Part shown: piece by piece, positions 1 through 56,989 of the stretch
Position numbering within the stretch: the first letter of the stretch is position 1
Layout of the letters: each line of letters opens with the position of its first letter
Source of the DNA: Lactiplantibacillus garii
GTDB taxonomy: Bacteria; Bacillota; Bacilli; Lactobacillales; Lactobacillaceae
Assembly: GCF_003885105.1 (NCBI RefSeq)
Contig: NZ_QWZQ01000020.1
Coordinates: forward strand, 1 to 56,989
Direction: 5' to 3'
Length of the DNA: 56,989 bases
Notes under the pieces: model-generated
What the model saw: the letters and a program-made list of their open reading frames with translations, nothing else
Told to the model about the DNA's origin: nothing
The model's database searches: none
Position numbers and translations under genes: made by a program

Positions 1-2
1 AT

Positions 3-227
3 ATTAAAGAATACTTTTATTATCGGTTTATAGACCAAATAGTTAGCAAGAATCTAACGAAGTCTTCGGGATTTGACGCTTGGGGTGAAGATTATAATGC
101 AACATTTGACTGGCGAACGGATGACTATAAAATTTCTTACAACAAGTATGATCCAGCTATAAAAGCATGTCTTGATCAGGCCAAAAAGAACACAGAAAAA
201 CATTATAATTTAAAACTTGAGTGGTAA
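3..227 (+). CDS. C-terminal part of an unknown protein, cut by the window edge
   Basis: An open frame enters from the left edge and runs to TAA at 225-227, giving about 74 residues of a polar, Tyr- and Lys-rich protein ending in LKLEW. No start is inside the window and I do not recognise the family. The composition is AT-rich like the phage fragments that follow, and unlike the GC-rich genes further right, so it probably belongs to the same prophage remnant. Confidence 0.5.
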   Translation: MKEYFYYRFIDQIVSKNLTKSSGFDAWGEDYNATFDWRTDDYKISYNKYDPAIKACLDQAKKNTEKHYNLKLEW

Positions 228-369
228 TAAATAGTTTCACCAGCACTCCGCCATTGGTTGAGTGCTATTTTTATACCCAAATTGTCCCGAACAAGACGTA
301 AAAAGGTTCTTTTGTTTTGCATAAATTGTGGTGCAACCACGTAAAAAAGCGTAACGGAGGAAAACAAAA

Positions 370-567
370 ATGAAACGTGAAACACTAACAGAATTAAAGC
401 TTACCGACGAACAAATTAAGGCCGTTATGGATATTAACGGCGAAAATATTGAAAATGCCAAGGTTAAAGCTGGTACTGGTTTGGAAGCTTTACAACAGGA
501 GAACGAAACCTTAAAGGAAAATTTAACTAGCCGGGATATGGACTTGAAAGACCTAAAAAACAATTAG
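370..567 (+). CDS. Truncated phage scaffold protein (Gp20-like) N-terminal fragment
   Basis: The 65-residue product begins MKRETLTELKLTDEQIKAVM and continues with a charged, coiled-coil-like segment. This matches the N-terminal style of the phage minor structural or scaffold protein GP20 family, whose members are normally about 180-200 residues. A good ribosome site (CGGAGG, 355-360) precedes ATG. The frame stops early at 565-567 and nothing downstream continues the family, so this is a truncated gene in a decaying prophage. The family assignment is by eye from the opening motif and is moderately secure; a working scaffold function is unlikely. Confidence 0.5.
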   Translation: MKRETLTELKLTDEQIKAVMDINGENIENAKVKAGTGLEALQQENETLKENLTSRDMDLKDLKNN

Positions 568-771
568 GACTTCACCATGCCAGTTACAGACCTGTAATCT
601 AAGCATGACAAAGGTACCAAAGCGTTGACTGTATAGCTTAATCAAACAAAGTTATTTGGAATCAGTAATGTGGGATGCCAACGCCAGTGTTTGCGTTTAA
701 TCCAAGTTAGAACAGGATAGTTATGTTAAAATCATTAACACATTGAAAACGACCAAGTTTGATAAGATAAA

Positions 772-1001
772 AATTATCTGTATGACTCTGAGAATCTACA
801 TAAACTATTAAACCAATATTCTAGAATTGAAAAACTTGAACGTGATAGAATCGGTAAGTACACCAAGAAAAAGTACAAGTTGTTGGTTATGCTGGCCGGA
901 CTGATACGAAGACCGATTCGATCAAGATGTATCACTCGAAGAAGAGAACGTACATTGTGCCACAAGTTTTGCAAGAAAGGACGGATAAACATGACAATTG
1001 A
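772..1001 (+). pseudogene. Frameshifted remnant of a phage-type protein C-terminus
   Basis: One frame reads YDSENLHKLLNQYSRIEKLE and on to KYTKKKYK, then meaning continues one frame over as VGYAGRTDTKTDSIKMYHSK and ends at TGA 999-1001. Upstream both frames are closed (TAA at 763-765 and 855-857). The tail IKMYHSKKRTYIVPQV resembles the C-terminal extension seen on some phage minor head proteins, but that is a weak likeness. The best reading is a decayed gene whose end overlaps the start of the next small gene. Confidence 0.3.
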
Positions 1002-1197
1002 TATTGATAAATATTATGGTAAGTCTGTTAAATTAATTGATATTAGTAATCAAGTTTTTACGGGGTTTGTCCAGTCTGTGGATGAAGCTGAAGATGGGAT
1101 TGCTTGCATAGATTTGATTAATACAAAGCAATTCCCAGATGATGTAGTAGATTTTAAGGTAGATGAAATTAAATCAATTAAAATCATTGGTGGCTAA
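991..1197 (+). CDS. Small acidic phage-type protein, function unknown
   Basis: ATG at 991 follows a ribosome site (AAGAAAGGAC, 973-982) and gives 68 residues beginning MTIDIDKYYGKSV. The frame is open further upstream, but that part is a shadow of the decayed gene before it and is Arg-rich, so 991 is the better start. The sequence alternates short hydrophobic strands with acidic turns, as in small beta-barrel (Lsm/SH3-like) proteins found near phage head genes. No specific function can be assigned. Confidence 0.55.
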   Translation: MTIDIDKYYGKSVKLIDISNQVFTGFVQSVDEAEDGIACIDLINTKQFPDDVVDFKVDEIKSIKIIGG

Positions 1198-1550
1198 CTA
1201 GTCGCCTTTTTGTTTGCTCTGAGTACGTTTTTAAACCAACAGAAATGAATGTATGGTGTCCATAAAACCGCATCCGTATTCATTATAGTTACGAGGGAGT
1301 TTTTTTATTTCATGCTTACAAAGCAGCCTCTTTAGTTGATTTTTCCAGAAGAAGGCAGAATTACGTGAATTATTCAAGGGTGTTAAGAAAGCATCTTAGT
1401 CGGATGAGTGTCCATAAAAGAATAAATTTTACCCGCCAGACCTTAACCGTTTAACTGGTTGTTCGTGTGAAGTGGTCGAGCTTCCTTAAATAAAGCAATT
1501 AATATTGAGTCTGACGTCGTGCGCAACCCGCTTTACGAATGATGTCAAAG
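1198..1550. other. Gene-free AT-rich stretch at the prophage remnant border
   Basis: No credible gene is visible. A 12-nt direct repeat GTGTCCATAAAA occurs at 1256-1267 and again at 1408-1419. Between them a short frame (QKKAELRELFKGVKKAS then stop, about 1349-1399) looks like the tail of a lost protein. The repeat could be a remnant of mobile-element ends or a recombination scar. Composition shifts from AT-rich to the GC-rich chromosome style near 1500. Confidence 0.35.
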
Positions 1551-1575
1551 ATGTTTTACTGTGAATGTAAAACAT
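1551..1575 (+). promoter_or_regulatory. Perfect 9-bp dyad, probable operator of the XRE regulator
   Basis: ATGTTTTAC (1551-1559) and its exact reverse complement GTAAAACAT (1567-1575) flank a 7-nt spacer. The dyad lies 25 nt before the regulator's start, where an autoregulatory operator is expected for a small helix-turn-helix repressor. It contains the upstream in-frame ATG (1574), which argues that this ATG is not the translation start. Confidence 0.55.
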
Positions 1576-1600
1576 GTTTGACAAGGAGGGTGGTACAACC

Positions 1601-1804
1601 GTGCGGAACAGTATTGCAGTTCGGCGCAAACAGCGGCAGTTATCCCAAGCCGAAGTGGCCGTATTAACGAACGTGACGCGCCAAACCATCAATGCAATTG
1701 AGAATGATAAGTACGATCCGTCGCTAACGCTGGCGTTTGAACTGGCAGCGTGTTTGGGGACAACCGTGGACGAACTATTTGATTTTAGGGGGAAAAGAGA
1801 ATGA
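1601..1804 (+). CDS. XRE-family helix-turn-helix regulator
   Basis: The GTG start gives a 67-residue single-domain regulator. AAGGAGG (1583-1589) lies between an in-frame ATG at 1574 and this GTG, so translation must begin at GTG. The helix-turn-helix is clear: RRKQRQLSQAEVAVLTNVTR, then QTINAIENDKYDPSLTLAFE and a short third helix with DELF. This is the small YoaR/YgzD-like class that usually pairs with a membrane protein. The next gene overlaps by 4 nt (ATGA), so the two are translationally coupled. The dyad at 1551 is its likely operator. Confidence 0.85.
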   Translation: MRNSIAVRRKQRQLSQAEVAVLTNVTRQTINAIENDKYDPSLTLAFELAACLGTTVDELFDFRGKRE

Positions 1805-2238
1805 GCGGTGCAAGACGAGTGGTTAGGTTTACCTTTTGGAGTAATTTTGGCACGTTCCTGTTATTGGCGTTAGAAATGGGGAGCTTCATGTACCACTTAC
1901 CGTTAATGGTTAGTTTAGTAACGGCCCTGATTTTAGCGGGGGCGGTCTTTTTTCAAGTTTGGTACTTAAGACACCATTACGGGGTGACCAAGGTTGAAGA
2001 GTTCTATTTGGCGGGGGACGAACGGGATCGCAACATCGCCTACCGCGTCCACAACAGTTGTCTCTACTTTTTAACGCAGGCGCTGGAGGGACTACTAGTT
2101 GCCGTCTTTTTGCTGTTGCTGGCCGGTGTGACTAGTGCCGTGGCGTTAGGGACCTGGATCCTGGAAATCGGCTTTACCATCTTAATCCTGTCGAACTGTC
2201 AGTACTATTATCTCTGGCAAAAATACGATGCGGCCTGA
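1801..2238 (+). CDS. Four-helix membrane protein coupled to the XRE regulator
   Basis: The 145-residue protein has four hydrophobic segments (about 10-30, 33-55, 88-110, 115-137) separated by a charged middle containing YHYGVTK- and GDERDRNIAYR-like stretches. The start ATG overlaps the regulator stop (ATGA). Small XRE regulators paired with such membrane proteins are common in Firmicutes, where the membrane partner may sense a signal or be a transport component. No catalytic motif is visible, so the function stays open. Confidence 0.7.
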   Translation: MSGARRVVRFTFWSNFGTFLLLALEMGSFMYHLPLMVSLVTALILAGAVFFQVWYLRHHYGVTKVEEFYLAGDERDRNIAYRVHNSCLYFLTQALEGLLVAVFLLLLAGVTSAVALGTWILEIGFTILILSNCQYYYLWQKYDAA

Positions 2239-2260
2239 GCGGGAGGTAACGGCTGGCTAG

Positions 2261-2529
2261 TTACTGAAAACGGTGCTGATCGTTGCACCCACAATCGGTT
2301 TGCTCGGCACGCTGGTGGTTGGTGCGTGCAAAGACAATCCGGACCCGTGGCACTTGGGCTGGGCGGCCTCTTTTTAGACGCGTTTGCCGTAATCATTATC
2401 GACGCCCGCCAACGCACGGTGCGCGGACAATCCGATTACGACTGGTTGGCCAAGCTGTTTAACGGTTACTTTGGCATCATCCTGGTTACCGTCATTATTG
2501 GGAGCCTCTATTTAATGGGACATCATTAA
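2261..2529 (+). pseudogene. Frameshifted two-helix membrane protein, third gene of the XRE operon
   Basis: After a ribosome site (GGGAGGT, 2241-2247) the frame from 2261 reads LLKTVLIVAPTIGLLGTLVV and on through CKDNPDPWHLGWAASF to TAG. The sense then continues in another frame as GLFLDAFAVIIIDARQRTVR and ends LYLMGHH at 2529. Joining the two gives a coherent membrane protein of about 85 residues. No normal start codon follows the ribosome site in the first frame. It is a broken gene unless the shift is a sequence error. A GTG at 2326 could start a 67-residue product from the second half alone. Confidence 0.5.
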
Positions 2530-2533
2530 GTCA

Positions 2534-2576
2534 AAAAACGGGTGGCCGTTACTGAAACGTAGCGACCACCCGTTTT
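2534..2576. terminator. Bidirectional terminator between convergent genes
   Basis: AAAACGGGTGG is complementary to CCACCCGTTTT across a short loop, with A and T tracts at each end. It lies between the XRE operon and the convergent LysR gene and can serve both. Confidence 0.8.
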
Positions 2577-2597
2577 GTGCGGGTTAAAAAGAATGAG

Positions 2598-3548
2598 TTA
2601 GGACGGAATACTCGAATTGGCTGCCAGACTACTTTCCAAATTGGTTAAGAAAATCGTCACCAAGTCCTTTTCCGCGGGGGTGAGGGTTTTGGTCATCGGA
2701 AAGGCGATGAAGTAGTTTAACGCGATCAGGTCTTCGGGCAGCGGGTACAAGTTATAGCGCTCGGCATCCGGTTGGACGTGGACGCTGTCCGGTAACAAGG
2801 TGACTCCCATCCCGGCCTGCGCCAGCTTAGTGATCGTCAGGGTGTTGGTACTTTCAACCGCGATGTTGGGTGTCAGGTGGTACTTGGAAAAGAGGTAGTC
2901 CAATTGGCGGCGAATGGACGAGCCCTGGGGCGACACAATCAGCGGTTCGGCGAGTAAGCGTTCAATGGGGACGGTGCCCGGGTTCAGGTAGGCGTGTTCG
3001 GCGCGGTACAACCGCGAGCTCGCCGGAATGACGGCGTAGTAACCGTCGCGGCCGCGGTCGTGGATCGTTAGTCCGGGCGCGATCGTTTCGGGATTCTGTC
3101 CGAGTAGAAAATCAAGCTCACCGTGTAACAAGCGTTGCTCGTTGCGTTCGGAAATGTCTTCGACCAGTTCGATCCGGCTTTCGGGGTGCACCCGCTGGTA
3201 GGCGGGCAGCACCAGTGGCAACAGGTAGTAGCCTAAACTCGACAGCACGCCGATTTTAATGACTTGTTTGTCGGGATGCGCGTAATGTTTTAACTGTTTT
3301 TGAAACTGCGTGGTCTCGTTTTCTAAAGCGGTCAGGTGTTGGTAATACAGCCGGCCGCCGGGGGTCAGCGTTAAGGGCGTGGCGTCACGGTCAATGATGG
3401 CTAAGCCCAGTTCTTTTTCGGCCGTTTGGATGGTCTGCGTTAAGTAGGGCTGCGAGATGTAAAGGTCCTTCGCCGCCCGGGTAAAATTGCCGTGTTTCAA
3501 GAGCGCGTCTAAGAATCGCAGCATGTTAACGGAGTTGGTTTTGGGCAA
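2598..3548 (-). CDS. hcrR: LysR-family regulator, HcrR-like
   Basis: The protein is about 316 residues. The N-terminal winged helix-turn-helix reads RFLDALLKHGNFTRAAKDLY then ISQPYLTQTIQTAEKELG, followed by a periplasmic-binding-like effector domain (about 90-300). The TTG at 3548 is preferred because GAGGTG sits 7 nt upstream of it; a GTG at 3557 is also in frame but overlaps that site. It is divergent from an FMN reductase and a flavoprotein reductase, the arrangement of the hydroxycinnamate-inducible hcrR-hcrAB locus of Lactiplantibacillus plantarum. The role as phenolic-acid-responsive activator is inferred from this context. Confidence 0.75.
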   Translation of the reverse strand: MPKTNSVNMLRFLDALLKHGNFTRAAKDLYISQPYLTQTIQTAEKELGLAIIDRDATPLTLTPGGRLYYQHLTALENETTQFQKQLKHYAHPDKQVIKIGVLSSLGYYLLPLVLPAYQRVHPESRIELVEDISERNEQRLLHGELDFLLGQNPETIAPGLTIHDRGRDGYYAVIPASSRLYRAEHAYLNPGTVPIERLLAEPLIVSPQGSSIRRQLDYLFSKYHLTPNIAVESTNTLTITKLAQAGMGVTLLPDSVHVQPDAERYNLYPLPEDLIALNYFIAFPMTKTLTPAEKDLVTIFLTNLESSLAANSSIPS

Positions 3549-3745
3549 AAAAATCACCTCATAGTAATTTTGTTATGACTTGATAGTTAAATAAATATTT
3601 CACAAGGTCGGTGGAAACAACTAAACTAACGGTATGGAAATGAAGTTTAATTGCCCCTGACCGTGGGCGTGAATAAGTCCATCATAGCATTTTTGTGCTG
3701 GTGGTAAAGCGAACGGGTCACGGTGGGGGCTTGAAAGGACGTTTT
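3549..3745. promoter_or_regulatory. Divergent control region between the LysR gene and the flavoprotein operon
   Basis: This short AT-rich stretch (about 3555-3620) separates the divergent genes. LysR-type activators usually bind a T-N11-A dyad in such gaps. Several partial matches are present, for example around 3575-3600, but none is decisive. GAAAGGAC (3733-3740) is the ribosome site of the right-hand gene. Confidence 0.4.
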
Positions 3746-4369
3746 ATGATGAAATTAGTTGGAATCGTGGGCACCAACGCCACGCAGTCGACCAACCGGC
3801 AGTTATTGCAATACATGCAGCGGCACTTTGCCGACCAGGCGGGCCTCGAAATTTGTGAAATTGTCGACTTACCCGCGTTTAACGAACCGGAACAGCACGT
3901 TGCCCCGGCGGCGGTCCAAACGCTGTCCGATGCAATCAGCGCGGCCGATGGGGTAATCTTTGCCACGCCGGAATACGATCACTCGATCCCGGCGGCCCTC
4001 AAAAGCGCGATTGAATGGTTGTCGTACACGACCCGGCCGCTGATCAACAAACCGGTGATGATCGTCGGGGCGTCAAACGGGTCACTCGGGACTTCCCGGG
4101 CGCAGGCCCACTTACGGCAGATTTTGGAAGCCCCCGAGTTAAAGGCGTTAGTGATGCCCAACGTGGAATATTTGCTGGGCCACTCCCTACAAGCCTTTGA
4201 CGCGAACGGTGACTTGGTGGACGCGGACAAGCGCCACGAACTGGACCAAGCGTTTAACGAATTCGTTGCGTTTGTTGGGCTGACAGAAAAGTTAACGCCC
4301 ACGGAGACGTTCTTTGAACAAAGTCGTCAATTTTCATGGTCACAGATTACGAACGGGGAGGACCTTTAA
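3746..4369 (+). CDS. hcrA: NADPH-dependent FMN reductase, HcrA-like
   Basis: This flavodoxin-like protein of about 207 residues begins [20 protein letters not shown]. The P-loop-like GTNAxQSxNRQL and the later PEYDHSIPAALKSAIEWL are the FMN-phosphate and flavin-contact motifs of the NADPH:FMN reductase family (YieF/ChrR). GAAAGGAC six nt upstream fixes the start at 3746; the frame is open further upstream without a good site. It abuts the next gene (stop 4367-4369, ATG 4370), whose N-terminus is a paralogue of it. It probably delivers electrons from NAD(P)H to the large flavoprotein. The symbol rests on the similarity in order and size to hcrA. Confidence 0.7.
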   Translation: MMKLVGIVGTNATQSTNRQLLQYMQRHFADQAGLEICEIVDLPAFNEPEQHVAPAAVQTLSDAISAADGVIFATPEYDHSIPAALKSAIEWLSYTTRPLINKPVMIVGASNGSLGTSRAQAHLRQILEAPELKALVMPNVEYLLGHSLQAFDANGDLVDADKRHELDQAFNEFVAFVGLTEKLTPTETFFEQSRQFSWSQITNGEDL

Positions 4370-6817
4370 ATGAAAAAGTTAGTTGGAATCGTCGGCACGA
4401 ACGCCCGGCACTCCTATAATCGACAGTTATTGACCTTTATGCAGCGGCACTTTCAGGACCAGGCGGAAATTGAGATCCTCGAACTGACCGACGTCCCGCT
4501 GTTTAACGAATCCACGGATGGTTCCGATAGTCCGGTCATTCAAAACTTTAACCAAAAAATCACGGCCGCCGACGGGGTGATCATCGCCACGCCAGAACAT
4601 AACCATTCGCTGCCTTCCGCGCTGAAGAGTATCTTGGAATGGTTGTCGTTTAAACTACACCCCTTGGATGGCAAACCGGTGATGATCGTCGGCGCTTCAT
4701 ATAGTGTCCAAGGTTCGTCACGGGCACAACTCCACTTGCGGCAAGTTTTAGACGCGCCCGGCGTTAACGCCAGCGTCATGCCGGGGTCGGAATTTTTACT
4801 CGGCCGGGCGCAGGCAGCCTTTGATGAACAGGGTAATTTGAAGGTTAGTGGCACGGTGGACTTTTTAGACAGTTGTTTTGCCAAGTTCCTGAAGTTTGTT
4901 GACGTGATTGGCGAATTAAACGTCCCGGACGCTATCAGTTATCAGCCGGGGACCTACGCCGTGCACGCGACCGGTCATAACGGGGAGATCCCGATGAGCG
5001 TGACCTTATCGAAGGACCGCATCGAAAACATTCAGATCGATACGTCGACCGAAACGGCCGGAATTAGTGACGTGGCCTTTGAACGGATTCCGAAAGCCAT
5101 TATTGATGGTCAGACGCTGGCCGTCGACGCCATTTCCGGGGCCTCGATGACCAGTCACGGGGTGATCGACGGGGTGGCCACGGCCGTTAAAGAAGCCGGC
5201 GCCAATCCCGACGACCTGAAAAAACGGCGCGGTGGCACGACTGCCGCCCAACCCGAAGCGCCGGTGCAAACGCTCGACACCGACGTAGTGATCGTTGGGG
5301 CCGGTGGTGCGGGCCTCACCGCCGCCGCCAAAGTTTTACAAAGCGGTCAGCGGGCCCTCGTTTTGGAGAAATTCCCGTCGGTCGGTGGCAACACGGTTCG
5401 TGCGGGTGGCCCGATGAACGCGGCCGACCCGGATTGGCAAAACCAATTTGCCGCGATCCCGGGTGAAAAGCACACCTTAAAGGCCTTAGCGGAGCTTGAT
5501 CCCCAAACGATCGACCCGGAATACCGGGCTGATTTTGAAACGTTACGGGGCCAGATCAACGACTACTTGAACCAGACGACTGGCCAACCGGGGTATCTGT
5601 TTGACTCGAAACTGTTACACCGGATCCAAACCTACTTAGGTGGTAAGCGCACCGATTTGAACGGCCACAAGATTTACGGCCAGTACGACTTGGTCAAAGA
5701 ACTGACCGACCACGCGCTGGACTCCGTGAAGTGGCTGGAAAGTATTGGTGTTCAGTTTGACCAGAGTCAGGTAACGATGCCGGTCGGCGCAATCTGGCGG
5801 CGGGGCCACAAGCCGATGGGCGACCTGGGCTTTGCCTACATCAAAGCGTTACAGCCGTACGTAGAAAGTCACGGCGGCACCATCATGACCGAAACGGCTG
5901 TTCAGCGCTTAACGACGGCGGACGGCCGCATCACCGGCCTGATTGCTGAAGGACCGGCTCACCAGCGGATCGAAGTGACGGCTAAGGCCGTGATTCTAGC
6001 GTCCGGGGGCTTTGCCGCCAACGTGAAGATGCTGCAAAAGTACAACACGTACTGGACCGCCATCGATGACGATATTCAAACGACCAACTCGCCGGCCATG
6101 ACCGGGGACGGCATCGAACTCGGAACCCGGGTGGGCGCGGACTTAGTCGGGATGGGCTTTTCACAAATGATGCCCGTTTCGGACCCCGACACCGGCGAAC
6201 TGTTTACCGGCTTACAGGTGCCACCGCAGAACTACGTGATGGTCAACCAGCAGGGGAAGCGGTTCGTCAACGAGTACGGTAGCCGCGACGAACTGACCCA
6301 GGCCGCGATTGATAACGGCAGCCTGTTCTACTTGATCGCCGATGACGAGATCAAGAAGACGGCCTATAACACCAGTCAGGAAAAGATCGACCAGCAGGTG
6401 GCCGCCGGGACCCTGTTCCGCGCGAATACCCTCGCCGACCTGGCTAAACAGATCAAGGTTGACCCGGCCGTGTTAACGGCGACGATCAAGGCTTATAATT
6501 CGTACGTGGATGCCGGTGAAGATCCTGAATTCCACAAGAACGCCTTTGATTTGAAAGTTCAAGTGGCACCGTTTTACGCCACACCGCGGAAACCCGCGAC
6601 CCACCACACGATGGGGGGCTTGAAGATCGATACCGGCGCCCACGTCTTGAACGCTGGTGGTCAGGTCATCAACGGGCTGTACGCCGCTGGGGAAGTGGCC
6701 GGCGGAATCCACGCCGGTAACCGGTTAGGCGGTAATTCGCTGGCGGACATCTTTACCTTTGGCCGCATTGCCGCGGCCAGCGCCGTCGCCGATGAATGCG
6801 CGGTGGAAACTGAATAA
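4370..6817 (+). CDS. hcrB: Three-domain flavoprotein reductase (hydroxycinnamate/fumarate reductase type), HcrB-like
   Basis: The 815-residue fusion has an FMN reductase domain (1-175) very like the preceding gene, an FMN_bind domain (about 195-275) and a flavocytochrome-c type FAD domain (about 300-810). [10 protein letters not shown] near 254-263 fits the ApbE flavinylation motif Dxx(S/T)GA(T/S). [10 protein letters not shown] near 306 is the dinucleotide fold. Fumarate-reductase-like active-site features remain: [19 protein letters not shown] near 744 and GNRLGGN near 782. There is no signal peptide, so it acts in the cytosol. The architecture matches L. plantarum HcrB, which reduces the side-chain double bond of hydroxycinnamic acids using NADH. 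Fumarate or another enoate remains possible. Confidence 0.8.
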
Positions 6818-6826
6818 TTGAACGTT

Positions 6827-6877
6827 AAAAAACGAGTAAACCAGTCCTAGCGAAGGAACTTGGTTTACTCGTTTTTG
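6827..6877 (+). terminator. Terminator of the flavoprotein operon
   Basis: AAAACGAGTAAACCA (6829-6843) pairs with TGGTTTACTCGTTTTT (6861-6876), giving a long perfect stem with a T tract 10 nt after the stop codon. Confidence 0.85.
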
Positions 6878-6941
6878 GAGTGACCATAATGTTATTACGA
6901 ACGGTGGCTTTGTATAATAAGATGATGAAAGTAAGATGATT

Positions 6942-7242
6942 ATGATGGCCGCTAAACTTAAAGGTAAGACTACGTATAGCTTAAAAATTGCAAGTCGTGG
7001 TCGGGTCACGTTACCAGCACCATTGCGGCAGCGGTTGGGTTTAAAAGCGGGTGACGAATTAGAATTAAACCGTGGATAATAAGGGGCAAATGACGCTGAA
7101 ACGAAAACCCTCTGCTTTAGACTGGTCGAATTTGATTCAGGGATTACCGACTGAAACCGTCGTGATTGATCAGGATGGTCATTTTGATGAAACGGTGTCC
7201 CCACACTTTGCTAAATGGATGAAGGGGACTGCAAACGATTGA
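6942..7242 (+). pseudogene. Frameshifted AbrB/MazE-type antitoxin
   Basis: The first frame from ATG 6942 reads KIASRGRVTLPAPLRQRLGL then KAGDELELNRG and hits TAA at 7077. This is a clear SpoVT/AbrB swapped-hairpin DNA-binding domain. The sense resumes one base over as VDNKGQMTLKRKPSALDWSN and runs to TGA 7240-7242, ending AKWMKGTAND. Joined, they give an antitoxin of about 100 residues, so one extra base near the CC at 7070-7071 broke the gene. What follows looks like a decayed partner. Confidence 0.7.
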
Positions 7243-7372
7243 TCCTGAGAATTTTGATAAATGACAGATTAACGATTTGATTATGATTGACTTGCCATAC
7301 ACCGTTAAGAAAAACTACTAGGTGAAACAGGTCAAGCACGCTGTTCGAATAATCAAAAAATCACCGTTCTAA
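7238..7372 (+). pseudogene. Decayed gene downstream of the broken antitoxin
   Basis: One frame reads IDPENFDK, stop, QINDLIMIDLPYTVKKNY, stop, VKQVKHAVRIIKKSPF and ends at TAA 7370-7372. Two internal stops and the position directly after an antitoxin suggest remains of its toxin partner. I do not recognise the family. Confidence 0.3.
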
Positions 7373-7408
7373 ACTGAACACTTAGTTCAATTTAGAACGG
7401 TGGTTTGT
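7362..7408 (-). terminator. Terminator of the lipoprotein operon
   Basis: CACCGTTCTAAA (7362-7373) pairs perfectly with TTTAGAACGGTG (7391-7402). On the minus strand it is followed by ATTTTTT, so it mainly ends the leftward lipoprotein operon. Confidence 0.8.
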
Positions 7409-7842
7409 TAATCCAGTTGTTTCGTGGTGATTTTTCCATCAAGGTAAACGAAGTAGCGGTTGACCAGCTGGCCACGCTGCCCGTTGGCGGTCTTGGCGAA
7501 GGCGTTGACCTGGTAGTAGTGGTGGCCTTGGCCGTCCACGTTGACGGTCGGAACGCTGGCAAACAGTTGGTGTTTCGGTGCGTTCAGGACCTGTTCAACC
7601 GCCGCGGCGGCCTTCGTGGCGCTGGTGACGTGGTCGTCTTCGGCCTGGTACTGCTGGCCGGTCTTTTTAGCGGCACTGGCATCTTGCGCCTTCGCCTGGT
7701 CGTTCGCGGCGGCCGCCCGGTTACTAGCCGCGATCCGGCTTTCCTGTTTGGTGGACAGGCTCGGTTCGGCTTGTGATGTGCAGCCAGCTAATCCTAATAA
7801 TAAGAGTAAACTACAAGTACTAACGGTAATTATTCGGAACAA
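7408..7842 (-). CDS. Secreted lipoprotein, function unknown
   Basis: The 144-residue product has a lipoprotein signal: a short hydrophobic run then LAGC at about 18-21, so the Cys is lipidated and the protein sits on the outer face of the membrane. An Ala/Gln/Lys-rich linker (about 25-75) is followed by a compact C-terminal domain containing GQGHHYYQVNAFAKTANGQR. The start is TTG at 7842 with GAGGGGG upstream. It is the last gene of a three-gene leftward operon with a small peptide and a membrane-anchored protein. No family is recognised. Confidence 0.75.
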   Translation of the reverse strand: MFRIITVSTCSLLLLLGLAGCTSQAEPSLSTKQESRIAASNRAAAANDQAKAQDASAAKKTGQQYQAEDDHVTSATKAAAAVEQVLNAPKHQLFASVPTVNVDGQGHHYYQVNAFAKTANGQRGQLVNRYFVYLDGKITTKQLD

Positions 7843-7854
7843 GGTCCAACCCCC

Positions 7855-7974
7855 TCATTGTGATTGTTCCTGCGATAAACTGGGGTACGGCGCGTGGTCG
7901 ATCACTTGAACGTCCGCGTAGGCCATCACCCCGATACTAATTAATAAAATCATGACGAGTAATAATTTTTTCAC
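7855..7974 (-). CDS. 39-residue membrane-inserted or secreted peptide
   Basis: GTG at 7974 gives KKLLLVMILLISIGVMAYAD followed by VQVIDHAPYPSLSQEQSQ. A Lys-Lys start and one hydrophobic helix look like a signal peptide or a single-pass anchor. AGGCG lies a few bases upstream. It fits exactly between the two larger genes of the operon, with 12 nt to the lipoprotein start and 15 nt from the upstream stop. It is therefore probably real although short. Confidence 0.5.
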   Translation of the reverse strand: MKKLLLVMILLISIGVMAYADVQVIDHAPYPSLSQEQSQ

Positions 7975-7989
7975 GAGTGCGCGCCTCAC

Positions 7990-9003
7990 TTACTTCCAGT
8001 TCGGCACCCAAATGACCCGGTCAATTTGTTCGGGGAGGGCGCTGACCTTACTACCGGCCTTGGAGCCGGATTCGACCGCCACCGTGTACGTGATCGGCGC
8101 GGCGTCGACTTGGACCACGGAACCGCGCTGACCGTCGATCGTGTCGACTAAACTGTACAGCGGGATCTGGTCGTTATCGATCTCCATTTCGTAGAGCGTA
8201 AATTGTAAAAAGTAGGACTTTTTACCGGTTTTAATTTTTAACGGGGTGTCGATTGACCCGTAGTCCTGCAAGTCGCGGTGTTGAGCGTTCGGATCGTTTA
8301 AGTACTGCATCTCGTCGACCGCGTCGATCGCCATCTTCCATTCGCCACCGGTCAAGTGGGTCTTAGACGACAACGTCATGACCGAGTTGGCGTAAATGTC
8401 GATCACGTTAAAGGCCTCGTTGACCTGCTTTTTCGGCAAATAACCGATGGTGTAACCGTGGTCGGCGACCTTCAGTTCGACCCGCACGGAGCGTTGCGGA
8501 CCGTCGACTTCTTCCACTAACTGGACTTCACCGATGTTGGCGTTGGCGTCGACGCGGTACTTTTTATCGTAGAGGTAGTCGGCCTTTAAGCCCGATTCGT
8601 TGTAGCCGTTGTAAGGCTTGAAGTAGCCGCGCTGACTGGCATCGGCTAAAGCCGCCTCGAATTCCTTTTGGTAGTAATCCAACCCGATCACGTAGGAACG
8701 GAAAATGGCCCGCGAGTTGGCGGTGATCCGCCGGGTGTGGGGCACTTCGATCGGGTGGGGTGCCGTGGTCCGCAGGCGTTCGCGGAAGCCGTTATTTTGA
8801 ACTTGCAGCTTGTTTAAACGGCGTTCCTGGTCCTGATTGGCCAAACTTTGCTGCACCAGCCGGGTCCGGATCGACTTCAACAAGACCGCCTGTTTGTCGG
8901 CGTCCTGCTTGACGTGGTGGCCGTGCACCAGCACCATGATCAAAATAATGAATAGTATTAGGCAGGCCAAACCCAGCCCGAAAATTAACGGTAAAGTTGA
9001 CAT
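7990..9003 (-). CDS. Membrane-anchored coiled-coil protein, function unknown
   Basis: The 337-residue protein starts with one transmembrane helix (about 5-28), then a basic coiled-coil (about 35-80). A soluble domain follows in which YVIGLDYYQKEFEAAL and later RVELKVADHGYTIGYLPKKQ recall HIRAN-like modules. That likeness is weak. GGAGTG precedes the ATG at 9003. It heads the leftward operon ending in the lipoprotein. No enzyme motif is seen, and a role at the membrane is all that can be claimed. Confidence 0.6.
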   Translation of the reverse strand: MSTLPLIFGLGLACLILFIILIMVLVHGHHVKQDADKQAVLLKSIRTRLVQQSLANQDQERRLNKLQVQNNGFRERLRTTAPHPIEVPHTRRITANSRAIFRSYVIGLDYYQKEFEAALADASQRGYFKPYNGYNESGLKADYLYDKKYRVDANANIGEVQLVEEVDGPQRSVRVELKVADHGYTIGYLPKKQVNEAFNVIDIYANSVMTLSSKTHLTGGEWKMAIDAVDEMQYLNDPNAQHRDLQDYGSIDTPLKIKTGKKSYFLQFTLYEMEIDNDQIPLYSLVDTIDGQRGSVVQVDAAPITYTVAVESGSKAGSKVSALPEQIDRVIWVPNWK

Positions 9004-9169
9004 TTGAATTCACTCCAAAAAGAATTGCAGATTAGTTTTAGTATAGTAGACGCCGGGCTTAAACGCCAATTTTCTGCTGGTGCTTGTCAGTACGGCCCTA
9101 AATGCGTTATGATATTGCTATTGCTTAAATAACTGAGATAATTACATTAAGAAACGGCGGCGAACGACA

Positions 9170-9637
9170 GTGCAGTGGTTAACAAAAGTCTACCGGCGAT
9201 ATCAGTATTTTTGGAAATACGCAATTTTTGGCTTCATGGCCGCCCTCGTTAACGTGGTGGCCTTCTGGATCTTGCACTCAATTTTATTTGAACACTATTT
9301 GTTTTCCAACACGATTGCGTGGATCATCGCCACTTTGTTCAGTTTCTTTACCAATAAGGCGGTGGTGTTCCACTCCAAATCAACCAGTTTTTGGCATTGG
9401 TGCCGCGAATTTATCAGCTTTATGCTCACCCGGGGTCTGTCGTACCTATTCGATACGCTGATCATGTTTGTGGGGATCTCGCTGTTATTCTGGGGCCCGA
9501 TGGTCGTCAAAATCATTGACCAAATCTTGGTCGGAATTTTTAACTACGGAACGTCCCGGTTGATTTTTATGGAACACAACCAAAAAATGCGCATGCGACA
9601 TAATTTGATGAAGCGGTTAAGTAACCGGAATTCATAA
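9170..9637 (+). CDS. GtrA-family membrane protein
   Basis: The 155-residue protein has four hydrophobic segments and the family pattern: YAIFGFMAALVNVVAFWILH at the N-terminus, ATLFSFFTNKAVVFHSKS in the middle and a second hairpin near the end. GtrA proteins are thought to help move polyprenyl-phosphate sugars across the membrane for cell-surface glycosylation. The start is GTG at 9170 with a weak GGCGG site. It stands alone here. A second GtrA gene lies at 56037-56453 near the CsbB/YfhO-type genes. Confidence 0.8.
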   Translation: MQWLTKVYRRYQYFWKYAIFGFMAALVNVVAFWILHSILFEHYLFSNTIAWIIATLFSFFTNKAVVFHSKSTSFWHWCREFISFMLTRGLSYLFDTLIMFVGISLLFWGPMVVKIIDQILVGIFNYGTSRLIFMEHNQKMRMRHNLMKRLSNRNS

Positions 9638-9640
9638 GTT

Positions 9641-9674
9641 AACGGCCCAGAGCAAAAGCTCTTGGCCGTTTTTT
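9641..9674. terminator. Terminator between gtrA-like and yisL-like genes
   Basis: AACGGCC and AGAGC pair with GCTCT and GGCCGTT around an AAAA loop and end in TTTTTT. The genes on either side converge. Confidence 0.8.
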
Positions 9675-10032
9675 AGATCCAGTTGCCGGTCAAACTCAGG
9701 TGCAGCAGGGCGCCACAAACGACCGTGACCACGATGCCCGCCGTCAGTAAGCCGAGTAATTGGCCAGTCAAATGGCTTTCCTGCTTACGGGCAAAGGCGA
9801 TCTCAATGAGCCCAATCGTGCCGATACCAAGCACCGCCTTGATCAGGGTCAGCCACCAGTTACCGCCGAAGGTTTTGGTCGCCAAATAAACACCCGTAAT
9901 AATAAGAAGTAAATAACCCAGCCGACTTAAAATTAAGTAGCGGTTAGCCGCTTTGACCGATTTGCGGCTGAGGCCTAACAGCACCATTACCGTCAGCCAT
10001 AGCCAGCCACCAATATGAATCATTAGAAACAT
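9673..10032 (-). CDS. YisL/UPF0344 (DUF1516) membrane protein
   Basis: The 119-residue protein has four helices. IHIGGWLWLTVMVLLGLS, RLGYLLLIITGVYL and a central KAVLGIGTIGLIEIAFARKQ match the Bacillus YisL family, whose function is unknown. The ATG at 10032 follows GGGAGG, which is itself part of the 3' arm of a long hairpin (10036-10101). Read-through transcripts may therefore be poorly translated. Confidence 0.8.
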   Translation of the reverse strand: MFLMIHIGGWLWLTVMVLLGLSRKSVKAANRYLILSRLGYLLLIITGVYLATKTFGGNWWLTLIKAVLGIGTIGLIEIAFARKQESHLTGQLLGLLTAGIVVTVVCGALLHLSLTGNWI

Positions 10033-10035
10033 TTT

Positions 10036-10101
10036 AAAACGCCTCCCAGTTCACTTATGCATGTCTAATTTTAGCATGAAAGTGAGCCTGGGAGGCGTTT
10101 T
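10036..10101 (-). terminator. Long hairpin: terminator upstream and RBS-masking leader downstream
   Basis: AAAACGCCTCCCAG with CAC (10036-10054) pairs with GTGA, CTGGGAGGCGTTTT (10082-10101). On the minus strand it follows the methyltransferase stop at 10105. Its last arm contains the GGGAGG ribosome site of the yisL-like gene. The loop holds TGCTAAAAT on the minus strand (10076-10068), an extended -10 box. Confidence 0.65.
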
Positions 10102-10104
10102 CTT

Positions 10105-11961
10105 TTAACGGGTGGGCGCTAGATTTTTTTGTTGAACGTAATTCACGAGTTCAATCACCGTTTTGAAGCGGTTAAACGGGGTCACGATGTGGACGCCGTT
10201 AAAACAGTCACAAATGCCGTCGATCAATTCCTTGGCAATTTGTAAACCGACTTCCCGTTCGTTACCGTCCAACTCCGCCTGGGCCATCCGGTCGCGGACC
10301 ACGCGCGGTAAGCGGATGCCGTGGACTTCGTGGTGTAAAAATTCGGCGTTGCGTTTGGATACCAGCGGCAACACGCCCACGAACACCGGCACGTGCACGT
10401 CGTTGGCCTTAAGCGCGTTGGCGAGCGCGGTGACGTTGGCCAGGTCAAACACCGGCTGGGTGATCACGTAGTCGCAACCGTACGCCAGTTTGCGCTCGAT
10501 CGACTTGGTGGAAACGGTGGTGCGGTAGGCGTTGGGGTTAAACGCGCCGGCGACCTTAAAATCACTGGCCTGTTTTAACGACTTCCCGGTCGGACCGACG
10601 CCGGTGTTAAACTGTTTGATCAACTTGATCAGTTCCACCGACCGGACGTCACCGACCGACGTGGCGCCGGGAAAGTCGCCCAATTTAGCCGGGTCGCCGG
10701 TCACGGCCAGGATGTCTTCAATTCCCAGGCTGTGCAGGCCCATAATCTCGGATTGTAAACCAATCAAATTGTGGTCGCGGGTCGTCAGGTGAACGATCGG
10801 CGTGATGCCGTAACTGAGTTTCAACTGGGCCGCGATGGTGGCGTTGGCGATCCGAACCTCGGCCAGCGAGTTGTCGGACAGGGTGATCCCGTCGACGCCG
10901 GCCGCCTTGAGCCGTTGCGCGCCGCGGAAAAATTTGGCCGTATCGAAGTCGCGCGGCGGGTCGAGTTCCACCAGGGCGGTCTTTTGGGTGGCGACCTTGG
11001 TCAAAAACGGGTGCTGGCGCTTCGTTGGCGTGAGCGGTTGGGATAACGGCTGGTTGGCCCGGTCACGGTGCGGCACGATGGCCCGGCTCGCCAGTCCGCG
11101 GACGGTGGCGGCGGTGTGCAGCGGCGTGGTCCCGCAGCAGCCGCCAATCAGGTTCAATCCTAGCTGGCGAAACCGTTCGGCGTAGGTTTCAAAGTATTCG
11201 GGTTCGCCGTCGTAAACGACCGCGCCGTCCTGGTCGGTCCCGGGTAGCCCGGAGTTCGGGTAGACCGCCAGCTTGACGTTAGTCGGGACCGTCAAATTTT
11301 CAAACGACTGGGCGAGGTAGTAGGGCCCCAACCGGCAGTTGGCGCCGACCACGTCCGCCCCGGCCGCGGCGAGTTGGCGAATGGCGGCGTTAAAGGTCGT
11401 TCCGTCCCGCAACACGCCCGGTGACAACATCGAAACGTTGGTGATCACCGGTAAATCGGTCGTGGCTTTGACCAGCTTTAAGGCGCTTAGTAGTTCGGGC
11501 AACTCGTAGTAGGTCTCCAGCAGGATCCCGTCGAGCTGCGGCGTGGCCAGCAGGGCGTCCAGTTGTTCGCGCAAACTGGCCCGCATTTCCGGCGGGGTGG
11601 CCCGTTGAATCCCCTGGTCGGTGTCGCCGGCCAACCCGCCGATGGTCCCAAGCAGGTAAACGGGGTGGTCGGCTTGCTGACGAGCCTTGACCGCCAGTTG
11701 AACGGCCGCCTGGTTAATGGCGGTGACCTGGTCTTCTAAGTTGTAGCGGGCCAGTTTTAACCGGTTGGCGGCGTAGGTGTTGGTCTGGATCACGTCGGCC
11801 CCGGCGTTCACGTAGGACTGGTGGACCCGTAAAATCGTGTCCGGGTGGGTCAGGTTGAGGGCTTCAAAGGCCGAAGCGATGCCGTAGTTGCCGTAAAGCA
11901 GGGTGCCCATCGCGCCGTCCGCCACTAAGACCCGTTGTTGTAACGCTTGTTTTAGATCCAT
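10105..11961 (-). CDS. Bifunctional homocysteine S-methyltransferase / methylenetetrahydrofolate reductase (YitJ type)
   Basis: The 618-residue fusion has an N-terminal methyltransferase barrel (1-300) opening with VADGAMGTLLY and carrying the zinc cysteines in GANC (about 205) and GGCCGTTP (about 273). A MetF-type reductase domain follows (about 325-610) with VTGDP and GVDYITQP-like motifs (here YGCDYVITQPVFD). It can make methyl-tetrahydrofolate and transfer methyl groups to homocysteine, as proposed for Bacillus YitJ. It follows metE by 12 nt in the same direction and should be co-transcribed under the Met T-box. MetE uses the methyl-folate this reductase supplies. Confidence 0.9.
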   Translation of the reverse strand: MDLKQALQQRVLVADGAMGTLLYGNYGIASAFEALNLTHPDTILRVHQSYVNAGADVIQTNTYAANRLKLARYNLEDQVTAINQAAVQLAVKARQQADHPVYLLGTIGGLAGDTDQGIQRATPPEMRASLREQLDALLATPQLDGILLETYYELPELLSALKLVKATTDLPVITNVSMLSPGVLRDGTTFNAAIRQLAAAGADVVGANCRLGPYYLAQSFENLTVPTNVKLAVYPNSGLPGTDQDGAVVYDGEPEYFETYAERFRQLGLNLIGGCCGTTPLHTAATVRGLASRAIVPHRDRANQPLSQPLTPTKRQHPFLTKVATQKTALVELDPPRDFDTAKFFRGAQRLKAAGVDGITLSDNSLAEVRIANATIAAQLKLSYGITPIVHLTTRDHNLIGLQSEIMGLHSLGIEDILAVTGDPAKLGDFPGATSVGDVRSVELIKLIKQFNTGVGPTGKSLKQASDFKVAGAFNPNAYRTTVSTKSIERKLAYGCDYVITQPVFDLANVTALANALKANDVHVPVFVGVLPLVSKRNAEFLHHEVHGIRLPRVVRDRMAQAELDGNEREVGLQIAKELIDGICDCFNGVHIVTPFNRFKTVIELVNYVQQKNLAPTR

Positions 11962-11973
11962 GGGCGTGACCTC

Positions 11974-14280
11974 CTACTTACTTGGCGTACTGAGCCGGGC
12001 TAACACGGCGTTGCGAGCGGCGACCATGTTCTTTAGCGAGGCTAACGTTTCCGGTTCCTGACGGGTCTTTAAGCCGCAGTCCGGGTTGATCCAGAACTGG
12101 TGGACGTCGATCACCCGCAGTGCCCGGGAAATATTGGCCTCAATTTCGGCTACGCTCGGGACCCGCGGACTGTGAATGTCGTAAACGCCCAGCCCAATCT
12201 CCTTGTCGTAACCGTTGTCCTCAAAGGCACTGATGATCTCACCGTGCGACCGCGAAGTTTCAATCGAGATCACGTCGGCGTCTAGGGCCTTGATGGTGTC
12301 GATAATATCGGCGAAGTTCGAGTAGCACATGTGGGTGTGAATCTGGGTGTCGTTGTGTACGCCGCTGGTCGTGATCTTAAACGAGTAGACCGCTTCGTCC
12401 AAGTAGGGCTGCCAGTGCCGCTGTTTGAGGGGCAGGCCTTCCCGTAACGCGGGTTCATCGACCTGGATGATTTTGATACCGGCCTTTTCCAGGTTCAGGA
12501 CTTCTTGCCGCAACGCGAGCGCGATTTGATTTTGGACCTGGGCCTTAGGGATGTCGTCACGGACGAAGCTCCAGTTGATGATCGTGAGCGGCGCCGTCAG
12601 CATGCCCTTGACCGGCTTGGTGGTCAAACTTTGCGCGTAAACCGATTCGGCGACCGTGATCGGCTGGGTGTAGGCGACGTCCCCGAAGATCACCGGCGGC
12701 CGGACCCCGCGGGACCCGTACGATTGGACCCAGCCGTTCTGGGTCGCGTAAAACCCGGTCAGCTTTTGCCCAAAGTATTCGACCATGTCGGTCCGTTCAA
12801 ACTCGCCGTGGACTAAGACGTCTAAGCCGAGGTCTTCTTGTAACTTGATCCACCGTTTGGTTTCCGCGTGCAAAAAGGCCTGGTAATCGGCGTCGCTGAG
12901 TTTGTGTTTGCGCCAAGCCGCCCGTTTGGCCCGTACTTCGCGGCTCTGCGGAAAACTGCCAATGGTGGTGGTGGGCAGCAGCGGTAAGTTCAAGCGCGCG
13001 TGTTGCAACCGGATGCGGGTGGTAAACGGCGCCTGGCGTTCAAAGGTTTGGCTGGCCAAGTGGGCTTCGGCGGCCCGCACGTCCGGGTTGTTGCGGTGAC
13101 TGGACCGGTTGAGCGCGTCTAAATTGGCCCGGTTGGTGTCTAAGGCCGCTTGGACGCTGGCCGCGCCGTCGTTGACGACTTGCGTTAAGACGTGCAGTTC
13201 CTGCAACTTCTGGTCGGCAAACGCCAACCCGCCGAGAAGCACCGGGTCGGCCTTGGTTTCGTTCTTGGTCGTGATCGGCACGTGCAGTAGCGAGTTGGCC
13301 GGTTGTAACCAGAGGTGCTGGTCGTCGACCACGGTCAGCAGCTGGTTGACTAGCGCGCCCTTGGCCTGCAGATCGCTGGCCCAGACGTTGTGACCGTCAA
13401 TGATCCCGGCGGCTAAAATTTTGTCTTGCGGGAAGCCGTCCGTCAACAAGTGGGTCAAGTTTTCCCCGTGGTCGTGCACGAGGTCTAAGCCGATCGCTTG
13501 GACCGGTAAGTTGACGACCTGCTCGTATAAGTCGAGGCTGTCAAAGTAGGTCTGCAGTTCCACGTTGAGCGTGGGCGCCGCCGCGTGCAGGGCGGACAAA
13601 GCGTCCGAATACGGCTGAATCTCGGCCGGCTCAGTGGTTTGGACCAGTGTGGGTTCGTCTAACTGCACCCACTGCACGCCGTTAGCCGCTAGTTCTTGGA
13701 AAACTTGTTCGTACAGCGGTAACAGTTGGGGCAGCAGTTCGGCCACCGCGGCGGCGTCGAGGTACTGGCCGTTACGTTTACCGAGTTTTAAGAAGGAGAC
13801 CGGGCCTAAAATGACCGGTTTGCCGGCGATTCCCAGTTCGGCTTTGGCTTCCTGGTAGTAACGCAGCCAGCGGTTATCCAGCAGCTGGAAGTGGACGTCG
13901 TCAAATTCGGGCACGATGTAGTGGTAGTTGATGTTGAACCACTTGGTCATTTCCGAAGCGACCGCCGTTTTGGTGCCGCGGGCCAGGGCGTAGTAGTCGC
14001 TGAGATCCAACTGGTGGTCAAAGTGGCCGTAGCGCTGCGGGATCACGTTAAACGCGGCGATCGTGTCAAGCACGTGGTCGTAGTCGGAGTTGTCGGCGAC
14101 CGGGATCAAGTCGACGCCTAACGCCCGTTGTTTTTTTAAGTTCGCTAACCGCAATTGTTTGGCGGTGGCGTGGAATTCCTGGGCGTCGAGTTGGCCCTTC
14201 CAAAAGTGTTCCAATAAGTGTTTCCATTCCCGGTGTTCCCCCAACCGTGGGTATCCTAAGTTACTACTAATGACAGTCAT
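11974..14280 (-). CDS. metE: Cobalamin-independent methionine synthase
   Basis: The 768-residue enzyme transfers methyl from methyl-tetrahydrofolate polyglutamate to homocysteine. The start at 14280 gives [20 protein letters not shown], the standard MetE opening, after AGGGGAG. The frame is open further upstream, but that part is the T-box leader. Two barrels are present. Zinc ligands are visible in HTHMCYSNF (about 648-656) and NPDCGLKTR (about 731). Length agrees with the family (about 750-770). The methyltransferase-reductase gene follows 12 nt later. Expression is controlled by uncharged tRNA-Met through the upstream T-box. Confidence 0.93.
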
Positions 14281-14314
14281 AAAACCGCTCCCCTTAATTT
14301 TATTTAAATCAACA

Positions 14315-14600
14315 TAAAAAAACGGCAACCTCGTCGCAAAAGGACGAAGTTGCCGTTCGTGGTACCACCTTAAATTTACCAATACCTCACGATATTGATC
14401 TTAGCCCGTACGTTTCATACGGTAGCTGGGTAACAGGAGCTAACTGTCATCACCTGGCCAAGGCTCAGTGGTGCCGTTTAGGGGCCATTTTTCGCCAAGC
14501 GTTCACCGACCCGGTTTCCACTGTTCCGGGTTCACTGCGCGGGATTGCAAGGGTACTTTCCCCATCAAGACGTTCTGGAATGTTTGCTTGATTAGAAAAT
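14315..14600 (-). promoter_or_regulatory. Methionine T-box leader of metE
   Basis: On the minus strand the conserved T-box core AGGTGGTACCACG lies at 14370-14358. It is followed by a strong terminator stem (AACGGCAAC with GTTGCCGTT, 14357-14321) and a T7 tract. Stem I begins GGGGAAAGTA near 14566, and its 3' side AATGGCCCC places an ATG triplet at 14488-14486 opposite it, matching a Met specifier. Uncharged tRNA-Met should stabilise the antiterminator and switch on metE and the following gene. Confidence 0.85.
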
Positions 14601-14699
14601 ACCACCAACCTGCCACTTAGTCAAACCAAATTTTAATAAATAGTGAATTTTTATCAGTAAATATTAATTATTTGATGGTGGACGGTGGCTGTCAACCGC

Positions 14700-14996
14700 G
14701 TGCCCGTCGCCAGCGCGGGACGTTAAGTTGCGCGCTGGCATACGTGCACTTTAGTTGGATTATATTTTGCGCGTAACCATTAAGAAAAATTTAAGCCCGT
14801 GAGAAGCCCCGCCGCACAACGCCAAGTGGGAGCAGCGGGCAAGCAATCAGCCCGTGACGAGGCCCGTAAAGCGCGGGCTGACGGGGGTTAAACTTCAAGA
14901 CTTATCACCAATGTCGTCGCAATTCAATCATAAAAACATCACAACCATTCCTTATCATGGGGCTAATCATTTAAAACCCGATTGGAGTAATGCGAT
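14700..14996 (+). other. Structured, gene-free leader before the teichoic acid operon
   Basis: Several strong stems are visible: CAGCGCG/CGCGCTG (14711-14737) and CAGCCCG/CGGGCTG (14848-14880). AGCCCGTGA is repeated at 14794-14802 and 14849-14857. A TATATT -10-like box is at 14761-14766, without a good -35. The last 60 nt are AT-rich, and GGAG at 14983-14986 serves tarI. The long structured segment may be an untranslated leader. I cannot match it to a known riboswitch. Confidence 0.4.
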
Positions 14997-15698
14997 ATGA
15001 TCTATGCCCAAATTTTAGCTGGCGGTAAGGGGACCCGAATGGGGAACGTGCCGATGCCCAAACAATTTTTAGCCTTAGCCGACAAACCGATTTTAATTCA
15101 CACCATTGAAAAATTTTGCCTGGAACCCCGTTTTGACGCGATCTTAGTCGTGTGTCCGGCCGATTGGCTGAGTCACACGCAGGACCTGATCACCAAGTAC
15201 GTCACTGATTCGCGGGTTAAAGTCGTCGCGGGCGGCAGTGAACGCAACGCGACGCTGATGAAGGGCATCCGTTATTTGCAGGAAACCTTTGGCCGCCATG
15301 CCGACGACGTGGTCGTGACCCACGACGCGGTGCGCCCGTTCGTGACCCAGCGGATCATTAGCGAAAACATTGACGCCGTGCTGCAACACCCGGCCGTTGA
15401 CACCGTGGTCCCGGCCATTGACACGATCGTGCAGGGGGAGGCTGACGCCATCAGCGCCATTCCGGTCCGCTCGAGCATGTACCAGGGCCAAACCCCGCAG
15501 AGTTTCAACGTCAAAGCGCTGGTGGACGCCTACGCGACGCTAACGGATGAACAGAAAGCCAGTTTATCGGATTCGTGCAAGATCTGCTTGCTAGCCGGCC
15601 AGCCGGTGACGATGGTCCGGGGTGAAAACCTGAACTTTAAAATTACGACGCCTTACGATCTGCGGGTCGCGTCGGCGTTGATCGAAAAGAGGGCCTAA
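14997..15698 (+). CDS. tarI: Ribitol-5-phosphate cytidylyltransferase
   Basis: The 233-residue IspD/TarI-type nucleotidyltransferase carries QILAGGKGTRMGNVPMPKQF, the CTP-binding signature, and HDAVRPFV in the middle. It makes CDP-ribitol from CTP and ribitol 5-phosphate in the cytosol for wall teichoic acid. The next gene encodes the matching reductase 3 nt later, which decides TarI over IspD. The operon order tarI-tarJ followed by two polymer transferases is the ribitol teichoic acid arrangement of lactobacilli. Confidence 0.88.
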   Translation: MIYAQILAGGKGTRMGNVPMPKQFLALADKPILIHTIEKFCLEPRFDAILVVCPADWLSHTQDLITKYVTDSRVKVVAGGSERNATLMKGIRYLQETFGRHADDVVVTHDAVRPFVTQRIISENIDAVLQHPAVDTVVPAIDTIVQGEADAISAIPVRSSMYQGQTPQSFNVKALVDAYATLTDEQKASLSDSCKICLLAGQPVTMVRGENLNFKITTPYDLRVASALIEKRA

Positions 15699-15701
15699 AT
15701 T

Positions 15702-16727
15702 ATGTTAAATCAAGTTTATCGATTAGTTTCCGCCCGGCAGTTTGAAGTCCAAACGGTTGCTGAAACCGTCAGCGCCGACCAGATTGTCGTTCGGCCGCGC
15801 TTTTTATCGGTCTGTCACGCCGATCAGCGTTACTTTACCGGTCAGCGGCCGCAAAACGTCTTGCGGCAAAAGTTGCCGATGGCGCTGATCCACGAAGGGG
15901 TCGGAACGGTGGTCCGCGATCCGCAAGGCAAGTTTGCGCCGGGCACGCTGGTCGTCATGATCCCGAACACCCCGGTCGAACACGACCCGATCGTCCCGGA
16001 AAACTACCTGCCGAGCTCCAAGTTTCGTTCCAGCGGCTACAACGGCACCATGCAGGAATACGTCGTGTTAAACCGCGACCGCGTCCTGGCCGTTCCGGCC
16101 GACTTTGACCACCCGATGAGCGCCTTTATCGAAATGGTGTCGGTCGGCGTGCAGGGCTTGACCCAGTTGCAGGCCACGATGGACGCCGACGCGCGGGTGA
16201 TTGGCATCTGGGGTGACGGTAACCTGGGCTACATCGCTGCCACGCTGGTCAAACAACTGTTTCCCGACAGTCAACTGGTCGTCTTTGGGCGCCACCAGTC
16301 CAAACTGGACTACTTTTCGTTTGCCGACAAGACTTACTTAGTTGACCAGATCCCGGCCGACTTAAAAGTGAGCCAGGCCCTCGAATGTACCGGCGGCCGC
16401 GGGAGCGAAGCGGCCATCGCCCAGATCATCCGGCACATCCACCCGTTGGGGACCGCCGTTTTAATGGGCGTTTCGGAAGAACCTGTCGCCATCGACACCC
16501 GTTCCGTGTTAGCGGAAGGTTTAACGCTGCGGGGCGTCAGCCGCAGTGGCCGGGCTGATTTTGAACGCGCCATCCAAATCTTGACCGATAGTCCCGTGAC
16601 CCGCGAGCGGCTGCAAAACCTCGTCGGCCTGACCCAGAAAGTAAGCACCATTCAGGATATCATTGATTTCTTTGAACGGGACCTCACGAATTACTGGGGC
16701 AAGGCGGTGATGGAATGGGACGTCTGA
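15702..16727 (+). CDS. tarJ: Ribulose-5-phosphate reductase for CDP-ribitol synthesis
   Basis: The 341-residue medium-chain dehydrogenase family protein begins MLNQVYRLVSARQFEVQTVA. It has VCHADQRYFTGQRP (ligand region), a GIWGDGNLGYIAATL nucleotide-binding fold near 168 and LECTGGRGSEAAI. TarJ reduces ribulose 5-phosphate to ribitol 5-phosphate with NADPH and works with TarI. It starts 3 nt after tarI and overlaps the following transferase gene by 13 nt, so the operon is translationally coupled. Confidence 0.88.
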   Translation: MLNQVYRLVSARQFEVQTVAETVSADQIVVRPRFLSVCHADQRYFTGQRPQNVLRQKLPMALIHEGVGTVVRDPQGKFAPGTLVVMIPNTPVEHDPIVPENYLPSSKFRSSGYNGTMQEYVVLNRDRVLAVPADFDHPMSAFIEMVSVGVQGLTQLQATMDADARVIGIWGDGNLGYIAATLVKQLFPDSQLVVFGRHQSKLDYFSFADKTYLVDQIPADLKVSQALECTGGRGSEAAIAQIIRHIHPLGTAVLMGVSEEPVAIDTRSVLAEGLTLRGVSRSGRADFERAIQILTDSPVTRERLQNLVGLTQKVSTIQDIIDFFERDLTNYWGKAVMEWDV

Positions 16728-17827
16728 ACCTCAAAAAAATAAAACTAAACCTGTTACGGCTCGGCTTTAACTGGTTTTACCAGCTGAGTTACCACGTCCG
16801 CGGCCCGCAAAAGCAGCGGGTCAGTTTTGTGACCATGCGCAGCGCCCGCTTAAACGACAACTTAAAGGCGCTCCACGCCGAATTTGCCCGGGACGGGCGC
16901 TACCAGTTAAAAGTCCTGTGTTTTCAATACGACCGCACGTGGAAAAGCAAGTTAGGTTTCCTAGTGGCCGCGCTGCGCACGCTGTGGCTGCTGGCCACTT
17001 CCAAACTGCTGATCATTGACGACTACTGTTTGCCGCTCTACGCGGTCCACAAACACCCGGAAAACCAGGTCGTGCAGTTGTGGCACGCGGTGGGGGCCCT
17101 AAAAAAATTTGGCCTCAGTTTACCCACCGCCAGCCGCAGCGTGATCAAACCGCATACCAACTACGACTGGGTGTTCATCAACACACCGGCGGATAAATTC
17201 GCCTACGTGGACGCCTTTGACGTCGACCCGGACCACGTTTTGGTGAACGGGGAGCCGATGGTCGATCAGCTGATGCGCCAGCGGCCCTTGCAACACACCG
17301 GTGCCAAGCGTTTATTGTACTCACCGACGTACCGGCCGGGAGCCCGCGGCACTGCCCAGGTCTTAGCCTACGTTCAGCAGCTGGTGCGGTCCTGTCAACA
17401 ATTGACGGGGGTGTGGGACGTTTACGTTTCTTTGCACCCGTACTTACGGTTACCGGTCCTTGATTTACCGGCCAACGTCCACGTGTTTCAAGATGCCGCG
17501 CGGGTCCGGGCGTTAATGCCGACCATCGACCTGTTCGTGACCGACTATTCGTCACTATCGCTGAGTTTTAGCCACTTTGAGCGGCCAATCGTGTTGTACA
17601 CGCCCGACTACGACGCCTACGTCAAAACGAGCGGTTTTTACGTCGACTACTACGACTACCTCGACGTGCCGCACTTTGAATCGGCCGAACGGGTCGTGGC
17701 GTACGTCAACGCCGACCTGGCCAACTACGACTTGGGGCGGGTGCGGCGGCTAAATGCCAAAACCTTCACCCACCAAGACGGCCACAACGCGCAGCGGGTC
17801 TTTCAATATTTAACTAAATTAACTTAA
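16715..17827 (+). CDS. Teichoic acid glycerol/ribitol phosphotransferase (TarB/TarK-like)
   Basis: The 370-residue protein contains the CDP-glycerol glycerophosphotransferase domain without the long N-terminal extension of polymerases. Catalytic histidine motif VVQLWHAVGALKKFGLSL (about 115-132) and FVTDYSSLSLSF (about 270) are present. It lies third in the tar operon, overlapping tarJ by 13 nt. By size and place it is a primase or short-chain transferase acting on the lipid-linked linkage unit. In L. plantarum the gene in this position is called tarK. Sequence alone does not settle TarB versus TarK. Confidence 0.75.
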   Translation: MGRLNLKKIKLNLLRLGFNWFYQLSYHVRGPQKQRVSFVTMRSARLNDNLKALHAEFARDGRYQLKVLCFQYDRTWKSKLGFLVAALRTLWLLATSKLLIIDDYCLPLYAVHKHPENQVVQLWHAVGALKKFGLSLPTASRSVIKPHTNYDWVFINTPADKFAYVDAFDVDPDHVLVNGEPMVDQLMRQRPLQHTGAKRLLYSPTYRPGARGTAQVLAYVQQLVRSCQQLTGVWDVYVSLHPYLRLPVLDLPANVHVFQDAARVRALMPTIDLFVTDYSSLSLSFSHFERPIVLYTPDYDAYVKTSGFYVDYYDYLDVPHFESAERVVAYVNADLANYDLGRVRRLNAKTFTHQDGHNAQRVFQYLTKLT

Positions 17828-17852
17828 TCATAAAAAGCGGGGAGTTATCTGT

Positions 17853-19757
17853 ATGTTACAACGACTAAAAAGGATCGCGCGCCGGATCGTCTACGGACGC
17901 CGGCGCAATGCCATGACCAACCAGGCGGTACCACCGGACGCGGCGGAAAACCGTGCCGACTTTTTGAACGAACCCCGGCTCGACCAGGACGCGGAATCGC
18001 TGATCAAACGTTCCGTGACCAAGTTGGACTTTAACAGTTCGTACTTGGTGATTGAAGGGCGGGCCTGGTTTGAAAAGTACCCGGAAAAAGACGCCGAAAA
18101 GATTGTGAAAAGTTTGATCTTGGTGGGTGAACCGGGCCAGGAGATCGAAGTTCCACTCGTGAACCAGGCGAGCCAGCAAGCGGACTTTCCGCAGGCCGGC
18201 TACCGCGGCAACGTCAATTTTTCGACCATCAGTGACGGCAAGCCGCTGGTCCCCGGGACGTATAAGGTGATGCTGCAGCTTAAACAGTACTTAGACAAGG
18301 GCTGGTTGATCCGGCGCACGAGCCTGGGCCTGATCCAGGACGCCGAACGTGACTTAAACTATACGACCAAGATGACCAGCTACGCGGCGAAGAGCAACAA
18401 GTCGTACAGCCTGATCTTCCGCTACAGTTTGGCGTCGCAGGCCCTCAGCGTCACGTCCTACAAGCTTAGCGACGTGAACCCGCTGGAAAACGAGTTCAGT
18501 GAGGATACCGGCATGGACAGCGCGGCGATGCGGGCCGTGAAACGCCGGGCCTTGCAGTGGTGGTACCGGTGGTATTGCTTACGCCCGGTTCGTTCCAAGC
18601 AGATCGCGTTCGTATCGGATAGCCGGGTCACGATTTCCGGGAACTTTGAGTTTATTTACCAGGAATTAAAACGCCGGCACACCGATTTTAAGATCGCGTT
18701 TTACTTAAAACCGAGCATCAAGGCCAAGAAATCCTGGAAGGAAGTGCGGACGCTGGCCAAGGCCCTGGCAACGAGTCGCTACGTGATCTTAGACGACTTT
18801 TACCCGCTGGTCTACCCGCTGCGCATCCGGGAAAACGCCGATTTGATCCAAGTCTGGCACGCGGTCGGGGCCTTTAAGACCTTTGGCTACAGCCGCTTGG
18901 GAATGCCCGGCGGTCCCAAGATCCAGTCGTTAAACCACCGCAACTACACCAAGGCACTGGTGTCCTCCCACAACGTCGCGGACAAGTATGCCGAGGGCTT
19001 TGGCATTAGTGACGAGAAGGTCGTGCCGCTCGGAATTCCGCGGACCGACGTCTTTTTTGACCAAGCGAAGCAGCGGACCATCCGGGAACGGTTGGAAGCG
19101 GACCTGCCGTTCATCAAGGGTAAAAAGGTGATCCTGTTTGCGCCGACCTTCCGGGGGAACGGCCAGCAGTCGGCCTACTACCCGTTTGAAATGCTGAATT
19201 TTAAGGCCATCTACGAAGCGCTGCACGAGGATTACGTGTTCTTACTGAAAATTCACCCGTTCGTACAGAACAAGCCAACGCTGCCGTACGAGTACGCCGA
19301 CTTTTACTACGACGTCTCGGACTACCGCGAGATCAACGACTTGTTACTGGTCGCGGACCAGTTGATCACCGATTATTCGTCGGTTTGTTTCGAATACGCG
19401 CTGCTCAACCGGCCGATGGTGTTCTTTGCGCCGGACCTCGCGGATTACATGCAGTCACGGAGTTTTTACTTCAACTACTTCGACTTCATCCCGGGGTCGT
19501 TGGCCGAAAATACCGGCGACCTGATCGAGCAGCTGCAACACCCGCAAGTTAACCAGGCTAAGCTGGACGGCTTCGTCAACTTCTTTTTTGACGACCTGGA
19601 CGGCCATTCGACGGCCCGCTTCGTCGACGCCCTCGAAAACAACTTTGCGGATGCCGACACCGAACCGGTGACCGACGAAAACGGCACGGTACTCAGTGAA
19701 GACGGTAAGGTGATCCCCGATTGGGGCAAAAAGGCGCAGCCGGAGAAAAATCACTGA
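17853..19757 (+). CDS. tarL: Poly(ribitol-phosphate) teichoic acid polymerase, TarL/TagF-like
   Basis: The 634-residue protein has a basic N-terminus (suited to membrane docking), an extra N-terminal domain (about 45-200) and a C-terminal transferase domain with IQVWHAVGAFKTFGYSRLG (about 330-348), TFRGNG and LITDYSSVCFEYALL (about 505). These are the motifs of TagF/TarL polymerases, which extend teichoic acid from CDP-ribitol or CDP-glycerol. Neighbouring tarIJ suggests ribitol. It is the last gene of the operon, 25 nt after the previous one, with a strong terminator behind it. Confidence 0.85.
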   Translation: MLQRLKRIARRIVYGRRRNAMTNQAVPPDAAENRADFLNEPRLDQDAESLIKRSVTKLDFNSSYLVIEGRAWFEKYPEKDAEKIVKSLILVGEPGQEIEVPLVNQASQQADFPQAGYRGNVNFSTISDGKPLVPGTYKVMLQLKQYLDKGWLIRRTSLGLIQDAERDLNYTTKMTSYAAKSNKSYSLIFRYSLASQALSVTSYKLSDVNPLENEFSEDTGMDSAAMRAVKRRALQWWYRWYCLRPVRSKQIAFVSDSRVTISGNFEFIYQELKRRHTDFKIAFYLKPSIKAKKSWKEVRTLAKALATSRYVILDDFYPLVYPLRIRENADLIQVWHAVGAFKTFGYSRLGMPGGPKIQSLNHRNYTKALVSSHNVADKYAEGFGISDEKVVPLGIPRTDVFFDQAKQRTIRERLEADLPFIKGKKVILFAPTFRGNGQQSAYYPFEMLNFKAIYEALHEDYVFLLKIHPFVQNKPTLPYEYADFYYDVSDYREINDLLLVADQLITDYSSVCFEYALLNRPMVFFAPDLADYMQSRSFYFNYFDFIPGSLAENTGDLIEQLQHPQVNQAKLDGFVNFFFDDLDGHSTARFVDALENNFADADTEPVTDENGTVLSEDGKVIPDWGKKAQPEKNH

Positions 19758-19811
19758 TTAAATTAAGTCATGAGTGGCTCCTAAGAAACTTTATTTGTGA
19801 ACCTCAACATG

Positions 19812-19852
19812 AAAAAAGTGCCAAATTCCAATTCGGAATTTGGCACTTTTTT
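19812..19852 (+). terminator. Terminator of the tar operon
   Basis: AAAAAAGTGCCAAATTCC pairs with GGAATTTGGCACTTTTTT over a 5-nt loop, a perfect 18-bp stem with flanking A/T tracts, usable in both directions. Confidence 0.9.
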
Positions 19853-19861
19853 GCTTGAGAT

Positions 19862-20005
19862 GGCAGCACTTTAGGTGAGCGCAAAGCCGAATGGGGCTTA
19901 AAGTACGGGCGCTATAGTTTCTACAATGTTGATCTTTTGCGTGACCTTCATGTTATAGAAAAAGACCGCCAATTAGTTCCCAATAGCTACTGGTTAATTG
20001 AATAG
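19862..20005 (+). pseudogene. Short orphan frame, possible tail of a lost gene
   Basis: A 47-codon open frame reads GERKAEWGLKYGRYSFYNVD and LLRDLHVIEKDRQLVPNSYW then stop at 20003-20005. It has no start codon or ribosome site and is closed upstream at 19856. The amino acid content looks protein-like, so it may be the C-terminus of a deleted gene at the insertion point of the toxin-antitoxin pair. Confidence 0.25.
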
Positions 20006-20287
20006 TTCATCATGCGTTCCGGTACGGACCAGGACAAGTTGTAAGTGTTCATTAGTGAAACGGCACATTAATAACCAGTCACTTTCTAAGTGTAACTCGC
20101 GAAAATCCCGATATTTTCCCTTTAACGGGTGGTCTCGATATTTTGTTCGTAATAAATCTTTATCCTGAATGATTAAAGCGTGGACCGTGTCAAAGACTTT
20201 TTGAACTGAACGATTTTTCTTTTTGACCATTCGTTTTAAATCCCGACGGAAGGTTGGGGGTTGATCAATCGTTATTTTTGAGTTCAT
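19994..20287 (-). CDS. YafQ-family mRNA interferase toxin
   Basis: The 97-residue RelE/ParE-fold toxin begins MNSKITIDQPPTFRRDLKRM. Family features are KYRDHPLKGKYRDFRELHLE, SDWLLMCRF and the C-terminal VRTGTHDELF, the YafQ pattern in which a late His acts in ribosome-dependent mRNA cleavage. The start at 20287 overlaps the antitoxin's last codons by 23 nt, and the open frame upstream of it is a shadow of that gene. It forms a standard type II operon with the DinJ-like antitoxin. Confidence 0.88.
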   Translation of the reverse strand: MNSKITIDQPPTFRRDLKRMVKKKNRSVQKVFDTVHALIIQDKDLLRTKYRDHPLKGKYRDFRELHLESDWLLMCRFTNEHLQLVLVRTGTHDELFN

Positions 20288-20561
20288 TGAGAACACTTGC
20301 CTGCCAGTCCGCTTCATGGTCAAAGTGTTGAACTTGACCGGTCCGTGCTGCGTAGACGGCCTTCGCAGTATCATTGACTAATTGTGGTCGAAACGGTAAG
20401 CCGTTTTCGGCAATGCTTTGTTTTAAAAATAGATTAATCGCCGTTGTCATATCCATACCAAGTGCTTTAAATAAATGGCTAGCGGCATCACGATCGGATT
20501 CTAGGACGTTCACACTTAACTTTCTTTTAATCATTGGTTGATCTTTAACGTTATTTTTCAA
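20265..20561 (-). CDS. RelB/DinJ-family antitoxin
   Basis: The 98-residue protein has an N-terminal ribbon-helix-helix (RKLSVNVLESDRDAASHLFK then ALGMDMTTAINLFLKQSIAE), with the LPFRP motif of the family and a C-terminal tail that wraps the toxin. The TTG start at 20561 follows AGGAAGTG at good spacing. It should neutralise the overlapping YafQ toxin and repress its own promoter. Confidence 0.87.
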   Translation of the reverse strand: MKNNVKDQPMIKRKLSVNVLESDRDAASHLFKALGMDMTTAINLFLKQSIAENGLPFRPQLVNDTAKAVYAARTGQVQHFDHEADWQASVLNELKNND

Positions 20562-21065
20562 ATCAATTCACTTCCTAACAATTATGACTGGCATCAAGTC
20601 ACCAGTTAACCTATCGTCATTTAACATTGTTAAGCCTTAAATGCTCTTGATAAACACCCAATGTCTAGCTAAATGTGCAAGCGGGGAGGGCCACCAATTG
20701 AATCGGAGGCCTGATTTTATTTTGAACGTGCTTGGTTAACGGGGAAACCGGGCCAACTTTTTTGATTGGTTAGTGTCGTTGACTGGTCGCCCAACGATTT
20801 CCGCCCTGAACTCGTTTTCACTGGCGACGAATGGTGAATTGTCAGGCTTCTTAGCATGTTCATAAATTATGCGGTTTTCAGTAAAAGGGTTCAGTTTAAA
20901 CCCCGCCGTTTCGACGGCTACACTGGCTAAGTGACGCGGTGTTCATAGAAAGGTCATACCTTTTTCCATTTACGGCAATTGGTTTGAACAATCTTCTTGG
21001 TAGGATAATTTGTGAACCCAGAAGTTAGTCCCATTTATCAAAATAAGAAGTGAAGGATGATCTGT
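20562..21065. other. Gene-free region before the sulfonation operon
   Basis: I see no credible gene here. Near the antitoxin, ACTGG/CCAGT half-sites (about 20588-20612) may form its operator. Before the sulfotransferase gene, GATAAT at 21004-21009 could be a -10 box, but the -35 (TTGGTT, 20979-20984) is poorly spaced. GAAGGA at 21052-21057 is the ribosome site for ATG 21066. Composition is lower in GC than the flanking genes. Confidence 0.4.
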
Positions 21066-22700
21066 ATGAGTCAAAATTTATGGCAACGCCTGTTTAGTCG
21101 CCAACAACCCAAACAAGCAGTGTTAGTTCTAGGCAGTGGCCGTTCCGGAACTTCCGTGATGACCAAGTGCATTAATTTGATGGGCGTGTCGCTGGGCACC
21201 GACAACCTGCTCGCACCCAGCAAACGGATCAACCCGAAAGGTTACTTTGAAAATAAGGACGTCATCAAAATCCACAAATCACTCGGGAGCAAGATCCGTT
21301 ACCGACCGGCCGCGCCGGGATACTACGATCGCCCCGCCATTAAAAATGACCGGGCGGCGCTCACGAGTTACTTACAAAATTTCTTTGCCGACCAGGCGAC
21401 GCTGGTCATTAAGGATCCGCGGATGAACGATTACGTGCAGCTTTGGCAACACGTTTTGGCCGACATCAACGTCCAACCCGCCGAAGTGATCCTGTTGCGC
21501 AACCCGCTGGACGTGGTCAACTCCAATTCTCGGGCTTGGCACCGCGACACCACGCTGGCGATGCGCCAGTGGCAAGTGCGCACGTTGTTATCCCTAAAGG
21601 ACACCCAGCCGCAGTCGCGGATCCTGGTGACTTATGAGGACCTCTTTGAACAAACCATGCCGACCTTAAAACGGATCGCCACCAAGTTTGACCTGCCGTG
21701 GCCGGAAGACGAGGGGCTGCTGCAAGCCCAGCTGGAAGATTTTATCGACCCCAACTTGCAACACAGCGATAGCCGCGAAAGTTTGGCCGACTTCGAAGCC
21801 CGCCCGGACGTTCCTAAGGACGTTAAGGCGTTGTACCTGTTAGGGCGTCAAGCCGCGGCCGACCCGGACTTCTTCGGTTCGACCGAGTTTCAACAACGCA
21901 TCGACGACTTGATGCAGGACTACTTAAAACGTTACGGGGCGCTGTACCGCGACTTTAACGCGAAGATCAACAGCAAGACCTTCTTCGTGTTTGGTCCGGA
22001 CCAGGCCGCCGTTGACACCGTCAATGAACTCCTGGCGCAAAACCGGGTCGAAATGGACGGGCCGAGTGGCAAAGCGCACGCCGTGGCGACGCAACTGGCC
22101 GAACAATTAGCGGCGCACCAGCTCGACGTTGCCACGTACCCAAAGGACTACGCGGTCGTGGAAGCGAAGCAGACCCTGAACAACTACCTGCGTAAAAATG
22201 CCAAACAGAAAAGCCGCTGGGGCGTGGGCGACGTGCTTAACGCCGACATCGTGGAAATGTTAACGACCGTCAGTGCCGAACTGGGCGCCGATACCCATAA
22301 CGTGGTGATCGTGCCCGACCTGACAACGGTGACGGACGACGACGTTCTGCGGGTCCAAGTACAGCGCCTCGTCCGGACGCTTAAGGCGGTCCAAACGCCG
22401 CCGTACTTAGTGGTGATGGCCGATCAGCTGGACCAACCGCTGACGAGTGAACAGCTGGCCGCGTTCGTGGCCGCGACCCCGACGACCACCGAACTAGCGC
22501 CCGATACGCAGTCCGATGAGGCCTTGCAACTGCGGGCAACGCTGGACTGGCACGAAACGGCGACCATCCTCACGGAACTGTGCCGCAACGCCAGCCAGGA
22601 CGCGACGGCCCAGTCCACGCTGAACCACTTTATTAATTTAAATGCCGATAAAATTTTAACGACGAAAGGTGATCAATATGCAAACAGTATACGGAATTAA
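21066..22700 (+). CDS. PAPS-dependent sulfotransferase with a long C-terminal extension
   Basis: The product is about 544 residues. [20 protein letters not shown] (about 18-37) is the 5'-phosphosulfate-binding loop, NPKGYFEN follows, and [20 protein letters not shown] (about 142-160) is the 3'-phosphate-binding motif of sulfotransferases. The second half (about 290-544) is acidic and matches no family I recognise. GAAGGATG fits ATG 21066 better than ATG 21057. It heads an operon with ATP sulfurylase and APS kinase, which make its PAPS donor, and overlaps sat by 23 nt. The acceptor is unknown. No signal peptide is seen, so it acts in the cytosol. Confidence 0.85.
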
Positions 22701-23853
22701 GGCCCACGGGGGTCAACTCATTAACTTAGAAGACTTTAGTGAAACGACCGCTCAAGCGGCGGCCCAGTTACCCAGTTTGACGATCAACGCTTGGAACCTC
22801 TCCGATTTGGAATTGATCGGGATCGGGGGCTTTAGCCCGCTGACCGGTTTTATGACCAGCGACGACTACCACGCAGTCGTCAAAAACATGCACTTAATGA
22901 GCGGCGTTCTCTGGAGCATTCCCATCACGCTGCCGGTCACTAAGGAGCAGGCCGCGGCCATTGAACTCAATTCAACGATTGCTTTGAAGGACCAATCCGG
23001 GGTCATCTACGGTACAATGGTGGTTGAGGATAAGTTTGTTCCCGATAAGCAGTTAGAGGCGCAAAACGTCTACGGGACGACCGACTTAGCCCACCCGGGG
23101 GTCAAACGGTTATTTGAAAACGGCGACGTTTACCTCGGGGGTGCCATCAAGTTGCTCAAAAAGCCGAGCCACGGTGAATTTAGCGACTACTACATGGAAC
23201 CCATCGAGACCCGCAAGCTCTTTCACGACCTCGGCTGGAAAACCATCGTCGGCTTCCAAACGCGTAACCCCATTCACCGGGCCCACGAGTACATCCAAAA
23301 GTTGGCGTTGGAAAACGTTGACGGGCTGTTTTTGAACCCGCTGGTTGGTGAAACTAAGGCCGACGACATTCCGGCCGACGTTCGTATGGAAAGCTACAAA
23401 ACGATCCTGAAGTATTACTACCCGAAAGACCGGGTCCGCTTAGTAATCTACCCGGCCGCGATGCGTTACGCCGGCCCTAAGGAAGCCATCCTGCACGCCA
23501 TTGTCCGCAAAAATTACGGCTGTACCGACTTTATTGTGGGTCGCGACCACGCCGGGGTGGGAGACTACTACGGCACCTACGAAGCCCAGGAATTGATCAC
23601 CGCGGTTCAAAGTGAACTCGGGATGCACTTCTTCAAGTTCGACAACGCCTTTTACTGCAAAAAGTGCGGGTCGATGGCGACCCAGAAGACCTGCCCGCAC
23701 CCAGCGAGTGACCACATTTCACTTAGTGGGACTAAGGTCCGCAAGATGCTGGCCGAAGGAACCGTTCCGCCGAAGGAAGTTTCCCGCCCAGAAGTGGCCC
23801 AAGTCTTGATCGACGGACTTAAACGCAAACGCGAAGCGGAGGTGCACGCATGA
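22678..23853 (+). CDS. sat: Sulfate adenylyltransferase (ATP sulfurylase)
   Basis: The 391-residue enzyme makes adenylyl sulfate (APS) from ATP and sulfate. Signature motifs are [17 protein letters not shown] (about 191-207) and [13 protein letters not shown] (about 284), and a C-terminal zinc-type cluster [16 protein letters not shown] precedes [12 protein letters not shown]. Length fits the monofunctional bacterial/archaeal-type Sat. AAAGGTG supports ATG 22678; the GTG nine nt earlier overlaps that site. It overlaps the sulfotransferase end and the APS kinase start (ATGA). Lactobacilli generally lack sulfate assimilation, so its presence here is notable. Confidence 0.93.
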
Positions 23854-24473
23854 TCAAATCCGACAACATTACCTGGCACGCGTCGCAGGTGACCAAGCAG
23901 CAGCGCCAAACCTTATTGAACCACAAGAGCGCGGTCCTCTGGTTTACCGGGTTATCCGGTTCGGGCAAGTCGACGGTCGCCAACGCGGTCGAACGGGCCC
24001 TCTACGAACAGCAGGTCACCAGTTACGTGCTTGACGGTGATAACATGCGCTTTGGGTTAAACAAAAACCTCGGCTTCTCCGCGGCGGATCGGACGGAAAA
24101 CATTCGCCGAATCGGTGAGGTGGCGAAGTTGTTCGTCGACGCCGGCACGATCACGCTGACGGCCTTCATTTCACCGTACCGGGCCGACCGCGACCAGGTG
24201 CGCGCCCTGCTGGACGCCGATGAATTTATCGAAGTGTTCGTGGATACGCCGCTAGCCGTGTGTGAACAGCGCGACGTGAAGCAGCTCTACGCTAAGGCGC
24301 GGCGCGGTGAGATCACCGGTTTTACCGGCATCGACGCGCCGTACGAGGCCCCGGAAAAACCGGAGATCACGCTGGATACGTCCGCCCAGCCGTTGGAAGC
24401 CTCGGTGGCCCAAGTCATGACCTATTTGCGTGAACACGGGATCGTTCCGGCCGTGACTGCCGATGAAGAGTAA
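23850..24473 (+). CDS. cysC: Adenylyl-sulfate (APS) kinase
   Basis: The 207-residue kinase phosphorylates APS to [22 protein letters not shown] (about 31-48) is the Walker A loop, and [20 protein letters not shown] then [15 protein letters not shown] are the APS-site motifs. [14 protein letters not shown] and [20 protein letters not shown] complete the family pattern. It overlaps sat by ATGA with GGAGG upstream and overlaps the following DHH gene by 11 nt. No PAPS reductase or sulfite reductase gene is present, so its product probably feeds the sulfotransferase. Confidence 0.94.
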
Positions 24474-25416
24474 CGGCTTATTAACGGCGATCCTGCAAAA
24501 CATTCAGCGGGCTGACCGGATCCTCGTTTACCGTCATACCAATCCCGACCCCGACGCGATCGGCTCGCAACTGGGATTGGTGCAGCTGTTAAAAACGGCC
24601 TTTCCCAGTAAGCAGGTCTTGCCGGTCGGGGTGGTGCCGGGCCATTTGACTTGGATCGGGGTCGGCGCGCCCGAACTGGTCACGCCGCAAACCGGCGATT
24701 TGGTGATCACGGTCGACTGTGCCAACCACGGCCGCTTAGCCGGCAATTTGCCGGACGACGCCTTTATCATCAAAATCGACCACCATCCTAACCGCGACCC
24801 GTACGGGCAGTTGAACTGGGTCGACGACCGCTACAGCAGTTGTGCCGAAATGGTGTACGACCTGTTTGCCGCGCACCCGGCGGAGCTGACCATGACGACC
24901 AGTATCGCCGCCAAACTGTACGCCGGGATTCTTGGCGACACGGTCCGGTTTTCAACCCCGGAAACTTCGGCTAAGACCCTCGCGACGGCCGCCGAGTTGG
25001 CCGCTTACGGCATCGATATCGCGACCATCAGCCATCACGAAATGGACCTGACCCCGAAGTTGAGCAAACTCTACGGCTACGTGCTGAGCCACCTGAACGT
25101 GGACGCGTTGGGGCTGGCCCACGTCACGCTGTCGCAGACGGTGTTACGGACGCTGGGCGTGCCGTACGACGAGACCGACGCGATCGTGCCGCTGCCGGGC
25201 AATTTGACCAACGTCAAGGTCTGGCTGATTTTTGTCGCGACGCCGCAAGGGACTTACCGGGTTCATTTCCGGTCTAAACACCTGCCGGTTGACGGGGTGG
25301 CCAAAGCCTTTAACGGTGGCGGTCACGCGTTAGCCAGCGGGGCGTTTGTGGCGGACGCCGGGGTGGTTGCCGACGTGATTGCGACCATGCAGACTGAACT
25401 TAAGAAACAACTTTAA
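24463..25416 (+). CDS. DHH/DHHA1 phosphoesterase, PAP phosphatase/nanoRNase (NrnA-like)
   Basis: The 317-residue protein has DHH-domain metal motifs: [15 protein letters not shown] (about 25-39), [11 protein letters not shown] (about 85), [11 protein letters not shown] (about 106) and GILGDTVRF, plus the DHHA1 motif [14 protein letters not shown] near 285. NrnA-type enzymes degrade short RNAs and convert PAP to AMP. Inside an operon that generates PAPS and uses a sulfotransferase, clearing the inhibitory by-product PAP is the natural role. The start overlaps cysC by 11 nt. Confidence 0.85.
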
Positions 25417-25442
25417 TTAAAATGAAAAGGGGTGACGGGGCG

Positions 25443-27185
25443 ATGCGTAAACGAAACTGGCTCATCGCGCTTGTCGTGGTGGTGTTGATCGCGGTTGGGG
25501 GCTTTTTTGGCTACCAGCGTTACGGTCAATCAACCACTTCGACGACGACCACGAGCAGCAAGGTGCGCTCGGACAGTGCCGTCAAAAAGGATATCAATAC
25601 CCGGTTAGTGAAGACCGAGGTTAAAGCCCAGTCGAGTACGACGGCGGCTTTGAAAAAGACGGCTAAGAGTAGCAGTTACACCGTTAATAACATGTATACC
25701 AAGGTGAACCCGTACGGAACTTCACCGTTGTCCGCGAAGGTGATCTTTAAGACCAGTTCCGCGGCGAAGGTCAGTTACACGGTGGTCGGCAAGAGTAGTA
25801 AGACTTCGATCTCGAATAGTGTTAATAAGTACACGACTAGTCACAATTTGACCGTGCTGGGCTTATACGCCGGTTACAACAACACGGTTAAAATTAAGGT
25901 GACCTATAAGAGTGGCAAGGTCGTTAATAAAACGATCCATTTAAAGACGGCCAAGTTACCGACGTCGCTCAGCAGTATCAAAATCAACGTGAAGACGGCT
26001 AACAAGAAAAAGATGGTCGTGGGGACCGGGAACGCCAAGCTGACCTTCATGGTGCGGACAACGATCTCCGGTAAAAACCAGTCTAAGAACTTTACCTTTG
26101 GGCTGGACGCCGACGGGAACATCCGCTGGTACACGACCAAACCGACGTCGCACATTTTTAAACAGTTAAATAACGGGCATTTGTTGATCTGGACCAAGTC
26201 CAACAGTAGTAATTCCTACTTCGACGAGTTGGTTGAAATGGATTACACTGGTAAAGTTTATAAAACTTATAAGTTCAACCATAAAGCCTGGGGCAAGGCC
26301 AAGGGTTCTAAAAAGCAGAACCATAACCAAGTCCACCACGACGTGACCGAATTGCCAAACGGTGACCTGATTGCCACCGTTTCGGACGGCGGTCGGACCT
26401 ACGTCGAGGATACGATGATCGTGATCTCCCACAAGACCGGGAAAATTACCAAGGTCATTAACATGAAGAACATCCTGCCTTCGAAATTTTATACTAAGTA
26501 CAACGCCACCAGTTCCAATAAATACATGGGCAAGAAGGACTGGTTCCACCAGAATTCGGTCTACTATGATAAGACCGATAAGAGTTTGATTATTTCCAGC
26601 CGGAACCAGAACCTGGTCATGAAGATCGATTACAAGACCGAAAAGATCAAGTGGATCCTCTCCAGCAAACCGACCTCGGCTTGGCCGAAGTCTTACCGCA
26701 AGTACCTGCTAAAGGCCAGCGGCAAGATCTCCTGGCCGGGCGGGCAACACGCCGCCATCGTCGACCCGACGACGCTGGGTAAATCCGGTTCGCTGAACCT
26801 GCTGATCTTTAATAACAACGTGGCGGTCGGGACGACTAAGAAGTCACTGGAAGCCTCGTCTGGTAAGTATTCGGAAGGTGTGGAATACCACATTAACGAA
26901 AAGACCAAGACAATCTCGCAGGTCGGCAGTTACGGTAAATCGTTAGGTAAGAGCAACTTTGCCAACATTATTGGTTCGAACCGCTATTTGAGCAAAACCA
27001 ACCGCTTGATCGACTTCGGTTGGCTCAACAACGGTAAGTCGGCCAACATTATCGAGTATGATACCAAGACCAAGAAACAGGTTTACAACGTCGAATTATC
27101 GAACTTAGGCAGTGGCGGCTACGTCTACCGCGCCGAACGCTTCTCGTTGTACCCGACGAAGCATAGTTACGGGATCAATGAATAG
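25443..27185 (+). CDS. Membrane-anchored aryl-sulfate sulfotransferase (ASST family)
   Basis: The 580-residue protein has an N-terminal membrane anchor or signal (WLIALVVVVLIAVGGFFGYQ), a Ser/Thr/Lys-rich stretch (about 30-75), an Ig-like segment, and from about 190 a beta-propeller of ASST type. Family motifs are NHNQVHHDVTELPNGDLIAT (about 294-313), DWFHQNSVYYD (about 366), SSRNQNLVMKID and GGQHAAIVD (about 433), with conserved histidines where ASST enzymes carry their catalytic His. Such enzymes move sulfuryl groups between phenolic compounds without PAPS. RBS AAGGGGTG favours ATG 25443 over 25422. It acts outside the membrane and ends the operon. Confidence 0.83.
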   Translation: MRKRNWLIALVVVVLIAVGGFFGYQRYGQSTTSTTTTSSKVRSDSAVKKDINTRLVKTEVKAQSSTTAALKKTAKSSSYTVNNMYTKVNPYGTSPLSAKVIFKTSSAAKVSYTVVGKSSKTSISNSVNKYTTSHNLTVLGLYAGYNNTVKIKVTYKSGKVVNKTIHLKTAKLPTSLSSIKINVKTANKKKMVVGTGNAKLTFMVRTTISGKNQSKNFTFGLDADGNIRWYTTKPTSHIFKQLNNGHLLIWTKSNSSNSYFDELVEMDYTGKVYKTYKFNHKAWGKAKGSKKQNHNQVHHDVTELPNGDLIATVSDGGRTYVEDTMIVISHKTGKITKVINMKNILPSKFYTKYNATSSNKYMGKKDWFHQNSVYYDKTDKSLIISSRNQNLVMKIDYKTEKIKWILSSKPTSAWPKSYRKYLLKASGKISWPGGQHAAIVDPTTLGKSGSLNLLIFNNNVAVGTTKKSLEASSGKYSEGVEYHINEKTKTISQVGSYGKSLGKSNFANIIGSNRYLSKTNRLIDFGWLNNGKSANIIEYDTKTKKQVYNVELSNLGSGGYVYRAERFSLYPTKHSYGINE

Positions 27186-27271
27186 GGACCACATACCTTA
27201 TTAAATTTGATGGTTTAAACCAACCGTGGTAAAAAAATTGAATGAAGACTGGGATAAAACTCTCGGCCAGT

Positions 27272-27328
27272 AAAAAAGAATGGTCACAAAAAATTGTTTT
27301 TTAGATTTTTTGTGACCATTCTTTTTAA
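27272..27328 (+). terminator. Terminator of the sulfonation operon
   Basis: AAAAAGAATGGTCACAAAAAA pairs with its complement ending TGTGACCATTCTTTTT. The stem is long and perfect with a T tract, about 90 nt after the last stop. Confidence 0.85.
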
Positions 27329-27763
27329 TCTGTTAAAGTTTTCAAAATGCCCAACTGTACGTATAAGAACAAAAAAACCGTGTTAATTACGACCAAGTGA
27401 CGATTATTTGCTAAACGTAAAATGATAGCCGTTCGATTACTGGCCGTTAATAATCTTTTATTAATCGATAAAAAGAATTCTGGTTATTTATGCGCTTTAA
27501 AGCTTTGTGCCCGTATTAAAGGTAGATGCTAATTGATGAATCTAAGCACGTAGCTATTCCGTGAATGTTGTTTAATGATAAAATTATTTATGGCTGACGT
27601 GTGATATAATTTTCATGATTGAATAAGACAGCAGTTATTGATGTTTTCGTCTTAAATGTGATTTGCAAGAATCAAGACGCATTGTGGGGGGATATGTGTT
27701 TTAAATGAATGTTAAGACTACTGAATTTTTCAACTAACAGGGTTGGTATTCTAGGAGGAAATC
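27329..27763 (+). promoter_or_regulatory. AT-rich spacer with an extended -10 promoter
   Basis: No gene is visible. TGATATAAT at 27602-27610 is a near-ideal extended -10 box, which would give a leader of about 150 nt before the ATG at 27764. AGGAGGA at 27754-27760 is the ribosome site. The stretch is much more AT-rich than the operon before it. Confidence 0.6.
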
Positions 27764-28222
27764 ATGAAAAAATTAATTTCAAGCTTGTTATTACTGCTAG
27801 CATTAACTTGTGGACTAGCCGGCGCAACGACCGCTGATGCAGCAACTTGGCATCACGGTAGTTTTCCAAAAACCGTTCGCGGGTATTGGCACCAAACGAT
27901 TAAGAAAAATAAAACGACCGTGCAGTACCGTTATACCAAAAAGTACCAGGATGCTCAGTTATTGGGCAAAGTAAAGGGCAAGTGGGAACACGCGATGCTG
28001 AATAGGGTAAATACCTATAATGGTCCAGTTCGCTACAAAGTGACTGGGCATCATAAATATTATTTTGCAGCTACCAAAAAGCAAGTTAAAAATCGTTTCT
28101 TCACGGGGGCTGATCGGATGATTCTAACGAAAAAAGGTCATCGGTTGATCATGAAACTACACTATAAAGGTGCCCATAAATGGACTAAGCCCACAACGCT
28201 GCACGCTGGGAAAGTTAAGTAG
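27764..28222 (+). CDS. Secreted basic protein, function unknown
   Basis: The 152-residue product has a classical signal peptide (KKLISSLLLLLALTCGLAGA, cleavage probably after ATTADA, about residue 27). The mature part is small and strongly basic, rich in Lys, His, Tyr and Trp, beginning ATWHHGSFPKTVRGYWHQT. This resembles the short secreted proteins common in lactobacilli, but no enzyme motif is present. It stands alone between two terminators, downstream of a strong extended -10 promoter, and lies between the sulfonation operon and the SLC13 permease. Confidence 0.75.
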   Translation: MKKLISSLLLLLALTCGLAGATTADAATWHHGSFPKTVRGYWHQTIKKNKTTVQYRYTKKYQDAQLLGKVKGKWEHAMLNRVNTYNGPVRYKVTGHHKYYFAATKKQVKNRFFTGADRMILTKKGHRLIMKLHYKGAHKWTKPTTLHAGKVK

Positions 28223-28239
28223 AACTTAAATATTTAAAG

Positions 28240-28277
28240 GGAACCGGTGACTCAATTTAAGTTGAGCCACCGGTTTT
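28240..28277 (+). terminator. Terminator after the secreted protein gene
   Basis: AACCGGTGACTCAA pairs with TTGAGCCACCGGTT, followed by TTTT, 20 nt after the stop codon. Confidence 0.85.
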
Positions 28278-28323
28278 TTGCTGGACTGGTGGACGCAAAA
28301 GGGTCAACTTATAAGTATCAATA

Positions 28324-28464
28324 ATGGAATGGAACTTTGTTGGACTAACCGGCTTATCTTGGTTAGTGGGTGTTTGGATTAAAAAGTGGACCCAACAAGT
28401 CGTGGCGGTCATTTGGTTGTTGATGATGGTCGTGAAAAAAGCCAACCCTGATGCTTGCTGGTGA
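28324..28464 (+). CDS. Possible 46-residue single-pass membrane peptide
   Basis: The ATG frame reads MEWNFVGLTGLSWLVGVWIK then a Trp-rich hydrophobic run (VVAVIWLLMMVVKK) and stops at 28462. The hydrophobic helix flanked by Lys is protein-like, but there is no convincing ribosome site and no co-oriented partner. It could be a small membrane peptide, a relic or chance. Confidence 0.25.
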   Translation: MEWNFVGLTGLSWLVGVWIKKWTQQVVAVIWLLMMVVKKANPDACW

Positions 28465-28487
28465 CGCTTATTAAAACAAATAGCAGG

Positions 28488-28528
28488 TCAAAACGGACAC
28501 TCCGTTCAAGTGGTGTGCCCGTTTTTGA
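28488..28528 (+). terminator. Imperfect terminator-like hairpin
   Basis: AAAACGGACAC pairs with GTGTGCCCGTTTTT with a small internal bulge and a T tract. From here to 28765 I see no gene. A ribosome site (GGAGCGG, 28753-28759) precedes the next gene. Confidence 0.5.
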
Positions 28529-28765
28529 TCAATTGAGGCCTTTAAGTTTGTAGAGGCGGGATTTACCGGGTACAAAATCTTCAAAAAGTCACCACGAAAT
28601 TGTCGCGGTTTAACAAAGAACTTCATACCATGTCGGATTTATGTTCACATTGGAAGTTTACAATTATTGCCATGTTGAACGAAACCGACGCGGGCAAAAC
28701 GTCCGGTGGGATCGCTATTGGGGAGCACGTTTCAGCAAAAATCAACCAGATTGGAGCGGTGGACG

Positions 28766-30541
28766 ATGACCCTCGAAATTGCAATTGTTTTACTCACCTT
28801 ATTAGTTTCCTTCGTTTTAATGGCGATGGAAGTCACGACGCCCAACGCCGTCATTCTCTGCGCGCTGGCGTTTCTAATGTTTGTCGGTATTCTGTCACCC
28901 AGTGACGCTTTGGCCGGGTTTGCCAACGACGGGTTGGCCACGATCGCCTTAATGTACATCGTGGCTTACGCCATCGCCAAAAGTAACGTGATCACCCGCC
29001 TGTTTAACCGGGTGCTCGGTGCCGGTAACCATGAAAAAAAGTCACTGTTCCGCCTGCTTGCCAGCGTGAGCGTGATCTCACCGTTTATGAACAACACGCC
29101 AATCGTGTCGACGCTGACGCCGATGATCCAGCGCTGGTGTAAACAAAAGGGACTGGCGGTCTCCAAGTTTTTGATCCCGTTATCCTATGCCACGATTTTA
29201 AGCGGCCTGTTAACGGTGCTCGGGACGTCCACTAACCTGGTTGCCCAGGGGTTGTTGTCCAAGTACGACTTGAAAAAATTTGGCACCTTTGACCTGGCCA
29301 TCGTGGGGATTCCCATCACGATCGTCGGCCTGGTATACCTGCTGACGATTGGCTACCGCTTGTTGCCGACCTACCACGGCAGTTCGGTGGACGACGTGGT
29401 GGCCGCACCGAACGATTACCTGATTGAAATGTCGATTGGACCGGATTTTGAGCACCTTAACCAGACCGTGGTCGCCGCCAAACTGCGCAACCTGACCAGC
29501 TCGTTTTTAGTGGCCATCAACCGGCGCGGTGAGTCGATCATTCCGGTCACGGATGGCACGGTGCTGCGGCTTGGCGACCGGTTGTACTTCACCGGCGCGG
29601 TCGACAGTATTAACGATTTGATCCAAATTAAGGGGCTGATCCCCAGTACCGAAAAAATTAACATGGACGACGTCACCAACGAACACGCCCGCTTACTGGA
29701 AGTCACGATCCCCGACACGTCTAGTTTGGTCAACCAAACCGTTAAATCGGCGCGGTTCCGGAACGTGTTTGGCAGCGTGGTGGTGGCGATTCACCGCAAC
29801 ACCGTCAACTTAAAGGGCCAAATTGGCCGCATTAAGCTTAAGGGCGGTGATAACCTGGTCGTGATCACCACTAACGAAGCGGACGAAATGGATAACTTAA
29901 AGGACCTCCACGTGTTTAACGTGCAGGAAATGCAGCCCCGGCAGCACACGTACAAGGACTTTCTACCGATTGTCTTGTTAGTGGCGACCATCTTGTTGTC
30001 AACGCTGAACGTGTTTGACCTGTTTGTCGGCTTAGCGGCCAGCTGCGTGATCCTGTTTGTGACTAAGTGTGTTTCAGTCAGCGACATCGTCAAAGCCGTT
30101 GACATGAACGTGCTGTTCTTAGTCGCCAGCAGTTACGGCCTGGGACTCGCGATGTCCAACGTTGGCGCCGACAAGTTTATCGCCAAATCGTTAGTGGCGG
30201 TGGCCGGCAACGCGTCGCCGTTGATCTACATGTTCTTGATCTATTTTATTACCAACTTCCTAACGGCGATCCTGTCCAACGCGGCGGCGCTGTCACTGAT
30301 GTTTCCAATCGTCGTTTCGGCGGCGAAGTTAGAAGATTTGCCGGTGATGATGCTGGTGATGCTGATCACCATCGCGGCCACCGCCGATTTCTCGACGCCG
30401 ATTGGCTACCAAACCAACCTGATCGTTTACGGCCCGGGGCACTACAAGTTTACCGACTACTTCAAGGTCGGTATCCCGCTGAATTTGATCTGTATGGTGA
30501 TCTGCGTTTTCGTGACGTACTACTACTATATGGTGATTTAA
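28766..30541 (+). CDS. SLC13/DASS-type anion permease with two TrkA-C domains (candidate sulfate transporter)
   Basis: The 591-residue membrane protein starts MTLEIAIVLLTLLVSFVLMA and has two sets of helices (about 1-195 and 405-591). They flank a soluble middle with two TrkA-C (RCK_C) repeats (about 215-290 and 310-385, each with an R-F/L-G-D or K-G-G-D turn). NNTPIVSTLTPMIQRW and TSTNLVAQGLL match the membrane-hairpin motifs of the SLC13 family. This layout is typical of SAC1/SLT-like proteins, several of which carry sulfate. The in-frame upstream ATG at 28706 lacks a ribosome site. Position shortly after the sulfonation operon suggests sulfate supply. Confidence 0.82.
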   Translation: MTLEIAIVLLTLLVSFVLMAMEVTTPNAVILCALAFLMFVGILSPSDALAGFANDGLATIALMYIVAYAIAKSNVITRLFNRVLGAGNHEKKSLFRLLASVSVISPFMNNTPIVSTLTPMIQRWCKQKGLAVSKFLIPLSYATILSGLLTVLGTSTNLVAQGLLSKYDLKKFGTFDLAIVGIPITIVGLVYLLTIGYRLLPTYHGSSVDDVVAAPNDYLIEMSIGPDFEHLNQTVVAAKLRNLTSSFLVAINRRGESIIPVTDGTVLRLGDRLYFTGAVDSINDLIQIKGLIPSTEKINMDDVTNEHARLLEVTIPDTSSLVNQTVKSARFRNVFGSVVVAIHRNTVNLKGQIGRIKLKGGDNLVVITTNEADEMDNLKDLHVFNVQEMQPRQHTYKDFLPIVLLVATILLSTLNVFDLFVGLAASCVILFVTKCVSVSDIVKAVDMNVLFLVASSYGLGLAMSNVGADKFIAKSLVAVAGNASPLIYMFLIYFITNFLTAILSNAAALSLMFPIVVSAAKLEDLPVMMLVMLITIAATADFSTPIGYQTNLIVYGPGHYKFTDYFKVGIPLNLICMVICVFVTYYYYMVI

Positions 30542-30628
30542 CGGCGCCTACGTTGTGCCGTTGAGCTAAGAAGGGCCGGTTCACCGTGAAACGGGCACGC
30601 TGGATGTTCAAGAACTCGGAAAGGACGG

Positions 30629-30901
30629 GTGGCATTGCATTACTTTAAATTTGGTACGCCTAATCAATTCGTCCTCGTCGCGCATCACAACGCCTGGGTC
30701 GCACGCCGAACGTTGCTGGAACAGCACGGTGACCTTCCAGCTAATATTCCGTGTCAGGAGATTAGCCGGACAACGGCTTGGGCCATCTACCGGGACGTTT
30801 GGGCTCACGAGTTGGAAATGAGCAATTCTGAAGTTGACCGGATTGCCGGGATTACCTTTGACCACCCCGGTGTAATGGCCCACATCAGTTACGGTGACTG
30901 A
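30629..30901 (+). CDS. Small conserved-looking hypothetical protein
   Basis: The GTG start, after AAGGACGG, gives 90 residues beginning ALHYFKFGTPNQFVLVAHHN. It is soluble, His- and Trp-containing, with no signal peptide or recognisable motif. It lies 87 nt after the permease in the same direction and may share its transcript. A hairpin terminator follows at 30977. I do not recognise the family. Confidence 0.5.
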   Translation: MALHYFKFGTPNQFVLVAHHNAWVARRTLLEQHGDLPANIPCQEISRTTAWAIYRDVWAHELEMSNSEVDRIAGITFDHPGVMAHISYGD

Positions 30902-30976
30902 CGCATTAACATAGTAGCGAGTCGTTCTGTGTTCAGTTCGGTAACCGACCAATACTAGTCAATCTAAACTAATTAA

Positions 30977-31033
30977 AACTATCGCTCCCACACAGATTTT
31001 GTTCAAATGAACACGCGTGGGAGCGATAGTTTT
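30977..31033. terminator. Terminator between convergent genes
   Basis: AAACTATCGCTCCCAC pairs with GTGGGAGCGATAGTTTT, a perfect 16-bp stem with A/T tracts on both sides, so it can work in both directions. Confidence 0.87.
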
Positions 31034-31046
31034 ATGGTTGGCGGCC

Positions 31047-31838
31047 TTATTTTGCCGTTAAATACATCCGCCGCAAGGTTTGCTGTTTAGCACTGGTGAC
31101 GCCGAGGCGCCGCAAGAACTTCGTGGTCGAACCGTAGCGGTGGTTGATCTCCTGGTAAGCGGCGTTCAGGTCACCCGTCGTGACGCGCTTAAACGCTTGG
31201 TTGGGGTCGGCTGGGTCCTTGAAGGTCAGCCGGGACCCCTGTGCGAGGTTGACGTTGGAACGTAGATATTCCCGCACGATGGTTTGTTTAGAAACGCCCA
31301 GTGCCGTCAAAATCAGCATGGTGGCCACGCCGGTACGGTCTTTGCCGTAGGTGCAGTGGTACAGCAGCGCGCCGTTGTGGTTGGCTAACAGTTGTTTGAA
31401 CAGCGTGGCGTAACCCTGAACGGCGATCGGGGTGGCAACTAAGTCCTGGTAGTAACGTTTAGTGGTGACTGGCAACTGGTGGTCGGCCACCACGCTGTCC
31501 TGATAGTAGGTGACACCGGGCATTTCCACGTCCGGTGTAGTTTGGATCTCGTCGTGGGAGCGTAAATCGGCCACCTTGGTGACGTGAAAACGGTGCGTCA
31601 GGGTGCGGACGTCCGCCTTGGTCAAATGGGCCAGTTGATTACTGCGAATCAGCCGGTGCGAGCGGATTCGCTGACCGCTCGTCGTTTTGATCCCGCCGAG
31701 GTCCTGGGTGTTGCTGGCGCCCTTTAGGTTGATTCGCTGCCCGTAAGTTCCGCTGATCGGGTCGGCCTCCGCCGTACAGCCGCTGAGCAGGCCGACCGCT
31801 AATAAGATAATGGCAAGTGGTTTAAAAAGTCGTGACAT
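31047..31838 (-). CDS. Lipoprotein tyrosine/dual-specificity phosphatase
   Basis: The product is about 263 residues, with a lipoprotein signal (KPLAIILLAVGLLSGC, Cys near 22) and a PTP domain. LYHCTYGKDRTGVATMLI (about 160-177) contains the CX5R catalytic loop (HCTYGKDR) of the Y_phosphatase3/LipA-type enzymes. RSNQLAHLTKADVRTL and VADLRSHDEI are other family motifs. GGGGGAT supports ATG 31838 rather than 31847. The lipid anchor puts it on the outer face of the membrane, where phospho-tyrosine is unusual, so phosphoinositide or another phosphoester may be the substrate. Confidence 0.85.
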   Translation of the reverse strand: MSRLFKPLAIILLAVGLLSGCTAEADPISGTYGQRINLKGASNTQDLGGIKTTSGQRIRSHRLIRSNQLAHLTKADVRTLTHRFHVTKVADLRSHDEIQTTPDVEMPGVTYYQDSVVADHQLPVTTKRYYQDLVATPIAVQGYATLFKQLLANHNGALLYHCTYGKDRTGVATMLILTALGVSKQTIVREYLRSNVNLAQGSRLTFKDPADPNQAFKRVTTGDLNAAYQEINHRYGSTTKFLRRLGVTSAKQQTLRRMYLTAK

Positions 31839-32021
31839 AACGTCCATCCCCCATCATGGTTTGCCCCTAGTATACCGGTGTTGGTCGGGTATGCGGGGGC
31901 AAAACGGCTCCTTCGTGCGGTATGTTTATTTATTCAAAAGGCGTCAAAATCCGGGTGAAGGTGCGCAAAAGTCAGGACTTTGCACTTTTCGGGCAAATGA
32001 CTAGTATTCGGGCCCCAAAGT

Positions 32022-32030
32022 TGATATACT
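32022..32030 (+). promoter_or_regulatory. Extended -10 promoter of the MATE gene
   Basis: TGATATACT places TG one base before TATACT (32025-32030), 80 nt before the start codon. No clear -35 is needed for this class. Confidence 0.5.
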
Positions 32031-32109
32031 AGCAAAGTTTGCTTAGCAGTCCGGTCAGTCTGAAACCGGTTGCTTGGCTGCCAACTTAATAGATGAAAGG
32101 GGTGCGAAA

Positions 32110-33501
32110 ATGAACGATTTAACAAAGGGGAAACCGTTAAAACTAATTTTTTGGTTTACGATTCCGTTACTAATCGGAAACATTTTTCAGCAATTTTACA
32201 GTTTATCAGACACACTGATCGTTGGCCAGACGCTGGGCGTTAAAGCCTTAGCCGCCGTGGGCTCGACCGGGAGTGTTCAGTTCTTAATCATTGGCTTTGC
32301 ACAGGGGCTCACGGCCGGGTTATCGATCCTGACCGCGCAGTACTTTGGGGCTAAGGATTACAAGGGTGTCAGGCGCAGTTTTGCGATTAGTATCGTGGTC
32401 AGTCTGATCGTTGGCATCATCCTGACCATTATTTCGATGATCTTTGTCGACCACATTTTAGTTTTGATGCAAACGCCGAGTGATATCATGGCCGACGCCC
32501 GGACCTTCTTGCAGATCATGCTGGGCGGGATGCTGGCGCCAATTGCGTTTAACCTGTTATCGAACATTATTCGCGCCCTCGGGGACAGCCGGACGCCGTT
32601 GTGGTTTCTGATCGTCAGTTCGTTAATTAACATTGGGTTGGAACTGTTATTCATCCTCGGTTTTCACTGGGGCATCGCCGGGGCCGGCTGGGCAACCATC
32701 CTGGCCCAATTAATTGCAACCTTGATGTGCGTGGTCTACATCGTGGCGAAGGTGCCAATCTTACACATTGGTCGCCGCCACTTTAAGCTGGTCTGGTCCG
32801 AAGTGAAGGCCCATTTAAACGTTGGGCTGCCAATGGCCTTTCAAATGTCGATCATCGCGATTGGGACGATCGTGTTACAAGCGGCGTTAAATAGTTTGGG
32901 GACCAACTCGGTGGCCGCCACGACCGCCGCGCAGAAGATCGACCAAGTGGCTACCCAACCGTTAATGTCGTTCGGGGTCACGATGGCGACCTTCGCCGCT
33001 CAAAACTTCGGCGCGCACAAGTACGAACGGATCATCAAGGGGGTCAAACAGACCATGTGGTTATCCGGGAGTTTTAGCGTCGCCGCCGGGCTGATCGAAA
33101 TTATTTGGGGTAAGCAGTTAGTGGGGTTGTTCGTCGGTCACCAGGACATGGCCGTTTTAAACTTGTCGCAAACGTATTTTAACGTGATTGGGAGTACCTA
33201 CATCCTATTATCAATGCTGTTCATCATGCGTAACACGCTGCAAGGGCTCGGCCGCAGTGCCATCCCAACCTTAGCGGGGGCCGCCGAACTATTTATGCGG
33301 GTGTTTGCCGCGCTGATCTTAGTCCGGTTCTTCGCTTATCCGGGGGCCTGCAGCTCCGAACCGCTCGCGTGGCTCGGGTCCTGCGCAGTTTTGTTACCAG
33401 CCTACGTAAAGGCGGTCCGCGAACTCCGGTTACGCGCGCGTAATGAACGGGAACACCCTGAAAAAGTGGCACCCGCGTTAGAAAACGTCGTAAAAGAGTA
33501 A
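32110..33501 (+). CDS. MATE-family multidrug/metabolite exporter
   Basis: The 463-residue protein has twelve hydrophobic segments in two similar halves. KGKPLKLIFWFTIPLLIGNI opens the first, followed by QQFYSLSDTLIVGQTLG, the family's signature around helix 2. LGTNSVAATTAAQKIDQVAT is the equivalent in the second half. AAAGGGGTG upstream fixes ATG 32110 over 32074. It couples outward drug or metabolite movement to sodium or proton entry. The substrate cannot be read from sequence. Confidence 0.88.
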   Translation: MNDLTKGKPLKLIFWFTIPLLIGNIFQQFYSLSDTLIVGQTLGVKALAAVGSTGSVQFLIIGFAQGLTAGLSILTAQYFGAKDYKGVRRSFAISIVVSLIVGIILTIISMIFVDHILVLMQTPSDIMADARTFLQIMLGGMLAPIAFNLLSNIIRALGDSRTPLWFLIVSSLINIGLELLFILGFHWGIAGAGWATILAQLIATLMCVVYIVAKVPILHIGRRHFKLVWSEVKAHLNVGLPMAFQMSIIAIGTIVLQAALNSLGTNSVAATTAAQKIDQVATQPLMSFGVTMATFAAQNFGAHKYERIIKGVKQTMWLSGSFSVAAGLIEIIWGKQLVGLFVGHQDMAVLNLSQTYFNVIGSTYILLSMLFIMRNTLQGLGRSAIPTLAGAAELFMRVFAALILVRFFAYPGACSSEPLAWLGSCAVLLPAYVKAVRELRLRARNEREHPEKVAPALENVVKE

Positions 33502-33568
33502 TTTGGACTTGCGTGCTTTGACATTTTTTGATAATATTTGTTATCAATTTTAATTAAGGAGACAACAC

Positions 33569-33814
33569 ATGGCGGTAGAATTAAAAATTGGCGATTACGT
33601 CCAAGGTAAAAAATTTGCTTCACTGGAACACAATTTCAAGGGTGAGATCGAAAAGGTGTATGAAAATTCAGTTCTGATCTTGATCAAGGAATTCGATAAG
33701 TCCGATGAACCAATCGTGAACGAATACAATCACCGTGCGGTTGTTCGCAAAGGGGACGCCAAAATGATCAAGGCGGCACCGAAGCCGGTCAAAGTTCCAG
33801 AACCCGAAGCGTAA
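33569..33814 (+). CDS. DUF2187 (YkvS-like) small protein
   Basis: The 81-residue protein has an SH3-like opening (VELKIGDYVQGKKFASLEHN, FKGEIEKVYENSVLI), the DUF2187 pattern, and a Lys/Pro tail (PKPVKVPEPEA). AAGGAG precedes the ATG at good spacing. The family is widespread in lactobacilli and bacilli and its function is unknown. It stands alone before the tRNA genes. Confidence 0.8.
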   Translation: MAVELKIGDYVQGKKFASLEHNFKGEIEKVYENSVLILIKEFDKSDEPIVNEYNHRAVVRKGDAKMIKAAPKPVKVPEPEA

Positions 33815-33832
33815 AAAAATTTATAAATAACC

Positions 33833-33861
33833 ATGACAACGGAAAAAATGTATGCTATACT
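33833..33861 (+). promoter_or_regulatory. Promoter of the tRNA-Gly/tRNA-Asp unit
   Basis: ATGACA (33833-33838) and TATACT (33856-33861) are separated by 17 nt, close to the sigma-70/A consensus, 17 nt before the tRNA-Gly. Confidence 0.75.
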
Positions 33862-33878
33862 AATTTCTGTTGTCAAAT

Positions 33879-33949
33879 GCGGGTGTAGTTTAGTGGTAAA
33901 ATTCAAGCTTCCCAAGCTTGCGTCGCGAGTCCGATTCTCGTCACCCGCT
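33879..33949 (+). tRNA. tRNA-Gly (anticodon CCC)
   Basis: A 71-nt cloverleaf: acceptor GCGGGTG/CACCCGC with discriminator T, D arm GTTT/AAAT, anticodon stem CAAGC/GCTTG around TTCCCAA (anticodon CCC), T stem GCGAG/CTCGT. The T loop reads TCCGATT, so the almost universal T at position 55 is C. The D stem closes with a weak G-T pair. It reads GGG codons, which are frequent enough in this window to matter. Confidence 0.85.
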
Positions 33950-33990
33950 TAAGTTTTAATTCGGAGCAGTCACGCACGGCTCCAACCCAT

Positions 33991-34065
33991 GGTCCGTTGG
34001 TCTAGTTGGTTTAGGACGCCTGCCTGTCACGCAGGAGATCACGAGTTCGAGTCTCGTACGGACCG
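33991..34065 (+). tRNA. tRNA-Asp (anticodon GTC)
   Basis: A 75-nt cloverleaf with acceptor GGTCCGT/ACGGACC, discriminator G, anticodon stem GCCTG-like around CTGTCAC (anticodon GTC) and a standard TTCGAGT T loop. It is 41 nt after tRNA-Gly and shares its promoter and terminator. Confidence 0.93.
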
Positions 34066-34072
34066 TCTGGTA

Positions 34073-34098
34073 AGGCATTCTGAGGAATGTCTTTTTTT
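34073..34098 (+). terminator. Terminator of the tRNA unit
   Basis: GGCATTC pairs with GAATGTC over a 4-nt loop and is followed by T7. Confidence 0.8.
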
Positions 34099-34128
34099 GT
34101 GTGATGAATAATAAACGGAGGAATGGTC

Positions 34129-34575
34129 ATGCAATTTAAAACCTATCAATTGGACACTTTAACGCCGCGCCAACTCCACGCCGTGTACAAGTTACGGGTG
34201 GCGGTTTTCGTGGTTGAACAGGCCTGTGCCTACCAGGAAGTGGACGATTTAGATTTAACGGCGACCCACTTATTGGGCAGCGGTGCGGACGGCCAGTTAT
34301 TAGCTTACGCGCGCTTAATGCGGGAACCCAATGACCAGGCGAGAATCGGCCGCGTGATCGTCAGCCCAGCGGCCCGTGGTGGCGGCCACGGTCAGGAACT
34401 GGTCCACCAGGCGATCGCGCAAATCAAGCGCCAGTGGTCGGCGACGACGCAGATCAACATTCAGGCCCAGCACTACTTAGACCGCTTTTACCGGTCGTTT
34501 GGTTTTGTGCCGGTCTCAGCGGTGTATTTAGAAGACGGTATTCCGCATCAAGACATGGTTTTAGCGTTACGCTAG
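34129..34575 (+). CDS. ElaA-type GNAT acetyltransferase
   Basis: The 148-residue GNAT protein carries LHAVYKLRVAVFVVEQACAY, the ElaA signature (LY-x-LR-x-x-VFVVEQ-x-CxYxExD). RIGRVIVSPAARGGGHGQEL is the acetyl-CoA loop, and YLDRFYRSFGFVPVS is near the end. CGGAGG directly before an ATG at 34123 makes the ATG at 34129 the better-spaced start. The acetyl acceptor of this family is not established. Confidence 0.85.
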   Translation: MQFKTYQLDTLTPRQLHAVYKLRVAVFVVEQACAYQEVDDLDLTATHLLGSGADGQLLAYARLMREPNDQARIGRVIVSPAARGGGHGQELVHQAIAQIKRQWSATTQINIQAQHYLDRFYRSFGFVPVSAVYLEDGIPHQDMVLALR

Positions 34576-34601
34576 TCAAAGTTCGTAAAGTCTGTTATAC
34601 T
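34573..34601 (+). promoter_or_regulatory. Promoter of the argS T-box transcript
   Basis: TAGTCA (34573-34578) and TATACT (34596-34601) are 17 nt apart. The -35 overlaps the stop of the preceding gene. Confidence 0.65.
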
Positions 34602-34607
34602 AACACA

Positions 34608-34817
34608 CGTTAAAATTTTCACGTCTAACGAGAAAGAGGAGTAGAACGTCACACTGGTTTAGCGAGTTCGGGATGGTGTCAGCCGAGCCCAGTGCCGTTC
34701 GAAGCGCGCTTTTGAAGACGACAATTCGATAATTAAGTGGATATTATATCAATTAGAGTGGTACCGCGGGAAAATCTCGTCTCTTACATGTTTAAACAAT
34801 GTGTAGGGGACTTTTTT
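34608..34817 (+). promoter_or_regulatory. Arginine T-box leader of argS
   Basis: The core GAGTGGTACCGCGG is at 34756-34769. It is followed by a terminator stem (GTCTCTTACA with TGTAGGGGAC, 34780-34810) and T7. Stem I shows the usual AGAGGAGTAGAACG and GAGTTCGGGATGGTG elements. Its base pairs ACGTCT with AGACG, and a CGC triplet (Arg) sits in the 3' specifier region around 34705-34707. Uncharged tRNA-Arg should prevent termination and raise argS expression. Confidence 0.85.
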
Positions 34818-34846
34818 TATCCCGTTAAACCCGAGGAGGAAATATT

Positions 34847-36535
34847 TTGGATTACAAACAACTCGTGGCGGATGCCTTAGCACCGGCCTTACCAGATTTA
34901 TCAACGGACGACATCTTAAGCAAGATCGAACAACCGAAGACGTCCAAGCAGGGGGACTTAGCGTTTCCAACCTTTACGTTAGCCAAGATCATGCACAAAG
35001 CACCGCAAATGATCGCCGGCGACGTGGTGGCAAAAATCGACCAAAGCAACTTTGAAAAGGTCGTTGCGATGGGCCCGTACGTTAACTTTTTCTTCAAAAA
35101 GGACGCCTTTTCCGCCGACATTATGAGTCAAGTTTTGACGCAGGCGGAGCACTTTGGTGACGGCAAACTTGGTGAACAGGGCCAAGTCCCAATCGACATG
35201 TCTTCACCAAACATTGCTAAACCGATCTCAATGGGCCACTTACGTTCTACGGTAATTGGGAACTCCTTAGCCAACATCTTAAGCAAGTTGGACTACCAAC
35301 CGGTTAAAATCAACCACTTGGGCGACTGGGGCACCCAGTTTGGGAAGCTGATCACCGCCTACAAGATGTGGGGGAGTGAAGCAGAAGTTAAAGCCGACCC
35401 GATCAACAACTTACTGAAGTACTACGTGCGTTTTCATAAAGAAGACGTCGACCACCCCGAAATGGACGACGAAGCCCGTGAATGGTTCAAGAAGCTGGAA
35501 AACGGCGACGAAGAAGCCACCCACCTGTGGTCGTGGTTCCGTTCCGAATCGTTGAAGGCTTTTAAGAAGATCTACAAACGTTTGGATATCGACTTCGATT
35601 CCTTCAAGGGGGAAGCCTTCTACAACGACAAGATGGCCGAAGTCGTTGACATTTTGGAAAGTAAAAACTTGTTACACGAAAGCCAGGGAGCCGAAGTCGT
35701 CGACTTAAGCAAGTACGACCTGAACCCGGCGCTGATCAAGAAGTCCGACGGCGCGACGCTCTACATCACCCGGGACTTGGCTGCGGCCATTTACCGCAAA
35801 CGGACCTACGACTTCGTGCAATCCCTGTACGTCGTGGGGAACGAACAAACCAACCACTTCAAGCAATTGAAGGCCGTGTTAACGGAAATGGGCTTTGACT
35901 GGGCCGACCAGATCCACCACATTCCGTTCGGTTTGATCACTTCCAATGGTAAGAAGTTATCAACGCGGAGTGGGCGCGTGATCTTGCTGGACAAGGTCTT
36001 AGACGACGCGGTCAGCTTGGCGCACGAACAAATCGAAGCCAAGAACCCGGACTTAGCTAACAAGGATGCCGTGGCCGACGCCGTGGGGATCGGAGCCGTG
36101 GTGTTCCACGACTTGAAGAACGAACGGATGAACAGCTTCGACTTTAACTTGGAAGAAGTCGTGCGGTTTGAAGGGGAAACCGGGCCGTACGTTCAATACG
36201 CCCACGCCCGGGCCGAAAGTATCCTGCGCAAAGCTGGCAGCCCAGCGATTGCCACGGACGGTCAGGCTTTAAGCGACCCGGCCGCTTGGGATACCTTGAA
36301 GTTACTGAGCGAATTCCCGGCAACGGTGGTTCGTGCCAGCACCGAATACGAACCGTCCGTCGTCGCAAAGTACGCTATTCACTTAGCCAAAGCCTTTAAC
36401 AAGTATTACGGTAACACCAAGATCCTAGTTGAAGACGATGAATTAAACGCCCGTTTGGCCCTCGTAAAGAGTGTCAGCATCGTGCTCAAAGAGGCCCTGC
36501 GCTTACTTGGCGTCAAGGCACCGGACGAAATGTAA
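34847..36535 (+). CDS. argS: Arginyl-tRNA synthetase
   Basis: The 562-residue class I synthetase starts at TTG 34847 after GAGGAGG. The HIGH-like motif is [20 protein letters not shown] (about 122-141) and the KMSKS equivalent is [12 protein letters not shown]. The C-terminal DALR anticodon-binding domain (about 440-562) ends in [16 protein letters not shown]. Length matches the family. It is the only gene behind the T-box. Confidence 0.95.
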
Positions 36536-36564
36536 TTTAAATTAATCACGGGACTTAATCAGCC

Positions 36565-36612
36565 CAAAAAAGAAGTTGCCATGCTCAGTTAGAGTGTGGC
36601 AACTTCTTTTTA
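36565..36612. terminator. Terminator after argS
   Basis: AAAAAAGAAGTTGCCA pairs with TGGCAACTTCTTTTT. It overlaps the stop of the convergent gene and is usable on both strands. Confidence 0.85.
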
Positions 36613-37113
36613 ATGGTGCGCGTTTGGCGATTCAGTTTGGTGCTCCCACCAGCACCGGCCCAAAATAATGAGGAGCACCGGTAACGCCACCGGTAGTAGC
36701 ACGCCCTGAATAATGAAGTTGAGGGTCATGTTCATTTGATTGTCGTTCATTTCGTTATAAGCGGCTAACCGGTCGTGACTACCGACACCGTCCCGGTAGA
36801 TGTCGCCAAGGTTATGGTGCGCCGCGGTGATTTGGTGTAAAGCACGGGTTCCCAGTGAGACGAACTTCAACGGGTTACGGTTAAGCTGGGGGGCAAAGTA
36901 AATGACTAACGGGTAAAAGAGTAAGTAGGCCGCGGTCAGATAACCGTTGACCCAGTTCCATTTCAAAACGAAGGGCCCGCTCGGACTGGCGGTTGTTGCG
37001 TAGAAGGTCAGGGCAAAAAAGATCAGTACCCGCACGTACGAAAAAATAAAAGTTTTAATTAGTTTTATTGCCGTGACCTCCCACTCGAACGTGTGATTGT
37101 TGATAGTATACAA
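36610..37113 (-). CDS. Membrane protein with three to four helices, function unknown
   Basis: The 167-residue protein has hydrophobic segments near 24-42, 55-73 and 133-153, with a soluble loop between containing LGTRALHQITAAHHNLGDIY. The start is uncertain. ATG 37113 has no clear ribosome site, whereas GGGAGGT lies inside the frame followed 7 nt later by ATA, an unusual start. No family is recognised. It converges on argS with a shared terminator. Confidence 0.55.
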   Translation of the reverse strand: MYTINNHTFEWEVTAIKLIKTFIFSYVRVLIFFALTFYATTASPSGPFVLKWNWVNGYLTAAYLLFYPLVIYFAPQLNRNPLKFVSLGTRALHQITAAHHNLGDIYRDGVGSHDRLAAYNEMNDNQMNMTLNFIIQGVLLPVALPVLLIILGRCWWEHQTESPNAHH

Positions 37114-37210
37114 CGGTGAGGGTTGAAAGTATCCACGGGTGGTTGCGTAGGTTAGTGACCGAACTAAAGTCAGAGCTGTAAACGGGATTGAATCCCAAAA
37201 AACGTGCCAA

Positions 37211-37475
37211 TCATTTGCCGAGCGTGGCTTGGTGGGTCCCCGTTGCGGATAAAGTTAGGGTTAAAAACAAAGTATTGTCAGTAATTTCATATATAAGTAA
37301 CCAATTGCTTTCAAGGTGAATGTCGTATAGTCCGCTCTTGTCACCTGATAGGGCGTGTAATTTATACTTAGTTTTTAAAAGATCTTCGTTTTCATCTAAG
37401 ATAACGGCAATTGCTTTTTTTTAACTTATCCATTCGATAATGTTTTTTACGCAACTCACGGTTAGACGTCTTCAC
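37211..37475 (-). pseudogene. YafQ-type toxin gene frameshifted at an A8 tract
   Basis: From GTG 37475, overlapping the antitoxin end by 14 nt, the frame reads KTSNRELRKKHYRMDKLKK and then loses sense. One base back it continues AIAVILDENEDLLKTKYKLH, then GLYDIHLESNWLLIYEIT and TGTHQATLGK to TGA at 37211. The break falls in a run of eight A (minus strand, near 37425). With A7 the toxin would be intact, about 87 residues. It is inactive as written unless transcriptional slippage repairs it. Confidence 0.75.
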
Positions 37476-37773
37476 GATTGGCCTCCCGCATTTGTTCATC
37501 AAAGTGTTTCATGTACTCCTCGCGGGAGTAAGCTTTTCTTTTACCAGCGCGAACCTCTGCAAGCGCTTCGGCGTTTTCTGCTTTGATACGCGTCGCGGGA
37601 GTTTGAATTTCAAAGGGAAGCTTACCAGTTGCAATAATTTCTCTTAAATATAGCACGATCCCTTGGGACAAATTTAGTCCCATTTTTTCAAAAGTTTCAT
37701 TAGCGTCTGTTTTGATCTGTTCATCAGTATTAACAACGATTCTAGCTTTTTTAGGAATGAATTTTTCACTCAT
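37462..37773 (-). CDS. RelB/DinJ-family antitoxin (second module)
   Basis: The 103-residue protein begins MSEKFIPKKARIVVNTDEQI. It has a ribbon-helix-helix strand (ARIVVNTDEQIKTDANETFE, KMGLNLSQGIVLYLREI), then GKLPFEI, the DinJ signature, and a charged C-terminal tail. GAGGTG favours ATG 37773 over GTG 37782. It is intact although its toxin partner is broken, and it may still act as a repressor at the palindrome just upstream. Confidence 0.83.
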   Translation of the reverse strand: MSEKFIPKKARIVVNTDEQIKTDANETFEKMGLNLSQGIVLYLREIIATGKLPFEIQTPATRIKAENAEALAEVRAGKRKAYSREEYMKHFDEQMREANREDV

Positions 37774-37786
37774 AATTTTCACCTCA

Positions 37787-37805
37787 CACTGTACGGTGTA
37801 ACACC
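37787..37805 (-). promoter_or_regulatory. Palindromic operator candidate of the second toxin-antitoxin module
   Basis: GGTGTAACACC (37795-37805) is an 11-nt palindrome, and the overlapping ACACTGTACGGTGT (37787-37800) is a second dyad. Both lie 15-30 nt before the antitoxin start, where ribbon-helix-helix proteins bind. Confidence 0.5.
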
Positions 37806-38015
37806 TGAGTGCTAAAAGGTGCTAAATTGTGCACATTTAGGGAACGGATTAAGCAAGATAAATCAATCGTAGAATTAAACTTTCCAAAGCAATCCCGCTT
37901 TTTTCTCCGACGAAAAACATAAGTAAACTAACGGTACCAACGGGTCAAAGTCCCCGGTTGAGCCTTGAAATGCTAAGCTTAGGCATGACTGATAGTAGAA
38001 AATGGGGGAAACGGT

Positions 38016-40016
38016 ATGGCTTATTTGGAACTACGGGGCATCCGTAAAAGTTATTACATTGGCAAACGGGCCTTTCCGGTTTTGAAGGGTATCGATTTAA
38101 CGGTGGAGTTAGGGGAGTTCGTGGCCATTTTAGGGGAATCCGGTGGCGGGAAAACGACCCTGATGAACATCATCAGCGGGTTAGACCGCCAGTTTGACGG
38201 GACGGTCACGGTCCACGGTCAGGAGTTGGACCACTTGCGCGACCGGCAACTGGACCGCTACCGTCGTGAAACGATTGGTTACATTTCGCAAAGCTATAAT
38301 TTAATTCGCCATTTAAACGTGCTAGAAAACGTTTTGTTAGCCCTTGATATGACCAAACTGTCCCGCGGTGAACGCACGCGCCGGGCCCACGAACTACTGC
38401 AACAGGTGGGGTTAGCGGATCAGGCTAAAAAGTACCCGAGTCAGCTTTCCGGTGGGCAGCAGCAACGGGTCGCGATTGCCCGGGCGCTGGCGGGCGACCC
38501 GCCAATCGTGGTGGCCGACGAACCGACCGGCGCTTTGGACGCCGATAACACCGCCGAAGTCATGCGCATTTTACAACAAATCGCGGCGGACGGGCGGATG
38601 GTCATTTGCGTGACCCACTCGGACCGGGTCGCGCAGGCCGCCAACCGGGTGGAACACTTGGTGGACGGCCAAATTAAGGACCAACAAGTGTTGCGGCCAC
38701 TGGCCAGCGACCAGACCCAACCGGCCCCGGCGCGGCAAACGATCGCGACGCGACCGCTCCCACTGCACGTTTCGTTTACGACCGCCTTTCGCCACATGCG
38801 GTTCACGTGGAGCTGGAACAGTTTGATCGTGCTGGGGACCGCCATCGGTCTCTTTGCGGTGATGTTGTTTGCCGGTTTAGGCAACGGAATTCGCGGCTAC
38901 ATCAACCACCAGATCAATAACGTGGTCGACCCGCAGTCGATCACCGTCATGCGCTATAGTAATAACGGCAAGGACCAGGAAGAACAGTCGGCCGCGGTTG
39001 ACCCGGCGGTGGCCGGCACGATCGCGCCCCACATGCAGACCTTTTCACCACAACAACTCCAGGCACTACGGGAGTTGCACCACGTGATTGGGGTGGAACC
39101 GGGGATCTCAGCGACCAACGCGACCATCAGTATCGGCAATAACCGCTACTCGGCACCGGAGCTGACGACTTGGACCAGTACCGACCCGGTTTCCAGCTTA
39201 AAAGCCGGCCACCCCGCGGGCAATAACCAAATCGTCCTCGATAAAACCACGATCGCCCAGAAGTGGTCCGCAACGAATTGGCGGCAACTCGTCGGCAAAA
39301 CGGTCACCGTCGCTTACCAGACGCTCAACGCTAAGGGCCGGCCGGTGACCGTACAGCGGCAGTTAAAAGTTGCCGGGATTGTCGATAGTCCGTCCGGGGC
39401 CAGTTTAAACGCGGTCAACTACGCCACCATGCAATCGATGTCGCAGGCGGCCGGTTTGTCTAAACAACCGACCTTCGCGACGGTCCGGGTGGCCGTTCGT
39501 GAACAAAACGAGGCGGTCGTAAACGAGATCAACCAGCTCAAGGTCGGTGGTCAGCAACAGTTTTCCGCCAACAGTATTTCAACGACTTTGGACCGGGTCA
39601 ACACGTACGTGGGCATTGCGACCGCGGTACTGGCCGCCATTGCCGGGATTTCGCTGGCCGTGTCGGCGCTGATGATCATCGTGACGATGTACATGTCGGT
39701 CAGCGCCCGCATGAAGGAAATCGGGGTGCTGCGCTCACTGGGTGAGAGTCGCCGCGACATTCGCCGGTTATTCACCAGCGAGGCGCTGATGCTGGGCGGG
39801 TTAAGTGCCGTTTTAGCGACCGGCTTAGCGTACGGTCTCGGCGCCATTTTAAACCACTGGTTATACCGGATCGCCGGTTACCCGCTGGTCCAAATCCACG
39901 CGACCAGCATCGCGCTGATCTTTGGCTTAGCCATCGTGATCGCCTGGTTAGCCGCCATCTTACCGGCACGGCGGGCGGCCCGGGCCAATCCCATTAAGGC
40001 GCTGGCCGCAAAATAG
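38016..40016 (+). CDS. MacB-type ABC transporter, ATPase fused to permease
   Basis: The 666-residue fusion has an ATPase domain (1-225) with LGESGGGKTTLMNIISGLDR (Walker A), LSGGQQQRVAIARAL and VVADEPTGALDADN (Walker B). A permease domain follows with a helix near 265-285, a large extracytoplasmic MacB core (about 290-530) and three helices near 540-560, 585-610 and 630-655. In Gram-positives such proteins export or sense peptides and antibiotics, often with a two-component system. None is adjacent here. Confidence 0.88.
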   Translation: MAYLELRGIRKSYYIGKRAFPVLKGIDLTVELGEFVAILGESGGGKTTLMNIISGLDRQFDGTVTVHGQELDHLRDRQLDRYRRETIGYISQSYNLIRHLNVLENVLLALDMTKLSRGERTRRAHELLQQVGLADQAKKYPSQLSGGQQQRVAIARALAGDPPIVVADEPTGALDADNTAEVMRILQQIAADGRMVICVTHSDRVAQAANRVEHLVDGQIKDQQVLRPLASDQTQPAPARQTIATRPLPLHVSFTTAFRHMRFTWSWNSLIVLGTAIGLFAVMLFAGLGNGIRGYINHQINNVVDPQSITVMRYSNNGKDQEEQSAAVDPAVAGTIAPHMQTFSPQQLQALRELHHVIGVEPGISATNATISIGNNRYSAPELTTWTSTDPVSSLKAGHPAGNNQIVLDKTTIAQKWSATNWRQLVGKTVTVAYQTLNAKGRPVTVQRQLKVAGIVDSPSGASLNAVNYATMQSMSQAAGLSKQPTFATVRVAVREQNEAVVNEINQLKVGGQQQFSANSISTTLDRVNTYVGIATAVLAAIAGISLAVSALMIIVTMYMSVSARMKEIGVLRSLGESRRDIRRLFTSEALMLGGLSAVLATGLAYGLGAILNHWLYRIAGYPLVQIHATSIALIFGLAIVIAWLAAILPARRAARANPIKALAAK

Positions 40017-40041
40017 GTAATTATGAGTAACTCCAATTTTA

Positions 40042-40087
40042 AAACGCGTCAATGATCCTACTTTGAACGGGGGTCGTTGGCGCGTTT
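40042..40087 (+). terminator. Terminator-like hairpin after the MacB gene
   Basis: AAACGCGTCAATGATCC pairs imperfectly with GGGTCGTTGGCGCGTTT, 25 nt after the stop. Confidence 0.65.
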
Positions 40088-40425
40088 AGTCGTTCGATTG
40101 AATAGTTAAAACTGGCCGCGTTTTATTAATTGGGAGATAGTTTCACGGTTATTAAAAAATAATCGGATTTTTTTATGGGTAATGGCTCAATAATTGCGGT
40201 CGTTGAATACGGGGGCGACGGGTGGAAAAAAACGGGTAGCCGGGGCCGATTAAAAAATTTAAATTGACCGGTTTCGTTTAAGGGTGGTTATTCGAAAGCA
40301 GCGGGCCAAACCGGCACTCAGAGTTGTTTTTAAGTGCCGGAAGTTGATAATAAAACCGTACCAACGCACCGGTCATCCGACCTAGTCGATCGCACTCACC
40401 ATTACCTTAAAGGAGTCTGAAAAAA
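40088..40425. other. Gene-free AT-rich spacer with a perfect hairpin
   Basis: No gene is seen. CCGGCACT (40311-40318) pairs perfectly with AGTGCCGG (40333-40340) around a T-rich loop, 85 nt before the next start. It could be a leader element or an operator. AAAGGAG (40409-40415) is the ribosome site of the surface protein gene. Confidence 0.4.
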
Positions 40426-41208
40426 ATGAAACCTGTTGTACGGTTATTAATGGGGACTTTATTAGTTGTCGCGACGTTGTCTACGCCGACGCTTACGGCA
40501 CAAGCCGCGCCGGTACTGACCACTTCAAGGCCGCGTTCAACGGTCCGGCCAATCCAGCTCGCGACTGCGCGCGCCTCCGCCACGGCCAACTACGACGAAT
40601 ACGTTGTGGCCCACGGGCGCTTAGTCCTGGCCGATAGTCCGGCTGGACAAGCACATACCCGTGAAGCCCGCTTGCCGGTGCCCAACGAATACGGTGTTTC
40701 CAACCCGCGCGACAAGTTCCGGAGTTATTATTTGCCGAAGGGTCAGCGGCCGACTAATTACCGCATTGACGAGTCCGGTCGGGCCCACTTTTATGGTCCC
40801 GTGCAACCCGTCACCCCGGCACAAATGGTGGCCCGGGTGACGCAGCGCACACCGCGTGTGACTGAGCAGGCTGCCCAAACCAGGACGCACCGCGCGCGCC
40901 GGTCGCCACGGGCTGCGGCTACGGAAAACGCGCCGAGTGAACCATTCGACGCCGACGCTGAATCCCAATCAACGGTACCGACCAGCCGTGAAGTGGCGGA
41001 TCAAGACACCGACCAAACAACGTCGCCGGATACGGCGACTACGTCCGTTGAAACTACTAAGCCGACCACGTCCGTACCGGAGCCATCGATGGGTAGAACA
41101 CAACGGTTGCCTCAAACTAGTGAGCGGGCGAACCTGCCGGGCACGGTGGTTGGGCTCGGCCTACTCTTGATTATTGGAAGCTGGGTGTATCGCAAACTCA
41201 CGCACTAA
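40426..41208 (+). CDS. Sortase-anchored surface protein (LPQTSE signal)
   Basis: The 260-residue protein has a signal peptide (about 1-27, ending TAQAAP), a central domain (about 50-130) containing LPVPNEYGVSNPRDKFRSYY, then a disordered Thr/Ser/Pro-rich stalk. The end carries the wall-anchor triad: LPQTSE (about 229-234), a hydrophobic helix (VVGLGLLLIIGSWVY) and a basic RKLTH tail. LPQTxE is the usual sortase signal in lactobacilli. The central domain is not recognised, so the surface role is unknown. Confidence 0.85.
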   Translation: MKPVVRLLMGTLLVVATLSTPTLTAQAAPVLTTSRPRSTVRPIQLATARASATANYDEYVVAHGRLVLADSPAGQAHTREARLPVPNEYGVSNPRDKFRSYYLPKGQRPTNYRIDESGRAHFYGPVQPVTPAQMVARVTQRTPRVTEQAAQTRTHRARRSPRAAATENAPSEPFDADAESQSTVPTSREVADQDTDQTTSPDTATTSVETTKPTTSVPEPSMGRTQRLPQTSERANLPGTVVGLGLLLIIGSWVYRKLTH

Positions 41209-41412
41209 TCAAAAGCGGTTTTAGAATCTGATTGGGCCGGTCACCCGTTTTTATGGGGCGGATGATCGGTCTAAAGTTGTCAAAAAAAGCTAGCATTCTA
41301 GCGGATGAAAGCGCTAAAATAAAAACGAAGCAATGATTCGGAACCTTTGACTTAGTCACGTTACTTGGTCGAAGCTGAATTGATCTTTAATTTTTAGTAG
41401 GGGGCTTACGTT

Positions 41413-42348
41413 ATGTTAGCAATGTTGATTGGGTTAACGATTGGGTTGGGACTGCCAATCCAAACGGGGTTAAATTCGCGGTTGCGCCGTTCAGTGGGGT
41501 CACCGTTTTTGGCGTCCTTAGCGTCGTTTACGTTAGGGACGCTGTTCTTGGCGGTGGTCACGCTGCTAGCGGAACACCAGTTGGGATTTAGTCCTAACGT
41601 CTTCACGACGGCCCCGGCCTGGATTTGGCTGGGCGGGTTGTTTGGTGTCATTTATTTGACCGGTAACATCCTGCTCTTTCCCAAGCTCGGCAGTGTTCAA
41701 ACGGTCATTATGCCGGTTTTAGGTCAGATCCTGATGGGACTGCTGGTCGATAACTTCGGCTGGTTTGGAGCCAGCGTGGCCCGTTTGACCGTGAGCCGGG
41801 TGCTAGGCGCCGGCCTAGTGTTAGGGGGCGTCTTGATCACGGTCGCGTTAAACCCGTGGCTGGAAAACCATCACCACCCGGTGACCACGGCGCGTGGGAG
41901 CCACAAGGGCTGGTGGCGCTTAGTCGGCGTATTTACGGGGATGCTTAGTGCCTCCCAAACGGCGGTCAACGGGCACCTCGGGTTGGTGCTGGGGTCGTCG
42001 TTGCAGGCGGCTTTGACCTCTTTTTTGATGGGGATGCTGATCCTGCTCGTCATCGTGTTAGCGACCCGGACCCCGTTTAAACTGACCCAGCCGGACGGAC
42101 GGCCCAATCCCTGGTGGATGTGGGTCGGTGGGGCACTCGGTGCGCTCTACGTTTTAGGTAACGTGGTCTTAGTTCAGCTGGTGGGGACCGGTCTAGCGGT
42201 CGTGATTGTTTTAGTCGGTTTAATGGCGGGCAGCTTGCTGATCGACCAGTTCGGTTGGTTACAGGCGCCGCGCCACCCGGTAACGCTGGTGCAACTGGGC
42301 GGGTTACTGGTCATGATCATTGGTGTGGCCGTAATTCGTTTGCTGTAA
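41413..42348 (+). CDS. DMT-superfamily transporter (DUF606/YdcZ type, two repeats)
   Basis: The 311-residue protein has ten hydrophobic segments in two similar halves. MLIGLTIGLGLPIQTGLNSR and the later GVFTGMLSASQTAVNGHLGL are matching repeat starts, as in fused YdcZ-like proteins. TAGGGGGC stands before the ATG at 41413. The substrate is unknown. It is a stand-alone gene. Confidence 0.82.
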   Translation: MLAMLIGLTIGLGLPIQTGLNSRLRRSVGSPFLASLASFTLGTLFLAVVTLLAEHQLGFSPNVFTTAPAWIWLGGLFGVIYLTGNILLFPKLGSVQTVIMPVLGQILMGLLVDNFGWFGASVARLTVSRVLGAGLVLGGVLITVALNPWLENHHHPVTTARGSHKGWWRLVGVFTGMLSASQTAVNGHLGLVLGSSLQAALTSFLMGMLILLVIVLATRTPFKLTQPDGRPNPWWMWVGGALGALYVLGNVVLVQLVGTGLAVVIVLVGLMAGSLLIDQFGWLQAPRHPVTLVQLGGLLVMIIGVAVIRLL

Positions 42349-42372
42349 GGCACCGTAATAACTAACAACTGG

Positions 42373-42407
42373 GGACTGAGCGGCGCAATTCCAATCAGTC
42401 CTTTTTT
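42373..42407 (+). terminator. Terminator after the DMT transporter
   Basis: GGACTGA pairs with TCAGTCC across a 14-nt loop and is followed by T6. Confidence 0.75.
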
Positions 42408-42742
42408 GGGAGCCAGTTAAGTGTGGGTTGGGGCCAGCACTTGCATTTGGTTAGTTAATTATCGGAACGTTAATTGTTAGTAAAAACTCATTTAAAGTTC
42501 AACGGGGCTAACTTTCGGGACATTAAGTAGCATGCCGATTAATTGTGTACCACCTAGACTAATGAGTTGCGTGACAATTTAAACCAACGTCCAGTGGTCA
42601 CTTGAATGAACCTACTAAAGTTGACCGGTTTAATTGATCTAAAAATTAATTTGTCAAGCAACTTATCAGTATTTTCTCATTAATCGCGTTCTATTAACCG
42701 TGAGATGCAATTCTAGGCTAGTAATTTGGGTGTGAAGCGGTT
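42408..42742. other. Gene-free AT-rich spacer
   Basis: Several AT-rich tracts are present (about 42450-42500 and 42620-42690), but I see no hairpin, repeat or clear promoter worth naming. GAAGCGG before 42743 is a weak ribosome site. Confidence 0.3.
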
Positions 42743-43441
42743 ATGCTGTGGGTACTTTCAAAGAAATATGGGGTAATTAAATTGAGAAAAAAGACGCGTA
42801 CGCTGCTCATTGGTGGTACGCAAACGGCCAGTGGTAAGAGTTTACTGACCCTTGCTTTTGCAAACGTTTTACGTGACCGGGGTGTTTCGGTCACCATCGT
42901 GCACTGCGATTATGAGACCGTGACCTGGACCCGCGTTAGTCCGAATAAGCGTCAACACCAGTGGCAAACGGAGTTAGAATCACCAGAACAACTGGAAAAC
43001 TTTTGGTTAGACCTACAATTTATTAAAACCGACTACTTATTGATCGACCTAGCTTCAAGTGGGCCGCGCCACGCCAACTACACGTGGTTATTAAACCAGT
43101 GCTGGTTGCCGTTAGCGGACGAAGTCATCTTGACCTACTCCGCTAAGAGTGACCTGAGCCAGCAATTATTTGAGGATCTTGGAACGCTGCAATTTAGCAT
43201 GGAATATACGAACACCCACCCGACGATCTATACGGTCTTTAACGACTGCCCGTCACCAGCGGCGGTCAAACAGGTGCTCCCCGCCAAGGAACTGGTCCCG
43301 TTTCACCGGGAATTTCAGTTCCAGTACTCGGAATTTGCCGCGCTGGATCTGCAGCCGTTAGGCACGTTAGCGGACGCCCGGCAGAATCCGGGACGGGTCA
43401 TCGACGACGTGGAACATTTTTTGGACAAATTAGTTGCCTAA
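42743..43441 (+). CDS. ParA/MinD-like P-loop ATPase, orphan
   Basis: The 232-residue protein has a deviant Walker A loop in LLIGGTQTASGKSLLTLAFA (about 24-43), YLLIDLASSGPRH (switch/Walker B region, about 95) and DEVILTYSAKSD. This is the fold of ParA/MinD/BcsQ-like ATPases. The start is uncertain: ATG 42743 has a weak site, and a TTG at 42782 gives RKKTRTLLIGG directly. No ParB, plasmid or capsule genes are adjacent, so the cargo or partner is unknown. Confidence 0.6.
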   Translation: MLWVLSKKYGVIKLRKKTRTLLIGGTQTASGKSLLTLAFANVLRDRGVSVTIVHCDYETVTWTRVSPNKRQHQWQTELESPEQLENFWLDLQFIKTDYLLIDLASSGPRHANYTWLLNQCWLPLADEVILTYSAKSDLSQQLFEDLGTLQFSMEYTNTHPTIYTVFNDCPSPAAVKQVLPAKELVPFHREFQFQYSEFAALDLQPLGTLADARQNPGRVIDDVEHFLDKLVA

Positions 43442-43455
43442 TTCGGCAGCGGGAT

Positions 43456-43493
43456 AACGGACGTGACCAGTCAACTGGTCCGGCCGTTTTTTT
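43456..43493 (+). terminator. Terminator after the ATPase gene
   Basis: AACGG and GACCAGT pair with ACTGGTC and CCGTT, followed by T7. Confidence 0.8.
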
Positions 43494-43604
43494 GTGGCGC
43501 GGTTCAATGGTTAATATAAATATCTAAATAACCATTTCATTTATTAATTAATTAAATTATAATTGAAGGCGTTTAATAAATGTTATTTGAAAAGGGGAAT
43601 TATC

Positions 43605-45062
43605 ATGAGCATTACCCAGGGGAATCGGGGATTAGTACTCGGTGTCGCCGCCGTCATCGGGGGGTTGACGTTACTCACGCCAACGGTTGTAAACGCTGAC
43701 ACAACGCCGGCCGCCACGGATCAAACGAAACCAGCGCCGGCCACGACGCGCACGGCGACGGTTAAATTACCGGCGACCGCGTACTACGCCGTCAACGGTG
43801 GCAAAACCTACGCTATGACCGGGAGTACCGCGGACGTGACGTTGAAGGCGAACCACAACTTAAAAAATTACACGACGACGACTTGGACCGCCACGGCGCA
43901 AACTGACGTGACCACGCCGAACGGTCAAACGGTGCGTTATTTATACGTAAAAAACGCCCGTAACGGCGCCACGGGGTGGGTCGCGCAGAGCCGCTTAAAA
44001 GCCGGCCGTCATTACCAATCCGACGCGCCGAAAAAGCTGAAGGCCAAAAACTACGTCCGGGTCAAAACGTTCAAGAAAGCCAAGGCCCCGACCGCCAAGG
44101 TTTACCAATTTTCCGGTAAACGGGCCGTCATGCACTGGACGAAGGGCAAGGCTCTCAGTAAGACTAAGACTTATAAGGTGACTCAAAAACGGACGTACTA
44201 CCAAAACGGCAAACCCTATTCGTACTACCACGTAACTAGTGGGAAGACCAAGGGCTGGGTTTGGCGTAAGGACCTCAAAGCGGGGACCTATTACAGTGTC
44301 GCCAAGCACCAGGCTAAAATTAAGGCTAAGTTGAAGAAGTACCTTAAGTCGGTCACAAAGGATAAGACCGCCGAAGTGGCGTTTTACAATTTGTCACCGG
44401 TGAAGGGCAGTGCCGCGGCTAAGGCTAAGCACGCGGCCGTTTATAAGAGCGGTAAACTCGCCGTAAACGCCCGCGGTAACCACGTGACAACTTCGGCCAG
44501 CACGTATAAGCTCTACATCGCGGCGTACCTGATGCATCTGAAGCAACAGCACCGGTTTTCTTGGACTAAGGCCAACCGGGCGGGGATGACGCGGATGATC
44601 GTTAATTCCGCCAACGACTACCCGGTCAGCATTTTACAAAAATACGGTCGGACGAACATTAACCACTGGTTAGCGTCACAGGGTTATTACGGGGATCCGT
44701 TTAGCGCGACCCGCAACTCGATGACGACCGCTAACAGCCTGATCAAAGTTTTAAAGGACTTGCAAAATGGGAAAAAGGCCTTCACCAATAAAAAGGACCG
44801 GGCCTTCATTTTGGGCTTGATGGGGCGGCAAGTTTACCGTAAGGGGATTCCAACGGGTGTTACCCGCGCCAACCCGGGCACTACGGTGCAGGATAAAGTT
44901 GGCTTCCTCTACGACAACAACGGTGACGCCGGGATCGTGACGATGCCAAACGGGCAACGCTACTTACTCGCGGTCCTCACCTGGGGTCACGGCCAACACG
45001 CCTTCACCGGTTTCCCACGGATCGCCAAGATTGCCGAAAACGTGCAAAAAATCGTTTATTAA
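43605..45062 (+). CDS. Secreted serine beta-lactamase-fold protein with SH3-like repeats
   Basis: The 485-residue protein has a signal peptide (about 1-31, ending VVNADT), two SH3/GW-like wall-binding repeats (about 60-125 and 135-235, each ending with GWVxxxxLKAG) and a class A beta-lactamase/transpeptidase-like domain (about 250-485). The active-site set is present: STYK (SxxK, about 305), SAN (SxN, about 343) and DKVG in place of KTG. It lacks a full KTG and probably acts on wall peptides or has lost activity. AAGGGGA supports ATG 43605 over 43563. Confidence 0.8.
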   Translation: MSITQGNRGLVLGVAAVIGGLTLLTPTVVNADTTPAATDQTKPAPATTRTATVKLPATAYYAVNGGKTYAMTGSTADVTLKANHNLKNYTTTTWTATAQTDVTTPNGQTVRYLYVKNARNGATGWVAQSRLKAGRHYQSDAPKKLKAKNYVRVKTFKKAKAPTAKVYQFSGKRAVMHWTKGKALSKTKTYKVTQKRTYYQNGKPYSYYHVTSGKTKGWVWRKDLKAGTYYSVAKHQAKIKAKLKKYLKSVTKDKTAEVAFYNLSPVKGSAAAKAKHAAVYKSGKLAVNARGNHVTTSASTYKLYIAAYLMHLKQQHRFSWTKANRAGMTRMIVNSANDYPVSILQKYGRTNINHWLASQGYYGDPFSATRNSMTTANSLIKVLKDLQNGKKAFTNKKDRAFILGLMGRQVYRKGIPTGVTRANPGTTVQDKVGFLYDNNGDAGIVTMPNGQRYLLAVLTWGHGQHAFTGFPRIAKIAENVQKIVY

Positions 45063-45119
45063 TTATAAAAATTCGGCAACCTTATTAGGAATGCCAAATT
45101 CAATCGTGATAAGCATAAA

Positions 45120-45155
45120 AGGTCACCCACCGTGTTTTGGTGGGTGACCTTTTTG
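45120..45155. terminator. Terminator between convergent genes
   Basis: AGGTCACCCACC pairs perfectly with GGTGGGTGACCT around a 6-nt loop, followed by T4-5, and AAAA on the other side. Confidence 0.87.
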
Positions 45156-45213
45156 GCGCCGGACCGGTTAAAAGCGGCCGCTGCGTTTTGATGAAGTGCC
45201 TCGCAACTCAGTT

Positions 45214-45570
45214 CTAGACTGGTTGATGGTGAGTGCAAGTTAAAAGGCCCATCACGAGGCTTAATAGGATAACACCAACGATCGTTGGGATGTCGGGAAC
45301 GTCAAAGACGCGCAGCTGGACGTACAACGTGATGAAGATCGTGATTAAGCTGATGATGAAAGCCATTAGATTAAGCGGCCGGCTTCTCTGCCAGAGGTCC
45401 AGTAATTCCAGCAAAACCAGAATGCCCGCTATCCAGATCATGAGTTGTCCGGTATTCAATTGGTAGCCGGGACCCGCAATGTTCGCAAACGCGTTGATCA
45501 AAAGAATGAACGCCGAATACAGCGCTGCCAGCGTACCGATAATTTTTAACCCCCATTGATATTTTGGCAT
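45214..45570 (-). CDS. Small four-helix membrane protein
   Basis: The 118-residue protein has hydrophobic segments near 8-30, 42-58, 66-86 and 92-110. GGGAGG fits ATG 45570. The N-terminus MPKYQWGLKIIGTLAALYSA does not match a family I can name. It is a single gene with a terminator behind it. Between it and the AlkA gene (45571-45809) I see nothing notable. Confidence 0.65.
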   Translation of the reverse strand: MPKYQWGLKIIGTLAALYSAFILLINAFANIAGPGYQLNTGQLMIWIAGILVLLELLDLWQRSRPLNLMAFIISLITIFITLYVQLRVFDVPDIPTIVGVILLSLVMGLLTCTHHQPV

Positions 45571-45809
45571 GGTGAACGCCTCCCAAGCTCAGACTACGAC
45601 CATTAATAAGTTGATACAACCCTAAAACATAATTAATAATCGGTCTGATGATATCAATGGGTTAATCACCGATAATGCGATCAAGCCGCTTGTTTTAAAA
45701 CCTTTTAATGCCGGTTAGTTGCCGGGTGGGACACGGTAGACGGCACTTGCCTCATCGTTACCGGAATTTGCGATGGGGCGAAAACGGTTGGGCTGCAAGT
45801 TCCGGCGCC

Positions 45810-46448
45810 CTATTTAAACAGGTGAAACGGTTGCTTCGTGAGGCCGCTGTCGAGGGCAACGTAGAGGTAGCGGGCAGCCAGGGAGGCGTAGGGGCGCCAC
45901 TTGCGGCACTTTTTGCGGACCGCGGCGGGGTGGTAGTCCTTCGTTTTGTAAACCCAACCGTACCCTTGTAGAAAAGCGACGTCCTCGACGGGTAACACGT
46001 TGGGGCGGTCGAGAACAAAAATCAGGTACATTTTGGCGGACCACTGGCCGATGCCTTTGATGGTGGTTAAATCTTGGATAATGGCGGCGTCGCTCAGCGA
46101 CTGGTAGCGGTCAGCGCTAATTTGACCGGTACTGGCGGCCGCGGACAGGTTGCGGATGTAGCCAACCTTGGTGTGGGAAATCCCAATTTGACGGATCTGG
46201 CTATCCGTCAGTTGGTTGATGGCCGCTAGTCCGAGTTGGCCGGCACACTGGACCCGGAGCCGCGCGGTCAGGACCGCGGCAACCTTATTTGACAACATTT
46301 GCCCGATGATCTGGGTGACTAAAAAGGCGTAACCGTCCGCGGCGGGCACGTATTCGAGTGGCCCGACCATCCGAATGACTTTTACTAAGTGTTTGTCCCG
46401 CCGGCTTAAATACTGAATGGCGGGTGAATTCTGATCGTATCGTGGCAT
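45810..46448 (-). CDS. DNA-3-methyladenine glycosylase II (AlkA-like)
   Basis: The 212-residue helix-hairpin-helix-GPD enzyme has LTTIKGIGQWSAKMYLIFVL (the HhH) and then NVLPVEDVAFLQGYG, with the catalytic Asp in PVED (about 158). It removes alkylated purines from DNA in the base excision pathway. GCGAGG before ATG 46448 decides this start over 46481. It is shorter than E. coli AlkA because the N-terminal domain is missing, as is usual in Firmicutes. Confidence 0.86.
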   Translation of the reverse strand: MPRYDQNSPAIQYLSRRDKHLVKVIRMVGPLEYVPAADGYAFLVTQIIGQMLSNKVAAVLTARLRVQCAGQLGLAAINQLTDSQIRQIGISHTKVGYIRNLSAAASTGQISADRYQSLSDAAIIQDLTTIKGIGQWSAKMYLIFVLDRPNVLPVEDVAFLQGYGWVYKTKDYHPAAVRKKCRKWRPYASLAARYLYVALDSGLTKQPFHLFK

Positions 46449-46539
46449 CTTAAGACCTCGCTTTAAGTCACATGGTAGCACCGTTCCGGGTCCCCGGGTT
46501 AAATTTTACCGGCCACGGGTGGGGGCGGTAGCTGAGACT

Positions 46540-46579
46540 AAAAAAGGCAGCGCTGATTGGGAGGACCCGTTGCGCTGCC
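46540..46579 (-). terminator. Terminator of the yfhO-like gene
   Basis: GGCAGCGC pairs with GCGCTGCC. On the minus strand it is followed by TTTTTT, 22 nt after the stop. Confidence 0.8.
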
Positions 46580-46601
46580 GTGGTGCTTATTTTGATCAGA
46601 C

Positions 46602-49157
46602 TTACCGCCGGCGCCGACCGTACCAGGCCAAGGCGGTAAAGCCGAGCAAGCTGATGATTGAAACGAGCAGGCCGCTGGTACCGCCCGGCACGTGATAGAC
46701 CAGTTTGACGGTGTTGCGCCCGGCCTGAATCGGTAGGGCTTGCATGCCGCCGACCACCGTTTTGCTAGTGACGGGGCGGCCGTTGACGCTCACGTGCCAG
46801 CCGGAGTCGGCGGGAATGGCGACGTAGAGCCAGTGACGGTCGTTGACGTTATCGACATTGCCCGAAACGACCGTGCGGAACCCGGAGGCGTGGTATTCGG
46901 GCACGAACGCGCTCCGTTGCAGCACGTGGTAAACGTTTTGAAAGGCGGCCTGGTCCAGACTGGCGATGTGCATGTGCCCGTCAAATTGCGCCCTGGTCGT
47001 CGTGACCGTTAACGTGACCACCGTGCCCTTTTTAAAGTGACCGAGGTCGCGGAGAACGATGCCGCCGTTCGGGTTAAACTTGGTGGCCAATAGCCGCCCG
47101 TTGACCCGCATGGTGGTGTACTTGCTCGTGGCGGCCGTGTCGTCGTAGTACAAGTCACCGGTGTGGTTGACCCTTAAACGGAGCGTGTGGCGGTAACGGT
47201 ACTGTTTCGCGGCCGGGTCGCGCTTGACCTGGTGTTTGAGCACCGTCGCGGCGGCAAAGTACGGCGTTTTGCGCGGCCGCAAGCTTTGTAAGATGCGCTC
47301 CTGATTAACGATGGCACTGTTGGGCCGCAGGGCGACGCGGGTCACGGCGTCCGGCACCGCGAAGCCCATACCGGCGTGACTAGCTAACGCGGTGGTCGTG
47401 GCGCGGCCGGTGGCGTTCAGGTTAACACTGTACTTGACGCCCAGCAGCATCGCGCTGACCGGGTTCAAGCCTTCCGAGCTGACCCGGCGGGCGTTTTTGC
47501 TAAACAGTCCCAGTGATTTCAGCATTAAGCGGGTCTGGTTGTCGAAGGTGGAACTGTAGTAGGTGATGTCGTGGAAGTTAAACAGCATCGGGTCGTTGTA
47601 ATTGCGGTACTTGCTATCGTAGTTGTAAGCCTTATTGATCAGCGTGTTCTGGTTTTCGACCCGGTAAAGCTGGCCGTCCGGGTCGTTGACCGCCTGCATT
47701 TGGCGGTACTCGGTCTGGTAGGCCTTATTAAAGGCGGTTTGGTTGCCAAACGGGGACTTTTGCATGGTCAACACGCCGTTGCTGACGAGTTCGGCCGCGA
47801 CCACCCCGGTCAAGAGGCCGGCCCGCAGGAATTTGCGGGTGGCAAACAGGATCAGGGCGGTGATGACGACGAAGGCTAGGCTCAATAACAGAATATGGCT
47901 TGCTAACGGAGCGGCGGCGTGGCGCTGCCGCTGCCAGCCGACGATCAGCGCTAACGCCAACCCGCTCGGGAGGAGCCACTGCCACTTGTTTGCGATGGCT
48001 TTAGCGTTGGCTTGCCACGCTTCAAAGGCGACCATCACCAAAACGAAACTGAAGAAAAAGGCTTCGCGGTACGGAAACCCGGCCGGCCGCTGGAACATGT
48101 GCCAGGCGGTGTCGAGGGTCCGAATTTCCATGCTCAAAAAGAGCGTTAATAACAGGCCGAAAACGTGCCACTTGTGCGCGCGCCGCACGTTGGGGTGGAC
48201 GAAAAAGACCATGACCAGCAACACGACCAGCGTGGTACTAAAGATGGTCGGCGTGTGTTCAAGCCGGGTGGCGTAGTTGTTAGCGCCCAGTCCCAACTGG
48301 CTTAACGCGCTGAAACCGAACTGGGGGACCGGTAAGTAGCTGGTCGTTTTGACCGCGGACTTGGCGGTTTTTAACATCCCCAGGGCGGTCGGGATCAGTA
48401 AAAACAGCGTGCTTAACCCGCTGAGGAGCGCCGTTAAGCAAACTTTGCCGATCAGGCGGGCCTGCATTTTAACGGCCTGCCAAATGGAACTGCCGGGCGC
48501 CTTCATTTCGAACAGCAGGTAAACGAAGTAACAGATGACAAACAGGCAGGTCATGTAGCCGAGGTAGTAGTTGGTGACGATGCTGACCCACAGCCACCAG
48601 AAAAACATCGCGGGCCGGCCGGTCGTAATCAGGTGTTCGAGCCCCATGATCACGAGCGGCAGCCAGATCAGCGCGTCCAACCACATGATCGTAAAGTAGT
48701 TTAAGGCGACAAAGCCCGATAAGCTGAACGCCACGCCGAATAATACCGTGGCCCAGCGCGGCGTGCGGTAGTGGGTCTGTAAAAAGAGGGTCGTCGTCAC
48801 GGCAATGGCGGCAATTTTGACCATGATGATCAGGCTTAGTCCGGTCGGTAAGTTGGCCGCTGGGAAAAGCAGGATCAGCAGGTTAAAGGGACTCATCAGG
48901 TAGTAAGCGATGGTCGGGACCGCACTGCCCCCGAGGGATTGAGAAAACGAGTAGAGCTGAAAATTGTGTTCCAAAATAGCGTGCCGGTACGCGGTGAAAA
49001 AGGAAAGGTACTGGCCCCCCATATCGCTAATTAATAAATTGCGCTGACCAAACGGGGTGATGCCCGTTGCGATAAAAATCACGCTCAAAATGAGTAACGC
49101 GAGGACCCCGGCGCACACTGGCCGCACCCACGCCCGTTGTTGTAATGGTTTCAACAT
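46602..49157 (-). CDS. YfhO-family membrane glycosyltransferase
   Basis: The 851-residue protein has about twelve hydrophobic segments in the first 460 residues, then a large extracytoplasmic domain and a final helix. FIATGITPFGQRNLLISDMG then QYLSFFTAYRHAI and SFSQSLGGSAVP near the N-terminus are hallmarks of YfhO, whose D-M-x-x-Q-Y motif resembles GT-C active sites. In Bacillus and Listeria, YfhO transfers sugar from a CsbB-made polyprenyl-phosphate sugar onto lipoteichoic acid. A CsbB-like gene is at 51660, and the two promoters share a palindrome. Confidence 0.85.
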   Translation of the reverse strand: MLKPLQQRAWVRPVCAGVLALLILSVIFIATGITPFGQRNLLISDMGGQYLSFFTAYRHAILEHNFQLYSFSQSLGGSAVPTIAYYLMSPFNLLILLFPAANLPTGLSLIIMVKIAAIAVTTTLFLQTHYRTPRWATVLFGVAFSLSGFVALNYFTIMWLDALIWLPLVIMGLEHLITTGRPAMFFWWLWVSIVTNYYLGYMTCLFVICYFVYLLFEMKAPGSSIWQAVKMQARLIGKVCLTALLSGLSTLFLLIPTALGMLKTAKSAVKTTSYLPVPQFGFSALSQLGLGANNYATRLEHTPTIFSTTLVVLLVMVFFVHPNVRRAHKWHVFGLLLTLFLSMEIRTLDTAWHMFQRPAGFPYREAFFFSFVLVMVAFEAWQANAKAIANKWQWLLPSGLALALIVGWQRQRHAAAPLASHILLLSLAFVVITALILFATRKFLRAGLLTGVVAAELVSNGVLTMQKSPFGNQTAFNKAYQTEYRQMQAVNDPDGQLYRVENQNTLINKAYNYDSKYRNYNDPMLFNFHDITYYSSTFDNQTRLMLKSLGLFSKNARRVSSEGLNPVSAMLLGVKYSVNLNATGRATTTALASHAGMGFAVPDAVTRVALRPNSAIVNQERILQSLRPRKTPYFAAATVLKHQVKRDPAAKQYRYRHTLRLRVNHTGDLYYDDTAATSKYTTMRVNGRLLATKFNPNGGIVLRDLGHFKKGTVVTLTVTTTRAQFDGHMHIASLDQAAFQNVYHVLQRSAFVPEYHASGFRTVVSGNVDNVNDRHWLYVAIPADSGWHVSVNGRPVTSKTVVGGMQALPIQAGRNTVKLVYHVPGGTSGLLVSIISLLGFTALAWYGRRRR

Positions 49158-49198
49158 CCCTGCTCAACTCCGATACCTTTTGATTTTACGACGACTTC

Positions 49199-49265
49199 AT
49201 TATAAAAAAGCGGCTAGAAACCAACTACTTAGGTCAAAAGAGAACTTTCTGAAAATTTTTCAGAA
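49199..49265 (-). promoter_or_regulatory. yfhO promoter with upstream 19-nt palindrome
   Basis: On the minus strand, TATAAT (49204-49199) lies 17 nt after TAGTTG (49227-49222). A palindrome, TTCTGAAAATTTTTCAGAA on the plus strand (49247-49265), ends 42 nt before the -10. The csbB promoter has the same arrangement with identical spacing, as expected for an activator site. Confidence 0.65.
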
Positions 49266-49276
49266 AAAAGCGCGAA

Positions 49277-49312
49277 AATTAAAGACACCTGAGAAAAGTC
49301 ACAAGTGTCTTG
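49277..49312 (-). terminator. Terminator of the two-component operon
   Basis: AAAGACACC pairs with a GTGTCTT arm. On the minus strand it is followed by TAATTTT, just after the kinase stop at 49317. Confidence 0.6.
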
Positions 49313-49316
49313 GGGA

Positions 49317-50711
49317 TTAAGCGCCAACCGGAGGGGTCGTTGCTAATTGTAAGGTAAAAATGGTACCGCGCGGCTGGTTGTCGTGCACGCTGATCGTGGC
49401 GTGGTTCAGATCCACGAGGCGCGCGACGATGGCTAGGCCCAGCCCGGTTCCCGGAATTTCCTGGGACCGGGCCTGATCGACGCGGTAAAAGCGTTCAAAA
49501 ACGTGTGGTTTGTTGTCGTCCGGAATCCCCATTCCCCGGTCGGCAACGGTCACGGTGGGCTGGCCGTTTAGCGTGGTCAGCGTGACCGTAATGGGCGCGT
49601 TGGTTGGTGAATACTTGCTGGCGTTACTCAGCAACGCCACTAAAATCTGTTGTAAACTGTCGGCGTTCACGTAAGCGGTGAGGGCCGACGGTGGCACGTG
49701 TAAACGGATCGGCTGCGGCAAGTTTTCCCGGTAGTTGGTGACGGTCTCTTCGACCAGCTTGGTGAGGTCGTAATAACCGCCCGCCACGTCGACGTGGTCC
49801 ATGCGTGAAAGTCGTAGCAGGCTTTCCACCAGCGTCTCCATCCGGTGCGACTCGTGGTCGATAAAGTTTAGTGAGCGCGGAATGATTTCCGGGTGCTGCT
49901 CCCCCCGGCGTTTAATTAAACTAATGTGACCCCGAATTGCCGTTAGCGGCGTCCGTAACTCGTGGGACGCGTCGGATACGAATTGGTGGTCACGCAGCAC
50001 CTGCTCGTTGAGTGATTGCAGTAACTCGTTGATCTCAAGTCCTAAGTGGTGCACTTCCGCGGGATGGTCCGGCACCGGTAACGCTTCGTGGTACGAAACG
50101 TTTTCGGCGTGGTTGATCCGGGACGCGGCGCGGGTGAGATCGGCGAGGGGGCGGTTCAGCCGTTTGGCGAGCCATCCCATCACAAAGTAGCCTAACACGC
50201 CACAAATCATTAACACCAGTAACATGTCTCCTAAAATCAACTTAAAAATGTGAATTACCGTATTCAAACTAGTCCACGTTTCGTAATAGACCCGTTTTTT
50301 TTCAGCCCCCAGCCGGTAAAATAGGCCGTAACCGCGCCGGTAGCGAATGGCGGGAAAGCCCGGAACGGTGAGCTCCCGTGCTTTGAGGAACTTTTTAGCG
50401 CGGGGCGAATAGTAGGTGTGGTGGCCCCGTTTGCGGGTGGCCGTGTCGACCTTGACGTAGGTGTCCTTGGTATTGATCGGGCTGTTTAAGTTCCACTGGT
50501 TCCAGTCGGGATCGTCGTCGGTCACCGAGCGTTGCAGACTTTTCATCAGGGTGGCGGCGTCGTCCATCCGGTTGTGGGTGAGCCGCCAGCCGACGACGGT
50601 CGAAACCGATAACCCGGTGATAAAAATAATGATCAGCATCATCACGGTAAAGGTGCGGGCAATTTCGGCGGCGTTAGAACGTCCCTTGATGAAATTAAGC
50701 ATGGGCGTCAT
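49317..50711 (-). CDS. Sensor histidine kinase
   Basis: The 464-residue kinase has two membrane helices (about 15-40 and 160-185) around an extracytoplasmic sensor, a HAMP linker (RLNRPLADLTRAASRINHAE), HisKA motif FVSDASHELRTPLTAIRGHI (phospho-His near 249) and HATPase motifs LSNASKYSP (N box), DRGMGIPDDNK (G1) and GTGLGLAIVARL (G2). It overlaps the response regulator by 17 nt. The start is ATG 50711, or ATG 50702. The type resembles ArlS/CiaH envelope-sensing kinases. The nearby glycosylation genes are its likely targets. Confidence 0.9.
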   Translation of the reverse strand: MTPMLNFIKGRSNAAEIARTFTVMMLIIIFITGLSVSTVVGWRLTHNRMDDAATLMKSLQRSVTDDDPDWNQWNLNSPINTKDTYVKVDTATRKRGHHTYYSPRAKKFLKARELTVPGFPAIRYRRGYGLFYRLGAEKKRVYYETWTSLNTVIHIFKLILGDMLLVLMICGVLGYFVMGWLAKRLNRPLADLTRAASRINHAENVSYHEALPVPDHPAEVHHLGLEINELLQSLNEQVLRDHQFVSDASHELRTPLTAIRGHISLIKRRGEQHPEIIPRSLNFIDHESHRMETLVESLLRLSRMDHVDVAGGYYDLTKLVEETVTNYRENLPQPIRLHVPPSALTAYVNADSLQQILVALLSNASKYSPTNAPITVTLTTLNGQPTVTVADRGMGIPDDNKPHVFERFYRVDQARSQEIPGTGLGLAIVARLVDLNHATISVHDNQPRGTIFTLQLATTPPVGA

Positions 50712-51387
50712 CTCGCAGACAGTACCCGACGCCGCGGACGGTGTGGATCAACTTGCGGTCCTGGTCGGTATCGATCTTGTGGCGCAAGTAGCGGACGTAG
50801 ACGTCCACGATGTTGGGCTGTCCGTCAAAGTCCACGCCCCAGACCTGGTCGAGCAGTTCGTCGCGGGTCAGCGTTTCGGGGGCGTTTTTTAACAGGGCCA
50901 ATAATAAGTCGTATTCCCGCTGCGTGAGTTGGACCAGCCGGTGGTCGCGGTGGACTTGGCGGGCCTTGGTATTGAGTTCCAAGTCGGCAAACCGGTACAC
51001 TTCTTGGGGCCGGTGGTCGCGTTGTTCGTGACGCAGGCTCACCCGGATACGGGCCAGCAGTTCCTCGGTGTCAAACGGTTTGGTGATGTAGTCGTCGGCA
51101 CCGCCGTCTAAGCCGGCGACCTTGTCACCAACGTAGTCGCGGGCGGTCATCATGATGACCGGGATGTCATCGTGTTTGCGGATGCGCCGCAGTACTTCTA
51201 GGCCGTCCACCTTGGGTAACATCCAGTCAAGGATGATTAAGTCGAGGTCGGCCTGGTGGTCCTGATAAGTTTGCAGGGCCTGCTGACCGTCCGTGGCGGT
51301 AATCACCCGGTAGTCTTCAAAGGCGAGTTCTTGTTGTAAAAAGTCGATGACGCTCGTTTCGTCGTCAACCAGTAAAATAGTGGCCAT
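50695..51387 (-). CDS. OmpR-family response regulator
   Basis: The 230-residue regulator has a receiver domain with LVDDE near the start, phospho-acceptor Asp in DLIILDWMLPKVDGLEVL (about 53) and the conserved Lys in DYITKPFDTEELLARI. A winged-helix DNA-binding domain follows (about 130-225), with LTQREYDLLLALLKNAPETL and VDVYVRYLRHKID. It is transcribed first, with the overlapping kinase behind it. It may bind the TTCTGAAAA-type palindromes at 49247 and 51535, though this family more often binds direct repeats. Confidence 0.93.
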   Translation of the reverse strand: MATILLVDDETSVIDFLQQELAFEDYRVITATDGQQALQTYQDHQADLDLIILDWMLPKVDGLEVLRRIRKHDDIPVIMMTARDYVGDKVAGLDGGADDYITKPFDTEELLARIRVSLRHEQRDHRPQEVYRFADLELNTKARQVHRDHRLVQLTQREYDLLLALLKNAPETLTRDELLDQVWGVDFDGQPNIVDVYVRYLRHKIDTDQDRKLIHTVRGVGYCLRDDAHA

Positions 51388-51417
51388 CGTTGCTCACTTT
51401 CCTTACTTTTTTGATTA

Positions 51418-51446
51418 ATTATAATGATTTTGATATTTACGGTGAA
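51418..51446 (-). promoter_or_regulatory. Promoter of the two-component operon
   Basis: On the minus strand, TTCACC (51446-51441) and TATAAT (51423-51418) are 17 nt apart, 30 nt before the regulator start. There is no palindrome at the position seen in the yfhO and csbB promoters. Confidence 0.6.
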
Positions 51447-51534
51447 TAATCATGCCGTTTGGACTTTCAACTATCATAATACGTCTATTTTAGGAAAACC
51501 GCGTCAAATCAGCCACCGCGTTTAACTGAAAAGA

Positions 51535-51601
51535 TTCTGAAAAAATTTCAGAAAACATTTAGGAGCAATAACTAGTTTTTCAACCCGCGATTTTCTATAC
51601 T
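51535..51601 (+). promoter_or_regulatory. csbB-like gene promoter with upstream 19-nt palindrome
   Basis: TTCTGAAAAAATTTCAGAA (51535-51553) lies 42 nt before TATACT (51596-51601). TAGTTT (51573-51578) is a poor -35 at 17 nt. A weak -35 with an upstream site suggests activation. The spacing equals that at the yfhO promoter exactly. Confidence 0.65.
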
Positions 51602-51659
51602 AACCTTGAATCCATCGATATTTGAGTTAGGTTTATGGGAATAGAAAGGGGTCGTTACG

Positions 51660-52655
51660 ATGCAACAACCGCGTTTAACGATTATCGTGCCTTGTTACGA
51701 TGAAGAGGAGGTTTTACCCACTTCTTCCAAAGTACTGGGAACGATCATTCAGAAACTGATCCAGAGTGATCAGATCAACCGGGACAGCAAGGTACTGTTC
51801 GTAGACGATGGAAGTACTGATAAAACTTGGCCGATCATTAAGAACTTGGAACGGCAGTCCAAGATCTTTTGCGGCTTAAAGTTTAGTCGCAACTTTGGCC
51901 ACCAAAACGCGTTAATGGCGGGGATGAAGGTTGCTGGGGCAACTTCCGACGCCGTGATCACCATTGACGCCGATTTGCAGGATGATCCGCAGGTGATTCC
52001 CGAAATGGTCGCCCGGTTCAAAGCGGGCAACGACGTCGTTTTAGGGGTCCGCAACGACCGCTCGAGCGACTCGCACTTTAAACGCTGGACCGCCGAGACC
52101 TTCTACGGCATGATGCGCAAGATTGGGGTCCAACTAGTCCCGGACCACGCCGATTTCCGGCTGCTTAGCCAACGGGCGGTCGACGCGTTAATGGAATACT
52201 CCGAAACCAACTTATTTTTACGGGGCATCGTGCCCCAACTGGGCTTTCCAACCACCAAGCTGTACTACCGGCGCAAGCCGCGGATGGCCGGCAAGTCCAA
52301 GTACCCGTTAAAGAAAATGATCGCCTTCGCGATGGACGGAATCACCTCGTTTTCGATTGCGCCAATCAAAGCCATCTTGTCGGTGGGGGTCTTAATTAGC
52401 GGCGTCAGCCTGTTAATGATGATCTTCGCCTTAGTCCAACACTTACTCGGCAACACCGTCGACGGCTGGGCCTCGCTGATGACCAGTTTATGGTTCCTAG
52501 GCGGGATGCAGCTGATTGGGATCAGTATCGTTGGCGAGTACGTTGGGAAGATTTTTGCCGAAGTCAAACGCCGTCCGCGTTACATTATCGAAACGGACGA
52601 CTATACCGCGACGCAGCAACCCGCGGTATTAAATAATCAACGCGTTCGTTCATGA
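51660..52655 (+). CDS. Polyprenyl-phosphate glycosyltransferase, CsbB/GtrB-like
   Basis: The 331-residue family-2 glycosyltransferase has an N-terminal catalytic domain (IIVPCYDEEEVLPTSSKVL, VDDGSTDKTW, VITIDADLQDDPQVIPEMV with the metal-binding DAD) and two C-terminal helices (about 232-258 and 270-295). It should load undecaprenyl phosphate with a hexose or GlcNAc on the inner membrane face. YfhO or the GT-C enzyme just downstream would then use the flipped donor. It is coupled to the next gene by ATGA. Confidence 0.9.
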   Translation: MQQPRLTIIVPCYDEEEVLPTSSKVLGTIIQKLIQSDQINRDSKVLFVDDGSTDKTWPIIKNLERQSKIFCGLKFSRNFGHQNALMAGMKVAGATSDAVITIDADLQDDPQVIPEMVARFKAGNDVVLGVRNDRSSDSHFKRWTAETFYGMMRKIGVQLVPDHADFRLLSQRAVDALMEYSETNLFLRGIVPQLGFPTTKLYYRRKPRMAGKSKYPLKKMIAFAMDGITSFSIAPIKAILSVGVLISGVSLLMMIFALVQHLLGNTVDGWASLMTSLWFLGGMQLIGISIVGEYVGKIFAEVKRRPRYIIETDDYTATQQPAVLNNQRVRS

Positions 52656-54700
52656 ACCGCGTTTTAAAGGGAATTAATTGGCTAGCCGCGGGAGTTCTGG
52701 GCTGGGCCGGGTTAGTGGCTTGGTTGCAGCCCGTGAATTTTTTCGGTGACCCGGACTTAGCTTCCCCCGTGGTAATTGGCAGTTTTACCCTCGCGTTTTT
52801 GATCCTTGTCAACGCGCTGCGACAGTGGATGCGGCGCTGGTCATCGGCAACGTATCGGCGGGTGGTCGTCGGCTTACTGATTCTAATTGCCGTGACCCAA
52901 CTCGTCGTGGCCGTCAACTTTGTGGACGTGAGCCGCGCGGACGCCTTTTACGTCCGCACCCAGGCCCTTACGTTAGCCCGTGGGGACCACACCTGGATGC
53001 ACTACTTTGCCATCTACCCGAACAACGTGAACTTTACGCTGCTCGAGGCGACGCTGATCAAGGTGGTCACGACGGTCGTTTCGCCGCCGTGGACCGTGTT
53101 AAACGTCCTACGGTTTTTGTGGGTCGACAGCGCGCTATTCAGCGGGCTGTACCTGTTACGCCACTGGCACCACGCGCGCCCGGGGGCCGTCTGGTTAGCC
53201 GGTTTTTGGTTAGTTAGTCCGCCCGTTTATTCGTACGCGTTGTACGCCTACACCGACGCGCTCGTCTTGCCGATGGTGCTCAACTGCCTGGCCCTAATGA
53301 CCTGGGCGTTAGGGCGTTCCGGTTGGCGGCGCTGGGGTGGTTTGATCGCGGCCGGCTTACTGCTAGCCGTGGGGGTCGCCATGAAGTCCAACTTGGTGGT
53401 CTTTTGGATCGCCACGCTGCTGTTGATCCTCGTCTTGTGGCAACAGCGCCACGTGACCTGGCAAACGGCGTTAGGCTGGCTTGTCAGCACGCTGGTGACC
53501 CTCGGGTTAGTCTTTAGTCTGATGGGCGCCTGGCGCAAGCAGGCCGGGTTTCGGCCCACTGCCAACGACCAGTTGCCGGCGACTAGCTGGATCGCGATGA
53601 GTTTAAACCCGAAACACAGCGGCCAGTATAACTACGCTGACTTCGAGTCGGTCAACCGCAAGCCGACCGCCGCGGCGAAGAATCGCCGGACGGCCAAGAT
53701 GATCCGGGGCCGCCTGAAGCAAATGGGCGTGACCGGGACGGCCGTGCACCTGACCAAAAAGATGCGGGTGTTTTGGGCGACCGGGGACTTTGACAGTTTT
53801 AAGCTGACGACCCAGTGGATCAAAGCACCGCGCTTTTACGTGACCGGCCAGCGCAACATTCAATTCTGGCTAGTCATCATGACCCAGGTGATTTATTTAA
53901 CGTTACTGATCGAAGCCATCATCGTCCTCGTGACCGCGCGAACGCTGCGGCCGGGGCCGCTGTTCATCGCGCTGACGATCCTCGGATTAACGGCGTTTCA
54001 CGTTGTCTTTTGGGAGGTCGAGCCGCGCTACGCCTTACCGCTATTGCCGGGCTTAATGTTACTCGGCGTGATTGGTATTTGCGAACGGCCGCAGTGGGTA
54101 CTCACGCCGCGAACGCGTAAAGTCGGGCTGGCGGCGATGAGCGGTCTGGCCGTGTTTAGTTTGTTAAGTCTCTGGCAGACCAGTCAGCGGACCCTGATTA
54201 CCCACACGACGGTCGCCGTGCAGGGGAACGGGAACTACGTTGAAAACACGCACCGGACCTTAAAGCCGGAACAATCGGTCACCCAGACGATCAAAACGGC
54301 CGGACGCAGTAACCGCTTAAGCTTGTCACCGCTGCATAACCGCTACGGTTTAGTGAACGTTCAAATTGAAGCGGGCGGCCGGGTGATTTTTAATCAGGCG
54401 GGGACGCCGCGGGATCTGCAATCGATCCGCTACCCGACGACCCGGCACACAACGCTGCGGGTCACGATCACGAACCTGGGGCTCAGCACGGTCAGTTACG
54501 GGACGGCGGAGGCGCCGTATAACCCGTTAAACGGTAAGATCACGCCGCACAGCCGCAGTTATTTACAGTATTCAGTTCAGGAGGTGCACCCGCCGCGGAC
54601 GTTAAGCGGCGGACTCGTCAGTACGCTGATCGCCGTGGTGTTCTTCGGTGGGGCCTTACCGGTATTAAAACGCCTGCCAATCAGCAGTCAGGCCAAGTAA
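52652..54700 (+). CDS. GT-C type membrane glycosyltransferase
   Basis: The 682-residue polytopic protein has about eleven helices between residues 8 and 500 and again near the end, with an extracytoplasmic domain (about 510-650). The first loop contains FVDVSRADAFYVRTQALTLA, where acidic residues follow the first helices as in PMT/ArnT-like enzymes that use polyprenyl-phosphate sugars. ATGA overlap with the CsbB-like gene means they are co-translated, so its donor is presumably the lipid that CsbB makes. The acceptor is unknown. Confidence 0.75.
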   Translation: MNRVLKGINWLAAGVLGWAGLVAWLQPVNFFGDPDLASPVVIGSFTLAFLILVNALRQWMRRWSSATYRRVVVGLLILIAVTQLVVAVNFVDVSRADAFYVRTQALTLARGDHTWMHYFAIYPNNVNFTLLEATLIKVVTTVVSPPWTVLNVLRFLWVDSALFSGLYLLRHWHHARPGAVWLAGFWLVSPPVYSYALYAYTDALVLPMVLNCLALMTWALGRSGWRRWGGLIAAGLLLAVGVAMKSNLVVFWIATLLLILVLWQQRHVTWQTALGWLVSTLVTLGLVFSLMGAWRKQAGFRPTANDQLPATSWIAMSLNPKHSGQYNYADFESVNRKPTAAAKNRRTAKMIRGRLKQMGVTGTAVHLTKKMRVFWATGDFDSFKLTTQWIKAPRFYVTGQRNIQFWLVIMTQVIYLTLLIEAIIVLVTARTLRPGPLFIALTILGLTAFHVVFWEVEPRYALPLLPGLMLLGVIGICERPQWVLTPRTRKVGLAAMSGLAVFSLLSLWQTSQRTLITHTTVAVQGNGNYVENTHRTLKPEQSVTQTIKTAGRSNRLSLSPLHNRYGLVNVQIEAGGRVIFNQAGTPRDLQSIRYPTTRHTTLRVTITNLGLSTVSYGTAEAPYNPLNGKITPHSRSYLQYSVQEVHPPRTLSGGLVSTLIAVVFFGGALPVLKRLPISSQAK

Positions 54701-54720
54701 GGCGGACTTTATCAGCAATT

Positions 54721-54776
54721 AAAAACCAGCTAGGAAGCGCGAAATCAATCGTTTCGCAGCGCCTAGCTGGTTTAAT
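54721..54776. terminator. Bidirectional terminator between GT-C gene and dltC
   Basis: AAACCAGCTAGG (54723-54734) pairs with CCTAGCTGGTTT (54762-54773), with a second nested stem inside and A/T tracts on both sides. Confidence 0.87.
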
Positions 54777-54802
54777 TTGTTTAAAAGTAAGTGGTTAATG
54801 AA

Positions 54803-55039
54803 TTACTGCATGCTTTGAACTTTAGCCACGATTTTTGCGGGGGTGTCCCATTCGGAACGTTCAAATTCAGAAACGGGAACTTCGATGCCGAGTTGATTTT
54901 GAAGTTCCAATAGCAGTTGAACGGAACCCATCGAATCCAAGATCCCCTCGTCAAATAAGTTGGTATCCATGTTACCGGAAACGTCTTCCCCCGTTAGATC
55001 TTGTAAAATTGATAAAACCGTTGCTTTTGTGTCATCCAT
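54803..55039 (-). CDS. dltC: D-alanyl carrier protein, orphan DltC
   Basis: The 78-residue acyl-carrier-like protein has its 4'-phosphopantetheine Ser in [16 protein letters not shown], and the DltC-specific [17 protein letters not shown]. It carries D-alanine for esterification of teichoic acids, working with DltA, DltB and DltD, none of which is nearby. The start may be ATG 55039 or TTG 55045; GGGGAG fits either. A terminator follows, so the gene is transcribed alone. Confidence 0.88.
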
Positions 55040-55045
55040 GATCAA

Positions 55046-55255
55046 TAACTCCCCTTGTATTTTGATAGATTTGAACCCTTATAGCTTAGCATAGTTTTGA
55101 CAAACTAAAGCATTTCGACGCTTTCTTTAGCAAGTTTTAACGTTCACTTGTTGAAATGTCAATTGGCCGGAAGTTCGTTTTCAAGTGGCGCCTGCCCAGC
55201 TGCCGGTGCAAAACAGCCGTCAAGCACCAGTATCAGGATAGTGGGCGGGGTGCCA
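55046..55255. other. Gene-free spacer upstream of dltC
   Basis: A small dyad CTAAAG/CTTTAG (about 55103-55135) lies near the expected dltC promoter, whose boxes I cannot fix with confidence. Nothing gene-like is present. Confidence 0.3.
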
Positions 55256-55315
55256 GAAAAAACACCACGACCTCAGCCGGGTTCGGGTTAGTTTAACCTG
55301 GCTGGGGTCGTGGTG
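55256..55315 (-). terminator. Terminator of the PAP2-gtrA operon
   Basis: CACCACGACCTCAGCC (55263-55278) pairs with GGCTGGGGTCGTGGTG (55300-55315). On the minus strand it is followed by a T6 tract. Confidence 0.85.
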
Positions 55316-55363
55316 TGACTTGGAAAAACTGAACGGTCGCTGAACTTTTCTCAGTTAAGCCGA

Positions 55364-56020
55364 TTAGTCGTTTTGGCGGTTTAAAATGGCGTGGGCCCGG
55401 GGTTGCCAGGACCAGAACCAGGCGCGGCCCTGTTGCCAGCAACCACTTGCTAGGGCCAAACTGCCGGCGGTGTCCGACGCGAAGTGGTCACGCAGGTAGA
55501 CCCGGCTGATTAAGACGATTAGGATCCAGACGATGCCGAGGACGATTAACCCAACTTGTACGGCGTGGGAGCGAATAAACGGCAGCCCAATCGCTAACAG
55601 GATCGTGACCAGTAGGGTGGTGCCGAAGACGTGGCCGCTCGGAAAACTGTAACCGGTGTCCGGCATGAGCTGTTGGGTCGGTCGATTGCGTTGAACGAGA
55701 AATTTTACGACCAGCGCGGCGGCGTCCCCGCCAAACATGGTCGTGATGGCTAGGATTCCGAGGGTGCGGTGATGGGTGACGTAGAGCACGATTCCAAACA
55801 GTAACGCCACGGCGAGCGTGACGGCCGGACTAGCCACCGTGGTGATCAGTTTAAAAACGGTCGTCATGGTGACACCGTCGAGTTTGGCGACGGCTTGAAA
55901 ACTCAGATTATCAAATTGTTGAATCACGGTGGCGTTGACCTTGACGAGAATCGCCAGAATTGCCGTCAGCCCGAAGCAGGCCCAGGCCAGTTGGCGCTCG
56001 TGGTCGGTGCGTTTTAACAT
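55364..56020 (-). CDS. PAP2-family membrane phosphatase
   Basis: The 218-residue protein has six hydrophobic segments and the three phosphatase motifs: KFLVQRNRP (KxxxxxxRP, about 110-118), SFPSGH (about 129) and SRVYLRDHFASD (SRxxxxxHxxxD, about 169-180). Such enzymes dephosphorylate undecaprenyl pyrophosphate or other lipid phosphates on the outer membrane face. It follows the GtrA gene by 16 nt, which suggests recycling of the polyprenyl carrier used in surface glycosylation. Confidence 0.88.
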   Translation of the reverse strand: MLKRTDHERQLAWACFGLTAILAILVKVNATVIQQFDNLSFQAVAKLDGVTMTTVFKLITTVASPAVTLAVALLFGIVLYVTHHRTLGILAITTMFGGDAAALVVKFLVQRNRPTQQLMPDTGYSFPSGHVFGTTLLVTILLAIGLPFIRSHAVQVGLIVLGIVWILIVLISRVYLRDHFASDTAGSLALASGCWQQGRAWFWSWQPRAHAILNRQND

Positions 56021-56036
56021 GGACAGGACTCCTTGA

Positions 56037-56453
56037 TTATTTTTTGAAAATGAGGTACTTACTGAAGACCCAGTTGATCAAGACGATGATCACTTGGTCG
56101 ATCAGCTTGACCAGCATGCCGTTGCCTGCGAGTAAACTGACCCCGACGAACATAATTAATTCATCAACGCCCAGACTGAGCGCGCGGTACCAGAAAAAGC
56201 TGGCAACTTCGCGGACCCGGGCCCGCAGCGTGGTGGCTTGACTGTCAAAGACCCAACGGCGGTTGGTGACGTAGGCGAACAGCACCGACCCGAACCAGGC
56301 AATCACGTTACTGATCAGGTAGGGACAGTTAACGGCGGGCAGGGTCAGCACTCCGAATAAAATGAAGTTGACCGCGGTCGTCAGACCCCCGAAAATGAGG
56401 TAGGCGAGCACGCTGCGGTGACGTTGCCAAACTTGCTGGACAAGCTGAATCAT
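56037..56453 (-). CDS. GtrA-family membrane protein
   Basis: The 138-residue protein has four helices with family motifs YLIFGGLTTAVNFILFGVLT, NVIAWFGSVLFAYVTNRRWV and KLIDQVIIVLINWVFSKYLI. GtrA/GtcA proteins work beside CsbB and YfhO in lipoteichoic acid glycosylation, probably moving the lipid-linked sugar across the membrane. It is transcribed with the PAP2 gene. AAGGAGG in the leader (minus strand, about 56470-56464) is its ribosome site. Confidence 0.85.
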   Translation of the reverse strand: MIQLVQQVWQRHRSVLAYLIFGGLTTAVNFILFGVLTLPAVNCPYLISNVIAWFGSVLFAYVTNRRWVFDSQATTLRARVREVASFFWYRALSLGVDELIMFVGVSLLAGNGMLVKLIDQVIIVLINWVFSKYLIFKK

Positions 56454-56470
56454 AAAAAATGGCCTCCTTA

Positions 56471-56989
56471 TTCGACCGGCTTTTGACGTTTTAAGAAACT
56501 TAGGCCAACGGGGGGGCGTGCAATCGACACGATCGTGACCGCGCTTAGTTTAAAGTGGTCATGATCAGTAGTACCGTACTTTTGCTTTAAGCATACGGTT
56601 CTCGTGCGGCGCTTGCCCCCTATGGCGACTGAAGAAATGATGATAATTTCTCATAAATTCCTTGATGTTTGCTAAGCTTAAGGCCGTTAACGCCGAAAAT
56701 ACAGTAAAGCTGCCCGTTTGGGATAAAAAATTAACTAAAAAATCTAAGCGACCGCGGCAGGGAAATCGGGGGGAAGACCGACGAACAAAGTGGCTGTCCG
56801 GCTGGTGAGATTAGTCTTTGAACTAAGGGGTGAAGGTTAGAAATATGCGGGCGCATCTTTGAAAATAATCTAGTTAAAATAAACGTCATTGGGTACTAAA
56901 TGCGTGTTGTTAGTTATGATTAAGACGTTGAAAAATAAAAAATATTCAAAAACAATAGACTTGAAATAAAATTTTTAATAATGTAAAGA
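56471..56989. other. Gene-free right end, strongly AT-rich after 56850
   Basis: I find no credible gene. The last 120 nt are AT-rich, and TTGAAA near 56961 could be the -35 of a rightward promoter whose -10 falls at or beyond the edge (TAAAGA ends the window). A small dyad GAAATGATGATAATTTC is at about 56634-56650. Confidence 0.3.

What the first reader, a model, noticed from the sequence alone, without database searches (positions are those of the whole stretch)
21066..27185. Complete PAPS-making and sulfonation operon in a lactobacillus
Five coupled genes (sulfotransferase, sat, cysC, NrnA-like PAP phosphatase, ASST) overlap or lie within about 30 nt and end at one terminator. Together they cover sulfate activation, transfer, PAP clearance and a second, extracytoplasmic transfer. 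No PAPS or sulfite reductase is present, so the purpose is sulfonation of something and not cysteine synthesis. Lactobacilli are not generally known for sulfate activation or sulfonated products, so this may be an undescribed surface or metabolite modification system.
Basis: partly seen in the sequence, partly recalled or inferred. Interest (0 to 1): 0.92.

Follow-up and report, generated by a model that had tools for sequence, protein, structure and literature searches.

The report
Sulfate-transfer operon in plant lactobacilli
These lactic acid bacteria carry a compact gene set that appears to take up sulfate, activate it and attach it to some molecule rather than use it to make cysteine, and it tends to occur together with the genes for a ribitol-based wall polymer, which makes that polymer one testable target.

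Summary
Window 21066-27185 is one tight operon: PAPS-type sulfotransferase, ATP sulfurylase, APS kinase, NrnA-like phosphatase and arylsulfate sulfotransferase (ASST), closed by a hairpin. Seventeen further copies were fetched: 14 Lactiplantibacillus, 3 Pediococcus. The ASST is a dedicated orthologue: 76% identity or more in the 18 operon genomes, at most 55% for every other listed match. No sulfite reductase was found in 21 of 21 genus genomes, so this is sulfonation, not assimilation. The cluster is not wholly undescribed: L. plantarum lp_1378-1381 and lp_1385 are in print, read there as sulfate use (PMC4895336, passages). Best mechanism: import, activation to PAPS, cytosolic transfer, PAP removal, then a second transfer outside, as in caprazamycin sulfation. 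All 18 operon genomes also carry tarI, against 14 of 379 others, so ribitol-phosphate wall teichoic acid is the leading, unproven, acceptor; the link is not significant after allowing for kinship. No sulfonated product is known.

The parts
20942..20967 (+). Conserved upstream element (matrix consensus TTCATGAATTCATCACATTTTTTTCG), about 100 nt before the sulfotransferase start
   Evidence: Seen in the upstream alignment of the 15 Lactiplantibacillus copies; the matrix was built from these 15 sites, so their scores are not independent. The window copy is the weakest (23.9). No match over 13 before the 3 Pediococcus sulfotransferase genes.
21066..22700 (+). Sulfotransferase, PAPS-dependent type; catalytic N domain (about residues 1-290) and a probably degenerate P-loop/sulfotransferase-like C domain
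   Evidence: Pfam PF13469; GSGRSGTS loop invariant and RNPxDVVxS-type motif with one H for N in 18 sequences; fold matches to sulfotransferases; C domain modelled alone
22678..23853 (+). ATP sulfurylase (sat)
   Evidence: PF01747/PF14306; NCBIfam NF003166 556.6 bits over cut-off 387
23850..24473 (+). APS kinase (cysC)
   Evidence: PF01583; NCBIfam TIGR00455 278.9 bits over cut-off 138.7
24463..25416 (+). NrnA-like DHH/DHHA1 phosphatase, presumed PAP phosphatase, paralogue of a housekeeping NrnA
   Evidence: PF01368/PF02272; NCBIfam NrnA model 178 bits, under cut-off 350; second copy at 41% identity on contig C158
25443..27185 (+). Arylsulfate sulfotransferase with a hydrophobic N-terminus (read by eye as a membrane anchor), presumed outer face
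   Evidence: PF05935 and PF17425; sequence relative of solved AssT; residues at AssT catalytic positions invariant; no lipobox-like match in 18 of 18 operon ASSTs
27276..27323 (+). Terminator-like hairpin, 20 pairs, T tail
28766..30541 (+). DASS/SLC13-type anion symporter with TrkA_C domains, presumed sulfate importer
   Evidence: PF03600, PF00939, PF02080; TIGR00785 141.3 bits, below its cut-off of 198.6; present in exactly the operon-bearing 15 of 21 genus genomes
14997..15698 (+). tarI, D-ribitol-5-phosphate cytidylyltransferase (neighbour; possible acceptor pathway)
   Evidence: NCBIfam NF001183 364 bits over cut-off 166
15702..16727 (+). tarJ-like alcohol dehydrogenase (neighbour)
   Evidence: Pfam ADH_N over cut-off; the name tarJ rests on position, as in tarIJKL of PMC3511166 (passages)
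16715..17827 (+). tarK-like polyol-phosphate transferase (neighbour)
   Evidence: PF04464; best NCBIfam match TarL 96.7 bits, under cut-off
17853..19757 (+). tarL-like ribitol-phosphate polymerase (neighbour)
   Evidence: PF04464; NCBIfam TarL 391.3 bits, under its cut-off of 1000

Best explanation
A dedicated sulfonation pathway. The symporter brings in sulfate; Sat and CysC turn it into PAPS; the two-domain sulfotransferase moves the sulfuryl group onto a cytosolic acceptor; the NrnA-like enzyme removes the by-product PAP; and the ASST, of a PAPS-independent family, passes a sulfuryl group outside the membrane from an aryl sulfate to a final acceptor. The two transferases work in series, with a phenolic or pyrone-like sulfate as shuttle. 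The final acceptor is most likely a cell-envelope glycopolymer, with poly(ribitol phosphate) wall teichoic acid or its sugar substituents as first candidate. From sequence: enzyme families, gene linkage, co-inheritance, absence of a reductive branch. Inferred: sulfate as the symporter's cargo, PAP as the NrnA-like substrate, the ASST's location, the shuttle, the order of the two transfers, and the acceptor.
For: Operon and its families. Order kept in 17 of 17 further loci, except the NrnA-like gene, present in 16. Sulfotransferase and cysC in the same 15 of 21 genus genomes; symporter in the same 15, none in the 6 others. Operon-type ASST at 76% identity or more in the 18 operon genomes only; the next best listed match is 55% (3 candidates scored per genome). 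No sulfite reductase in 21 of 21 (the family rang in 11 of 14 control genomes). Extra NrnA paralogue in 14 of 15 operon genomes beside a copy at about 40% identity in 21 of 21. EcAST His252, His356, Asn358 and Arg374 align with invariant residues; a QH motif is present where EcAST has His436, not aligned column by column; Thr501 was not checked. Precedent for a PAPS-to-ASST relay: presulficidins pass sulfonate from PAPS to caprazamycin (PMC4924298, passages) and Cpz4 is an AST-type enzyme favouring sugar hydroxyls (PMC13426309, passages). Of 46 plasmid records with distant sulfotransferase relatives I looked at 7: one had no annotation there, and the other 6 (two of them from Cereibacter sphaeroides) lie among glycosyltransferase, capsule, rhamnan or lipopolysaccharide genes. 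tarI in 18 of 18 operon genomes against 14 of 379 others; on an ArgS tree of 32 genomes tarI follows the operon in 4 to 6 of 6 independent pairs and never goes the other way.
Against: No product is known. No aryl carrier synthase is in the operon, and no genome-wide search for one was made. 104 of the 122 ASST-bearing family genomes have no strong APS kinase match, so the ASST may use aryl sulfates from plants or hosts. The tarI link is not significant after allowing for kinship (median p 0.0625, range 0.031-0.125, over both genera; 0.25-0.5 inside Lactiplantibacillus), and the one control gene tried (FR2) leans the same way, 12 of 15 against 2 of 6. tarI lies within 15 kb in only 5 of 18, and in Pediococcus the tar genes are convergent to the operon. 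tarIJKL expression was extremely low in L. plantarum WCFS1, which makes glycerol-type teichoic acid (PMC3511166, passages). The sulfotransferase relatives beside polysaccharide genes are only about 24-30% identical.
Confidence: 0.55

Rival explanations
1. Phenol handling: the sulfotransferase conjugates plant phenols with sulfate as a detoxification step, and the ASST shuffles sulfuryl groups among phenols outside. No envelope polymer is involved.
For: ASSTs act on phenols (PMC13426309, passages); the L. plantarum genes rise 5.3- to 16.9-fold in pineapple juice (PMC4895336, passages); the known hosts are largely plant-associated (recalled).
Against: The 6 annotated neighbourhoods of distant sulfotransferase relatives that I looked at are polysaccharide clusters; a second, outer transferase is not needed for conjugation; the tarI association is unexplained.
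Confidence: 0.25
2. Two independent uses of one operon: the sulfotransferase sulfates an envelope or exported glycan directly, while the ASST scavenges aryl sulfates from outside and is co-transcribed only because both concern sulfate.
For: 104 of 122 ASST-bearing family genomes have no strong APS kinase match.
Against: The operon ASST is a separate orthologue, at 76% identity or more only with the operon, and lacks the lipobox-like start seen in 17 of 30 others, which suggests a shared task with the operon.
Confidence: 0.15
3. Sulfate assimilation or use of sulfate from plant polysaccharides, as guessed in print for L. plantarum.
For: PMC4895336 (passages) proposes it; a metE-like gene lies upstream in 12 of 17 further loci (gene named by eye).
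Against: No sulfite reductase in 21 of 21 genus genomes and no PAPS reductase in the own genome; the operon has two transferases and no reductase or sulfatase.
Confidence: 0.03

Closest known systems
L. plantarum lp_1378-lp_1381 plus lp_1385 (PMC4895336, passages)
   Same: By the published list the same genes: sat, cysC, phospho/sulfo-esterase, extracellular ASST, sodium/sulfate symporter. A record titled L. plantarum EGD-AQ4 holds the sulfotransferase (L049).
   Different: The paper calls the cluster unique to L. plantarum, does not name the sulfotransferase in the passages seen, and reads the cluster as sulfate use. Here it is in 15 of 21 genus genomes and 3 of another genus, with a sulfotransferase first.
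Caprazamycin sulfation in Streptomyces (Cpz4, presulficidin shuttle)
   Same: A PAPS-dependent step followed by an AST-type enzyme, with a small aromatic shuttle (passages).
   Different: There the product is a nucleoside antibiotic and the pyrone-making enzyme Cpz6 is encoded in the cluster; here no carrier gene is in the operon, and the ASST is encoded beside sulfate uptake and activation genes.
E. coli CFT073 AssT (3elq, 4p04)
   Same: Same family; residues at the catalytic positions conserved.
   Different: EcAST is periplasmic; its own Dsb pair and lack of PAPS genes nearby are recalled. Here a hydrophobic N-terminus, no Dsb genes in the operon, and PAPS genes upstream.
L. plantarum tarIJKL wall teichoic acid locus (PMC3511166)
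   Same: Window 14997-19757 matches its gene content and order.
   Different: No sulfonation is reported in the passages seen (12 of 16 places shown); sulfate was not among the components listed there.

Membership tests
PAPS-dependent sulfotransferase | 5'-phosphosulfate-binding loop and 3'-phosphate-binding motif in a sulfotransferase fold | tested here: met
   GSGRSGTS invariant and RNPxDVVxS with one H for N in 18 sequences; best fold matches are sulfotransferases, E 5.4e-04. Motif roles are recalled.
PAPS-dependent sulfotransferase | Activity with PAPS | not testable with these tools
   Bench assay needed
Arylsulfate sulfotransferase (PF05935) | Family profile and catalytic residues of AssT | tested here: met
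   E 2.2e-83; equivalents of His252, His356, Asn358 and Arg374 invariant by alignment; His436 equivalent read from the shared QH motif, not aligned column by column; Thr501 not checked
Assimilatory sulfate reduction | PAPS/APS reductase and sulfite reductase | tested here: not met
   PF01507 0 of 1, own genome; PF01077 0 of 21 genus genomes
NrnA bifunctional oligoribonuclease/PAP phosphatase | NCBIfam equivalog score over 350 bits | tested here: not met
   178 bits; DHH and DHHA1 domains present. Called NrnA-like, not filed as NrnA.
Caprazamycin-type sulfation relay | PAPS sulfotransferase and ASST encoded together | tested here: met
   Both in one operon in 18 of 18 copies
Caprazamycin-type sulfation relay | An aryl carrier that passes sulfuryl between the two enzymes | not tested
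   No carrier gene in the operon; whole genomes were not searched for one
Poly(ribitol phosphate) wall teichoic acid locus tarIJKL | tarI, tarJ, tarK, tarL in order | tested here: inconclusive
   tarI over its cut-off; tarJ, K and L by domain and order only, with TarL model scores under cut-off

The most novel reading that the evidence does not exclude
Lactiplantibacillus and some Pediococcus make a sulfated wall teichoic acid: PAPS is spent inside to charge an aromatic shuttle, and a membrane-anchored ASST sulfates ribitol-phosphate teichoic acid, or sugars on it, outside. This would be a PAPS-to-ASST relay for a cell-wall polymer.
Probability: 0.2. Interest if true: 0.88.

Novelty: new variant of a known kind. 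Interest (0 to 1): 0.66.

Why it matters
The natural acceptors of most ASSTs have not been identified (PMC13426309, passages). Here an ASST is tied by operon and orthology to its own sulfate import and PAPS supply in genetically tractable food bacteria, so its donor and acceptor can be sought by deleting single genes. A sulfated envelope in L. plantarum relatives would bear on charge, phage binding and immune recognition of a widely used probiotic group, and would replace the printed guess of sulfate use.

Tried and rejected
Assimilation: rejected on gene content. Recent horizontal arrival between the genera: not supported; across genera, identity to the window is 76-78% for the ASST, 75-78% for sat, 70-75% for cysC, 71% for the symporter, 56% for the sulfotransferase and 47-49% for the NrnA-like protein, against 72-75% for the core ArgS. 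Operon carried on plasmids: the sulfotransferase gave 46 plasmid records, none with a place covering 80% of the query and all under 60% identity; the ASST gave 16, all under 60%.

Duplicate-domain origin of the sulfotransferase C half: a profile comparison of the two halves was collinear but weak (probability 5.9%, P 0.0018); the C-half model (pLDDT 87.7) matched tyrosylprotein sulfotransferase best, but only at E 2.1e-03, TM 0.44, mixed with P-loop kinases; kept as likely, not proven. Regulatory RNA: none at the operon over Rfam gathering scores. Promoter-like sites are not above the shuffled level (7 against 10.4). Weak copies of the upstream element before the symporter in L031, L032, L035, L036 and L040 score 14.0-19.5, but unrelated places score up to 16.0, so these are a lead only.

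Paper searches listed no title or abstract start that reports a sulfonated product of these bacteria; I saw listings only, apart from the papers named (one search listed 30 of 153, one search listed 15 of 21), and most subscription journals are missing, so this is not proof. In PMC11468790 and PMC11576661 the terms for Lactobacillus and plantarum occur 0 times; in PMC3271238 the six sulfur terms occur 0 times.
Full report
What is there. The five genes are real and tightly coupled. Start codons read from the sequence put the sulfotransferase at 21066, sat at 22678, cysC at 23850, the NrnA-like gene at 24463 and the ASST at 25443. The first four overlap; the ASST follows after 26 nt. A long hairpin with a T tail closes the unit at 27276-27323. 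Upstream, at 14997-19757, lies a tarIJKL-like set for ribitol-phosphate wall teichoic acid. It is separated from the operon by about 1.3 kb that holds two small genes on the other strand resembling a RelBE-type pair and a hairpin near 19820-19855 (both read by eye; that hairpin is not in the list), so it is probably not co-transcribed.

Where else it occurs. In 397 family genomes, APS kinase gave 85 with a match at E 0.001, but only 18 are strong (E 3.2e-68 or better): 15 of 21 in the window's genus and 3 in another genus, g5; the other 67 are no better than E 3.3e-5 and look like chance P-loop matches. A contig scan with the sulfotransferase alignment returned 16 loci: 8 Lactiplantibacillus and 2 Pediococcus records (cellicola, ethanolidurans), and 6 others that match at 22-37% identity over their best segment. 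The lengths of the 10 close contigs equal those of ten operon-bearing contigs of the genome survey, which is how the two genera are named here. The scan uses two short peptide patterns and is not exhaustive. I fetched 20 kb around each of the 17 other strong genomes. All 17 have sulfotransferase, sat, cysC and ASST in order; 16 of 17 have the NrnA-like gene (missing in L037); all 17 have the symporter nearby, downstream in Lactiplantibacillus and directly before the sulfotransferase in the 3 Pediococcus. In L039 and L045 the symporter gene is split by an in-frame stop.

Is it one system? The sulfotransferase is found in 15 of 21 genus genomes, the same 15 as cysC; the symporter likewise. The operon ASST is 76% identical or more in the 18 operon genomes, and the next listed match in the family is 55% (which scored 3 candidates per genome and lists matches at E 1e-60). 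ASSTs of other kinds are common: 122 of 397 genomes are positive, 104 of them without a strong APS kinase match. The 30 non-operon ones that I extracted, taken from the best profile matches, are 42-51% identical to the window's; 17 of these 30 show a lipobox-like start, against 0 of 18 operon ones. The NrnA-like protein is an extra paralogue: a second copy at about 40% identity is present in all 21 genus genomes, including the one that lacks the operon copy.

Is it assimilation? No PF01507 match in the own genome (1 of 1 searched; the family rang in 14 of 14 control genomes) and no PF01077 match in 21 of 21 genus genomes (11 of 14 controls). PF01507 was not searched in the other 20, and cysJ nowhere. 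The printed guess of sulfate utilisation (PMC4895336, passages only) therefore lacks its reductive half.

The two transferases. The sulfotransferase N domain has the expected loop motifs, invariant or nearly so in 18 copies, and a model of mean pLDDT 82.5 whose best structure matches are sulfotransferases: the curacin domain and tyrosylprotein sulfotransferase (two matches at E 0.001 or better, TM by target about 0.5). The C domain varies, is shorter in Pediococcus, lacks the loop, and folds as a P-loop/sulfotransferase-like domain with weak matches. Of 46 plasmid records with distant relatives (about 24-31% identity in the rows listed) I looked at 7. One had no annotation there. The other 6, in Cereibacter (two), Paracoccus, Sphingobium, Rhodobacter and Novosphingobium, lie among glycosyltransferase, capsule, rhamnan, lipopolysaccharide or exporter genes. 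This leans towards a glycan-type acceptor, but the distance is large. The ASST has a hydrophobic N-terminus (by eye) and invariant residues at AssT catalytic positions (residue roles from PMC13426309, passages). ASSTs are PAPS-independent, so an aryl sulfate must come between if the two enzymes work in series. [quoted passage not shown]

The acceptor. tarI (E 1e-40) is present in 32 of 397 family genomes: 18 of 18 with the operon and 14 of 379 without. In Lactiplantibacillus it is 15 of 15 against 1 of 6 (Fisher p 2.9e-4), which ignores kinship. On an ArgS tree of 32 genomes (21 plus 11 Pediococcus) operon and tarI each change 6 times; in 6 independent pairs tarI goes the same way in 4 to 6 and never the other way (sign test median p 0.0625, range 0.031-0.125). 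Within Lactiplantibacillus alone only 3 supported pairs exist, tarI follows in 2 or 3, and nothing can be significant. One control gene, the fumarate-reductase-like FR2, leans the same way but less, 12 of 15 against 2 of 6. Non-operon ASSTs lean the other way, 3 of 15 against 4 of 6. tarI lies within 15 kb of the sulfotransferase in 5 of 18 genomes (window, G038, G076, G246, G196), upstream in the same direction in two and convergent downstream in three; in the other 13 it is 240 kb or more away or on another contig. Where the two are close, one deletion could remove both, so some joint losses may reflect linkage alone. I treat the teichoic acid reading as the leading candidate at about one in five.

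Regulation. A 26-nt element lies about 100-130 nt before the sulfotransferase in the 15 Lactiplantibacillus copies; no match was found before the 3 Pediococcus ones. Published expression data show that the L. plantarum genes and the symporter lp_1385 rise in pineapple juice (PMC4895336, passages).

Verdict. The operon is real, conserved and best read as dedicated to sulfonation. It is a new variant of a known kind: enzymes of known families, a relay with one precedent known to me, in a new setting, with an unknown product. The gene cluster itself had been noticed in print with a different interpretation.

Noticed in passing
L037 (G342), 9789-12329: The NrnA-like gene is missing between cysC and ASST; another NrnA at 39% identity remains elsewhere in that genome.
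   Followed up: partly
L039 and L045, symporter genes: Symporter reading frame split by an in-frame stop in two species although the other operon genes are open; a sequencing error is not excluded.
   Followed up: no
window 19994-20561, - strand: Two overlapping small genes resembling a RelE/RelB-type toxin-antitoxin pair between tarL and the operon (by eye, no profile run); no relative in the 17 other loci.
   Followed up: no
window 27764-28222: Small secreted-looking 152-aa protein between the ASST and the symporter, no Pfam match, not seen in the 17 other loci.
   Followed up: no
window 4370-6817: 815-aa fumarate-reductase-like protein with an NADPH-FMN-reductase-like front, beside a LysR-type gene (names by eye); near-full-length relatives in 14 of 21 genus genomes, own included.
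   Followed up: partly
window 283-353: Rfam GP20-b cis-regulatory RNA, 43.4 bits over a gathering score of 36.2.
   Followed up: no
Lactobacillaceae survey, 397 genomes: ASST-family proteins are widespread (122 genomes, 21 of 40 genera), 104 of them without a strong APS kinase match; their donors and acceptors are unexplained.
   Followed up: partly
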